This document shows positions 1 to 64,000 of a stretch of DNA of 64,000 bases, in pieces. Below the pieces are notes generated by a model that was not told where the DNA came from, did not search any database, and saw nothing but the letters and a program-made list of their open reading frames with translations. Within the stretch, counting starts at the first letter, position 1, and the number at the start of each line of letters is the position of its first letter. The DNA is from Neoarius graeffei (Eukaryota > Chordata > Actinopteri > Siluriformes > Ariidae). The position numbers and the translations under genes are program-made. Where the stretch lies: positions 1,833,768-1,897,767 of the forward strand of contig NC_083578.1 of assembly GCF_027579695.1 (NCBI RefSeq), given 5' to 3'.

Positions 1-333
1 ACTGGGTGCAGGCCGTGCGGGAGTGCGAGGGCGGGGCTTTGGGCACAGTGCTCTGTTTAGCTGTGCTGTTTATATGGTACTGTTACCGTGTGGGCTGTGA
101 ACATGCCTCCTACACACCTGAGTCTCGCTCCAGCCCTCCTGAACTCTCATCAGCAAAACTCCGCCCTACACTGGGTGGAGTCAGAACAGGGGGTGGGGCC
201 AGTGAGGAGGAGCTGAACGGATTTGCGTACTGTCAATCACCCGAGTGTTTCCGGTGCTCACGGCCCGGCGATGGATTTAATCAACGACTTTATCACAATC
301 TACAGGACTACGCTAAACGCTACACATGGGCAG
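1..333 (+). CDS. asphd2: asphd2 coding exon (partial, membrane segment)
   Basis: The exon is open from the first bases and carries the transmembrane segment, a low-complexity linker and the CQSPECFRC and [12 protein letters not shown] motifs. The donor is GCAG|GTCTG after base 333. The exon ends in phase 1, and its last G completes a glycine codon with the next exon. No start codon is visible, so the true start lies upstream. Confidence 0.88.
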
Positions 334-1166
334 GTCTGTGTGTGTTACGTTGTATTATATTTACAGCAAATATCTTGCAATTACAAAACATTAAGTATTT
401 TAAACTATTTTTACTTCTATATCTGTGTAATGTGTGTGTATATATATAATTTATATATATTATATACTGTTTTATTTATTGCTTATAATTTAATGTTTAG
501 TAAACAGGTTAAATACTCGCTTTTTATTTGAGCTTTTTATATATAACTGTTTTTTGTATTTAATTTATATTTGTGACATTACTCTCTGAACATTTTTCAA
601 ATGTGTTTATTGATTTATTTTGCCGTTGTTTTATTTTGGAAGTATAAACTGATTATTATTATTGTCGTTGTTGTTGTTTATGAATCTACAGGTATGGGGC
701 GTGTGTATAAAGGTGTGCGTGAACAGGACCGGTATCGTCTGTGTAATCGTCCATCCATCCAGAAGGCGGAGGTGTTTTTCCTGCCCGATCTTCCGTCGGC
801 TCCGTTTTTCTCTCGTGAAGCTCAGAAGCATGATGTGGAGCTGCTGGAGAGAAGTTTCCCTGCACTGCTGGCTGAGTTTGAGAGCGTGTACCGCACGCCC
901 CCGCCCCTCGCGCCCGGCTGGAAGGCTAACAGCACGCCACGGGGACACTGGTGGACCTTCTACCTGGTGAACCAGGGCACGACGCTGGCGCTGAACGCTC
1001 GCCGCTGCCCGCGTACGTGGAGGGTCCTGGGACAACTGCGCACCTTCATCACCAACAACGTGTTCGGAAACGCCTGCTTCTCCGTCATCAGCCCCGGAGC
1101 CACCATCACTGAGCACTACGGACCCACCAACGTCCGCCTGCGCTGCCACCTGGGTGAGACTCGCAC

Positions 1167-1224
<58 letters not shown>

Positions 1225-1290
1225 AAAGAGAGGGCAGAGAAAGGGTGTTAGTAGATCAGCTGTAGTTTGGATTCTCATTTTTTTAATGTG

Positions 1291-1336
<46 letters not shown>

Positions 1337-1826
1337 AGAGAGAGAGACACACACACACACAACGGTGAAAGTGTGTTACTGGTTCACTTGCACAGCCTGG
1401 TTTTGGGTAGATGATTTATTATATACACACACTGAGTTACCATTTCAACACACACGTTCTTGTACTTCTATCTTTGTGGGGACTCAATGACAAAATACAT
1501 TCCTGAGCCCTTTACCATCACAACTAAATGCTTAACTCCACCCCTTACCCTAACCCACCCCTTATCCTAACTCCTTACCCCCACCCCTTACTCCCACCCC
1601 TTACCCTAACCCCACCCCTTACCCTAACCCCACCCCTTACCCTAACCTCACCTCTTAACCCCACCCCTTAGGCTGACCTCAACCTCATTCAAACCTGATC
1701 CCTAAAACTGAGTCTTAACTATCAAACAGCCCTGTGAAGAACTGAGGACCGGACAAAATGTCCTCACGTCCCACAAATGTCCTCACTCTGGTGGTACAAA
1801 ACATATTCCAGTCCTCAATATGTAGC

Positions 1827-1878
<52 letters not shown>

Positions 1879-2816
1879 CAGGTCAGTAATTGTTACTGAT
1901 AATGCTTGTGTGTAATTTTGTCAGGAGAAAGGTGTGGGAGTTGATGTGCAGATCTGTATGTAAGGTGTGTGCATGTGTGTATAATGTGTGTGTGTGTTTA
2001 GGGCTGAAGGTGCCTCCTCACTGTGAATTGGTGGTAGGCGGGGAGCCGCAGTGTTGGTCTGAGGGAAACTGTCTGCTGTTTGACGACTCGTTCCTCCACA
2101 CAGCCTTCCATGATGGTGAGGCACGCACACACACACACAATCACTGTAGACCTCAGTAGCACAGGTTATGGCCTTTATATGCCTGATATAACAGGAAATT
2201 GTGATGTCAAAAATGAATGTGTGCGATCTCCACACACTGAGTGTACACACTGGGTCCGACCTGCCCCGTGTCCAAGATCGCTCACTCGTTCACTCCTCCC
2301 TACTCCGTATATAGGGGATTACTCTATAGAGGACTATACAGTGAGCTCATTGGTAAAATGTAAAAACGCTTTTGGACACTAGTCCGTCGTGCTGGTATTT
2401 ACGTCATTACTGTCGCACAATTAAAACGTGCCGGATCAGTCGGCTGGTGGGTTTCAAAATAATAAATACGTGCGTGTGTTTTTGTGATAAATCCATATTA
2501 TACTGAGCGCATTTCACACATTAATCAATACAAAGTCCCTGCAGCTTTCAGTTCTTTTAAATCAAGGCTGAATCCTTTCTGCTTCGCCGCTGCCTTTTAT
2601 TAAATCACATTTAACACGAGAGACACGAGAGAGTGAGAAGTCAGTGCTGTTGTTGGCGTTGAAAAGAAATTAATATTCGTGTGTTTGTCACAGAAATCTA
2701 CTTCAGGCCTTTAAGTGTCGAGATCACAGTCTTTAAAACAAAACCGTTCAGTCGTGTCGTGTAAATGTTTTAGTATCAATGTAGTCACTGTCCTGGTTCT
2801 GGTTCCTGTACCTTCA

Positions 2817-2880
<64 letters not shown>

Positions 2881-2995
2881 ATCAGGTGCTCCAGAAGACG
2901 GACCCCGTGTCGTGTTCATGGTGGATTTGTGGCATCCAAACGTAGCAGCAGCTGAGAGACAGGCACTCGACTACATCTTCACCCCGGGACGCTGA
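1..2995 (+). CDS. asphd2: ASPHD2, aspartate beta-hydroxylase domain-containing protein 2 (5' end outside window)
   Basis: Coding exons are 1-333 (partial), 692-1153, 2002-2115 and 2886-2995, all with GT-AG introns, and they join into one open frame of about 338 residues. The family is a single-pass membrane protein with a C-terminal aspartyl/asparaginyl beta-hydroxylase fold; its own substrate is not established. Visible are a hydrophobic segment ([17 protein letters not shown]), the CQSPEC motif, and the catalytic-fold segments [28 protein letters not shown] and [12 protein letters not shown]. The histidines of the last two are the expected iron ligands. The C-terminus [23 protein letters not shown] is typical of ASPHD2. 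The human protein has 369 residues, so about 30-45 N-terminal residues lie left of the window. ASPHD1 is the alternative, but the region preceding the membrane segment (VQAVREC) resembles ASPHD2. Confidence 0.93.
692..1153 (+). CDS. asphd2: asphd2 coding exon (hydroxylase domain, first half)
   Basis: The acceptor is TCTACAG|GTATGG and the donor CACCTGG|GTGAGA. The 462-bp exon encodes [11 protein letters not shown] through [16 protein letters not shown], including the first predicted iron-binding histidine. A (GT)n tract begins about 20 bases after the donor. Confidence 0.92.
1171..1376. repeat. GT/GA/CA compound microsatellite in asphd2 intron
   Basis: A (GT) run at about 1171-1222 is followed by a second (GT) run, a (GA) run and a (CA) run up to about 1360. 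Open frames across it come only from the simple repeat. Confidence 0.95.
1450..1880. repeat. Interspersed repeat with telomere-like CCCTAACCC core, plus (CA)n
   Basis: About 1537-1680 holds some eight units of roughly 15 bases of the CCACCCCTTACCCTAA type inside asphd2 intron 2. The flanks (TTGTGGGGAC on the left, GTCCTCACGTCCCACAAA on the right) are partly inverted to one another, suggesting a small DNA-element origin. A (CA)n tract closes it at 1831-1876. Confidence 0.6.
2002..2115 (+). CDS. asphd2: asphd2 coding exon (hydroxylase domain, second half)
   Basis: The acceptor is GTTTAG|GGCTG and the donor CATGATG|GTGAGG. The 114-bp exon encodes [16 protein letters not shown] through [11 protein letters not shown], containing the second conserved histidine. 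Confidence 0.92.
2263..2530. repeat. Interspersed DNA-element fragment, copy 1
   Basis: Bases 2379-2523 are about 90% the same as 12483-12630. The left end, with GTGTCCAAGATCGCTC, is the inverted partner of the right end of the second copy (GAGCGATTTCGGACAC at 12701-12715). The two copies therefore appear to be complementary fragments of one miniature inverted-repeat element. This copy lies in the last asphd2 intron. Confidence 0.65.
2819..2879. repeat. (GT)n tract abutting the last asphd2 splice acceptor
   Basis: About 30 GT units run to within seven bases of the acceptor of the terminal coding exon. Confidence 0.95.
2886..2995 (+). CDS. asphd2: asphd2 terminal coding exon
   Basis: The acceptor ATCAG|GTGCT directly follows a (GT)30 tract. 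The exon encodes [16 protein letters not shown] and the conserved C-terminus, and stops at TGA 2993-2995. Confidence 0.92.
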
Positions 2996-3179
2996 GATGG
3001 AGCGAGAGATGGAGAGAGCGAAAGCGATGGATGGAGAGAGAGAGAGAGAGAAGAGGGGTGGAATGAGGGATAGATAAAGATAAATGAGTAATAACAGTGA
3101 AGTGAAGCTGATAACTTTCACATTTTACTGTACATAGGTGTTTCCTTATGAAGCGTCACAGTTCAGTCTCTCCTGAAAT

Positions 3180-3214
<35 letters not shown>

Positions 3215-4960
3215 AGATGGACAGATTCAGCGATAAACAGAAAGACAGAGAGAGAGAAATGAGTAACAGAACAGTGAGACAGAAGTGAAGTGGAAAAAAC
3301 CCAAATTACACTTTTTATGTAAATAGATTTTCACAAATCAGTCTCTCTGTGGTAGAAAAGTAGAAAGATGGATGGATTGAAGGATGGATAGATTGAAGAG
3401 TGAACAACTTAATGCACATTTTTCTGCACATGCAGATTTCCTGATGAAGCGTCACAGAGAGAGAAACGCCAGCAGAGGGACGAGTAACAGAGCAGTGAGG
3501 AGGACAAACCGCTCATATTTATACAGATTTATGCAAGTCACTCTCTCATCAGAGAGAGAGAGAGAGAGAGAGAGTAAATGATGATGGAGAGAGAGATGAG
3601 AAAGAGAACTGAGGGAAATCGTTACATGTGCACCTTTTTCTGTACATAAGTGTTTTCTAGTTTTTCAGTATTTGGTCAAAGAAAACAAAATGAAAGGAAG
3701 GAAGGAAGAAAAAGAGAAGAGGCGCTGTAGTGTTAGTGAAAGCACAGTTTTTGTACACGAGTGTTTCCTGATGCCTCGTGGTCCAGTCTGTTCAAAAATG
3801 ATGGGAAAGAGAGAAGGATAAAGTAGAGGAGTGCATCAGGACACGAATTAGCCATTGATCACACACTCATTTACTTTATTTATTTCATCTTCACGAATTG
3901 TTTTATCCTCATCAGCGTCGCTTATATCCATATACACACATTTTTAAAACTTATTTTATAAAAAAAAAGATTTCTCATCCGAAAATCTCTCCATCCACAC
4001 GAACACACAAACCGTTTGGAAGCGTTCACATGATCACATCAAAACCTCAAGAACAGCATCAGGGAAGGAGAAATGCAGAAAAAAATCAACCTGAACACAT
4101 TTTTAAATGCAATGGCAAACGCGAAGATTGATACGAGTGACACTGGCAGTGAGGTGGAACTAAAGGTTCCTCTCGAATACAGCGGCTTCTCCAGGATCTT
4201 ATCCTAAATCTGCGTGGATTCACTCCAGTCTGACTCGGTCTCCTCCACACGACGTGGAAATAAACTGCAAAGACGATAGCAAATACATTTCAGAGCACAA
4301 AGAGACATCCTGATCACGAGTCATGACACGTGCAACCAACACAAGATGTAAAAACACTGAGAATGTACAGATTTCTCCAGCTTTTCAAAACACAGAATGA
4401 AAAAACTACATTTTCTAAAATATCTGTTCCGTGTGAACAGGGCGTAAAAATGTCAGAGAAGGTGATTATAAAAAAATAATAATAATAACCATGTGACAGC
4501 AATTAAAAAACCACCCCCACGACACGCACAGCAGTTAAACTTTTATACACATGCATGCTGATGAAGCCTCATGGTCTGGTGTCCTGATAAAGAAGAAAGG
4601 AAGATGTAGAAGAGTGAGGAAAAAGAGAGAAATAGATTGAGATGCACTGCATGTGAAGAGAGAGAGAGATGAATAACAGGCAGTAAAACAGCTAAAGTAA
4701 ACAATCAGACTGACATTGGGATATTTTCTGTATATAAGCAGTGAAGACATGAGCACACGACTGCATCATTACTGCTGAAAGACAGAGAGAGAGAGAGTGA
4801 GAGTGACGGGTCTGAGGTGAACAATATTTCTTGCACATTTTCTGTACATAAATGTTTACAGATCGGATCCAGTCTAAGTGTTTATTAAATGTCCAGGCCA
4901 GGGTGTACAAACTTATGAAAGTATGAATGTATAGCACTTTTCAGGTCAAAAGCGTTCACG
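2996..4960 (+). repeat. Presumed asphd2 3' UTR with a degenerate GA-rich tandem array
   Basis: There is no further coding signal. A diverged module recurs: GTACATA, then TGTTTCCTGATGAAGC, then TCACAGT and CAGTCTCT, then a GA run and GAGTAACAG..CAGTGA. Cores are seen near 3130, 3298, 3419, 3632, 3750, 4541, 4728 and 4841. Unit length drifts between about 110 and 220 bases. The end of the transcript cannot be fixed; candidate AATAAA signals include one near 4258. Confidence 0.55.
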
Positions 4961-6454
4961 GTGCATTTTTTTAACATTCTGGCATGGATGGAAAATGTAC
5001 ATATCTAAAAATATAAATATATTCTGTATTTTCTCTCCATGTCAGAAGGACAGTAAACAACGTCGCACTGACGCTAACGACATCTTTACGACCTGTTTAT
5101 GTAGTGTTTATACACACGCTGGTGTGACGTAAAGACTGTGCTATAATGCTGTTTAACACACTCACTCCTCGTCCACTTCCCTTTGGCTCCATCCCAAATT
5201 GTGCACTTTATCCTTATACACTTGATTATTTACCTGAACAGAACTAAGAATTGTTCATAATTAGCACACAAGCTAGTCAGTATGCTAGTTGTTTAGCTAG
5301 CCACTCAATAAACCAATGTAACTATGTATAAATATCACACAAATATCCTTGGTCACTTTAAAACGTTTCTAATTAAGGTTGTACAATTTAGCAAACTGTA
5401 GTTAGTTGCCATGCTAGCAACTTAGCGAGGTTTTTCTGAGGAAATCAATTCAGCTACATTTCCTGGCATGTAATAAACTTGTATGTCTTTGGGTTTTTAA
5501 GTCAGTAGGGCAAGTGGACAAACAGTATTGAAACACAGGAGCAGATAGCGTAAAAATAAATCAGTTGGATGAGGTAAAGCACTAGCAGCAGCACCAAAGC
5601 CTGCTAACTTTCTCTTTAATATTCCGATCAATTTTTGCGCCACTTTGAAGCGCTTTGTATTTCTAGTTGTGTTCAAGGCGAACTCGTGAACCGGTGTTTT
5701 CAGTGGGATGATGCTTAAAAGAAACAGTATGTTACAGACACAGTGTATGAGCTAGCTAATGGCTAAGGCTAGTGATTTAGCTAGCTAAAAAGTACACAGT
5801 GACAGTTGGAACATCAACGTTTACCTCAGATGTGTGGGTAAATTGTTGAAAAAACACTCCAGATGGCTAAAATCACTCTGTAGTTACACTGAGCATCAGC
5901 CGCCAAGAGGAATAATGTGATCTGGCTTATTTAAAGAAAAACGAATGCAACCAACAGCTGCTTGCTCTGAACTTTTGTGTCCTACACCATGAGAACCTTC
6001 TCGTGAACACAATGACACACGACTGTGTTTGAACGCAGTGTCTTGTACAGAAGCACACTTTGAAGTTTACAGTATCGATATAAACAAACGCAGCACTTTC
6101 AGCTCATTCAGACGCTTCAGTGGTCGACCGCTTCGTTCGTTCTGTGCTACTCGTACATTCCTTTTGTAAGGACCCGAACTGATCGGGACACGCCGTATCG
6201 TAATCGGTGGCTTTTTTTCTAGCGTCGTGTGACTTTTGCAGCCGAGCGTGTGACGGGTTTTATGCTGAAGTTCTGACTTTCTGTGTTTCCTAGATGTGAT
6301 TTTTGCTACAGCTGAGAGATGATGATGTGTGTTTAATAAAGAGCTGATTGTACAACCTTGTGTGTGTGTGTGTGTGTGCGTGCACACGTGCAAGCTCTCT
6401 GTTTTTATTTGATAAACCAGTGACTGTACTTGAGTGTGTAAATTTAAGCTAAAA
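4961..6454. other. Intergenic sequence, nothing recognised
   Basis: AT-rich sequence with scattered GCTAGC-type words and a short (GT)n at 6360-6378. No coding exon, RNA gene or clear mobile element was seen. Confidence 0.5.
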
Positions 6455-6466
6455 TGTCTCTCATGC

Positions 6467-6844
6467 ACAGCACAGTGGTGTAGTGGTTAGCGCTGTCGCC
6501 TCACAGCAAGAAGGTCCTGGGTTCGAGCCCCGTGGCCGGCGAGGGCCTTTCTGTGCGGAGTTTGCATGTTCTCCCCGTGTCCGCGTGGGTTTCCTCCGGG
6601 TGCTCCGGTTTCCCCCACAGTCCAAAGACATGCAGGTTAGGTTAACTGGTGACTCTAAATTGAGCGTAGGTGTGAATGTGAGTGTGAATGGTTGTCTGTG
6701 TCTATGTGTCGCCCTGTGATGATCTGGCGACTTAGCCAGCTGTGAATCCTGCCTCTCACCCATAGTCAGCTGGGATAGGTTCCAACCCGCCCGCAACCCT
6801 GTGGAACAGGATAAGCGGCTACAGATAATGGGTGGATGGATGGC
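6467..6844 (+). mobile_element. tRNA-derived SINE (family A), full length
   Basis: The tRNA-like head has a pol III A box (GTGTAGTGGTTAGCGCT) and B box (GGTTCGAGCCCC). The body contains CATGTTCTCCCCGTGTC and CCACAGTCCAAAGACATG, and the tail is GGATGGATGG. A 12-bp target duplication with one mismatch flanks it: TGTCTCTCATGC at 6455-6466 and TGTCTCTGATGC at 6845-6856. Confidence 0.88.
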
Positions 6845-6853
6845 TGTCTCTGA

Positions 6854-6868
6854 TGCCCTCTAGTGGCG
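6854..6868 (-). promoter_or_regulatory. CTCF-like motif between asphd2 and cabp1
   Basis: On the minus strand the bases read CGCCACTAGAGGGCA, which fits the CTCF core (CCASYAGRKGGC). It is a motif match only; part of it overlaps the target-site duplication of the SINE to its left. Confidence 0.35.
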
Positions 6869-7070
6869 AACAGCAGTAAAAAAAAATTTTTATTTATTTA
6901 TTTAACTCCCAACCACATTCCACTATTCTTTTATTTCCCTTTTCTTTTGTTAACCTCTAAAGTGTTCAGGGTTAATACATATAGATAAAACAGCTTGTTA
7001 TAAATCAACAAGGTTTTTGAAAAAACTGTGAAATTGATCTTTCAAATTTCTCATAAATATAGGCTCTGAG

Positions 7071-7218
7071 GGACCTGGCAACTTGTCCAGGGTGTACCCC
7101 GCCTTTCGCCCGTAGTCAGTTGGGATAGGCTCCAGCTTGCCTGCGACCCTGTAGAACAGGATAAAGCGGCTAGAGATAATGAGATGAGATGAGATGAGAT
7201 GAGATGAGATGAGATGAG
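7071..7218 (+). mobile_element. 5'-truncated SINE (family A)
   Basis: Only the 3' part of the family is present, ending in a (GAGAT)n tail. The perfect 12-bp duplication ATAGGCTCTGAG at 7059-7070 and 7219-7230 shows that it inserted in truncated form. Confidence 0.88.
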
Positions 7219-7230
7219 ATAGGCTCTGAG

Positions 7231-8151
7231 GACAAAACACTGCAATATGTGGCTCCATTTTACACATTAATGCCTCCTCCACCTCCTGCACTCTGAGAGC
7301 AGCTCAATCTCGCAGATAGAAAGAAATTCATTGGTTCAAACAGCGGGTGAGTGGAGCTTGTTTTTTTTTAAACGTTGTTCCTCCCTGAGCTAGTTACTGT
7401 CGCTGGAATGCACTTTGCGTGAAGCTAACTTCATACTCTCATGTTGGTGCATTTTCTAGCTTCAGCTACATAAGGCATATAAACTCTAAACTCTTTTGAC
7501 TATTAGTGTTAACTTATTATCAAGACAGGTAAATAACTGGCTACTAGGTGTTGGTGAGAAACTTGATATTAGCATGTTGGTTCATTTTCTAATAGTGATG
7601 TTAAACTAGAAAGCTGCTCAGAAAGCTAGCTAAAGCTTAGGTTACTGTCTATGCATGCTCTCATTGTGTCCATGTGAGGTTCTTCTGGGTTCTCCAGTTT
7701 CCTCCTACCTCCAAAACATGCTGTTAGTGGGATCAGTGAGTTTATATTCACATGAAGGTGTGTGTATGTCTGTGAGAGAGAGAGAGAGGAGGGAGGCCAT
7801 GTTGTGTGCTGACCTGCTGTTATAAACCATTTGAGATTTCTGCGAGTTTTTAATGAGGTTTAATGTGTTTCTGATGATCTGTGATGGTAGTTTAATGTAA
7901 TGTGTGGTTCCTAATGATGCCTGATGGCTTTTCTAATTTTATTCTGATGGTCATCAGGTCCCCGTGAAAGACACAGTTTCCAAATGTTCATTTGTTTTGA
8001 GGTGAATAAAGCACTGACAGTGTTTTCTCCTCAGTCACACTGCATTTACATTACAGTTCATGGCACCAGGTGCCATCAGGGTTCTTAACACGTCACAGTT
8101 CAGCATTTCTGGTACTGACTATGATAAAATGGAGGATGATCACTGGTGCAG

Positions 8152-8207
<56 letters not shown>

Positions 8208-8466
8208 TCACCCTATACTGAAACACACACTGCAGTAAACTAGAACCTGACTGAGATGTACAGCTGTTATGTAAATGAGGTTCCTGGGAACATTATCAGC
8301 ATCTGTTTTTGTAAGATAGCGTCGCATACTGAACCCTGACTGCGATGTGGACATGGACACAGCTTCTTCTCTTCCTCTACCTGCTGACTGGGATTTGAGA
8401 GTTGAAATCACCAGCAGCAGAATTTGTACTGGCTGCAAAATCGGTTGCTAAAATAAAACTTATTGC

Positions 8467-8509
<43 letters not shown>

Positions 8510-8990
8510 TTTGCATAAGCTACAGTCTTACACAATAATATGAACGACTCAAACTGCAGATAGTGAACAACAGGGAAACATCACCTGAAGCATTGACCCT
8601 GTGTGCACTCACCTGTCCCATCATGCACCACTGAAAGTGGGCGGGGCTTGTACAAGATACAACTGATGCAAAATGACTCCATCACTACAGATGATTAAGA
8701 TACATTGAAGCGAAAATCATAATCACACAACCCCGGAGATAATGAGTGCAGATCACAAATAAATATATAAAATATAAATTTGGGAAAAAAAAGAAACATA
8801 TGATTAAACAATTGTAACTATACACATGACAATAGTATAAACGTATTGTAAATACTTCAGTATAAATATATGAAAATAATGTCCATTAAATCATTTCACC
8901 ATCTATGAAAATGTATAATATCACTTTGTTGTACATTTACAGTGAAGAAGAATGAACGATAAAAATATACTATACAGTATATAAACACAT
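7231..8990. other. Intergenic: old SINE remnant and microsatellites
   Basis: Bases 7652-7780 align loosely with the family A body (CTCCAGTTTCCTCCTACCT, CCAAAACATG) and look like an old copy. (GT)n lies at 8153-8203 and (CA)n at 8470-8506. Nothing coding was seen. Confidence 0.5.
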
Positions 8991-9778
8991 TGATCAGGCA
9001 TAACATCAAAACCGCTGACAGGTGACGTGTAAAACTCATGTGATTATGTCGTTACAATGGCACCTGTAAAAGGGGTGTGGTATATTATGTAGTGAGGGAA
9101 CAGTCAATTCTTGAAGTTCATGTGTTGGAAGCAGGAAAAATGGGCGAGTGTAAGAATCTGAGTGACTCTGACAAGGGCCACATTGTGATGGCGAGATGAC
9201 TGGGTCTGAACATCTCCAAAATGGCCCATCCTGTGGGGGTGTTCCCAGTGTGCAGTGGTTAGTACTGAACAAAAGTGGTCCAAGGAAGGAGAACCGGTGA
9301 ACGGGCGATAGGGTCATGGGCATCCAAGGCTCACTGAAGTGCTCCTGTAGCACAAACTGCTGGAAAAGTGAATGCTGGCTCTGACAGAAAGGAGTCAGAA
9401 CACACAGTGTCTCACAGCTTGCTGTGTCTGGAGCTGTGTAGTTGCAGATCAGTCAGAGTGACCATGCTGACCCCCTGTACACCACCGAAAGACCTACAAT
9501 GGGCACGTGAGCATCAAAACTGGACCATGGAGCAATGGAAGAAGGTGGTCTAGTCTGATGGATCACGTTTCCTTTTACATCATGTGGATGGCTGGGTGCG
9601 TGTGTGTCACTCACCTGGTGAAGAGATGGCACTGGGATACACTATGAGAAGAAGGGAAGCTGGTGGAGGCATGTGATGCTCTGGGTGATGTTCTGCTGGG
9701 AAACCTTGGGTCCTGATGTTCATGTGGATGTTATTTTAACACATACCTCCTACCTGAACATTGCTGTTGACCGAGTAC
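8991..9778 (+). pseudogene. Tc1/mariner-type transposase remnant, 3'-truncated
   Basis: It begins with an inverted-repeat-like end (TGATCAGGCATAACAT) and continues with decayed Tc1-like transposase coding sequence. Recognisable pieces are GHIVMAR, PKDLQWAREHQNWTMEQWKKVV and the following WSD(E/G)SRF..HHVDGWVRV region that carries the first catalytic acid of the DDE domain. Several stops and frame changes are present. The sequence ends near 9778 with no second catalytic block and no right end, so the copy cannot be active. Confidence 0.7.
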
Positions 9779-10668
9779 ATATATATTCATTCATGCAGTA
9801 TAGAAATGAAATGAACTATATTATAGAATGATACATTATATTGTAAATTATATTAAACATTAATTTAAAATAATATACCATTATAATTGATGCACTAAAA
9901 ACATTTTAACTATTAAACCAAGAATATTTTGGGAATAATGTTTTTAGAAAATTAACATACTCAAATATTATAATTAGAGATATTAAAGGGGAACTGAAGT
10001 CATTTTTAAACTTGCTTTATTTCTTAATTAATGTTTTATTCAATTAAATTTTTGGTTTTATTAACCTTATATCGTGACTCATATTGGCATATTATATTAC
10101 ACTTGTCAGCCTTTTTGGTTTTTAGTCATGTTGAATGTAGTTCGTTTGGTCCACGGTAGGCGTCGCTTATCTGCACGATCTTCGCGAGACTTGTGCAAAA
10201 TTTAAAACGTGAAGTGTCAGCACTGCCATTTTGAAAACTGTTTACGCAGCGGCCAGATCGCCATATCATTCGAATTTAGATTAATTTCAAAATTTGCCAG
10301 CTTCATCAGTGATGGAGTGTCAGTCCTGCGCGCTGTGGCGTGTGCACCTGAAGGCGCGCCGAGTGGACTCCAGCACGCGCGCCATGAACAAGGCGCACCT
10401 GAGCTCAATTAAGGAACTATGTGTTTGCCTATTTAAGGACTGTGCTGATGCATTTGCACTGCAAAGTATTACAATACGCATGTATGCATTACTGAGCCTT
10501 TCTAATAGTTGTCTTGATTTCCTGTTTCACGATCCTTGTGCCTGTTTCTCGTTCTTGTCCTCGCTTAGCCTTTGATGTCCTGTTTGAGCCTCGACTGACC
10601 CTTTTGCCTGTATTCTCGTTTGTGATCTCGCCTGCCGTTTTGGATTGTTTGCCTGTGTATATATTGTC

Positions 10669-10674
<6 letters not shown>

Positions 10675-10736
<62 letters not shown>
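10675..10736. repeat. (TA)n microsatellite, Tc1 insertion site
   Basis: About 30 TA units. The Tc1 element inserted in this run, as expected for a TA-targeting transposon; a few TA bases remain on the right side (12346-12350). Confidence 0.9.
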
Positions 10737-10739
<3 letters not shown>

Positions 10740-12345
10740 TGGTGCTTGAAAGTTTGTGAACCCTTTAGAATTTTCTATATTTCTGCATAAATATGACCTC
10801 AAACATCATCAGATTTTCACACAAGTCCTAAAAGTAGATAAAGAGAACCCAGTTAAACAAATGAGACAAAAATATTATACTTGGTCATTTATTTATTGAG
10901 GAAAATGATCCAATATTACATATCTGTGAGTGGCAAAAGTATGTGATCCCCTAGGATTAGCAGTTAATTTGAAGGTGAAATTAGAGTCAGGTGTTTTCAA
11001 TCAATGGGATGACAATCAGGTGTGAGTGGGCGCCCTGTTTTATTTAAAGAACAGGGATCTATCAAAGTCTGATCTTCACAACACATGTTTGTGGAAGTGC
11101 ATCATGCCATGAACAAAGGAGATTTCTGAGGACCTCAGAAAAAGCGTTGTTGATGCTCATCAGGCTGGAAAAGGTTACAAAACCATCTCTAAAGAGTTTG
11201 GACTCCACCAATCCACAGTCAGACAGATTGTGTACAAATGGAGGAAATTCAAGACCATTGTTACCCTCCCCAGGAGTGGTCGACCAACAAAGATCACTCC
11301 AAGAGCAAGGCGTGTAATAGTTGGCAAGGTCACAAAGGACCCCAGGGTAACTTCTAAGCAACTGAAGGCCTCTCTCACATTGGCTAATGTTAATGTTCAT
11401 GAGTCCACCATCAGGAGAACACTGAACAACAATGGTGTGCATGGCAGGGTTGCAAAGAGAAAGCCACTGCTCTCCAAAAAGAATATGGCTGCTCATCTGC
11501 AGTTTGCTAAAGATCACGTGGACAAGCCAGAAGGCTATTGCAAAATGTTTTGTGGACAGATGAGACCAAAATAGAACTTTTTGGTTTAAATGAGAAGCGT
11601 TATGTTTGGAGAAAGGAAAACACTGCATTCCAGCATAAGAACCTTATCCCATCTGTGAAACATGGTGGTGGTAGTATCATGGTTTGGGCCTGTTTTGCTG
11701 CATCTGGGCCAGGACGGCTTGCCATCATTGATGGAACAATGAATTCTGAATTATACCAGCGAATTATAAAGGAAAATGTCAGGACATCTGTCCATGAACT
11801 GAATCTCAAGAGAAGGTGGGTCATGCAGCAAGACAACGACCCTAAGCACGCAAGTCGTTCTACCAAAGAATGGTTAAAGAAGAATAAAGTGAATGTTTTG
11901 GAATGACCAAGTCAAAGTCCTGACCTTAATCCAATGGAAATGTTGTGGAAGGACCTGAAGCGAGCAGTTCATGTGAGGAAACCCACCAACATCCCAGAGT
12001 TGAAGCTGTTCTGTATGGAGGAACGGGCTAAAATTCCTCCAAGCCGGTGTGCAGGACTGATCAACAGTTACCGCAAACGTTTAGTTGCAGTTATTGCTGC
12101 ACAAGGGGGTCACACCAGATACTGAAAGCAAAGGGTCACATACTTTTGCCACTCACAGATATGTAATATTGGATCATTTTTCTCAATAAATAAATGACCA
12201 AGTATAATATTTTTGTCTCATTTGTTTAACTGGGTTCTCTTTATCTACTTTTAGGACTTGTGTGAAAATCTGATGATGTTTTAGGTCATATTTATGCAGA
12301 AATATAGAAAATTCTAAAGGGTTCACAAACTTTCAAGCACCACTG
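10737..12345 (+). mobile_element. Tc1/mariner element with long (about 210-bp) inverted repeats
   Basis: The termini CAGTGGTGCTTGAAAG and CTTTCAAGCACCACTG are flanked by TA. The inverted repeats extend inward to about 10950 and 12133, with only a few differences. The interior carries a decayed transposase gene at 11104-12125. The near-identity of the long arms suggests a fairly recent insertion. Confidence 0.93.
11104..12125 (+). pseudogene. Tc1-like transposase, inactivated
   Basis: The product would be a Tc1 DDE transposase of about 340 residues. The N-terminal helix-turn-helix region (KEISEDLRK, GYKTISKEFGLHQSTVRQIV), the GRPTKITPRA linker, the first catalytic block (WTDETKIELFG), the second (MQQDNDPKHAS) and the third (SPDLNPMEMLW) are all recognisable. 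Lesions seen are an in-frame TGA at codon 3 (11110-11112), a one-base loss near 11539-11540 that shifts frame, and a TGA at 11904-11906 just before PSQSPDLNP. The copy therefore cannot make a functional enzyme. Confidence 0.9.
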
Positions 12346-12479
12346 TATATATTCTGCACTTTATTAAACTGTATACTTCTGCACATACATCCACCTCCCT
12401 CACATACGTGACATGGAAATTATTCCATACGACTTCAAACCAACATGGAGTAGAGAAGAGTTGGAAAGATGACAGAATA

Positions 12480-12720
12480 AGGACGAGTCCGTTGCGCTGG
12501 TATTTACGTCATTACTGTCGCACAATTAAAACGTGCCAGATCAGGCGGCTGGTGGGTTTTCAAAATAATAAATACATGCGTGTATTTTTGTGATAAATCC
12601 ATATTATACTGAGTGCATTTCCCACATAATCCTCACAAAGGTTTTGGACAGCACTACAAAATGGCGTCCCCACTACATAGTGCCCTATATAGCGAGTAGG
12701 GAGCGATTTCGGACACAGGG
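12480..12720. repeat. Interspersed DNA-element fragment, copy 2
   Basis: It shares 12483-12630 with 2379-2523 and keeps the right end (CCCTATATAGCGAGTAGGG, then GAGCGATTTCGGACAC). It lies inside the TTAA element. Confidence 0.65.
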
Positions 12721-13039
12721 AAAACTTCCGGCTTGATTAAGTCAGCATTCAAAAGAGAACGCACGCGTCTTTTGACAATGTTGGCAGATGTTGGTGACTT
12801 TGATTTCCGCTGTACGTTTTACTTCCGTCCTACGATGTCTCGCACAGGTCTCAACGAATCTTGCTTACGGCCGTTGCTTTGACATATAGACTGATATATT
12901 ACAGAGCATACGGTATTTCAAACACTCAGAACTTGCTACAGCAGCGACAAAATAGCGATCAAAAATGCATTCCTATATTTAATAAAATGAGATAAATAGA
13001 ATTTTGATCATAAAAAATTTGCCTTCAGTTCCCCTTTAA

Positions 13040-13379
13040 AGGGACAGTTTATATATATATATTTTAAAAATTAAACTTCTGCTTTGTTATTTTATGATAT
13101 GACAGTGATGTTGGTACATGTGTGTTCAAAACAGTAACATGCTCTTTTACATAAAGAGTTAATCAGAGGTGCTTTGGACAGTTAAAGGTTTTTTTTTTTT
13201 TTTTGCTTTGTAAAGGGGTTCTACTTGAAAACACCTTTAAAAAAGTGAACCGTTCTGTTCCAGGGTTCTGTGTAAAATCTTCAGTAACACAAGAGGGAGC
13301 TAAAGAGTTATGGATTTATTGATAATCAACAGAAACAGAAAACTATAATGTGAAAAATGGGATGTAACTTTAACTCACA
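13040..13379. other. Short spacer between transposon and satellite
   Basis: AT-rich with a poly-T run at about 13190-13204. Nothing else was recognised. Confidence 0.5.
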
Positions 13380-14376
13380 GGCTCGTTCTTTATCTCACAC
13401 ACTCATACACACACTTGCCCACTCATACACACCATCACACACACTCATACACACCATCACACACCCTCATACACACACTCGCACACTCATACACACCCTC
13501 ACACACTCATACACACCATCACACACCCTCACACACACTTGCACACTCATACACACCCTCACACACTCATACACACACTTGCACACTCATACACACCCTC
13601 ACACACTCATACACACCCTCACACACTCATACACACACTTGCACACTCATACACACCCTCACACACTCATACACACCATCACACACCCTCACACACACTC
13701 GCACACTCATACACACCATCACACACTCATACACACCATCACACACCCTCACACACACTCGCACACTCATACACACCATCACACACCCTCACACACACTC
13801 GCACACTCATACACACCCTCACACACTCATACACACCATCACACACCCTCACACACACTCGCACACTCATACACACCATCACACACTCATACACACCATC
13901 ACACACCCTCACACACACTCGCACACTCATACACACCCTCACACACTCATACACACCATCACACACCCTCACACACACTCGCACACTCATACACACCATC
14001 ACACACTCATACACACCATCACACACCCTCACACACACTCGCACACTCATACACACCATCACACACCCTCACACACACTCGCACACTCATACACACCCTC
14101 ACACACTCATACACACCATCACACACCCTCACACACACTCGCACACTCATACACACCATCACACACTCATACACACCATCACACACCCTCACACACACTC
14201 GCACACTCATACACACCATCACACACTCATACACACCATCACACACCCTCACACACACTCGCACACTCATACACACCATCACACACTCATACACACCATC
14301 ACACACCCTCACACACACTTGCACACTCATACACACCCTCACACACTCATACACACACTTGCACACTCATACACAC

Positions 14377-14445
<69 letters not shown>

Positions 14446-15750
14446 CACTCATACACACCCTCACACACACACACTCATACACACACTTGCACACTCATAC
14501 ACACCCTTGCACACTCATACACACCCTTGCACACTCATACACACCCTCACACACTCATACACACCATCACACACACTCGCACACTCATACACGCCATCAC
14601 ACACCCTCATGCACACACATACACGCCCTCACACACTCATACACACACATACACACCCTTACACACCTTCACACACTCATACACACACTCACACACTCAT
14701 ACACACACTTGCACACTCATACACGCCCTCACACACTCATACACACACATACACACCCTTACACACCTTCACACACTCATACACACACTCACACACTCAT
14801 ACACACCCTCACACACACTCACACACCCTCACATACTCATACACACACTTGCACACTCATACACACCCTCACACACCCTCACATACTCATACACACCCTT
14901 GCACACTCATACACACCCACACACACCCTCATACACACACTCGAACACTCATACACACCCTCACACTCTCATACACACACAAACACACCTTTACACACCT
15001 GCACACACTCATACACACCCTCACACACTCATACACACTCATACACAGCCTCACATGCTCATACACACCCTTACACACCTTCACACACTCAGACACACCC
15101 TCATACACACCTTCACAGTCTCATACACACACTCTTACACTCAAACATACCCTCACACACTTGTACACAACCTCAAACACTCATAAATACTTTCACACAC
15201 TCGTATACACCTTCACACACTCATACACAACCTCAAACACTCATACACACCCTCACACGCTCATACACACCCTCACACACTCATACACACCCTCACACAC
15301 TCATACACACCCTCACACGCTCATACACACCCTCACACACTCATACACACCCTCACACGCTCATACACACCCTCACACGCTCATACACACCTTCACACAC
15401 TCATATAAACACTCGCACACTCATACACACCATCACACACCCTCACACACACTCGCACACTCATACACACCCTCACACACTCATACACACCATCACACAC
15501 CCTCACACACACTCGCACACTCATACACACCATCACACACTCATACACACCATCACACACCCTCACACACACTCGCACACTCATACACACCATCACACAC
15601 TCATACACACCATCACACACCCTCACACACACTCGCACACTCATACACACCATCACACACTCATACACACCATCACACACCCTCACACACACTTGCACAC
15701 TCATACACACCCTCACACACTCATACACACACTTGCACACTCATACACAC

Positions 15751-15806
<56 letters not shown>

Positions 15807-15822
15807 GCACACTCATACACAC

Positions 15823-15881
<59 letters not shown>

Positions 15882-16602
15882 CACTCATACACACCCTCAC
15901 ACACACACACTCATACACACACTTGCACACTCATACACACCCTTGCACACTCATACACACCCTTGCACACTCATACACACCCTCACACACTCATACACAC
16001 CATCACACACACTCGCACACTCATACACGCCATCACACACCCTCATGCACACACATACACGCCCTCACACACTCATACACACACATACACACCCTTACAC
16101 ACCTTCACACACTCATACACACACTCACACACTCATACACACACTTGCACACTCATACACGCCCTCACACACTCATACACACCATCACACACCCTCACAC
16201 ACACTCGCACACTCATACACACCATCACACACTCATACACACCATCACACACCCTCACACACACTCGCACACTCATACACACCATCACACACCCTCACAC
16301 ACACTCGCACACTCATACACACCCTCACACACTCATACACACCATCACACACCCTCACACACACTCGCACACTCATACACACCATCACACACTCATACAC
16401 ACCATCACACACCCTCACACACACTCGCACACTCATACACACCATCACACACTCATACACACCATCACACACCCTCACACACACTCGCACACTCATACAC
16501 ACCATCACACACTCATACACACCATCACACACCCTCACACACACTTGCACACTCATACACACCCTCACACACTCATACACACACTTGCACACTCATACAC
16601 AC

Positions 16603-16663
<61 letters not shown>

Positions 16664-18020
16664 CACTCATACACACCCTCACACACACACACTCATACAC
16701 ACACTTGCACACTCATACACACCCTTGCACACTCATACACACCCTTGCACACTCATACACACCCTCACACACTCATACACACCATCACACACACTCGCAC
16801 ACTCATACACGCCATCACACACCCTCATGCACACACATACACGCCCTCACACACTCATACACACACATACACACCCTTACACACCTTCACACACTCATAC
16901 ACACACTCACACACTCATACACACACTTGCACACTCATACACGCCCTCACACACTCATACACACACATACACACCCTTACACACCTTCACACACTCATAC
17001 ACACACTCACACACTCATACACACCCTCACACACACTCACACACCCTCACATACTCATACACACACTTGCACACTCATACACACCCTCACACACCCTCAC
17101 ATACTCATACACACCCTTGCACACTCATACACACCCACACACACCCTCATACACACACTCGAACACTCATACACACCCTCACACTCTCATACACACACAA
17201 ACACACCTTTACACACCTGCACACACTCATACACACCCTCACACACTCATACACACTCATACACAGCCTCACATGCTCATACACACCCTTACACACCTTC
17301 ACACACTCAGACACACCCTCATACACACCTTCACAGTCTCATACACACACTCTTACACTCAAACATACCCTCACACACTTGTACACAACCTCAAACACTC
17401 ATAAATACTTTCACACACTCGTATACACCTTCACACACTCATACACAACCTCAAACACTCATACACACCCTCACACACTCATACACACCCTCACACGCTC
17501 ATACACACCCTCACACACTCATACACACCCTCACACGCTCATACACACCCTCACACACTCATACACACCCTCACACGCTCATACACACCCTCACACACTC
17601 ATACACACCCTCACACGCTCATACACACCCTCACACACTCATACACACCCTCACACGCTCATACACACCTTCACACACTCATATAAACACTCACACACTC
17701 ATACACACCATCACACACTCTCAAACACTCATACACAATCTCACACACTCACATGCTCATACACACCCTCAAAGACTTGTACACACCCTCATACACTCGT
17801 ACACACATTTATGTACACAACCATCGATGATTCTACATAAACTCATACACTTGTATATTATCACACACACTCGTACACAACCTCACGCACTTCTATATTA
17901 TCTCACAGACTCATCCAAAACCTCCTACACTCATACTCAACCTCACACACTCACTTACACATAAGCTCACACTCTTACATAACCTCGCACACTTCTACAC
18001 AACCTTAAATACTCATACAC
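13380..18020. repeat. CA-rich compound satellite, about 20-bp unit, with higher-order duplication
   Basis: The basic unit is ACACACTCATACACACCCTC, with variants such as ACCATC, CTCGC and CTTGC. Pure (CA)n runs interrupt it near 14380, 15756, 15826 and 16610. Marker variants repeat at a 2218-base offset (for example CATAAATAC at 15182 and 17400, and the AGACACACC variant at 15091 and 17309), so a block of more than 2 kb was duplicated within the array. Long forward open frames of up to about 1430 codons exist only because the unit lacks stops. Confidence 0.95.
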
Positions 18021-18283
18021 AAACCATGTAAAGAAATCTAAAAAGATAAGTGGTCTCAATGAATTATGCAGATGATCAGATAACAGAGGTGTATCATGCA
18101 GGTTATTCTGAATATGGGCCTGTACTGGGACGTGGTGTTTAGTCAGGTGGAAGTGCGTAGGCGAGAGTGAGAGCGTGATGCATCCTGAAAGTTCACTGCT
18201 GTCTGGGAGTAAGGGGACATGGTCAAGATGGCAGAAAAAAAGAGCAGAAAGAAGAAACAAGGAGGCGTTGATGCTAATCATGG

Positions 18284-18288
<5 letters not shown>

Positions 18289-18354
<66 letters not shown>
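18289..18354. repeat. (GT)n microsatellite
   Basis: About 33 GT units in otherwise unremarkable spacer sequence at 18021-18640, which also contains an (ATA)n run at 18423-18468. Confidence 0.95.
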
Positions 18355-18358
<4 letters not shown>

Positions 18359-18422
18359 AGGTGATCCACCTACATACCAGAACTGAGTGCTTGAGAGACA
18401 CATGGTGCCTTATGAAACTGTG

Positions 18423-18471
<49 letters not shown>

Positions 18472-18644
18472 ACTATTACTACTTCACATTATCATTCACT
18501 ACCTCACACTTTCATACATTATGTCACATCCTCAAACACAACTTCAAACCATCATACGCTCTCACACATTCATAAGCAAACTCACATCCTCATACACTAT
18601 CTCACACAATCATACACAAATTCACATCAACATATACTACCTCA

Positions 18645-19014
18645 GGCGGCACGGTGGTGTAGTGGTTAGTGCTGTCGCCTCACAGCAAGAAGGTCCGGGT
18701 TCGAGCCCCGTGGCCGGCGAGGGCCTTTCTGTGCGGAGTTTGCATGTTCTCCCCGTGTCCGCGTGGGTTTCCTCCGGGTGCTCCGGTTTCCCCCACAGTC
18801 CAAAGACATGCAGGTTAGGTTAACTGGTGACTCTAAATTGAGCGTAGGTGTGAATGTGAGTGTGAATGGTTGTCTGTGTCTATGTGTCAGCCCTGTGATG
18901 ACCTGGCGACTTGTCCAGGGTGAACCCCGCCTTTCGCCCGTAGTCAGCTGGGATAGGCTCCAGCTCGCCTGCGACCCTGTAGAAGGATAAAGCGGCTACA
19001 GATAATGAGATGAG
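18645..19014 (+). mobile_element. SINE (family A), full length
   Basis: The head begins GGCGGCACGGTGG with A and B boxes; the tail is GATGAGAT. A perfect 13-bp duplication ATATACTACCTCA lies at 18632-18644 and 19015-19027, inside the flank of the 40-bp satellite. Confidence 0.92.
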
Positions 19015-19027
19015 ATATACTACCTCA

Positions 19028-21270
19028 CATACCAGAGGTGTACGTGTGTGAGGTAGTGCATGAGAATCTGAGGTTGTGTATGAGCGTGTGAGGTAGTGCA
19101 TGAGGATCTGAGGTTGTGTAAGTGTGTGAGGTAGTGCATGAGGATGTGAAGTTGTGTATGAGCATGGGAGGTAGTGCATGAGGAACAGAGGTTGTATATG
19201 AGCATGTGATGTAGTGCATAAGGATCTGAGGTTGTGTATGAGTGTGTGATGTAGTGCATAAAGATGTGATGTACATGAGTGTGTGAGGTAGTGCATGAGG
19301 ATGTGAGGTTGTGTATAAGTGTGTGAGGTAGTGCGTGAGGATGTCTAGAAGTGTGTGAGGTAGTGCATGAGGATGTAAGGCTGTGTATAAGTGTGTGAGG
19401 TAGTGCATGAGGATCTGGGGTTGTGTATAAGTGAGAGGTAGTGCATGAGGATGTGAGGCTGTGTATAAGTGTGAGAGGTAGTGCATGAGGATCTGGGGTT
19501 GTGTATAAGTGTGAGAGGTAGTGCATGAGGATGTGAGGTTGTGTATAAGTGTGTGAGGTAGTGCGTGAGGATGTGTATAAGTGTGTGAGGTAGTGCATGA
19601 GGATGTAAGGCTGTGTATAAGTGTGTGAGGTAGTGCATGAGGATCTGGGGTTGTGTATAAGTGAGAGGTAGTGCATGAGGATGTGAGGCTGTGTATAAGT
19701 GTGAGAGGTAGTGCATGAGGATGTGAGGCTGTGTATAAGTGTGAGAGGTAGTGCATGAGGATGTGAGGCTGTGTATAAGTGTGAGAGGTAGTGCATGAGG
19801 ATGTGAGGCTGTGTATAAGTGTGAGAGGTAGTGCATGAGGATGTAAGGCTGTGTATAAGTGTGTGAGGTAGTGCATGAGGATGTGAGGCTGTGTATAAGT
19901 GTGAGAGGTAGTACATGAGGATGTGAGGCTGTGTATAAGTGTGAGAGGTAGTGCATGAGGATGTAAGGCTGTGTATAAGTGTGTGAGGTAATGGATGAGG
20001 ATGTGAGGCTGAGTATAAGTGTGAGAGGTAGTGCATGAGGATCTGGGGTTGTGTATAAGTGTGAGAGGTAGTGCATGAGGATGTGAGGCTATGTATAAGT
20101 GTGAGAGGTAGTGCATGAGGATCTGAGGTTGTGTGTAAGTGTGAGAGATAGTGTATGATAATGTGTGGTTATGTATAAGTGTGTGAGGTAGTGTGTGAGG
20201 ATGTGTATAAGTGTGTGAGGTAGTGCATGAGGATGTAAGGCTGTGTATAAGTGTGTGAGGTAGTGCATGAGGATCTGGGGTTGTGTATAAGTGTGAGAGG
20301 TAGTGCATGAGGATGTGAGGCTGTGTATAAGTGTGAGAGGTAGTGCATGAGGATGTGAGGCTGTGTATAAGTGTGAGAGGTAGTGCGTGAGGATGTGTAT
20401 AAGTGTGTGAGGTAGTGCATGAGGATGTAAGGCTGTGTATAAGTGTGTGAGGTAGTGCATGAGGATCTGGGGTTGTGTATAAGTGAGAGGTAGTGCATGA
20501 GGATGTGAGGCTGTGTATAAGTGTGAGAGGTAGTGCATGAGGATGTGAGGCTGTGTATAAGTGTGAGAGGTAGTGCATGAGGATGTGAGGCTGTGTATAA
20601 GTGTGAGAGGTAGTGCATGAGGATGTGAGGCTGTGTATAAGTGTGAGAGGTAGTGCATGAGGATGTAAGGCTGTGTATAAGTGTGTGAGGTAGTGCATGA
20701 GGATGTGAGGCTGTGTATAAGTGTGAGAGGTAGTACATGAGGATGTGAGGCTGTGTATAAGTGTGAGAGGTAGTGCATGAGGATGTAAGGCTGTGTATAA
20801 GTGTGTGAGGTAATGGATGAGGATGTGAGGCTGAGTATAAGTGTGTGAGGTAATGCATGAGGATGTGAGGCTGAGTATAAGTGTGAGAGGTAGTGCATGA
20901 GGATCTGGGGTTGTGTATAAGTGTGAGAGGTAGTGCATGAGGATGTGAGGCTATGTATAAGTGTGAGAGGTAGTGCATGAGGATCTGAGGTTGTGTGTAA
21001 GTGTGAGAGATAGTGTATGATAATGTGTGGTTATGTATGAGTGTGTGAGGTAGTGCATGAAGATGTGAGATTGTGTATACGTGTGAGAGGTGGTGCATGA
21101 GGATCTGAGGTTGTGTAAGATAGTGTGAGGTAGTGTATGAGGATGTGGGGTTGTGTATACGTGTGAGAGGTGGTGCATGAGGATCTGAGGTTGTGTAAGA
21201 TAGTGTGAGGTAGTGTATGAGGATGTGGGGTTGTGTGTAAGTGTGAGAGGTAGTGTATGATAATGTCACA
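19028..21270 (-). repeat. 40-bp satellite array in inverted orientation
   Basis: About 56 units of a 40-base monomer (GTGTGAGAGGTAGTGCAT, then GAGGATGTGAGGCTGTGTATAA). Variants ATCTGGGG, ATGTAAGG and some shortened 30-34-base units recur in the same order in two large blocks (about 19370-20160 and 20220-21030). The flanking sequence on both sides carries the same motif on the opposite strand. Minus-strand open frames of up to 637 codons are repeat artefacts. Confidence 0.93.
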
Positions 21271-21450
21271 TCATACACTTATACATAATCCCACATCCTC
21301 ATGCACTACCTCTCACACTTATACACAGACTCATGTCATCATACACTACCACACACACACTCATATGGTATCTCACATCCTCATACTGTACATAACCTCA
21401 CATCCTCATATGTGACCTTACGTCCTTGTACACTACCTCACACTGCCCTC

Positions 21451-21947
21451 CAGTGTTGTGAAAGTTCACACTTAACAAGAGTTAACTCAAAGTTCAATTC
21501 ACACTCCAAAAAAATAAACTCGTCTTGTTCACTTTCATTTCTTCCTCATTTTTTTAATAAGCTGCTGAATCCAAAGTGAAAATTTTGATCGTCAATTTAA
21601 AAAACAAATTTCACCTACCATTAGAAAACTCTTGCAGTCTACACAAATCAGTTGTGTCACGACCAGCTCATTGGAGCACATCACTGTAAGACAAGACTGG
21701 TCAAGACAAGGAACCTGCTAGAACATTGGGATGGTCACGTAATACTTTTTCAAGGTGTGATCATGAAACACCGTTACACATCGTATTTCATATCTCAACA
21801 TGAAAGTTTTGCCTGTGATCGCTACTTCTGCTCTGTGAGCATCGTTCACTCTCACCAGTGTGAGCTACACTCACGTTCCCATTGATTAGTTACAAACTGA
21901 TTCTTTCAGTTCACCAAAAATATGAACACATTCAGTGAACATCACTG
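21451..21947. mobile_element. Putative hAT-like miniature element
   Basis: The left end CAGTGTTGTGAAAGTTCAC and right end GTGAACATCACTG are imperfect inverted repeats. The flanking octamers CTGCCCTC and GTGTCCTC agree at six of eight positions. No transposase is present. Confidence 0.5.
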
Positions 21948-22026
21948 GTGTCCTCCATGCTGTAGATATGAATATAACAGCGATAACAACAGCTTATAGA
22001 GCAGCACTACACACCACCATGTGTCC

Positions 22027-22400
22027 ATCCATCCATTATCTGTAGCCGCTTTATCCTGTTCTACAGGGTCGCAGGCGAGCTGGATCCTATCCCAGCTGAC
22101 TACGGGTGAAAGGCGGGGTTCACCCTGGACAAGTCGCCAGGTCATCACAGGGCTGACACATAGACACAGACAACCATTCACACTCACATTCACACCTACG
22201 CTCAATTTAGAGTCACCAGTTAACCTAACCTGCATGTCTTTGGACTGTGGGGGAAACCGGAGCACCCGGAGGAAACCCACGCGGACACGGGGAGAACATG
22301 CAAACTCCGCACAGAAGGGCCCTCGCCGGCCACGGGGCTCGAACCCAGGACCTTCTTGCTGTGAGGCGACAGCGCTAACCACTACACCACTGTGCCACCT
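22027..22400 (-). mobile_element. SINE (family A), full length
   Basis: A minus-strand copy with the B box (GGTTCGAGCCCC) and a (GGAT)n tail. The perfect 13-bp duplication CCACCATGTGTCC lies at 22014-22026 and 22401-22413. Confidence 0.92.
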
Positions 22401-22717
22401 CCACCATGTGTCCGATTTTAATATTTAACGTTACCATAAAATATTTTTAAATGACGTGTTAAAGTTTTATATTTATTTTTTGTGAAGCTCTTTCTTTATT
22501 AAAGGGTCCCTTCCTTTCTCCCAACCTGGAATTCAGCCACTGATGTGTTGTGCGCCCTGAATACCGCGGTATATTGTATAACCGAATACCACCACGTGCA
22601 TATCCACCAAACACACACACACACACGCACACCAGCATGATGTTATTGGCTCACCTTGAATTCCCCTCTCTCTCTCCTCTCCCTCCCTTTCTCCTTCCCT
22701 CTCTTTAGGATGAACAG

Positions 22718-23383
22718 ATGAAGCCTATCATGAGTCTCTCGCTCCCTAAAAGCGACTCGACCGCTTCTCTCATCAGATCTTCCGCGGCGGACCGGAGATC
22801 GCGAGCCCCGGACGAGCCGCTCTGGAGCCCCGAGAGCGACGCGAGCTCGCGCCGGCCGCTCTGCCACCCGGCGCTGCTGCTGCCGTCGCCACCGGACCGG
22901 AAGCGCGCGGCGGGGAAGAGCCAGCCCAAACTGCGTGACGATGCACCGGAGCAGCCGGGCGCGAGCAGCGGCGGTGACGGTGGTGGGAAAGAACGCAAGA
23001 CCTCCAGACACGCGCACCGACACCATCACCATCACCATCACCATAACAATCACCACCACCATCATCACCATCATCACCATCACCGGTCCGCGCGGGACGA
23101 CCTGCCGCACGAGCCGCGCACCAGACATGCTCACGGTGCTCGCGTGCCCAACCGGACTCGGTCTTTCTCCGAGGGCTCGGAAGAGACGGCCTCCACTTCT
23201 TCTTCCACCTCGCTCCTGTTCTTCCAGTCCCCCCGGACACACCAGCGGACATCCGGCACCGGGGGACAAGCGCGCGACCCCGACCCGGGCTCGTGCTCAC
23301 CGGCACCCGCAGCCTCCGCGAGCGCAGCATCTTCCGACTCGGACGTGAAACTGCGGCCTATTCTCAACTCCGTGTTCGGACAG
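22718..23383 (+). CDS. cabp1: cabp1 exon 1: caldendrin-specific N-terminus with polyhistidine
   Basis: Encodes residues 1-222. [15 protein letters not shown] resembles the mammalian caldendrin start, and [12 protein letters not shown] resembles its end. Residues 102-122 are eight His, two Asn and eleven His, from imperfect CAT/CAC repeats. GC content is far above the surroundings. The donor is GGACAG|GTGAGG. A pyrimidine-rich tract ending TTTAG|G at 22709 precedes the ATG, so an upstream non-coding exon may exist. Confidence 0.9.
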
Positions 23384-24956
23384 GTGAGGAGCAGAGACCG
23401 TGCCGAGACACTACAGGGCTTCATTAACACCTGGACTAGCTTATTCACATCTGGACTGTTTAAATAACACCGACAGTGCAGAATGAACATCTGCAGAGTT
23501 TAAGTAACACCTGGATTTGGTCATTAACACCTGGACACATACAGTGCAGCTAGATTAAAACACAGAGATGATTAACACCGGCACTATCTAAACAATATCT
23601 CAAAACAGTATGTAATGAACATGTGCAGAGTTTAATCCACACCTGTGACACAGAATTCACGCCTACGGTACAAGATTGAATTAAAATCTAAAATAAAGGT
23701 TTCACTCCTCCAGCAGCTGCACTGTCTAAATAACACCTACAGTATTTTTTTAATGTACTGATTTAACACCAACAGCACCACATGAACACCTACAGAGTTT
23801 TACATGATTAAACAAACACTGAGAGTTGAATTAAAACCTAAAATATTGAATTAGCGCCTGCATTGGGCTGTTAAACACTGCACTCTTTAAAGACCATGCT
23901 GTGAATTAACACCATGGGGCAAGAATCATGGTTAGAGAAGCAGCTTTGGGACCAAAAGGTCGCTGGTTTGATTCCCAGGACAAGCAGGAATGACTGAAGT
24001 GCCCTTGAGCAAGGCATCGAACCCCCGGCTGCTCCCCAGGCTGCCCTGGGTGTGTTGTACACCGCTCTGGATAAGAGCGTCTGCTAAACGCCTGTAATGT
24101 GATTATACAGAGTGTGTGTGTGTAATTACAGTATGATTATATTGAGTGTATTTAATCAATTCAGTTTTATTTATTTTAACAATGCACATGTCACAAAGCA
24201 GCTTTACACTAATCTGGATAAAAATTTAAAGAAATGTGTTGATTAATTATTTCACCAGCTCATGTAAAGTGTTAAATAACGCTTCAGATAAAGATCGTGT
24301 TCCTCTCAGCGTAACTGCTAGTTTAGTTCGTGTTGCTGTTTACTGTGTAATTAAAACTAGCATTCTGTGTTAATCATTACACAGACCCATTTTTCAATAC
24401 ATCTTTGAACGTTTAATCAATTCTAGCTTCAGTTTAAGTTTTACTCTTCTGGAAGTTTCTTTGAGAACTCATCACGTTCTGAAGTCTGAAAATTAGCACA
24501 TGCAAAATACACCCCCCCGAAGTATTGCTTACACACAACATCATTTAATGAATCAGACTGTACACAGACAACTTAGCTTCGTAATTTGTGACGTTAGTTG
24601 TAATAAATCAGAACCTGAATCAAACAGACACGTGTGTGATGTGACACGCACTAAAGCGGAGATTATAGGCGTTCATTATGTATTAGCTGCATTAGCATTG
24701 TAGCTCCAGTGCTAACATCAGGAATGTCACACACACAACTTTTTTTTTTTGGCTGATGAACTGCATTTTTTAAACACTGTATGCATTTTATTATGCCCAA
24801 ACTATTTTTTATTAACTGTGTGTGTGTTTTGTGTGTGTGATGTAATGTTGGGTTAGCGAATGAGAACGCACACATAATTTAATGGGAAAAACATTCTGTT
24901 TGGCCGTGTGTTGTTTTGCCTGTCACTCTAATTCACACCATGAATCAGTGGCTCAG

Positions 24957-25038
<82 letters not shown>

Positions 25039-26686
25039 TCTCAGCTTGCGTTGTGAACAGATGCTTCTGCAGTTTGTCTTCACAAGAACGAGGGAAATGT
25101 CCTCATGTGAAAATGCCATTTGCGCTTTTTTTACAGCTGTTTCCATATTTATCCTTTTTTATCTCTCATTCTTCTCCGTATTCCCGTTAGTGCTCTGTTC
25201 TCTCATGTCTTTCCCAGATCAATCTTTGCTTTCATCAAAAATACACTGCCACCATCATAACTCATTTCCCAGAAGACCAGAACAAGGTCAGAGAGATCTC
25301 AAAAAAATCAGTGTGTGTCTGAGAGAGAGAGAGAGAGAGAGAGATCACATAAAAATGTTCTTGCTAACATCAGGTTCAGTTCTGAGGATGAGAATATTTC
25401 TGTCGAGAGATGGATGTACATTTAATCACAGTTTATGGTGTTGTTCAAAAACGATTACTTTAGAACAGAGGGCAGGGTTAAGGTGGGGGGTCTGTGGGGG
25501 GGGGGGGATGGCTCCGCTTAACCACCTCACGACTGATAGATTATTGAAATGTGGTGTAAAATTTATGAAACAGATCCTCTTTGGTCATGAAGGTTAATTT
25601 TTCACTGAAACAGTGATGGAGCTGAGGGGACTGTGAAATGATGAATCCCTGTGAAAAAGAATCTGATCTAATTTATTCCATATTTAAGTGTTACACGTTA
25701 CAGTGCCACGGACATGTCAGGATTTCTTCATGTCAGACTGATTAAGACCGGTACAAAACGGTCCTGATTTAATCTAAACTTAGTCTAATCAAACTCTATT
25801 CCAATTTTAGTCCATTTCAGCCTGTTAATCAGATAAATCAGATCAGAACCAAAGCAGGCTTAATCCACCCCGATCTAATTAAACTGGGATCATTTTTCCA
25901 AAACAGAATCTGAACTAAATGTGGTGTAATCTAAACCTGATCTAATTTTAATCGTGTAATCTAGAAACTAACGGCGAGTGCGGAAGAGAAGTGAAGAAGA
26001 GAGTGTGAGCAGGTTGGAATGGATGGAGGAGAGGAGCAGGTCAGGAGCAATCTGTGACAGAAGGTTGCCAGCAAGAGTGAAAGGGAAAGTGTAGAAGACG
26101 GCAGTAAGAGCAGCGATGTTGTACGGTTTGGAGACAAAAAGACAGGAGGCTGAACTGGAGGGAGCAGAGCTGAAGATGCTGAGATTCTCACTGGGAGAAA
26201 CAAAGTTGGAAAGGATTAGAAATGAGAATATTAGAGGGACAGGATATGTAGGACGGCTTGGAGACAAAGTGAGAGAGTTGAGATTGAGATAGTTTGGACA
26301 CGTACAGAGGAGAGATCCAGGGTTTACTGGGAGAAGAACACTGGAGATGGAGTTGCAGGTAGAAAGGAAAGAGGAAGAGCAAAGATGCGATTTATGGATG
26401 TGGTGAAGGAGGACATGAGGATGGTTGGTGGGACAGAAGAAGATACGGACAACAGGAGGGACATTATCCACTGTGGAGACCCCGAACAGAAAGAGGAAGA
26501 ATCTAGAATGTGATCTAACTGAAATCTGGTCTAATCCAGACCTGGGTTTGAATTGCTGTGGAACTGAAAAGAAGTGACTCAGTGTGTGACAGCACAAAGA
26601 GAAAGTTTCCCCGAGTGTGAATCTACACTCATCCTGTTTGTCCCATGAGAACATACGACTGCAGAAACCCTTGTTAACAAACCCAG

Positions 26687-26764
<78 letters not shown>

Positions 26765-26872
26765 ATTTGTAGAATCTCCTATTAATGAATGTTTGGATTA
26801 GCAGCTTGGCTTCCTGCTGTGAGAACGCTAATATGGATGTCTGAATGAGAGGCACACTCCTCCTCCTACTGT

Positions 26873-26930
<58 letters not shown>

Positions 26931-27045
26931 AACTGACCCAAGTGGATAAAGCTTAATGGTGAAAAAACAGTTTTATTTAAGATGTAAAATGAACAGGTGT
27001 TAATGTGTGATGCAGTGTTTTTTGTTCAGTGGAAGCACTGAAGAA

Positions 27046-27106
<61 letters not shown>

Positions 27107-30100
27107 TAAACTGCTCCCTGTGGATTATGGTGAGAAATCAGGAATCACTGCATGCATAAACATGTACACAATAACAACACAGTAAATTCCCCATGCTACC
27201 ACTCTCAGCCAATCAGAACACACCGTACTGCTCTCAGCCAATCAGATCACAATGTGCTGCTCTCAGCCAATCAGAACACACCGTACTGCTCTCAGCCCAT
27301 CAGAACACACCGTACTGCTCTCAGCCCATCAGATCACACCGCGCTGCTCTCAGCCCATCAGATCACACCGTACTGCTCTCAGCCCATCAGAACACACCGT
27401 ACTGCTCTCAGCCCATCAGAACACACCGTACTGCTCTCAGCCAATCAGATCACACCATACTGCTCTCAGCCCATCAGATCACACCGTACTGCTCTCAGCC
27501 CATCAGAACACACCGTACTGCTCTCAGCCCATCAGAACACACCGTACTGCTCTCAGCCCATCAGATCACACCGCGCTGCTCTCAGCCCATCAGAACACAC
27601 CGTACTGCTCTCAGCCCATCAGAACACACCGCGCTGCTCTCAGCCCATCAGATCACACCGCGCTGCTCTCAGCCCATCAGAACACACCGTACTGCTCTCA
27701 GCCCATCAGAACACACCGTACTGCTCTCAGCCCATCAGATCACACCGCGCTGCTCTCAGCCCATCAGAACACACCGTACTGCTCTCAGCCCATCAGAACA
27801 CACCGTACTGCTCTCAGCCCATCAGATCACACCGCGCTGCTCTCAGCCCATCAGAACACACCGTACTGCTCTCAGCCCATCAGATCACACCGTACTGCTC
27901 TCAGCCCATCAGAACACACCGTACTGCTCTCAGCCCATCAGAACACACCGTACTGCTCTCAGCCAATCAGATCACACCATACTGCTCTCAGCCCATCAGA
28001 TCACACCGTACTGCTCTCAGCCCATCAGAACACACCGTACTGCTCTCAGCCCATCAGAACACACCGTACTGCTCTCAGCCCATCAGATCACACCGCGCTG
28101 CTCTCAGCCCATCAGAACACACCGTACTGCTCTCAGCCCATCAGAACACACCGCGCTGCTCTCAGCCCATCAGAACACACCGTACTGCTCTCAGCCCATC
28201 AGATCACACCGCGCTGCTCTCAGCCCATCAGATCACACCGTACTGCTCTCAGCCCATCAGAACACACCGCACTGCTCTCAGCCCATCAGAACACACCGCG
28301 CTGCTCTCAGCCCATCAGAACACACCGTACTGCTCTCAGCCCATCAGATCACACCGTACTGCTCTCAGCCCATCAGATCACACCGCGCTGCTCTCAGCCC
28401 GTCAGACCACACCATACTGCTCTCAGCCCGTCAGACCACACCATACTGCTCTCAGCCAATCAGATCACACCGCGCTGCTCTCAGCCCATCAGAACACACC
28501 GCACTGCTCTCAGCCCATCAGAACACACCGCGCTGCTCTCAGCCCATCAGAACACACCGTACTGCTCTCAGCCCATCAGATCACACCGTACTGCTCTCAG
28601 CCCATCAGATCACACCGCGCTGCTCTCAGCCCGTCAGACCACACCATACTGCTCTCAGCCCGTCAGACCACACCATACTGCTCTCAGCCCATCAGAACAC
28701 ACCGCGCTGCTCTCAGCCCATCAGAACACACCGCACTGCTCTCAGCCCATCAGAACACACCGCGCTGCTCTCAGCCCATCAGAACACACCGTACTGCTCT
28801 CAGCCCATCAGATCACACCGTACTGCTCTCAGCCCATCAGATCACACCGCGCTGCTCTCAGCCCGTCAGATCACACCGTACTGCTCTCAGCCCATCAGAA
28901 CACACCGTACTGCTCTCAGCCCATCAGAACACACCATACTGCTCTCAGCCCGTCAGATCACACCATACTGCTCTCAGCCCATCAGATCACACCGTGCTGC
29001 TCTCAGCCAATCAGAACACACCGTACTGCTCTCAGCCCATCAGATCACACCGTGCTGCTCTCAGCCAATCAGATCACACCGTGCTGCTCTCAGCCCATCA
29101 GAACACACCGTACTGCTCTCAGCCCATCAGATCACACCGTACTGCTCTCAGCCCATCAGAACACACCGTACTGCTCTCAGCCCGTCAGATCACACCATAC
29201 TGCTCTCAGCCCATCAGATCACACCGTGCTGCTCTCAGCCAATCAGAACACACCGTACTGCTCTCAGCCCATCAGAACACACCGTACTGCTCTCAGCCCG
29301 TCAGATCACACCATACTGCTCTCAGCCCATCAGAACACACCGTACTGCTCTCAGCCCATCAGATCACACCGTACTGCTCTCAGCCCATCAGATCACACCG
29401 TACTGCTCTCAGCCCATCAGATCACACCGTACTGCTCTCAGCCCATCAGATCACACCGTACTGCTCTCAGCCCATCAGATCACACCGCGCTGCTCTCAGC
29501 CCATCAGATCACACCGTACTGCTCTCAGCCCATCAGAACACACCGCACTGCTCTCAGCCCATCAGAACACACCGTACTGCTCTCAGCCCATCAGAACACA
29601 CCGTACTGCTCTCAGCCCATCAGAACACACCGCACTGCTCTCAGCCCATCAGAACACACCGTACTGCTCTCAGCCCATCAGAACACACCGCACTGCTCTC
29701 AGCCCATCAGAACACACCGCACTGCTCTCAGCCCATCAGATCACACCGTACTGCTCTCAGCCCATCAGAACACACCGCACTGCTCTCAGCCCATCAGATC
29801 ACACCGTACTGCTCTCAGCCCATCAGAACACACCGTACTGCTCTCAGCCCATCAGATCACACCGTACTGCTCTCAGCCCATCAGAACACACCGTACTGCT
29901 CTCAGCCCATCAGAACACACCGTACTGCTCTCAGCCCATCAGATCACACCGTACTGCTCTCAGCCCATCAGAACACACCGTACTGCTCTCAGCCCATCAG
30001 AACACACCGTACTGCTCTCAGCCCATCAGAACACACCGTACTGCTCTCAGCCCGTCAGAACACACCGTACTGCTCTCAGCCCATCAGACCACACCGCGCT

Positions 30101-33100
30101 GCTCTCAGCCCATCAGATCACACCGCGCTGCTCTCAGCCCATCAGAACACACCGTACTGCTCTCAGCCCATCAGAACACACCGTACTGCTCTCAGCCCAT
30201 CAGACCACACCGCGCTGCTCTCAGCCCATCAGATCACACCGTACTGCTCTCAGCCCATCAGAACACACCGTACTGCTCTCAGCCCATCAGAACACACCGT
30301 ACTGCTCTCAGCCCATCAGAACACACCGTACTGCTCTCAGCCCATCAGAACACACCGCACTGCTCTCAGCCCATCAGAACACACCGTACTGCTCTCAGCC
30401 CATCAGATCACACCGTACTGCTCTCAGCCCATCAGAACACACCGTACTGCTCTCAGCCCATCAGAACACACCGCGCTGCTCTCAGCCCATCAGAACACAC
30501 CGTACTGCTCTCAGCCCATCAGATCACACCGCGCTGCTCTCAGCCCATCAGATCACACCGTACTGCTCTCAGCCCATCAGAACACACCGCACTGCTCTCA
30601 GCCCATCAGAACACACCGCGCTGCTCTCAGCCCATCAGAACACACCGTACTGCTCTCAGCCCATCAGATCACACCGTGCTGCTCTCAGCCCATCAGATCA
30701 CACCGTACTGCTCTCAGCCAATCAGATCACACCGCGCTGCTCTCAGCCCGTCAGACCACACCATACTGCTCTCAGCCCGTCAGACCACACCATACTGCTC
30801 TCAGCCAATCAGAACACACCGTACTGCTCTCAGCCAATCAGAACACACCGTACTGCTCTCAGCCCATCAGAACACACCGCACTGCTCTCAGCCCATCAGA
30901 TCACACCGTACTGCTCTCAGCCCATCAGACCACACCGCGCTGCTCTCAGCCCATCAGATCACACCGTGCTGCTCTCAGCCCATCAGAACACACCGCACTG
31001 CTCTCAGCCCATCAGAACACACCGCACTGCTCTCAGCCCATCAGACCACACCGCGCTGCTCTCAGCCCATCAGATCACACCGCGCTGCTCTCAGCCCATC
31101 AGAACACACCGTACTGCTCTCAGCCCATCAGATCACACCGCACTGCTCTCAGCCCATCAGACCACACCGCGCTGCTCTCAGCCCATCAGATCACACCGTG
31201 CTGCTCTCAGCCCATCAGAACACACCGCACTGCTCTCAGCCCATCAGAACACACCGTACTGCTCTCAGCCCATCAGACCACACCGCGCTGCTCTCAGCCC
31301 ATCAGACCACACCGCGCTGCTCTCAGCCCATCAGATCACACCGCGCTGCTCTCAGCCCATCAGAACACACCGTACTGCTCTCAGCCCATCAGATCACACC
31401 GTACTGCTCTCAGCCCATCAGAACACACCGCACTGCTCTCAGCCCATCAGAACACACCGTACTGCTCTCAGCCCATCAGATCACACCGCACTGCTCTCAG
31501 CCCATCAGATCACACCGTACTGCTCTCAGCCCATCAGATCACACCGTACTGCTCTCAGCCCATCAGATCACACCGTACTGCTCTCAGCCCATCAGAACAC
31601 ACCGTACTGCTCTCAGCCCATCAGATCACACCGTACTGCTCTCAGCCCATCAGATCACACCGTACTGCTCTCAGCCCATCAGATCACACCGTACTGCTCT
31701 CAGCCCATCAGATCACACCGTACTGCTCTCAGCCCATCAGATCACACCGTACTGCTCTCAGCCCATCAGAACACACCGCACTGCTCTCAGCCCATCAGAA
31801 CACACCGTACTGCTCTCAGCCCATCAGATCACACCGCACTGCTCTCAGCCCATCAGATCACACCGTACTGCTCTCAGCCAATCAGATCACACCGTACTGC
31901 TCTCAGCCCATCAGATCACACCGTACTGCTCTCAGCCCATCAGAACACACCGTACTGCTCTCAGCCCATCAGATCACACCGTACTGCTCTCAGCCCATCA
32001 GATCACACCGTACTGCTCTCAGCCCATCAGATCACACCGTACTGCTCTCAGCCCATCAGATCACACCGTACTGCTCTCAGCCCATCAGATCACACCGTAC
32101 TGCTCTCAGCCCATCAGATCACACCGTACTGCTCTCAGCCCATCAGATCACACCGTACTGCTCTCAGCCCATCAGAACACACCGTACTGCTCTCAGCCCA
32201 TCAGATCACACCGCACTGCTCTCAGCCCATCAGATCACACCGTACTGCTCTCAGCCAATCAGATCACACCGTACTGCTCTCAGCCCATCAGATCACACCG
32301 TACTGCTCTCAGCCCATCAGATCACACCGTACTGCTCTCAGCCCATCAGATCACACCGTACTGCTCTCAGCCCATCAGATCACACCGTACTGCTCTCAGC
32401 CCATCAGATCACACCGTACTGCTCTCAGCCCATCAGATCACACCGTACTGCTCTCAGCCCATCAGATCACACCGTACTGCTCTCAGCCCATCAGATCACA
32501 CCGTACTGCTCTCAGCCCATCAGAACACACCGTACTGCTCTCAGCCCATCAGATCACACCGTACTGCTCTCAGCCCATCAGATCACACCGTACTGCTCTC
32601 AGCCCATCAGAACACACTGCACTGCTCTCAGCCCATCAGATCACACCGTACTGCTCTCAGCCCATCAGATCACACCGTACTGCTCTCAGCCCATCAGATC
32701 ACACCGTACTGCTCTCAGCCCATCAGATCACATCGTACTGCTCTCAGCTCATCAGAACACACTGCACTGCTCTCAGCCCATCAGATCACACCGTACTGCT
32801 CTCAGCCCATCAGAACACACCGTACTGCTCTCAGCCAATCAGAACACACCGTACTGCTCTCAGCCCATCAGATCACACCGTACTGCTCTCAGCCAATCAG
32901 AACACACCGTACTGCTCTCAGCCCATCAGATCACACCGCACTGCTCTCAGCCCATCATATCACACCGTACTGCTCTCAGCCCATCAGAACACACCGCGCT
33001 GCTCTCAGCCCATCAGAACACACCGTACTGCTCTCAGCCCATCAGATCACACCGTGCTGCTCTCAGCCCATCAGATCACACCGTACTGCTCTCAGCCAAT

Positions 33101-36100
33101 CAGATCACACCGCGCTGCTCTCAGCCCGTCAGACCACACCATACTGCTCTCAGCCCGTCAGACCACACCATACTGCTCTCAGCCAATCAGAACACACCGT
33201 ACTGCTCTCAGCCAATCAGAACACACCGTACTGCTCTCAGCCCATCAGAACACACCGCACTGCTCTCAGCCCATCAGATCACACCGTACTGCTCTCAGCC
33301 CATCAGACCACACCGCGCTGCTCTCAGCCCATCAGATCACACCGTGCTGCTCTCAGCCCATCAGAACACACCGCACTGCTCTCAGCCCATCAGAACACAC
33401 CGCACTGCTCTCAGCCCATCAGACCACACCGCGCTGCTCTCAGCCCATCAGATCACACCGCGCTGCTCTCAGCCCATCAGAACACACCGTACTGCTCTCA
33501 GCCCATCAGATCACACCGTACTGCTCTCAGCCCATCAGACCACACCGCGCTGCTCTCAGCCCATCAGACCACACCGCGCTGCTCTCAGCCCATCAGATCA
33601 CACCGCGCTGCTCTCAGCCCATCAGAACACACCGTACTGCTCTCAGCCCATCAGATCACACCGTACTGCTCTCAGCCCATCAGAACACACCGCACTGCTC
33701 TCAGCCCATCAGAACACACCGTACTGCTCTCAGCCCATCAGATCACACCGCACTGCTCTCAGCCCATCAGATCACACCGTACTGCTCTCAGCCCATCAGA
33801 TCACACCGTACTGCTCTCAGCCCATCAGATCACACCGTACTGCTCTCAGCCCATCAGAACACACCGTACTGCTCTCAGCCCATCAGATCACACCGTACTG
33901 CTCTCAGCCCATCAGATCACACCGTACTGCTCTCAGCCCATCAGATCACACCGTACTGCTCTCAGCCCATCAGATCACACCGTACTGCTCTCAGCCCATC
34001 AGATCACACCGTACTGCTCTCAGCCCATCAGAACACACCGCACTGCTCTCAGCCCATCAGAACACACCGTACTGCTCTCAGCCCATCAGATCACACCGCA
34101 CTGCTCTCAGCCCATCAGATCACACCGTACTGCTCTCAGCCAATCAGATCACACCGTACTGCTCTCAGCCCATCAGATCACACCGTACTGCTCTCAGCCC
34201 ATCAGAACACACCGTACTGCTCTCAGCCCATCAGATCACACCGTACTGCTCTCAGCCCATCAGATCACACCGTACTGCTCTCAGCCCATCAGATCACACC
34301 GTACTGCTCTCAGCCCATCAGATCACACCGTACTGCTCTCAGCCCATCAGATCACACCGTACTGCTCTCAGCCCATCAGATCACACCGTACTGCTCTCAG
34401 CCCATCAGATCACACCGTACTGCTCTCAGCCCATCAGATCACACCGTACTGCTCTCAGCCCATCAGATCACACCGTACTGCTCTCAGCCCATCAGATCAC
34501 ACCGTACTGCTCTCAGCCCATCAGATCACACCGTACTGCTCTCAGCCCATCAGATCACACCGTACTGCTCTCAGCCCATCAGATCACACCGTACTGCTCT
34601 CAGCCCATCAGAACACACCGTACTGCTCTCAGCCCATCAGATCACACCGTACTGCTCTCAGCCCATCAGATCACACCGTACTGCTCTCAGCCCATCAGAA
34701 CACACTGCACTGCTCTCAGCCCATCAGATCACACCGTACTGCTCTCAGCCCATCAGATCACACCGTACTGCTCTCAGCCCATCAGATCACACCGTACTGC
34801 TCTCAGCCCATCAGATCACATCGTACTGCTCTCAGCTCATCAGAACACACTGCACTGCTCTCAGCCCATCAGATCACACCGTACTGCTCTCAGCCCATCA
34901 GAACACACCGTACTGCTCTCAGCCAATCAGAACACACCGTACTGCTCTCAGCCCATCAGATCACACCGTACTGCTCTCAGCCAATCAGAACACACCGTAC
35001 TGCTCTCAGCCCATCAGATCACACCGCACTGCTCTCAGCCCATCATATCACACCGTACTGCTCTCAGCCCATCAGATCACACCGTACTGCTCTCAGCCCA
35101 TCAGAACACACCGTACTGCTCTCAGCCCATCATATCACACCGTACTGCTCTCAGCCCATCAGATCACACCGTACTGCTCTCAGCCCATCAGATCACACCG
35201 TACTGCTCTCAGCCCATCAGAACACACCGTACTGCTCTCAGCCCATCAGAACACACCGCGCTGCTCTCAGCCCATCAGATCACACCGTACTGCTCTCAGC
35301 CCATCAGAACACACCGTACTGCTCTCAGCCCATCAGATCACACCGCACTGCTCTCAGCCCATCAGATCACACCGTACTGCTCTCAGCCCATCAGATCACA
35401 CCGTACTGCTCTCAGCCCATCAGATCACACCGTACTGCTCTCAGCCCATCAGATCACACCGTACTGCTCTCAGCCCATCAGATCACACCGTACTGCTCTC
35501 AGCCCATCAGATCACACCGTACTGCTCTCAGCCCATCAGATCACACCGTACTGCTCTCAGCCCATCAGATCACACCGTACTGCTCTCAGCCCATCAGATC
35601 ACACCGTACTGCTCTCAGCCCATCAGAACACACTGCACTGCTCTCAGCCCATCAGAACACACCGTACTGCTCTCAGCCAATCAGAACACACCGTACTGCT
35701 CTCAGCCCATCAGATCACACCGCACTGCTCTCAGCCCATCAGATCACACCGTACTGCTCTCAGCCCATCAGATCACACCGTACTGCTCTCAGCCCATCAG
35801 AACACACCGTACTGCTCTCAGCCAATCAGAACACACCGTACTGCTCTCAGCCCATCAGATCACACCGCACTGCTCTCAGCCCATCAGATCACACCGTACT
35901 GCTCTCAGCCCGTCAGATCACACCGTACTGCTCTCAGCCCATCAGATCACACCGTACTGCTCTCAGCCCATCAGATCACACCGTACTGCTCTCAGCCCAT
36001 CAGAACACACCGTACTGCTCTCAGCCCATCAGAACACACCGTACTGCTCTCAGCCCATCAGAGCACACCGTACTGCTCTCAGCCCATCAGAACACACCGT

Positions 36101-37717
36101 ACTGCTCTCAGCCAATCAGAACACACCGTACTGCTCTCAGCCCATCAGATCACACCGCACTGCTCTCAGCCCATCAGATCACACCGTACTGCTCTCAGCC
36201 CGTCAGATCACACCGTACTGCTCTCAGCCCATCAGATCACACCGTACTGCTCTCAGCCCATCAGATCACACCGTACTGCTCTCAGCCCATCAGAACACAC
36301 CGTACTGCTCTCAGCCCATCAGAACACACCGTACTGCTCTCAGCCCATCAGAACACACCGTACTGCTCTCAGCCCATCAGAACACACCGTACTGCTCTCA
36401 GCCCATCAGAGCACACCGTACTGCTCTCAGCCCATCAGAACACACCGCACTGCTCTCAGCCCATCAGAACACACCGCGCTGCTCTCAGCCCATCAGATCA
36501 CACCGTACTGCTCTCAGCCAATCAGATCACACCGTGCTGCTCTCAGCCAATCAGATCACACCGTACTGCTCTCAGCCCATCAGACCACACCGCACTGCTC
36601 TCAGCCAATCAGAACACACCGTACTGCTCTCAGCCAATCAGAACACACCGTACTGCTCTCAGCCCATCAGATCACACCGCACTGCTCTCAGCCCATCAGA
36701 TCACACCGTACTGCTCTCAGCCCGTCAGATCACACCGTACTGCTCTCAGCCCATCAGAACACACCGCACTGCTCTCAGCCCATCAGAACACACCGCGCTG
36801 CTCTCAGCCCATCAGATCACACCGTACTGCTCTCAGCCCATCAGAACACACCGCGCTGCTCTCAGCCCATCAGATCACACCGTACTGCTCTCAGCCCATC
36901 AGATCACACCGTACTGCTCTCAGCCAATCAGATCACACCGTACTGCTCTCAGCCCATCAGAACACACCGCACTGCTCTCAGCCCATCAGAACACACCGCG
37001 CTGCTCTCAGCCCATCAGATCACACCGTACTGCTCTCAGCCAATCAGATCACACCGTACTGCTCTCAGCCCATCAGATCACACCGTACTGCTCTCAGCCC
37101 ATCAGATCACACCGTACTGCTCTCAGCCCATCAGAGCACACCGTACTGCTCTCAGCCCATCAGAACACACCGCACTGCTCTCAGCCCATCAGAACACACC
37201 GCACTGCTCTCAGCCCATCAGAACACACCGCACTGCTCTCAGCCCATCAGAACACACCGCGCTGCTCTCAGCCCATCAGATCACACCGTACTGCTCTCAG
37301 CCAATCAGATCACACCGTGCTGCTCTCAGCCAATCAGATCACACCGTACTGCTCTCAGCCCATCAGACCACACCGCACTGCTCTCAGCCAATCAGATCAC
37401 ACCGTGCTGCTCTCAGCCAATCAGATCACACCGTACTGCTCTCAGCCCATCAGACCACACCGCACTGCTCTCAGCCCATCAGACCACACCGCACTGCTCT
37501 CAGCCAATCAGAACACACCGCACTGCTCTCAGCCCATCAGAACACACCGCACTGCTCTCAGCCCATCAGAACACACCGTACTGCTCTCAGCCAATCAGAA
37601 CACACCGTACTGAGTTACATTAGTAATTATATTGAGAAGAAGAAGCCTTTTTTTTACCACATGTACACTCAAGCACAGTGAAATTCTTCGTCTGCATTTA
37701 ACCCATCTGAAGCAGTG

Positions 37718-37751
<34 letters not shown>

Positions 37752-38217
37752 AGTGAGCAATGAGCGCACACACACACACATACCCAGAGCAGTGGGCAGC
37801 TATACTACAGTACAGCGCCCGTGGAGCAGTTGGGGGTTCGGTGCCTTGCTCAAGGGCACTTCAGCCCTGATACAGAGGGAGGAGAAGGTGCTGTTCATTT
37901 ACTAATCTCCCCCAACATTTTTACTGTTGATCCTGGGAATCGACCCAGTGACCCTTTGGGCCCAAGGCTGCTTGTCTAACCTTCAGGCCATTGTAAAGAT
38001 TGCTGATAAATGATGAAAGGAAACAGTTCTTGGTACTCAGATGATTGAGTTCCAAAGTTTTCCAACAATTTGTGAGAACTGAATAACTTTAGACTTCCCG
38101 TGTCACTTCCTGTGTGAGATCAGTGAATGGATGGGATTTAAAAATGTCCGCTCTCAAAATATCAGTGGAACAATTACAGCATTCAGCACTGTGACGTTTC
38201 TGCTAATAATGAGTTAT

Positions 38218-38285
<68 letters not shown>

Positions 38286-38413
38286 GTATTGGTGTAAAGC
38301 CTCACTGCTCAGGAAACAGTTATGGATGAATGGAAAACTTGCTTAAAATTATTTTTATTAATGGAAATATTTTTCTCTGCACTGTGGCACTGTGATACTC
38401 ATTACATGTGTGA

Positions 38414-38471
<58 letters not shown>

Positions 38472-38570
38472 CTGAGCAGATGGTACTGAACTTATAAATA
38501 TATTAATAATATAAACAGGACTATAAAGTCAGTGTTTAACACCATCTTCTGGTTTAATCACTACAGAATT

Positions 38571-38617
<47 letters not shown>

Positions 38618-38632
38618 GATTCTAGAAAACAG

Positions 38633-38682
<50 letters not shown>

Positions 38683-38860
38683 CAATTCAATACTCTGATT
38701 GGTCACTTTAGCAGGTCTTTGTAGGAGTACGGTTGCTGACTGTCCATCTGTCTGTCTGTGTGTATAGAGTAATGTTTCCATTGAACTCTTTCGTCACATC
38801 TCTGTTCTCTGTGGGTCTCTTTCATGGCCTTTAAAGGCTTTGCACGCATCAGTATTTGTG

Positions 38861-38920
<60 letters not shown>

Positions 38921-39007
38921 CTGTTTTATAGAGGCAGGTGTGTGTGTGTTTACTTCAGCTACCACATGCTGCTAACCAGGAGATTCTGGTACACTGTCTG
39001 ATCACAT

Positions 39008-39059
<52 letters not shown>

Positions 39060-41793
39060 TCTACTCCATTTTGAATACACATATGTTTAAATACAAACTG
39101 TCTGTGTGTCGGTTTGTCCAGGACCGAGAGCTGAGACCTGAAGAGATTGAGGGTGAGTACAGATATTATACGCAGTGTGTGATTATAGTGTGTGTGTGAT
39201 TTTAGCGAGTGGGAAGCCATGACCTAAAAGTTAGAAAAGCAGCTTTGGGACCAAAAAATTTGCTGGTTTGATTCCCTGGACCGGCAGGAATGGCTGAAGT
39301 CCCCTTTAGTGAAGCGCTTAACCCTTAACTCCTCCCCAGACTGTTCTGGGTGTGTTGTACATTGCTCTGGATAAGAGCGTCTGCTCAATGCCTGTAAAGC
39401 CTCGGTCATAACCGGCCGTACATGCTCCTACAGCTGGTCTACGTGCAAAAAACGCAAGAAACGCACGGAGGGCGCGCGTGTGACGTGCTGATTTTCGAGC
39501 CGTAGACCGGCCGCAGAGGTTCTTTGTCATGTCAAACAAACTCTACGGGCGCTTACGTTTTTTTCAGGTTGCAAGACAAACTTACGGCCAACGTGTGTCT
39601 TCCTCCACGAACAAAAAAACGCAGCGATTTGGGAAACGCCAAAAATCGCACGGCCAAAAAATCGTGCGTCCGGTTGTGACCTAGGCTTAATGTGATTATA
39701 TAACAGTGTTCTCCCCAGACCGCTTTTGTGTGTCAGGGCCGACACGCCTAATTTCATGCTGGCATGCTTTAAATTTGCTGACATGCTATTTTTTTGCAGA
39801 CACACTATTTTTTTTTTGCTCCGACACTCACTGAAAAATCATGTCAGATTTCTACCTTGCGATGTTTGGGGCATATTTTAAAGAAAAATCAGTGTTTTGG
39901 GCCAGTTTGCTGCCATGATGCACTCAGGCAGACCGGAAATCCCCCTGGGAAATCCCCAGTCACAACAAACGCCCTCAATCACTTTGCTGCTGCACTGGTA
40001 CCACGACGCTTCAGTGCGCCAGTGAGCACCCTTGCACTGATATCACATTTACATTAGCTACCATCGCTACCCTATACCAGGAGGACAAGCAAACTTTGTT
40101 TACATACTGTTCACATACTGAAGCCAAGCAAAGATGTCCGGCGTCTGTTGCCTGAAGAAAACTACAGCTAAAAATGTTCTACTACCAGATTACTTGGATA
40201 ATCTTAGTCAGAAAGAAGCGAAGGATAGATATACATGGAAATTAGAGTTTATTAGTGGTTGTGATCCGTACAAAATTCCTCGAAATGACTGGAGTGACGG
40301 TGCAGATTTGTGGCCTAGCGTTAGCTACATGTTGGAATATACATTCTTTTTCCCAAAGAGTCCCAACACAGAAGAACAGTTAAAAAACTATAAAAGCAAG
40401 AAAGCCTTCTTTGTGTAAAGTCTTTTTCCCGACATCAGCTTTTGGGAACAGAATGTTGCGAAAGCCAAATCATTTACTCTCAAAGGACTTCAACCTGAAC
40501 TGTGGGCTGGATCTTATTCCCACCCCTCCATGTCTCAGCAACCCCATAGACACCTAGTTACACAGCTATCAGCACTTGATCACTTATACAGTGATGCTTA
40601 TTATTGTTAAAACAATATCTGAAGTGTTATTTTTTTGTTAAGTAACAAAATATCTTGCTCTAGACTTTCAAACAATGTTGTAAGATTTTATTTTCATTTT
40701 ATCTAATAGTGGCTGGTACAGTAATTACATTATTAATTAATACAGTAATTGCATGTACTAATAACAGTATTATTGCTCAAACATGCTGTTTATTCTTTTT
40801 TTTATTCATCTCATCTCATCTCATTATCTGTAGCCGCTTTATCCTTCTACAGGGTCGCAGGCAAGCTGGAGCCTATCCCAGCTGACTACGGGTGAAAGGC
40901 GGGGTTCACCCTGGACAAGTCGCCAGGTCATCACAGGGCTGACACATAGACACAGACAACCATTCACACTCACATTCACACCTACGCTCAATTTAGAGTC
41001 ACCAGTTAACCTAACCTGCATGTCTTTGGACTGTGGGGGAAACCGGAGCACCCGGAGGAAACCCACGCGGACACGGGGAGAACATGCAAACTCCACACAG
41101 AAAGGCCCTCGCCGGCCACGGGGCTCGAACCCGGACCTTCTTGCTGTGAGGCGACAGCGCTAACCACTACACCACCGTGCCGATTATTATTATTATTAGT
41201 TTCTAACTGCAACAGAACTCATTTAAATGTTTGGTTAGTGGTGTTCTGGCAGTGGTTCAGGGAATAAAACAGCATTATTATATACGACATTGTTGTCAGA
41301 TGATGACTTTATTCATCGCTCATGTGAACCCCATGCTGCAAACCACAGCGTCACAGACCTCACCTTGTTGTAGCAATCTTTTCAACCATGTTAACAGTAA
41401 AAAGTGACAGTGTCAATACCACCATAAAATGCTCCTAAAAGTCACCAGATGCCATCAAATGGGCTCCCTTTTTTCAGACCTCCTCTCCTACTCTCCCCCC
41501 GCACATCTACATATTCTCCATCCTACAGGCCACACACCCAAAAGTTAGGGCTTTATTTTAATCCTGGGGAGAACACTGGTATAGTGTGTGATTATAGAGA
41601 CAGAGACTGTGTATGTAATTATAATATGATTATACTGAGTGTGTGTTTTCAGAGATTGTGTGATCATAGCGAGTGTGTGAATCTCGGGAGTGTGTTTGAA
41701 ATTATATTATTGTAGTATGATTATATTGAGTGTGTGATACTTGCAAGTGTGTGATTTCAGGGATTGTGTTATTATGGCAAGTGAGTGATTATA

Positions 41794-41856
<63 letters not shown>

Positions 41857-42001
41857 ACTCCGTGAAGCATTTAAAGAGTTTGATAAAGACAAGGATGGCT
41901 TTATCAGCTGTAAAGACCTGGGGAACTGTATGAGGACGATGGGCTACATGCCCACTGAAATGGAGCTGATCGAACTGAGCCAACAGATCAACATGAACCG
42001 T

Positions 42002-42032
<31 letters not shown>

Positions 42033-42111
42033 TGTGTGTGTGTACAGTATAATAATAGTATATATGTGTTAGTGGGAGGTCATCCAGATATTGATGAGGT
42101 TGTGGGGTTCA

Positions 42112-42180
<69 letters not shown>

Positions 42181-45100
42181 GTGGGAGGTCATGTGGACTT
42201 CGATGACTTTGTGGGACTGATGGGACCGAAGCTTTTGGCAGAAACAGCCGATATGATCGGAGTGAAGGAGCTCAGAAACGCTTTCAGGGAGGTGAGAAAA
42301 ACAACAACACACTTTTATTGTGATATAAACCATATTTTTCATAACTCATATTTATAAAAATAGTCTTCATAACTCATATTTATAAAAATATTTATTTTTT
42401 ACTCACTGTGTCAGTTTGACACTAATGGTGATGGAGAGATCAGTACAAGTGAGCTGAGGGAAGCCATGAGGAAACTGTTAGGCCACCAGGTGAGTGTGTG
42501 CATTTACTGTAATATGAGGCTAACACTAGCGCTAACACCACATAGCTGTTCAGTCATTTTATAATATGAACAATGTAAAGACATGGCGACTGTGGTAATG
42601 ACACAGGATTATCCGAAACATCAACATTTACCTCAGATATCTTGATAAACTACTTAGAAAAAGACTCTAAATGATTTAAATTCATTATAATTCCAGTTAG
42701 CATTGACCGCTAACCAAACTTCCATTGGAGCCGCCATTTTGAAACTTCTAAAGTGATGAATAGTGTAAGAGTTGGCCATTATTTGTTGATTTTTTTCAGG
42801 GTATTCACTATATTTTTATGGTTTATGATGTATTTCAGGTGGGCCATCGAGACCTGGAGGACATTCTGAAAGATATCGATCTGAACGGTGATGGACGTGT
42901 CGACTTTGAGGGTAAGAACTCTGATTTTTATAAAATATTTACCTCAGACTTTCAGTTTTGATCAGGATACAGATGAGTTAATGCTGTCTACTTCATATAT
43001 CAGCAGTTTTCATTTTTATTTCATAATAATCTTTTTATTGCTGTTTACTATATTATCATCTGTTTTACTGCAAGAATAAAATCATTTTTGAATACAATAA
43101 AATCAGTGGCGGCTGGTAGTCTTTCAAACAGGGGAGGCTGGTCGGTTACGATATTTCCAGATTTTAAAAGAAAAAAGAAAAAACATCAATTTTGCCCATA
43201 CTCTTGCCTCTGATCTGGCTGATTGTTGGCAGGGTCACAAACTGTGAAATAACAGGTTCTTTTGGCCCATTAGCCTACTGTCCAATATACATGATGGTGG
43301 TGTTGGGGGGGGTATATTTTAACATTTTATATTTTAAAATTGTGGCATGTTGTTTAAAAATTGATCATTATTGAAAGCAGCTCTTTGTCAGGAACCTCAG
43401 CAGTAACAGCAGAGTGTTCTGGAATAGGCACAAGCACTGACCTTGGGGAGCCAAACATAGAGCTGGGGGCCACACATTTCATTCAATGACACTTTCCCTA
43501 TATTTTACTTATTTTGACTGAGAAATGTTTTATTGACAATTTTGATAACCCTTCACTTTTAATCCAGGTCTGTAGTGTGAAATGTTCTCGGCTGTGTTTT
43601 TGTTTAAAAATGTTTTCCAAATTGTAGCTGTGTTTAATTCATATCCAGAAAAATATATATTCCAATATAATATACTCAGCATAAACATTTTAAATAGATT
43701 CTATATTTTTGGTCCATCCATGATATATTACTAAAGTAGCCTATTTACTGTTGTTGATGTGGGTCACTTGCTGTTAGCCAATTCACTTTCTCGTACCAGG
43801 AGAGCTGAAAGGAACGAGTATTATTCCCTACCTTTTTCACCAAGTCAGTTTGAGGCGTTGGTCTACCCTGCTCTTTAATTTTAATTTTTTCCTCGAAAGG
43901 AAGACTGGCAAATGGCTTCACCAAAATTAAATCAGCAATGCTTGGCCTCCGTGCGCAGCTTTCTTGCTAGCTGACTAGCCCCCTCAAGTTCAAGTTCAGT
44001 CACTCAAATAAACGAAATTTCTGGAACTAAGATAGCAAACTTGACAACACTACACTTTATTTACAGTGAAAATATATACAAACTAAAAAAGCTGGTAGAA
44101 ACCGTATGTAATGAATGAAATCGAAATGTAAGCTGATCTCTTACAATACACCACAGCACTTGCGAATCCGCATGGGACTGAACTGAAATTCACCGCTGCC
44201 TGTCTATATTTGAAACGAGCTGTCAATCAAAGAAAATATCCGGCCGCTTTCACCAATCACCAGTCTCCTCGCGGAAAGCTTTGCCATGTCCCTCCCACTG
44301 TGAGGCTGGGAGTCCGGTGGGCGGGCATTTTCGCAGTATTTGTCCAATAACCGTTTTGCATTTTGAGATTGAAAAGCGCAGAGCTCCCAAATGCCATTGA
44401 AGTGCACTGAGGCTGGGCTGCATCGCGCTGTCACAAGGGGGAAAAACTCACGCACACATTAGGCGAACTGGGGAAAGTTATAACGGAATGATTTCGCACT
44501 GTAGTGGGTTGAACGCATATATTTCTATGATTCTGGATCTGAAATAGCAATGTTATAAGGTCGGCTATAACATAAGCCTAGCGCAATTCATCCTACACGA
44601 TGTTTGTCATTTTTAGAGGAGGCTGAGCCTCCCTCGCTGTCTTAGAGCAATCGCCCGTGAATAAAATGTTTTGTCATCCAAGAGAAATTTCCATAATGAC
44701 ATTAGATTATATTTTATTTCTTGATTTGAACTGGATATTTAATATTTTATTGGTAAAAATAAGCAACTGATTGAAATATTACAGCAAAAGTGACTCACTC
44801 TTGTTTATTTCAGCTAATTCATTATAATTTTATGAATACTTTTATTATTTTTAATTAAATCTGTTTCATTTTATTCTATATTTGTGTGGGGGGGGTTTAC
44901 ATATTTTATCTTCTTATGTTCATGTTCATTTTATATATTTATATGTTTATTATGCGTTTTAATATATTTGCTTAATGCTTTTGTAATTTATTTTTTATTA
45001 CTTGATTATTCAGTAATTCTGAGCTACTGTGTGTATGAACAAAGCTGTATAAATATTTATATTAATATCCACAAACATATGTAGAATTTTCAACAGAAAT

Positions 45101-45450
45101 TCATGAATATAAAGAGAAATAAACTGAAATTTACTGTATGTATTAATTAGTATTTTTCAGTAGCATTATATTATAATATTTGGCTGTACGCTCTCGGCCC
45201 AGTTGCTCTCAATCAGGGCCCCATTTAACTGTCAAAACAAACCCTTCCTCAGTGCAAATTTATTCCACAAACAAACTATTAAAAAATTAGGCACATTAGT
45301 TAAATTGGTACAATAATATTCTGGGCAATTTATTTTTGAACTTTCTGTCTATTTTTAACTAAAATTGTCATAAGAAACTTACAGAATCCTGGAAGGGACA
45401 TGGAGGGGAAAAGATCAACTTTTGCAAGATCTTGCAAAACTTTGCAAAAC

Positions 45451-45494
<44 letters not shown>

Positions 45495-46439
45495 AAACAA
45501 ACAAAAAATAAAAACTTTTTCATTGAGATGAATGTATTTCCTGATCAGTTCGGTACAGTTGTGATGACTGTGTCTCCTGTGCTGAGTATCCTTCATATTT
45601 CTCACATTTATGTGAAAACTGTGCCATTGCCAAGCACTGAATTCATGTATTTATATTTGAAGCCAATCTCAAAATAAAATTCTTTAAAAGTTATGTGATA
45701 TTTCATCCATTTTTTTTTTTAATTTAGGTCAGTGTACTACTTCTTTGTCATTTTGGCAACATGAAACAGGGCTGTAGTGGAGGCTAAAAGCACCTAAACT
45801 GCGCTTACGTACCTCTTACATTTCTGAAATGGTGTGTGTACACCTTGAAATAACGTTTATGCAACGGTAAAATTTGCTAGCGTTAGTTTCCTACAGATTT
45901 ACCAGCACAAGTTGTAGTACACGCTCAGAAAATAAAGTACATTTTTGCACCTTAGGAGTACAATCACTTGTCACTGGGGCAGTACCCACTAAGGTACTTT
46001 ACTTGTCCTGTTTATATACTGCTAGGGACCATATATGTACCATTTTGGCCCTACAAAAGTACACATAGTTCCTTTCAGGTCCAATAATGAGCCCTAGGGG
46101 GTACATTAGTGTAGAGTGTATTTTGAGGAACAGAAATGGACTCCTACTGTACCCCTATTTCTGACAGTGTATATTCAAAATTACACTGCATTATCAACAT
46201 TTACAGTATTTAGACTGTGTGACCAATCACATCATCTCTCGTTAGAGGATCTGCACTGATGTCACTGTATGCGCATGTCACTGTGGTTACACCCACTGAG
46301 GGAAAGTCTTCCGTTCTGAGTGGCGGTGTTACCATTCAGCTCAAACGCCGTGAAAACACACAAAAAACAAATTTACAAAATGGATTTGATGTCTTAATAT
46401 TTGAGGCCAATCTCAAAATTGTATGAACCTTTCCCTCTG

Positions 46440-46504
<65 letters not shown>

Positions 46505-46884
46505 CCACTGCTGTTGTGTCCATGTTGCCGAACTGACACGGATGTACATTGACCTAAATGAAAAACTTTGCGAGATTTCAAAAAGGACCGTCATTTTTCC
46601 TCCATGTCCCTTCTGGGCCTCCATAGATTCCAGGTGATGTTATTTACAGGTGTAATAACTTTGATAATGCTGCTAACTTGTGTTTTTCACCACTAACAAA
46701 ATGAGAAAAGTCTGGATCCCTTTGCTTCATGGACCTTATGTTAAAATAAATCATATTTCTATCACACAGGTGATGCTCAGATTAGTTAGAGCTGAGTGTT
46801 AGATTGGTAGCTATCCATGAATAAGCTCTCATCCATGTTTCTTTGTCCTTCTGTGTAGAGTTTGTGCGCATGATGTCCCGATGA
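22718..46884 (+). CDS. cabp1: CABP1/caldendrin, neuronal EF-hand calcium-binding protein (7 coding exons)
   Basis: Exons 22718-23383, 39122-39152, 41856-41999, 42182-42291, 42415-42489, 42839-42911 and 46859-46884 join into 374 residues (human caldendrin has 370). CaBP1 is a calmodulin-like sensor that modulates voltage-gated Ca channels and IP3 receptors. EF-hand 1 is [12 protein letters not shown] (242-253, with D at position 12, as in the family). EF-hand 2 (about 277-290, [12 protein letters not shown]) lacks the usual ligands and is expected to be inactive. EF-hand 3 ([12 protein letters not shown], 319-330) and EF-hand 4 ([12 protein letters not shown], 356-367) are canonical. The long basic and Ser-rich N-terminus marks the caldendrin isoform. 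The start chosen is ATG 22718; ATG 22730 in the same frame is possible. The short-isoform exon (MGNCVK type) was not found. Intron 1 is 15.7 kb. Confidence 0.95.
23905..24102 (+). mobile_element. SINE (family B), short copy in cabp1 intron 1
   Basis: The tRNA-like head has GGTTAGAGAAGCAGC and a B box GGTTTGATTCCC. The body has CCCTTGAGCAAGGC and ends GCTCTGGATAAGAGCGTC. No clear target duplication was found. Confidence 0.7.
24957..25035. repeat. (GT)n-(GA)n microsatellite
   Basis: About 20 GT units followed by about 20 GA units in cabp1 intron 1. The intron around it (23384-25960) otherwise holds only the family B SINE and AT-rich sequence. Confidence 0.95.
25965..26505 (+). pseudogene. LINE reverse-transcriptase C-terminal remnant
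   Basis: In broken frames the sequence reads [45 protein letters not shown] and [17 protein letters not shown]. This is the conserved C-terminal tail (LRWFGHV.RR) of many non-LTR retrotransposon polymerases. The W is a stop here, and 5' sequence is missing. Clade not assigned. Confidence 0.65.
26691..27105. repeat. Cluster of three GT/CA microsatellites
   Basis: (GT)n at 26691-26760, (CA)n at 26875-26926 and (GT)n at 27049-27105, immediately before the 29-bp array. Confidence 0.95.
27195..37612 (+). repeat. 29-bp minisatellite, about 359 units, in cabp1 intron 1
   Basis: Every unit has CTCTCAGCCCATCAG, then A/T-variable GAACAC or GATCAC, ACC, and a variable CGTA/CGCA/CGCG/CGTG/CATA, then CTG. 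Unit length is essentially constant. The first three units and the last unit carry CCAAT in place of CCCAT, as do a minority of interior units. Marker variants repeat at 82-unit (2378 bp: 30718 and 33096), 72-unit (2088 bp: 32731 and 34819), 18-unit (522 bp: 27441 and 27963) and 12-unit (348 bp: 36061 and 36409) offsets, showing large segmental duplications. All three forward frames stay open throughout (about 3450-3510 codons) because the unit has no stop in any frame. Confidence 0.97.
37640..37995 (-). mobile_element. SINE (family B), long copy
   Basis: Read on the minus strand it has a tRNA-like head with B box GGTCGATTCCC, the CCCTTGAGCAAGGCACC body, a GTGTTCACTGCTTCAGATGG segment and an AAAGGCTTCTTCTTCT tail. 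A (CA)n tract interrupts it at 37722-37748. Confidence 0.7.
38220..38284. repeat. (CT)n-(GT)n microsatellite
   Basis: A CT run switches to a GT run. Similar tracts follow at 38415-38470, 38574-38612, 38636-38680, 38869-38918 and 39008-39056, all in the last 1 kb of cabp1 intron 1. Confidence 0.95.
39122..39152 (+). CDS. cabp1: cabp1 exon 2: 31-bp microexon
   Basis: The acceptor is TTGTCCAG|GACC and the donor TTGAGG|GTGAGT. It encodes [10 protein letters not shown], the conserved linker before EF-hand 1, and ends in phase 1. Confidence 0.92.
39209..39694 (+). mobile_element. SINE (family B) in cabp1 intron 2, split by a MITE
   Basis: The head (GTTAGAAAAGCAGC, B box GGTTTGATTCCC) and 3' part (GCTCTGGATAAGAGCGTC) match the copy at 23905. 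The 3' end resumes after the MITE. Confidence 0.7.
39398..39687. mobile_element. Harbinger-like MITE (TAA target duplication)
   Basis: Ends AGCCTCGGTCATAACCGG and, inverted, AGCCTAGGTCACAACCGG are flanked by TAA at 39395-39397 and 39688-39690. The uninterrupted SINE at 24090 reads CTGTAATGTGATT, which confirms the insertion point and the 3-bp duplication. It is 290 bp with no ORF. Confidence 0.85.
40134..40418 (+). pseudogene. Transposon-associated ORF fragment, 94 residues
   Basis: It starts [14 protein letters not shown] and contains [18 protein letters not shown], then [19 protein letters not shown] and [16 protein letters not shown] recall this N-terminal module from large uncharacterised fish and invertebrate proteins found with mobile DNA, some with a YqaJ-type nuclease domain further on. 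Here it stops after the module, and no downstream continuation was seen. Function unknown; most likely a captured or truncated exon. Confidence 0.4.
40806..41182 (-). mobile_element. SINE (family A) nested in the hAT-like element
   Basis: Full-length minus-strand copy with B box (GGTTCGAGCCCC) and a (GAGAT)n tail. Target duplication unclear because both flanks are AT-repeats. Confidence 0.85.
41580..41795. repeat. Degenerate GTGTGATTATA tandem repeat
   Basis: About eight units of roughly 22-30 bases of the type GTGTGTGATTATAGCGA. The same motif is seen at 39165-39205 and at 24102-24150, so the transposon stack at 39209-41578 sits inside this repeat. Confidence 0.6.
41796..41853. repeat. (TG)n forming the cabp1 exon 3 acceptor context
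   Basis: About 29 TG units end one base before the acceptor TAG. Confidence 0.95.
41856..41999 (+). CDS. cabp1: cabp1 exon 3: EF-hand 1 and entry of EF-hand 2
   Basis: The 144-bp exon encodes [14 protein letters not shown] through LSQQINMN. The acceptor TAG directly follows a (TG)n tract, with no normal pyrimidine tract, and the donor C|GTGAGT runs into another (TG)n. Confidence 0.95.
42003..42178. repeat. (TG)n tracts filling cabp1 intron 3
   Basis: Intron 3 is only 182 bases; TG runs at 42003-42045 and 42115-42178 make up more than half of it and adjoin both splice sites. Confidence 0.95.
42182..42291 (+). CDS. cabp1: cabp1 exon 4: degenerate EF-hand 2 and central helix
   Basis: Encodes [17 protein letters not shown] and [18 protein letters not shown]. 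The acceptor TTAG follows a (GT)n tract; the donor is GGAG|GTGAGA. Confidence 0.95.
42415..42489 (+). CDS. cabp1: cabp1 exon 5: EF-hand 3
   Basis: The 75-bp exon, 25 codons in phase 0, encodes [16 protein letters not shown] and AMRKLLGHQ. Acceptor GTCAG|TTTG, donor CCAG|GTGAGT. A direct repeat of about 35 bases (CATAACTCATATTTATAAAA) lies in the intron just before it. Confidence 0.95.
42839..42911 (+). CDS. cabp1: cabp1 exon 6: EF-hand 4
   Basis: Encodes [19 protein letters not shown] and RVDFE. Acceptor TTTCAG|GTGG, donor GAGG|GTAAGA. Confidence 0.95.
43104..44659. mobile_element. hAT-like non-autonomous element in cabp1 intron 6
   Basis: The left end is CAGTGGCGGCTGG and the right end, inverted, CACGGGCGATTGC. 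A perfect 8-bp duplication AATAAAAT lies at 43096-43103 and 44660-44667. It is 1556 bp with no recognisable transposase. Confidence 0.82.
45451..45490. repeat. (CT)n microsatellite
   Basis: About 20 CT units. The rest of intron 6 between 44668 and 45919 is AT-rich with nothing recognised. Confidence 0.95.
45920..46169. mobile_element. Mariner-like MITE
   Basis: Ends CACGCTCAGAAAATAAAG and, inverted, CACTGTCAGAAATAGGGG are flanked by TA on both sides. It is 250 bp and non-coding, with GTAC-rich palindromic interior. Confidence 0.65.
46441..46501. repeat. (GT)n microsatellite in cabp1 intron 6
   Basis: About 30 GT units. Confidence 0.95.
46859..46884 (+). CDS. cabp1: cabp1 exon 7: C-terminus
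   Basis: Acceptor GTGTAG|AGTTTG. Only 26 coding bases, giving EFVRMMSR and stop TGA 46882-46884, identical in type to the mammalian C-terminus. Confidence 0.93.
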
Positions 46885-47159
46885 AGGAGCCAAAACTTTT
46901 GCACATTGCACACTAAACCCTGACCCCTTACTTCCTGCTGGCTGGAGGAGACGAGACGAGATGAGATGAGGATCGTTAAAACGTTTATCACGTGTGCAAC
47001 TGATTGATATGCATTTGTTCTGATCATCCAATCAGCGATCGTCTGACAGGAAAGTACACGTGAAAACATTTTAGCGCAGATCTGAGAATAACAACACTGT
47101 TGTAAAGAGAAGCTTTAATGAGCCTGAATTTTAAAAAAATGAAAAACTGGAAGAAGAAA

Positions 47160-47205
<46 letters not shown>

Positions 47206-49221
47206 TAGCTGAGTGTTTCTGCACTTTTAAACCTGGTCTCATGTCCATCTATGTCGTAGAGAACCAAAGCTCTCTCATTAATCACGGCAATATTGTGTCT
47301 GTCTTAATTTGTCTTGTTTGTATATCAGTGTGAGTCTGAGTCGCTGAGGCCATGTCCCAAACGCTAATCGAAGTGCACTAGCGTTAGTTTAAAGTCGTAC
47401 TCTGTGATAGTTTAATTTCACTCATTACATCTCCAGGAGGATTAAAGTGTTTACACGCAATATTAAAGCTTGTTCAGAAGGAAACTTCTGCATCACTGCC
47501 ACTTTATTCTTCAGAAATCACAGAGTGTGCCTTTAAAGTCAGAGCTGTCCTGATGTGTGACGTCACACCGCACTCCCCCTCCCCCCGCACACACTTCCTC
47601 CAGACTCTTAAAGGGACAGTGCAGACAAAAATAAAATGTCCACAAAGTTTCCCTTTAATCCACGTGCACTCGATCTTCTCCGAAGTTTGCATCTTTATCA
47701 CGTCATGTGTCTCGATAGCACAACTTGTACATAAACAATCTCAGTAAATAATATATAAGAAATATACATAAAAAAGTAACAAAAAGACAACCAGTTTACT
47801 ACAATTTAACATTTTTACAGTAATAAAGCGCCCCCTGGTGGTGGTGATGAAGCGTATACTGCAATATGTTTGTCTCTTTGCATTTCTTGGTTTATAGCTG
47901 CTATAAGGATTAGCAAAATGTTCTGTTTTAAAGTTAAAGTTTTGTTTTTATCAATATTGTTTTTTAATGCTAGCGGGATATGAGCTATGCTAAGTGCATG
48001 TGCTTTAAACTTGTGTTAATTATTTGATGTTTTTTTCTCATATAGCATGATGTTTAAAAAAATGTAAACTTATTACCACACCACTTTCTGAGGAAGGAAG
48101 TGATTTTGAAGATTTTTAGCTCCAACTGTAGATTTACATGTGCAGATGTAATGCACTATTGTTACACTGCTGGCGATGTGCTTCTGTTGCGTATTAGCTA
48201 CAGGAGCCTATTAGCTCCAGTAAAAGATGAAAGAAGCAAACAGCAAAAACCTACAACTTACAAAAATATATACTGTAAATCTTGAGATAAAACTGTGGAC
48301 GTTGAATTTTTGGACAGACTGTTTCTTTATTTCATTCTTGCTGCTCCTGAGCAAAATCATTTGCGTCATTTGGATCAGACTTGACGTCAATCTCTACTTT
48401 TATTTCTTTACTATCACCTAATAGATGTGGCAGTGCAGTTTTAATCTGCATTTCAAGCCGCTTTTAGTGCACACTTGTTAACTTCCCTGAACAACCCACC
48501 AGGAAGTGTGTCACCTATGATATACGGATTAGCATAAAACCTTTGGTTGAATTATACAGTTGCACAAAAGTTTAGCAGTATTAGCTAATAAAGCCAATTA
48601 CCTAAACACAGTAAACACAGCAATGCACTAATGTTAGCCAGCTAGCTTGTCTCCAGCAGTAGCTATCTCATGTTACACAGCTAGCCACGTTCATAAGCAA
48701 GCAGGCTAACATTAGCTAAACTACAACATTGTGCAGCTAAACCAGTCATTTAAACCTGTGCTAAGCAGGACGTTCAGTGATACATGTGGAAAAAAGGCCG
48801 ATTGTGATGTCATATGATCAAGTTTGTGATTGGCCAAGTAAGTTTAACTGAAGCTCCGCCCTTACTGATAAATGGAATTGTGTCATTCAGGAAAATCCAA
48901 ATACGAGTGTGTGGCTTGAGAACAATGTAGCCAAAGCCATGTTCATGTCATCAAATGTTTTGAACATGCGCCATTTTGAAAGGGAAACTGTCAGAAATTG
49001 CAGTAAAGACTTCTGGGTACATTGTTCTCCTAAAGCCTAGAGACTTGACCCTTCACACACACTTCAGTTGAGGTAATAAAGCTGGAGGACAAATGAATTT
49101 AACCGAGGGGAAGTGAACAAGGGAAGCAGTATTGGAATACAGCCTTTATTCTCCAGTGAACGCATCACTGAGACATTTCCTGCATAAAATAAAATGATAA
49201 AACAACTCTGAACCTTGAACA

Positions 49222-49262
<41 letters not shown>

Positions 49263-49480
49263 TGGTGAGATGTCATTATGTTGTTTTGTCTTTATCGTCA
49301 TTTGAACGTTGATGTTTTGTCATTTTGATGTGATGACGTTTTGTTGTTATCTCGTCACGTGTTTGTCGTAGAAGTGCAATCTGTTTAATTTCCCGCATGC
49401 CAAAAAAACACCTCTGCACTCATGATGTAACATCGTGATTTTAATAAATTATAGCAAATAAAGTACATTTATAATTCATG
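46885..49480 (+). other. Presumed cabp1 3' UTR and downstream spacer
   Basis: No coding exon was seen. (CA)n lies at 47162-47202 and (GT)n at 49224-49260. Candidate poly(A) signals are AATAAA at 47822-47827 and a pair at about 49443-49463. Where the transcript ends cannot be decided from sequence. Confidence 0.4.
47828..47842 (-). promoter_or_regulatory. CTCF-like motif downstream of cabp1
   Basis: On the minus strand the bases read ACCACCAGGGGGCGC, a very close fit to the CTCF core. Confidence 0.45.
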
Positions 49481-49719
49481 ATTCTGCCTCATCACCTCTT
49501 TACTGATTTGACTGTGGTGTTAGAGAGAGAGAGAGAGAGAGAGAGGAAAAAGACAAGAAAAGGAAGAGGAAACACATGAAGCAGAGAAAGGAGAAGAGGA
49601 TAAGGAGGAAGAAGAGGACAGGGACTCTCCCAGTGATGGAGTAGGATGCTGGAGTTGTCATGGCAACGAGCATCTACGTACATGGGACCAAAGGGGTTTT
49701 AAAGCTTTCACTGGGCATT

Positions 49720-49734
49720 GCTGCCCCCTGCTGG
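49720..49734 (-). promoter_or_regulatory. CTCF-like motif between cabp1 and mlec
   Basis: On the minus strand the bases read CCAGCAGGGGGCAGC, essentially the consensus core. Confidence 0.45.
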
Positions 49735-49799
49735 TCTCATGACACTCCTCACCTTATTTCACTTTGAGTTTATTGTTTCCAAACCTGGGAGTGTCAGTC

Positions 49800-49915
49800 A
49801 CGGTAAAGGAGGCGTGGCCTATGTGTATATCAGTCTCGTCCAAGGAGGCGTAGCATCTGTGTCTGTCAGTCTTAGTGAAGGAGGCGTGGCCTATGTGTTC
49901 ATCAGCTGGAGTGAT
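49800..49915. repeat. 36-bp minisatellite, first part
   Basis: Three units of about 36 bases with AAGGAGGCGTGGCCTATGTG and a following TCAGTC. Further units of the same repeat lie at 50820-50857 and 51237-51290, separated by unrelated sequence and SINE insertions. Confidence 0.75.
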
Positions 49916-50249
49916 TGGTAGTAACAGAGACAGAGTCGGCGTCTGTGTAAAAGGGACAGACGGCACGGTGGGACAGGGGTGTGACGCTTTAACACTGACA
50001 TTCTTCTTTCCGAGAGCAGCACGAACTCAAGCGTCTCCGTCTACGGCTTCTAAGATCCGCGAGTCTTTCTGTCTCACATCACTTCCTGTTTCTCTTCACT
50101 TTCTCCTTCAACGTGTTTCTGATCCACAAACACAATGCTCAGCAACTGTTTACGTTTGAAGACTGGTATAAATGAGCACGGTCAGGAAAAGCACCTCAAC
50201 ACTCAGTTCTCAACACTCAGTGTGCTCGGAGTCTTCGTATTTCCAATGT

Positions 50250-50624
50250 CACACACATCACATTATCTCTAGCCGCTTTATCCTTCTACAGGGTCGCAGG
50301 CAAGCTGGAGCCTATCCCAGCTGACTACGGGCGAAAGGCGGGGTACACCCTGGACAAGTCGCCAGGTCATCACAGGGCTGACACATAGACACAGACAACC
50401 ATTCACACTCACATTCACACCTACGGTCAATTTAGAGTCACCAGTTAACCTAACCTGCATGTCTTTGGACTGTGGGGGAAACCGGAGCACCCGGAGGAAA
50501 CCCACGCGGACACGGGGAGAACATGCAAACTCCGCACAGAAAGGCCCTCGCCGGCCCCGGGGCTCGAACCCAGGACCTTCTTGCTGTGAGGCGACAGCGC
50601 TAACCACTACACCACCGTGCCGCC
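50250..50624 (-). mobile_element. SINE (family A), full length
   Basis: Minus-strand copy with intact A and B boxes. The perfect 14-bp duplication CGTATTTCCAATGT lies at 50236-50249 and 50625-50638. Confidence 0.93.
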
Positions 50625-50857
50625 CGTATTTCCAATGTGTAGTATGTTATACATCACCGCAGACCACGATGCTGCATTGTGTTACGCGTCACGCCTCTGG
50701 TTGTGGAACAATGACACTGTAAAAACACACACTGGTGTGGCTTCATGCTGACTTTATTTGGTTCAGTGAAAATCACTAAAGCTGGAATATTGAGGGTCCC
50801 TGTGTAAAAGGGGCAGGTCTCAAAGAACAAGGTGTGGCCTGTGTGTCTGTCAGTCAT

Positions 50858-51229
50858 TCGTCACATGCACACTTCAAGCACAGTGAGATTCATCCTCTGC
50901 ATTTAACCCATCTGAAGCAGTGAACACACACACACACCCACACACACTCAGAGCAGTGGGCAGCCACACCAGAGCGCCCGGGGAGCAGTCAGGGGTTCGG
51001 TACCTCGCTCAAGGGCACCTCAGCCCAAGGCCGCCCCACGTCAACCTAACTGCATGTCTTTGGACTGTGGGGGAAACCGGAGCACCTGGAGGAAACCCAC
51101 GCGGACATGGGGAGAACATGCAAACTCCACACAGAAAGGCCCTCGCCGGCCCCGGGGCTCGAACCCAGGACCTTCTGGCTGTGAGGCGACCATGCTAACC
51201 ACTACACCACCGTGCTGCCCACGGTGGTG
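50858..51229 (-). mobile_element. Chimeric SINE: family A head joined to family B tail
   Basis: Read on the minus strand, the head and first half of the body (51229 down to about 51040) match family A, through CAAAGACATGCAGTTAGG. The sequence then switches to the 3' body and tail of family B (CCTTGAGCGAGGTACC, GTGTTCACTGCTTCAGATGG). It is flanked by CAGTCAT at 50851-50857 and 51230-51236 and interrupts the 36-bp minisatellite. Confidence 0.72.
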
Positions 51230-51529
51230 CAGTCATGCGGAAGGAGGTGTGGCCTGTGTGTCTGTCAGTCATGGTGAAGTGGGCGTGTTCTTAAATAGTT
51301 GTAAACACATCGAGAACCAATCATAGGTCACCCTCTTTACCTGTGAAATCTGTAATGAATCCATCAGTATTTATTTATTTCTGGAGATGTTGTGTACAAG
51401 TGTTTTAAATGTGATACTGGTTTTTTTAGTAAACTCAAAAAATTGTCTCGTGAAAATTCTGCAATATTTTTTGTCATATCGACGTCTAAACCAGAAGTGT
51501 CTTTAAATTAATAGAATCGTTCATTCAGA

Positions 51530-53511
51530 CCATGGTCCCTACACCCTATGTAGTGCACTAGAGCTCATGGTCCCTACACCCGATGTAATGCACTAGAGAC
51601 CATGGTCCCTATGACCTATGTAGTGCACTAGAGACCACGGTCCCTATGCCCTATGTAGTGCACTAGAGATCATGGTCCCTACACCCTATGTAGTGCACTA
51701 GAGATCATGGTCCCTACACCCTATGTAGTGCACTAGAGATCACAGTCCCTACACCCTATGTAGTGCACTAGAGACCATGGTCCCTACACCCTATGTAGTG
51801 CACTAGAGACCACAGTCCCTACGCCCTATGTAGTGCACTAGAGACCATGGTCCCTACACCCTATGTAGTGCACTAGAGATCATGGTCCCTATACCCTATG
51901 TAGTGCACTAGAGACCACGGTCCCTACGCCCTATGTAGTGCACTAGAGACCATGGTCCCTACACCCTATGTACTGCACTAGAGATCATGGTCCCTATACC
52001 CTATGTAGTGCACTAGAGACCACGGTCCCTACGCCCTATGTAGTGCACTAGAGACCACGGTCCCTACACCCTATGTAGTGCACTAGAGACCACAGTCCCT
52101 ACACCCTATGTAGTGCACTAGAGATCACGGTCCCTACACCCAATGTAGTGTATTTTTTTTTTCTCTTTTTCTTTTTCTCCTTTTTCTTTTTGGCATTTTA
52201 ATATTTTATTTCTACTATTGTTTAATTCTTATTATTTTCTTTTAATTCTTTTAATTAATTATTTTAGAATAAAGATAAAATTATTTTATGTAATTTTATT
52301 TCTCTATTGTTTACTGTTTTTGTTTTTACTTCTGTAAAGCACATTGAACTGCCATTGTGTATGAAATGTGCTATATAAATAAACTTGCCTTGCCTTGCCT
52401 TGCCTAGAGATCACGGTCCCTACACCCTATGTAGTGCACTAGAGATCATGGTCCCTATACCCTATGTAGTGCACTAGAGACCATGGTCCCCATGCCCTAT
52501 GTAGTACACTAGAGACCACGGTCCCTACGCCCTATGTAGTGCAATAGAGATCATGGTCCCTACACCCTATGTAGTGCACTAGAGATCACGGTCCCTACAC
52601 CCTATGTAGTGCACTAGAGATCACGGTCCCTACACCCTATGTAGTGCACTAGAGATCATGGTCCCTACACCCTATGTAGTGGACTAGAGATCATGGTCCC
52701 TACACCCTATGTAGTGCACTAGAGACCATGGCCCCTACACCCTATGTAGTGCACTAGAGATCATGGTCCCTATACCCTATGTAGTGCACTAGAGATCATG
52801 GTCCCCATGCCCTATGTAGTACACTAGAGACCACAGTCCCTACGCCCTATGTAGTGCACTAGAGATCACGGTCCCTACACCCTATGTAGTGCACTAGAGA
52901 TCATGGTCCCTACACCCTATGTAGTGCACTAGAGATCACGGTCCCTACACCCTATGTAGTGCACTAGAGATCATGGTCCCCATGCCCTATGTAGTACACT
53001 AGAGACCACGGTCCCTACACCCTATGTAGTGCACTAGAGATCACGGTCCCTACACCCTATGTAGTGCACTAGAGATCATGGTCCCTACACCCTATGTAGT
53101 GCACTAGAGATCACGGTCCCTACACCCTATGTAGTGCACTAGAGATCACGGTCCCTACACCCTATGTAGTGCACTAGAGATCACGGTCCCTACACTCCAT
53201 GTAGTACACTAGAGATCATGGTCCCTACACCCTATGCAGTGCACTAGGGATCATGGTCCCTACACCCTATGTAGTGCACTAGAGACCATGGTCCCTACAC
53301 CCTATGTAGTGCACTAGAGATCATGGTCCCTACACCCGATGTAGTGGACTAGAGATCATGGTCCCTACACCCTATGTAGTGCACTAGAGACCATGGCCCC
53401 TACACCCTATGTAGTGCACTAGAGATCATGGTCCCTATACCATATGTAGTGCACTAGAGACCATGGTCCCTATGCCCTATGTAGTACACTAGAGACCACG
53501 GTCCCTATGCC
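51530..53511. repeat. 35-bp satellite, left part
   Basis: Units contain CCCTATGTAGTGCACTAGAG and ATCATGGTCCCTACA with C/T and A/G variants. About 18 units run to 52148 and about 31 more from 52407. The CTATGTAGTGCACTA core is a palindrome-rich word also found in fish DNA elements. Confidence 0.95.
52149..52406 (+). mobile_element. Retrotransposon 3' tail inserted in the satellite
   Basis: A T-rich stretch is followed by GTGTATGAAATGTGCTATA, AATAAA and (CTTGC)n, typical of fish non-LTR 3' tails. The satellite is interrupted within a unit and resumes two bases later; no target duplication. Confidence 0.6.
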
Positions 53512-55843
53512 CAGGGGTGCACATAACTTTTTTAGTGAGTTACTCATATGAGTACCAGCAGACAGTGTTTGGTACTCACCTCATACGCGATAAGTCTTAA
53601 AAGTCCTCCTCACTGTCCTCCGCAGTGTCTCCTCCGTTGTCCTCCTCAGTGTCACCCCCACTGTCCTCTGCCTCAACTTCCTGTGTGGCAGATGCTGCTG
53701 CTGCAGACGCACCCCCTTGTCCTTGGTTGAGCCTCCGATTAGCTGTCTCCATCCACAGGCCAACAGCTGGCTTTGGGTCAAATGTCTCTGTGGTCTGCTT
53801 TGACAGGTGAATGTGCATCAGGGCTGAGAGACGAGCATGTGACAGACGGGATCTGTACTTGGTTTTTATTATGTTTAGATGTGAAAAACCTCTCTCACAA
53901 GCTGCACTGCTCAAAGGCAGTGTAAGAGACAGCTTAACCAGCTTATTGATGTTGGAGTAAGCATCCAGGTTACTTGGATTATTTACTATTTGGACTAAGT
54001 CATACACAGAAGATGCTCCCAGGCGTTTTGCTGCCTGCTTTAAGCGCATCCATTCTGTCAGAGTGATGTCTTTGTCAAGCTGCAGGGTGGCCTCATATTT
54101 TTGGAGAATGCTGCGAACTGCTGTGTTTCCAAAACTGTGGAGGTCTTGAATTTCCTGAGGCCATGTTGAAGGATCAAATATTAAGAAATTATCACATGAC
54201 TTAAGGGAGTCATATCTGGTTTCAAACTCTTCAATTAACCCCCTGAGTAAGTCTGTCTTGTCTCTGTCAGCATCAGCATTAGAAACAGTCTGTGCACTGT
54301 GGCCTTCGGCATCAAGCAGAAGTCTGAATTGCCCAATGGCCACCATGAGCTCGTCCTTACATTCTCCAATGGTCAGCTTTTCCTTCTGAAATCTGATTGA
54401 TGTGGTCTTCAAAATGTTGCCAATGTCAAGCATGTGTGATAGAAAGCACTGAAAACGCTCTGTGCAGATATGCTGCAAGTCAGTGTTATGACTTGTAGCC
54501 AATTGCATTTTAATGGCTGGCAATAGTCTTGATATTTTTAACAGTACTTCATGACGCCATGCAGACCACCTGATATTATGAAACTTTCCCAATTTCACAA
54601 AGGAGACCCCATTTTCTTTGCATAGCTTCTGCAATACAGCTGTTTTTTTCGCACCACCTTTCTGTAAATAAAACTGCAGCAGCCTGACCATAGACTGATT
54701 AAACGTCTTGCAGTATGGGACTTTGCGGTCAGCTGATTTTGCGCAATTCTCCAACGTGTGTGCAGTGCACAGAATGTGCACAAGAGAGTCTCCAATCGAA
54801 ACTAGTCCTTTTAGTTTTGGCACAACACCGTTGTACACCCCGACGTTAACAGCTGCTCCGTCTGTGCACACAGCGACCAACTTTGTTGTCCAGTCATCCA
54901 AGCCTGCGTCATGGAAAAGTTTCACAAGCCCATCTGTAATTGCCTGCGCGGTTCGGTCGGCACCCAATTCAATCAATCCGAGAAAGTCTGATGAAAACTC
55001 TCCATTGCTGGATACAGACACAGTGTAGACGATTTCCTGCTCAGTTTTTGTGATGTCCTCAGATCCGTCAAAAAGCAGTCCCCAAAATTCAGCAGCCTGC
55101 AAATTTGCTCTTAGCTCCCCACTGATGGTGTGAGCGATGCTCTGCATAATCCTTGTCCCCCCTTCACGGGAATGATAAGCAGCCCCGACATTTACTCCTA
55201 GCCGCTTCAGTAACGGAATATCCTCCGAAAATGACGACATAGGGCGTGCGTGTTTAGCTTTATGGAAAGCAAGGAGAAAAACATTAAAAAGGGCTTGCCT
55301 TTGTTCCTCAGTCAGCTTGTCTCTCCATCTGCTAAGTGGACGACTAGCTATTTCTTCTCGGCTAGCTTGTTTATTAGCAATGGCTTGCGCCACGTTAATG
55401 TGCTCCTTGCTCTTTTCGTGTTTGCTAAATAACGGATGGTTGAAATTCTTCGAGCCTTTATAAAACGCACCTGTTTTGTCTGCTAGCTGTGGATGTGCAC
55501 AGCAAATCTTGCACCACATTTCAGTCCGCTCATCATTAGCCTCAAGCCACGGTACTTCTTGAAGCCACTTTTCGGGAAAAAGTATTTTTTTCGTCTCTGG
55601 CTCCAGTTGCCGTTTCTTTGTTGGTGGCGAAACTCCAAAGAAACTGCTTACTGTTGTCTGTTTCTTTTTGGACATATTTGACTAGTTACCAACATTCAAC
55701 ATACACCAGCAACTTGAACAGTAGTGGGTTTTTTTCAGGAGGGATAGTCAGTACGCAAGAGCGCGGTAGTAATCCAAGTGGCATTACGCATTGCTTATTT
55801 CTGTCACGCATGCGTACCTGCGTACCAGTTATGTGCACCCCTG
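53512..55843 (-). mobile_element. Structurally complete hAT transposon
   Basis: The terminal inverted repeats CAGGGGTGCACATAAC and GTTATGTGCACCCCTG are perfect over 16 bases. A perfect 8-bp duplication CCTATGCC lies at 53504-53511 and 55844-55851. The 2332-bp element is filled by one uninterrupted transposase ORF. It sits inside the 35-bp satellite. Confidence 0.95.
53597..55675 (-). CDS. hAT-family transposase, 692 residues, intact
   Basis: The enzyme would cut and rejoin the ends of its own element in the nucleus. It has a BED/TTF-like zinc finger (C55, C58, H86, H92; WCKICC and KHEKSKEH), the first catalytic Asp in GLLFDGSED (D203), the second in CTDGAAVNVG (D272), CTAH (303-306), an NIRWSAWRHE block (about 367-376), and the C-terminal dimerisation region LPLSSAACERGFSHLN, which carries the catalytic Glu (E594). 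The last 30 residues are acidic, with GGDTEEDN-type repeats. It belongs to the ZNF862/KIAA1586-like vertebrate hAT group. The start is the ATG nearest the element's 5' end. No stop or frameshift, so the copy may be recent and possibly autonomous; activity is inferred. Confidence 0.92.
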   Translation of the reverse strand: MSKKKQTTVSSFFGVSPPTKKRQLEPETKKILFPEKWLQEVPWLEANDERTEMWCKICCAHPQLADKTGAFYKGSKNFNHPLFSKHEKSKEHINVAQAIANKQASREEIASRPLSRWRDKLTEEQRQALFNVFLLAFHKAKHARPMSSFSEDIPLLKRLGVNVGAAYHSREGGTRIMQSIAHTISGELRANLQAAEFWGLLFDGSEDITKTEQEIVYTVSVSSNGEFSSDFLGLIELGADRTAQAITDGLVKLFHDAGLDDWTTKLVAVCTDGAAVNVGVYNGVVPKLKGLVSIGDSLVHILCTAHTLENCAKSADRKVPYCKTFNQSMVRLLQFYLQKGGAKKTAVLQKLCKENGVSFVKLGKFHNIRWSAWRHEVLLKISRLLPAIKMQLATSHNTDLQHICTERFQCFLSHMLDIGNILKTTSIRFQKEKLTIGECKDELMVAIGQFRLLLDAEGHSAQTVSNADADRDKTDLLRGLIEEFETRYDSLKSCDNFLIFDPSTWPQEIQDLHSFGNTAVRSILQKYEATLQLDKDITLTEWMRLKQAAKRLGASSVYDLVQIVNNPSNLDAYSNINKLVKLSLTLPLSSAACERGFSHLNIIKTKYRSRLSHARLSALMHIHLSKQTTETFDPKPAVGLWMETANRRLNQGQGGASAAAASATQEVEAEDSGGDTEEDNGGDTAEDSEEDF

Positions 55844-55851
55844 CCTATGCC

Positions 55852-56090
55852 CTATGTAGTACACTAGAGACCACGGTCCCTACACACTAGAGACCATGGT
55901 CCCTACACACTAGAGACCATGGTCCCTACACCCTATGTAGTGCACTAGAGATCATGGTCCCTACACCCTATGTAGTGCACTAGAGATCATGGTCCCTACA
56001 CCCTATGTAGTGCACTAGAGATCATGGTCCCTACACCCTATGTAGTGCACTAGAGATCATGGTCCCTACGCCCTATGTAGTGCACTAGAT
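55852..56090. repeat. 35-bp satellite, right part
   Basis: About six full units and two shortened ones continue the array beyond the hAT insertion. Confidence 0.95.
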
Positions 56091-57099
56091 TCCTGTCAGT
56101 CCCTTCCTTCACACTCACTCTGCTGTGTTGGACTGATCTGATTGGACGCTTTGACATGTTCACTGTATTATCGGACATTTTTTATTTTATTTTTTATTTC
56201 TTTGCTTATAGTGAACATGCAAAAGTTTTCAGAATTTATTCAATAAAAATGCGCTTTAAAATCTTACAAAAGTGAATAATTCTTGGCGATATTTTCATTT
56301 TCCTCTGGAACAAACCATTTTAACTTTTAGGGGGAGCTGAATTTCTGACTTCACCTCCCGAGCCGTAAAGTTCATACTAAATAAAATGAAAAATAAAAAA
56401 AAACACAGTGGTCACTTAACCGAATCCAAATCTACACTGGGCCACGCTGATGCAGATATGATACGAATGAAAGGCTAACACGCTTTGTTTTATTTCCCCC
56501 GGAATCAGAAAGGGTGAACGTCTTCCGCCTTTTTGCCAACGCCAGCAGCGCGCACGTCCAACAAACTTGCTAGCAGCGTGTGTCGATTGTTAGTGTGAGC
56601 GCCCCCTGGTGGCCAAGCCCAGGTAACGCGACTTCAGGGACCCAGCCATGTTGTGAGTGTGATGTCTGAGCTGAGGCTGGTCTGGGATTCAGGATTCTGA
56701 ATGAGGAAATAAATTATTCAAGCTGTTTGGTGGAAACAAATATTAAGCAGAGATCATTATCATCTTTATGGATAGAAAACAAGCTAGCTATTTTCACAAA
56801 ATCTAGATTTTGTTCAATGTTTGAGGGATTTTCTAAATGCAATATCTAAAAAGGTTTTAACAATAATTGTCTTTTTAATCACTATTTAGAATTATTACTA
56901 TAATAAATGGTGAATGTGAACAAGCGTGCAGATTTTTAACCCACTGTGAGGTCTAAATGTTCCCATGATGATAGGAATACATGATTTTTGTGTATATTTG
57001 TTGGTCCTCATTTAAAAAACAACAACAAACAAAAAACCCTTTTTACCATATATACGCACAACACAATCAGTGGTAAGTGAATAAAATACTTCACAAAGT

Positions 57100-57139
<40 letters not shown>

Positions 57140-57360
57140 ATGCACCTGCATGAGCCTGTGTACAGCTTGTGGGCGAGTGAAACCACATTCCCTGACATAC
57201 TGAGTAATCACATTCATGCCAAACCTGTTTCAATACAGAGACACGCTATAATATACAAATTTAACCTTTTACTTTTTTAGGGTAAGTGGAGGCACCAGAG
57301 GACCAGAAAATACTATCAGAAATTTAACACTAAATAAGGCATTATTAGCATGTCCAAGCT
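56091..57360. other. Intergenic spacer
   Basis: Nothing coding. It contains one CTCF-like motif (listed separately) and a (GT)n at 57101-57137. Confidence 0.5.
56599..56613 (-). promoter_or_regulatory. CTCF-like motif upstream of mlec
   Basis: On the minus strand the bases read GCCACCAGGGGGCGC, a near-perfect CTCF core, in a locally CpG-containing stretch. Confidence 0.45.
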
Positions 57361-57731
57361 GCATTCATTCATTCATTCATTCATTCATTCAGTTTCTATA
57401 GCACTTGTCCGTCAGGGTCATGGAGGAAGCTGGAGCCAATTTCAGGTGTGTTCAGGTGAAAAGTGCACCTTGGGCAGGTCGTGAATCTATCACAGGGCTA
57501 CACAGAGACGAACAACCATCACACTCACATTCACACCTCTGGGGGATTTAGAGTAACCAGTTGACCGAATGGACTGTGGGAGGAAACCAGAGAACCCGGA
57601 GGAAACCCACACAGACACAAAGAGAGAACATGCCAACTCCACACAGAAACACCCCAGTCGAGTGGCAGGTTCGAACCCAGAACCTTCTTGCTGTGAGGTG
57701 ACAGTAATAACCGCTGCACCACTGTGAGACC
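57361..57731 (-). mobile_element. Divergent SINE related to family A
   Basis: B box GGTTCGAACC, the body (CAGTCCATTCGG, GGAAACC) and a (GAAT)n tail are recognisable, but differences from other copies are many, so this is an old or sister-family copy. Confidence 0.75.
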
Positions 57732-58118
57732 CAAATCTCTCTGAATATTTCATTATGACTTTGTGAAAGTTGAAACTTCACTTGTTATAACATACCTGAT
57801 TTATTTAACAAGACCCTACTTACCTGCCCCCATGTGCTAAAGCCAGGCATGTTACAAAAAGGATGTTATCTGGCCACTGGACTGGATTTTCAAGAAAAGA
57901 TTTTGAAACAAACTGGACAAGCTGAAGACAAACTGCAGTCGAGGAGCCACATGATGGAAAGGAGGTGAAGGTCATTTCCTAGAGGGACAGAAATCCAGTG
58001 AAAAGCTCAGTGATTCAGAGGAGACTAGAAACATCAAGTACAGGAAGAAGAAGCCTTAATGAAGATGATTTTTATATAATTATATACGGTATAATAATAT
58101 TAGATATAAAAAGTTATA

Positions 58119-58646
58119 CATTACCGTTCAAAAGTTTGGGGTCACTTTGAAATGTCCTTATTTTTGAAAGAAAAGCACTGTTCTTTTCAATGAAGATCAC
58201 TTTAAACTAATCAGAAATCCACTCTATACATTGCTAATGTGGTAAATGACTATTCTAGCTGCAAATGTGTGGTTTTTGGTGCAATATCTCCATAGGTGTA
58301 TAGAGGCCCATTTCCAGCAACTCTCACTCCAGTGTTCTAATGGTACAATGTGTTTGCTCATTGCCTCAGAAGGCTAATGGATGATTAGAAAACCCTTGTA
58401 CAATCATGTTAGCACAGCTGAAAACAGTTGAGCTCTTTAGAGAAGCTATAAAACTGACCTTCCTTTGAGCAGATTGAGTTTCTGGAGCATCACATTTGTG
58501 GGGTCGATTAAATGCTCAAAATGGCCAGAAAAATGTCTTGACTATATTTGCTATTCATTTTACAACTTATGGTGGGAAATAAAAGTGTGACTTTTCATGG
58601 AAAACACTAAATTGTCTGGGTGACCCCAAACTTTTGAACGGTAGTG
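58119..58646. mobile_element. Tc1/mariner-derived MITE
   Basis: Ends CATTACCGTTCAAAAGTTT and, inverted, CACTACCGTTCAAAAGTTT are flanked by TA. It is 528 bp and non-coding. Confidence 0.85.
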
Positions 58647-59185
58647 TATAATAGTAATAAAAAACAATTTCTTATGCTGTTGGGAAAATGACTGGTAAAA
58701 ACTTTTTTAAGGACAATAAAGACATTAGGTCAGTTCTGCATTCTAAGGCCACACCACTACCTTATTATCAGGTTTTATATATAAACAGATACACACAAAT
58801 CTATTCTCTAAAATGTATGTTCTCTACAACTGTATTTAATTTTCATAATATTTTTGTATTTTATTGCTCAGTAAACACCAACATACCAAAGATGGCCATT
58901 ACTTGTTCAACCTAAGTTGAATTTTGTGTATCACTATATTTTTTTGGGGGAAAAAGTGTATAAAAAATGTAGTCAAAATGTAGACATCTAATTAAAGTCT
59001 CACAAAGACCATTTAAGCATCTTTGTGGTAATTTGTGTAATTTACCTATTTTTTTTGCCAATGTGTGTTTGTGTTTATACAGTAAATTAACTTCAGCCTC
59101 AACATAAACAACTTCACACTTGCAGAACATGTATAATAACTCATGTTTTACTTTTTCTCCCCCATGCATTGTATATGATACACTA

Positions 59186-59590
59186 TATTTGCCAAAACTA
59201 TGTGTCCTGACCATCACACCCATATGTTCTTGCTGAACATCTCATTCCAGATTGAGCCCCCTTCACTGTTATAATGAGCTCCACTCTCCTGCAGGCTCTC
59301 CACTAGATTTTGGGGCGTGGGGATTTGTGTTCATTAGTGAGATCAGACCCTGATGTTGGGATGATGAGGCTCCAGATCCAGTTCATCCCAAAGGTGTTCA
59401 GTGGGGTTGAGTTCAGTCAGGGCTTTGTGCAGGACACTCGAGTTCTTCACTCCAACCTTCACACACCACGTCTTCATGGAGCTCGCTGTGTGTACAGGAG
59501 CATCGTCATTCATGCTGGAACAGGTTTGGACTCTTAGTTCCAGTGAAGGGAAACTGTAATGTTATAGCAAACAGAGACATTCTACACATT
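59186..59590 (-). pseudogene. Tc1-like transposase C-terminal remnant
   Basis: On the minus strand the broken frames read LNPTEHLWDELDLEPH, QNLVESLQESGAH and, upstream, SSMKTWCVKVGVKNSSVLH. These are the third catalytic block and C-terminus of a Tc1-type transposase. Stops and a shift are present; the ends are not intact. Confidence 0.65.
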
Positions 59591-59601
59591 CTATCCCCTT
59601 T

Positions 59602-60907
59602 CACATATCCCACAATTAGGGCTGCCAACCGTCCCATATTGGGCAGGACATCCCGTTTTTTGGGTAATTTTAATTTGTCCCGTCAGGGACAGATCCTGCC
59701 CCTCACTCCAATGCTGTGGTGTAAATCGCGTTATCTGCGATTTAAAGTCATTCACTGTCAAAGGCTGCCATATCCTGAATTTTTAAGCTATACTGACAAA
59801 ATAGGCATCAAATTAAACTAGAGCAGATGGTGCAGCCAGTGGATACAGCCGAACTGTTCGATAAGGATAGCAGATAGCTTAAAAAAACCTTCCGAAACAG
59901 GATAGACCTCAGCCTATAGAAGGGGAGCTTTTCTGCCTCACTCCTGCCTTTGTGATGTCTTTCTCTCTTCTTCTTCTGCTATGAAGCATTGCAGAAGGTT
60001 CTTAGGGTTTTCAAATGGACAATTAAGCAAATATCAGGGTTTTACAGCTACAGCAAATACTTTTTCAGGTTATGACATTGCCTTCATAAATATGGCCTGA
60101 TGAATTATTTGGCCAAAGTTTAAAAGAGAAAAATGAGACAATAATATTAGAATTGTTTGTTATTTTGCATTAAGTTACTTAAAAATATCCATTAATTGGT
60201 CTATTAATTTTTAAAAGCTCTATTTTAGAAATTAATTTGTAGTGGCCTACATTTGAAACCCTCAGGCAATTCGGTAACTATTTTGGGGCGCTGGGGTGCG
60301 TGTACAGGGCCTGTACCGGTACTTGTCCGCACCCGGAACAAAGTGTCCCTCATTTGGATATGAGAAAGTTGGCAACCCTACCCACAATCCACTGCGCAGT
60401 TGGGAACTTCCGGTGGCCTGGGCCAGGCTGCTGATAACGGTACAAAAACCAATACTGGGCTACATAATCAGTTTTGATGTTCAAATATTGTATGCAAGCT
60501 GAAATGTGATGTTGTTAGACTGCTTTTATATGTCTAGTTAGTGGTTCCATGGTATTTTTTGTCAGCACAGAAGCCTTTAATTGGTCATCCTTATATGATC
60601 ACCCTTACAGCGTTTTCACTTTCACTCTCTGCATTGTTTACATGAAATATCTGTTCCAGCTCCTCAGCACTATAACTCTGGCCGACAGCATTAACGGTGT
60701 ACATTTACATTGACGACAGATTGTAAATGTGCAATTATTTTGAGCAGTATTAATCTTGAAAAAGTCTGTGAGACCATGTAAACCTGTAATAATATTTGAA
60801 CATCGAAAGTGATTATGCAGCCCAATATTGTTTTTTGTAGTGTTATCAGCAGCCTGGGCGTGGCCACCGGAAGCTCCAGTCGCGCAGTGGATTGTGGGAT
60901 ATATGTG
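59602..60907. mobile_element. Foldback element with about 110-bp inverted arms, split by a hAT-like MITE
   Basis: The left arm (60381 to about 60492) and right arm (about 60788-60900) are inverted copies with roughly 85-90% identity (CCACTGCGCAGT; CTTCCGGTGGCC; CAGGCTGCTGATAAC). The tip CATATCCCACAAT lies left of the hAT-like insertion. Confidence 0.7.
59617..60380. mobile_element. hAT-like MITE
   Basis: Left end TAGGGCTGCCAACCGTCCC; right end, inverted, TAGGGTTGCCAACTTTCTC. The perfect 8-bp duplication CCCACAAT lies at 59609-59616 and 60381-60388. It is 764 bp with no transposase. Confidence 0.82.
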
Positions 60908-60927
60908 GTAAAGTGGCGAATAAAACT

Positions 60928-61301
60928 CATCTCATCTCATCTCATTATCTCTAGCCGCTTTATCCTTCTACAGGGTCGCAGGCAAGCTGGAGCCTATCCC
61001 AGCTGACTACGGGCAAAAGGCGGGGTACACCCTGGACAAGTCGCCAGGTCGTCACAGGGCTGACACATAGACACAGACAACCATTCACATTCACACCTAC
61101 GCTCAATTTAGAGTCACCAGTTAACCTAACCTGCATGTCTTTGGACTGTGGGGGAAACCGGAGCACCCGGAGGAAACCCACGCGGACACGGGGAGAACAT
61201 GCAAACTCCGCACAGAAAGGCCCTTGCCGGCCACGGGGCTCGAACCCGGACCTTCTTGCTGTGAGGCGACAGCGCTAACCACTACACCACCGTGCCGCCC
61301 C
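60928..61301 (-). mobile_element. SINE (family A), full length
   Basis: Minus-strand copy with A and B boxes and a (GAGAT)n tail. The perfect 12-bp duplication GCGAATAAAACT lies at 60916-60927 and 61302-61313. Confidence 0.92.
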
Positions 61302-61368
61302 GCGAATAAAACTGTGTGGTTTAAACTTTGTGGAAACATTTTGGAGAAGAAACACATATGAGCATGAT

Positions 61369-61394
61369 GGGGGGGGGGGGGGGGGGGGGGGGGG
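61369..61394. repeat. Homopolymer of 26 G
   Basis: An uninterrupted G run. It may form G-quadruplexes, and its length is uncertain in any assembly. Confidence 0.9.
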
Positions 61395-61769
61395 AATACT
61401 TTTGGCTGTATAATGTATTTTTATACTTGTATATGAATTCAGTTTATATTAATATATCATATTTAAATGCTGTAAAGTTGCTAATGTTATTAGTATTGCA
61501 ACTTGCTGTCCAATTAAAGTCTTGTAGATGATCTCATGATATTTTGTTGTTTTCTAAATTTGCCTCAGCAAAAGAAGTTTGTATTGCCAGATGTGTAATT
61601 ACTCAATTATTAAGTTCTTCCTGCAGTAGACAGATGTGTGATTTATATATATATGATGTAATTTTACTGTATTTTTTTTATTCAAAAAAAATTTTTTTTA
61701 AAGATGCTAACATTATTTAGCATCGTCACTCTTTTTGTATCGATTTGCTCCGTCAGCGCGGTGAGCCGA

Positions 61770-61900
61770 TCCTGATTGGCTGCTCTCTCCGTAGTCCGTG
61801 CGCTGCTATTGGTAAGCTCCTGCTCTGGCCTACACGTGCAACACCAAGCACCACGGTTTGTCCTCGCTCCCGATTGGCTGAGAGATAGTGACGTCCCGCC
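61770..61900 (+). promoter_or_regulatory. Candidate mlec promoter: three inverted CCAAT boxes and a CRE-like site
   Basis: ATTGG occurs at 61775, 61808 and 61873, the outer two in the strong NF-Y context GATTGGCTG. TGACGTCC follows at 61889. The stretch is CpG-richer than its surroundings and lies about 600-720 bases before the mlec start codon. Motif evidence only. Confidence 0.5.
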
Positions 61901-62497
61901 TATTCGGTTGCGCAGCCGTCAAGTTCGGTTGCGTCTGTTTCCTTCAACCTGCACTGACTCCCCACACACTGACACACTGAGCGGCCCGCAATGGAGCGAA
62001 TGTTCGAGATTTCAGCGCTTTAACGCTTATTAATGAATTAAAAGAGAACGCAGACAAGCCGTGCACGGTATCGGGGGCGGGTTTGACCTCATAATTTATG
62101 TTTTTGTGAAAATTGTGTGCAGGAAATTTTAAGAAGAGAGCGAGCGAGAGAGACAGAGAGACCTGCAACATATTAATGGCAGACACAGAGGAAGTGTTTT
62201 AAAATCATACACACAGGTCCATGCACATTGTGTTCAAATAACTCCAAATTAGTACCCAGGGGAGTCTGAGCACCATCATCTGGGCCTCCACACATCTGGA
62301 ACACATCTGCATTTACAGTAAGAGCCACACTGCTGCTGATGCTTGTACTGGTCTATTATTTTATTCATCATGTTAATTATGATCACGTGATTCATGTCTG
62401 AGATCTGTTTCCCTGATCCATGTTCATCTCCTTTTCTTGCTGTCCAGCTTTATTTATTTCTTTATTTATTCAGTAATTTATCGCTGAGCGAGAGGCC

Positions 62498-62699
62498 ATG
62501 CGGCGGGTCACGGCACCATGGGTGATCCGGTTCATCGTGGCGGCGATATCAATACTGGCAGACCGGTACCGGGCCGAGGGCGATGTGGCGAATCTGGCTG
62601 AGCATGTGATCTGGGCGGTGAACGCAGGAGGAGACGCTCACACTGACACACATGGTATTCATTACAAAAAAGACCCACTGGAAGGCAAAGTGGGAAAAG
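62498..62699 (+). CDS. mlec: mlec exon 1 (signal peptide, start of malectin domain)
   Basis: ATG at 62498 follows GAGAGGCC. The donor is GGAAAAG|GTGAGA, phase 1. A pyrimidine-rich ATTTATTCAG at about 62463-62472 could be the acceptor of a 5' UTR intron. Confidence 0.9.
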
Positions 62700-63320
62700 G
62701 TGAGATGGTTTTACAGGATGTCGAGTGTCGCAAATCCTCTCACACTTCCTGTTGATTTGTTTAAATGAAAAACGCACACTGTTTCTGTCTCTCTCTCTCA
62801 CACACACACATTTCTCAGTAGTGAATAATGACTAATCGAAATTGACCGGCAGTTTCCTCCGAATGAGAAGTGTGAGTCTCACATCGCGACGTTTCCAACA
62901 GAGCTAATTTCAGTTCCTGGTTTCTGCACACCAGGAATTAGAGAGGCGGAGCTTATCTTGCTGAACATCACTGATTGGTTAAACACGACCTTGACAGATT
63001 GATTATCGCTGTGATCCAGTTCCTGAGTTGAGTTGATGAATGTCTGTTAAAGTGTCTTCTACTGCAGGATTTATGGAAAAGTGAGAGTTTTATTATAAAA
63101 TAATGAATGGTGAAATGTTTTCTCTTCGCTGGTTGACTTCGTTTTACGTCGTGAAAAAATGAAGAGTTTTCAAGCAAGGCCTGATTCAAAACAGCGTCCA
63201 GTTCATGATATCTGCTCACGACATAAAGTTGTTGTAGAACCTACAGAGTGCATCGAGAAACAAAAACACACTGCGATCACTTTAATTCCCACAATAAAGC
63301 GACAGCTTCAGTCTCTTCAT

Positions 63321-63359
<39 letters not shown>

Positions 63360-63550
63360 TTGTCGTGGCAGCATCAGATTATGGGATGCGGTTGCCGATC
63401 CTGCGCTCGAGTCCAGAGGATCAGGTGCTGTATCAGACGGAGCGCTATAACGAGGACACGTTTGGGTACGAGGTTCCGATGCGGGACGAGGGAGAGTACA
63501 TCCTGGTGATGAAGTTCGCCGAGGTGTATTTCGCCCAATCACAGCAGAAA
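62498..63550 (+). CDS. mlec: MLEC, malectin (first two coding exons; 3' end outside window)
   Basis: Exons 62498-62699 and 63372-63550 join in frame to 127 residues. Malectin is an ER membrane lectin that binds diglucosylated high-mannose N-glycans on new glycoproteins and works with ribophorin I in quality control. Residues 1-28 ([23 protein letters not shown]) would form the signal peptide. The malectin domain begins [14 protein letters not shown], with [15 protein letters not shown], then [34 protein letters not shown] and [16 protein letters not shown]. The aromatic residues of the sugar pocket (DYGM, YQTERY, EVYF) are present. The human protein has 292 residues, so the second half, with the C-terminal membrane anchor, lies to the right. 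Confidence 0.95.
62700..63371 (+). other. mlec intron 1
   Basis: No exon or mobile element was recognised; it ends with a (GT)n tract before the acceptor. Confidence 0.7.
63372..63550 (+). CDS. mlec: mlec exon 2 (malectin-domain core)
   Basis: The acceptor GTGGCAG|CATC lies 19 bases after a (GT)n tract (63325-63353). The donor is CAGAAA|GTGAGA, phase 0. Confidence 0.95.
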
Positions 63551-63649
63551 GTGAGAAAAACACACACACACGACTAAAATTGTGTTCTGCTCACTGTGTT
63601 ATAACATTTATATAAAGACATTGGCTTTATTGGAGCTCAGCTTACTGTC

Positions 63650-64000
63650 TTTTTTTTTTTTCCTTCTCTTTCTATCTCTCCCCATCTCTTTCTCTCTAAT
63701 CTCTCTATTTCTCCCATATCTCTCTCATATCTCTCTCCCATATCTCTCTCTCTCCCATATCTCTCTCTGTTTCTCCCATCTTTCTCTCTCTCCCATATCT
63801 CTCTCTCTTTCTCCCATATCTCTCTCTCTCTCTCTCTCCCATCTCTCTCTCTCCCATCTCTCTCTCTCTGTTTCTCCCATATCTCTTTCTCTCTCTATTT
63901 CTCCCATATCTCTTTCTCTCTCTATTTCTCCCATATCTCTTTCTCTCTCTATTTCTCCCATATCTCTTTCTCTCTCTATTTCTCCCATATCTCTCTCTAT
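63650..64000. repeat. Pyrimidine-rich minisatellite in mlec intron 2
   Basis: CT-rich units with CTCCCATATCTCT; toward the end a regular unit of about 27-28 bases (TTTCTCTCTCTATTTCTCC, then CATATC) repeats. Minus-strand frames rich in RERDMGE are artefacts. Confidence 0.9.

Follow-up and report, generated by a model that had tools for sequence, protein, structure and literature searches.

It has been well documented that satellite DNA can be born inside non-autonomous mobile elements: Tetris and TIR-220 are described in this light (PMC4079207), and MITE, DINE and Alu cases have also been reported (PMC9659126). A different kind of tandem repeat, the intronic TRACT array of human CACNA1C, has been described as growing through runs of identical units (PMC13131567). 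The locus considered here is a 29-bp minisatellite in the first intron of CABP1 in the catfish Neoarius graeffei, within a stretch of 64,000 nucleotides (the window) that was analysed as a whole. We think it probable, at about 0.8 on the strength of sequence comparison, that this array is a transposon-internal module that escaped its element and was expanded by whole-unit recombination. All data on the array and on the other loci come from one assembly, and hence one individual.

The array and its setting in CABP1

The array is real and is unusually long and regular: its 10,411 bp amount to 359.0 units of 29 bp, and 359 of 359 units stand in register with no indel, making exact the figure of about 359 near-perfect units in the earlier note. 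Of the extent given there, 27195 to 37612, the end holds and the start lay seven bases too early (Table 1). With tandem units in the range of ~10-100 bp it is a minisatellite or VNTR, and its motif is matched 359 times in the window against 0.00 in 100 shuffles, the rest of the window yielding no further monomer copies beyond 13-bp chance matches. There are 26 distinct unit types, none more than four mismatches from the consensus, and units differ from one another at a mean of 1.65 sites. The same alignment counts 98 indels in the 20-bp array of the window, 43 in the 40-bp array and 32 in the 35-bp array, and none in a short 35-bp array of 182 bp. The constancy of unit length that had been called unusual is thus genuine, but it is less odd than it seemed, as 13 substitution states (the count being at least that) at 10 of the 29 columns suffice to produce all 26 types. 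The monomer has no exact match in the viral or the prokaryote collection, Rfam at its gathering cut-offs has no match in the window, and the array folds no more strongly than shuffles on any strand, whether as DNA (z +0.66 and +1.37) or as RNA (z +2.48 and +0.88). The word GAACACACCGTAC, found in 94 units, is one base off what we take to be the steroid-receptor palindrome, GNACANNNTGTNC.

Table 1. Features of the window in order of position
Feature	Position	Strand	Remarks
Aspartyl/asparaginyl beta-hydroxylase domain	577..1248		neighbour gene
Telomere-like array	1533..1686		degenerate, rich in CCCTAA/ACCCCTTACCC; ~1.835 Mb from C10 start
Dispersed repeat of ~370 bp	6470..6840; 18701..19016; 22026..22396; 40806..41182; 50256..50625; 60927..61300; and others		at least 6 copies, mostly 90-99% alike pairwise
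Distant copy of the ~370-bp repeat	57363..57726		~73% alike
Tc1/Sleeping Beauty-type transposase pieces	10730..12352		between 220-bp inverted repeats 98.6% alike
20-bp array	13394..17806		~221 copies; more diverged than the 29-bp array
40-bp array	19044..21260		~56 copies; more diverged than the 29-bp array
CABP1 upstream coding exon	22718..23383	+	long, caldendrin-like start; donor at 23384; label probable
CABP1 intron 1	23384..39121		15,738 bp
29-bp tandem array	27202..37612	+	359 units; consensus CTCTCAGCCCATCAGATCACACCGTACTG; assembly place C10:1860969-1871379
First unit	27202..27230	+	CTCTCAGCCAATCAGAACACACCGTACTG; same sequence as last unit
Tandem block, first copy	30595..32972	+	units 118-199 (82 units, 2,378 bp)
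Tandem block, second copy	32973..35060	+	units 200-271 (72 units, 2,088 bp)
Last unit	37584..37612	+	same sequence as first unit
Unrelated dispersed repeat	37658..37981	.	starts 46 bp past the array; no match to carrier-element arms
Next CABP1 coding exon	39122..39152	+	acceptor 39120-39121; read from sequence
Further CABP1 exons	41856..41999; from 42182, 42415, 42839	+	boundaries read from sequence
35-bp arrays	51527..53507; 55861..56089		same 35-bp unit in both; flank the 694-aa frame
694-aa open frame	53600..55681	-	zf-C17orf113 and hAT dimerisation domains; may be part of a hAT element bounded on each side by the 35-bp arrays
Malectin domain	63227..63574		neighbour gene

The earlier note was right to place the array in CABP1 intron 1, of which it makes up 66%: coding exons flank it on both sides, and the protein of the downstream exons has CaBP1 as its best solved relative (3ox5, E 2.5e-87; CaBP4, 5.9e-53). 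The upstream exon, for which Pfam gives no hit, presumably belongs to CABP1, being assigned by match to human sequence only; an alternative first exon, sought with a human fragment, was not found (best E 0.55). The CABP1-MLEC neighbourhood is presumably also that of human. Minisatellites of all kinds occupy 31% of the window.

Open frames and coding potential

The array was described as open in all three forward frames over about 3500 codons, and so it is: there are 0/0/0 stops on the plus strand within it (307/302/300 on the minus strand), and the forward frames measure 3515, 3482 and 3475 codons from stop to stop, or 3509, 3476 and 3453 aa from ATG, one ATG lying inside the array. Because 29 does not divide by three, a single 29-codon cycle passes through all three frames; each frame is the same 29-residue repeat cycle shifted in phase by 10 codons, and for this reason the three open frames represent one coincidence rather than three. 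Nor is the coincidence rare, as 39.7% of shuffled monomers are free of stops, as are 29-mers from the window outside its arrays in 22.1% of cases when one strand is considered and in 36.9% when either may count; with 22-40% of comparable 29-mers stop-free by chance, coding is not indicated.

That the frames nevertheless code for a repeat protein is so improbable that we reject it. In its favour are three frames of ~3,450-3,510 codons, each with an ATG start; against it are the intronic position of the array, the frequency of chance-open monomers just given and the near-openness, on one strand, of the neighbouring 20-bp array (2, 0 and 2 stops) and 40-bp array (1, 1 and 3 on the minus strand). 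Among 20 other arrays of the family, most contain stops and only three (L012, L025 and L026) are stop-free in every frame. The repeat peptide has no Pfam hit above cut-off, the weak ones being an IFT122 zinc ribbon (22.0 vs 27.3 bits) and a copper fist (18.5 vs 25), and beyond the stop-free frames we find no mark of a protein-coding tandem repeat. The view that the openness is a property of the monomer and no evidence of a protein is therefore upheld by the frequency of stop-free monomers and by the Pfam result, and a long open frame within a repeat is no reason to call a gene.

The unit family and its carrier element

In the 2.34-Gb assembly the unit core, with up to two mismatches, has 6,527 matches (4,696 forward and 1,831 reverse, CABP1 array included), and a reversed-pattern control has 0. 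The search for the monomer elsewhere in the genome that the earlier note had proposed thus finds it dispersed genome-wide, in agreement with the 'dispersed satellite' half of the outcome that the note had set against itself, and the idea of a locus-specific minisatellite has to be abandoned, as the unit lies elsewhere inside a dispersed element. A literature search, its scope being papers rather than repeat databases, found no 29-bp fish repeat.

Two sets of loci were fetched. One comprises 20 loci picked from the best BLAST matches to the window array; the other, drawn irrespective of array size, comprises 20 exact-match loci taken in list order, of which 13 are all the new ones on contig C1 and seven the first of 17 on C2. 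In this second set, the units are flanked by a common left arm at 20 of 20 loci and by a right arm at 19 of 20, and there is one unit at nine loci, two at six, three at three, five at one and 24 at one. In the first set, with 8 to 173 units, at least one arm is present at 17 of 20 loci: L009 and L017 are armless, and L028 has no left arm and a right end beyond the fetched stretch. One arm has been lost at L014, L021 and L022, and the array lengths of L013 and L028, which run beyond the fetched stretch, are lower bounds. The copy number therefore forms a series from 1 to at least 173 units elsewhere, with 359 at CABP1. At five loci (L012, L016, L023, L025 and L026) spacings of 31 bp or 36 bp alternate with 29 bp, unlike the pure register at CABP1, and a cluster of 29-bp-unit arrays at C10:4193685-4277973, several of them ~4 kb apart with equal scores, looks as if a larger unit had itself been repeated.

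The arms end sharply, ~180 bp before the units on the left and ~230-260 bp after them on the right, where the arm has two forms, one of which duplicates a portion of the left one. In the genome, a 25-bp left-arm core is matched 904 times (control 0), and the ends of the element are consistent, AAGTGTTGCC...GAGGTAA, adjoining TAA- or AAC-rich sequence. As the unit is found at armed loci with fixed ends and the left-arm core recurs 904 times, it is an internal module of a dispersed and apparently non-coding element. The location of the unit within a dispersed element with common arms, together with variable unit numbers and kb-long arrays, is what would be expected of a transposon-derived satellite. 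The class of the carrier is less readily read from its ends: compared by eye, they form no clear inverted pair of the kind that, with a target-site duplication, defines a MITE, and the hairpins at both are weak (z -0.7 to -1.2). Helitrons carry the 3' end motif CTRR with a preceding hairpin, and the copies here, which end in GAGGTAA, do not match a Helitron or DINE carrier in this respect.

The relation between array size and the CCAAT box was followed in 21 arrays (the window and the 20 best-match loci), five of them on C10 and so not independent. CCAAT units account for 0-49% in the seven arrays of at least 63 units and for at least 69% in the 14 of up to 53 units, array length and CCAAT fraction being negatively correlated (Spearman -0.75, P 8e-5); the CABP1 array has 37 units with AGCCAATCAG, presumably a strong NF-Y site, and 304 with CCCAT. 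Taking 5.5 Mb from a contig end as the limit, a value set after the data were seen, 12 of the 21 arrays fall inside it (expected ~13%), compared with 0 of 33 CCAAT loci on C1 and C2. For left-arm copies the figure is 2 of 45 (C1, C2 and C5). Outside that count, the left-arm copies listed fall in the first 5.5 Mb in 1 of 18 cases on C3, 0 of 17 on C4 and 4 of 20 on C6, the last running against the trend, and a CCAAT locus at 4.99 Mb on C3 is likewise uncounted. Larger arrays are thus more often found towards contig ends and are lower in CCAAT, correlations that belong to a small and partly similarity-selected sample, with limits drawn after the fact. One might imagine that the change from CCAAT to CCCAT frees the module, such that arrays no longer bound by an NF-Y-type factor that had kept their replication or recombination faithful would expand, chiefly near chromosome ends, and hop without the element, a scheme we consider decidedly unlikely.

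Growth, origin and comparison with known systems

Neither arm of the carrier has a whole or partial match anywhere in the window, so that the CABP1 array is without an arm on either side and is not itself joined to the element; its descent from the element would consequently have to be read from the identity of its units. Unit type A, the commonest at CABP1, has 121 exact forward matches, as many as the window has A units, and a further 48 in reverse orientation, which among the fetched loci are accounted for by 45 in an array at C10:1.08M and 3 on C6 (three C6 places being among the matches listed). In the 2.34-Gb assembly, type A is thus found in three arrays. Types C, E, G, J and L are common to CABP1 and C10:1.08M only, among the 40 fetched loci, although some common types could be convergent, as columns 25-26 look like CpG decay. 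The two arrays lie on the same contig, 0.78 Mb apart and in opposite orientation, both are armless, and the ordered runs that they have in common are short (6 units, AAABAA). The simplest reading would be a multi-unit transfer between them.

Within the CABP1 array, the two adjoining blocks of Table 1 can be aligned over 71 identical units, so that 2,059 bp pass without a single substitution; their only differences, at two places, affect whole units. The array has 16 ordered repeats that span five or more units and four or more types, whereas 50 shuffles of unit order give 0.26 on average and never more than 2; smaller block duplications have lags of 8, 10 and 18 units, and the longest run of a single type is 13 units. 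CCAAT-type units make up 13 of the 59 units at the edges (first 30 and last 29) and 24 of the 300 inside (Fisher P 0.0036), and the type of the first and last unit, present at 30 of the 40 fetched loci, is the commonest in short arrays elsewhere; with CCAAT units richer there and end units of a widespread type, the edges look older than the interior.

The recent amplification suggested by the earlier note is borne out as a whole-unit process by the 71 identical units in tandem, unless the blocks are an assembly duplication. The alternative, that two alleles were assembled in tandem and part of the length is an artefact, would account for copies that differ, as alleles might, by whole units at two places, but it is unlikely given that block duplications of other lags occur in the same array and that other loci have arrays of 98 to 173 units. 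A question of a different kind is whether the intron received a whole element that subsequently lost both arms, with no escape of a naked array. Nearly all sampled units sit in copies of the element and three copies are already one arm short, and such a history is possible; we nonetheless hold it doubtful, as there is no trace of either arm at CABP1 and the closest array by unit types, at C10:1.08M, is armless too. It has finally to be asked whether the array has an effect on CABP1 or on chromatin, for instance by offering many CCAAT/NF-Y sites or by modifying intron length or splicing. The 37 AGCCAATCAG units could be cited for this, as could the human intronic 30-bp repeat in CACNA1C, which is described as linked to expression (PMC13131567), yet 304 units carry CCCAT and the sense RNA folds less than shuffles (z +2.48), and a role of this kind seems to us very unlikely.

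For the reading that we prefer, escape of an internal module, the following order of events may be proposed. A short non-coding element carries the 29-bp word as an inner module, usually 1-3 times, and some copies would have gained further whole units of it. The units may then, in a few lineages, have left the element, as suggested by the armless state of the CABP1 array and the private types that it has in common with C10:1.08M. No arm junction survives at CABP1 that would show the escape, and a multi-unit piece could have entered the intron by ectopic exchange or by reinsertion of an extrachromosomal circle. Growth there would have kept exact register, through unequal exchange or slippage, the latest step being a tandem duplication of a ~2.4-kb block, and presumably without gene function. 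If so, most of a 10-kb gene intron can arise from one word of a mobile element. One genome presents many stages of satellite birth, from the single module through a few, tens and hundreds to armless arrays, and this graded series lets one ask which step (position, motif loss or arm loss) accompanies runaway growth.

Among known systems, the DINE/Helitron elements differ in the CTRR end motif, which is absent at the carrier ends here. In Drosophila their central tandem repeats are described as giving rise to satellite arrays, with a hairpin near one end, as in the catfish (PMC9659126). According to the same report, the monomers of miDNA4 in Xenopus tropicalis and Xstir in X. laevis also lie inside a short non-autonomous element and were amplified and homogenised; their carriers are MITEs with inverted repeats, whereas the carrier here has weak end hairpins and we leave its class unassigned (PMC9659126). 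TRACT, a 30-bp intronic VNTR of 3-30+ kb, resembles the CABP1 array in belonging to a calcium-signalling gene and in having few point variants, but its longest stretch of identical units numbers 26 as against 13, and the accessible text on TRACT gives no mobile-element origin, whereas the CABP1 unit is dispersed genome-wide (PMC13131567). Tetris, the foldback transposon of Drosophila virilis, is as described also non-autonomous, with variable internal tandem repeats and kb-long satellite-like arrays; there, the 220-bp unit of TIR-220 lies in terminal inverted repeats and in beta-heterochromatin, whereas the catfish unit is 29 bp long, lies between two arms and forms its longest array in the intron of a gene (PMC4079207).
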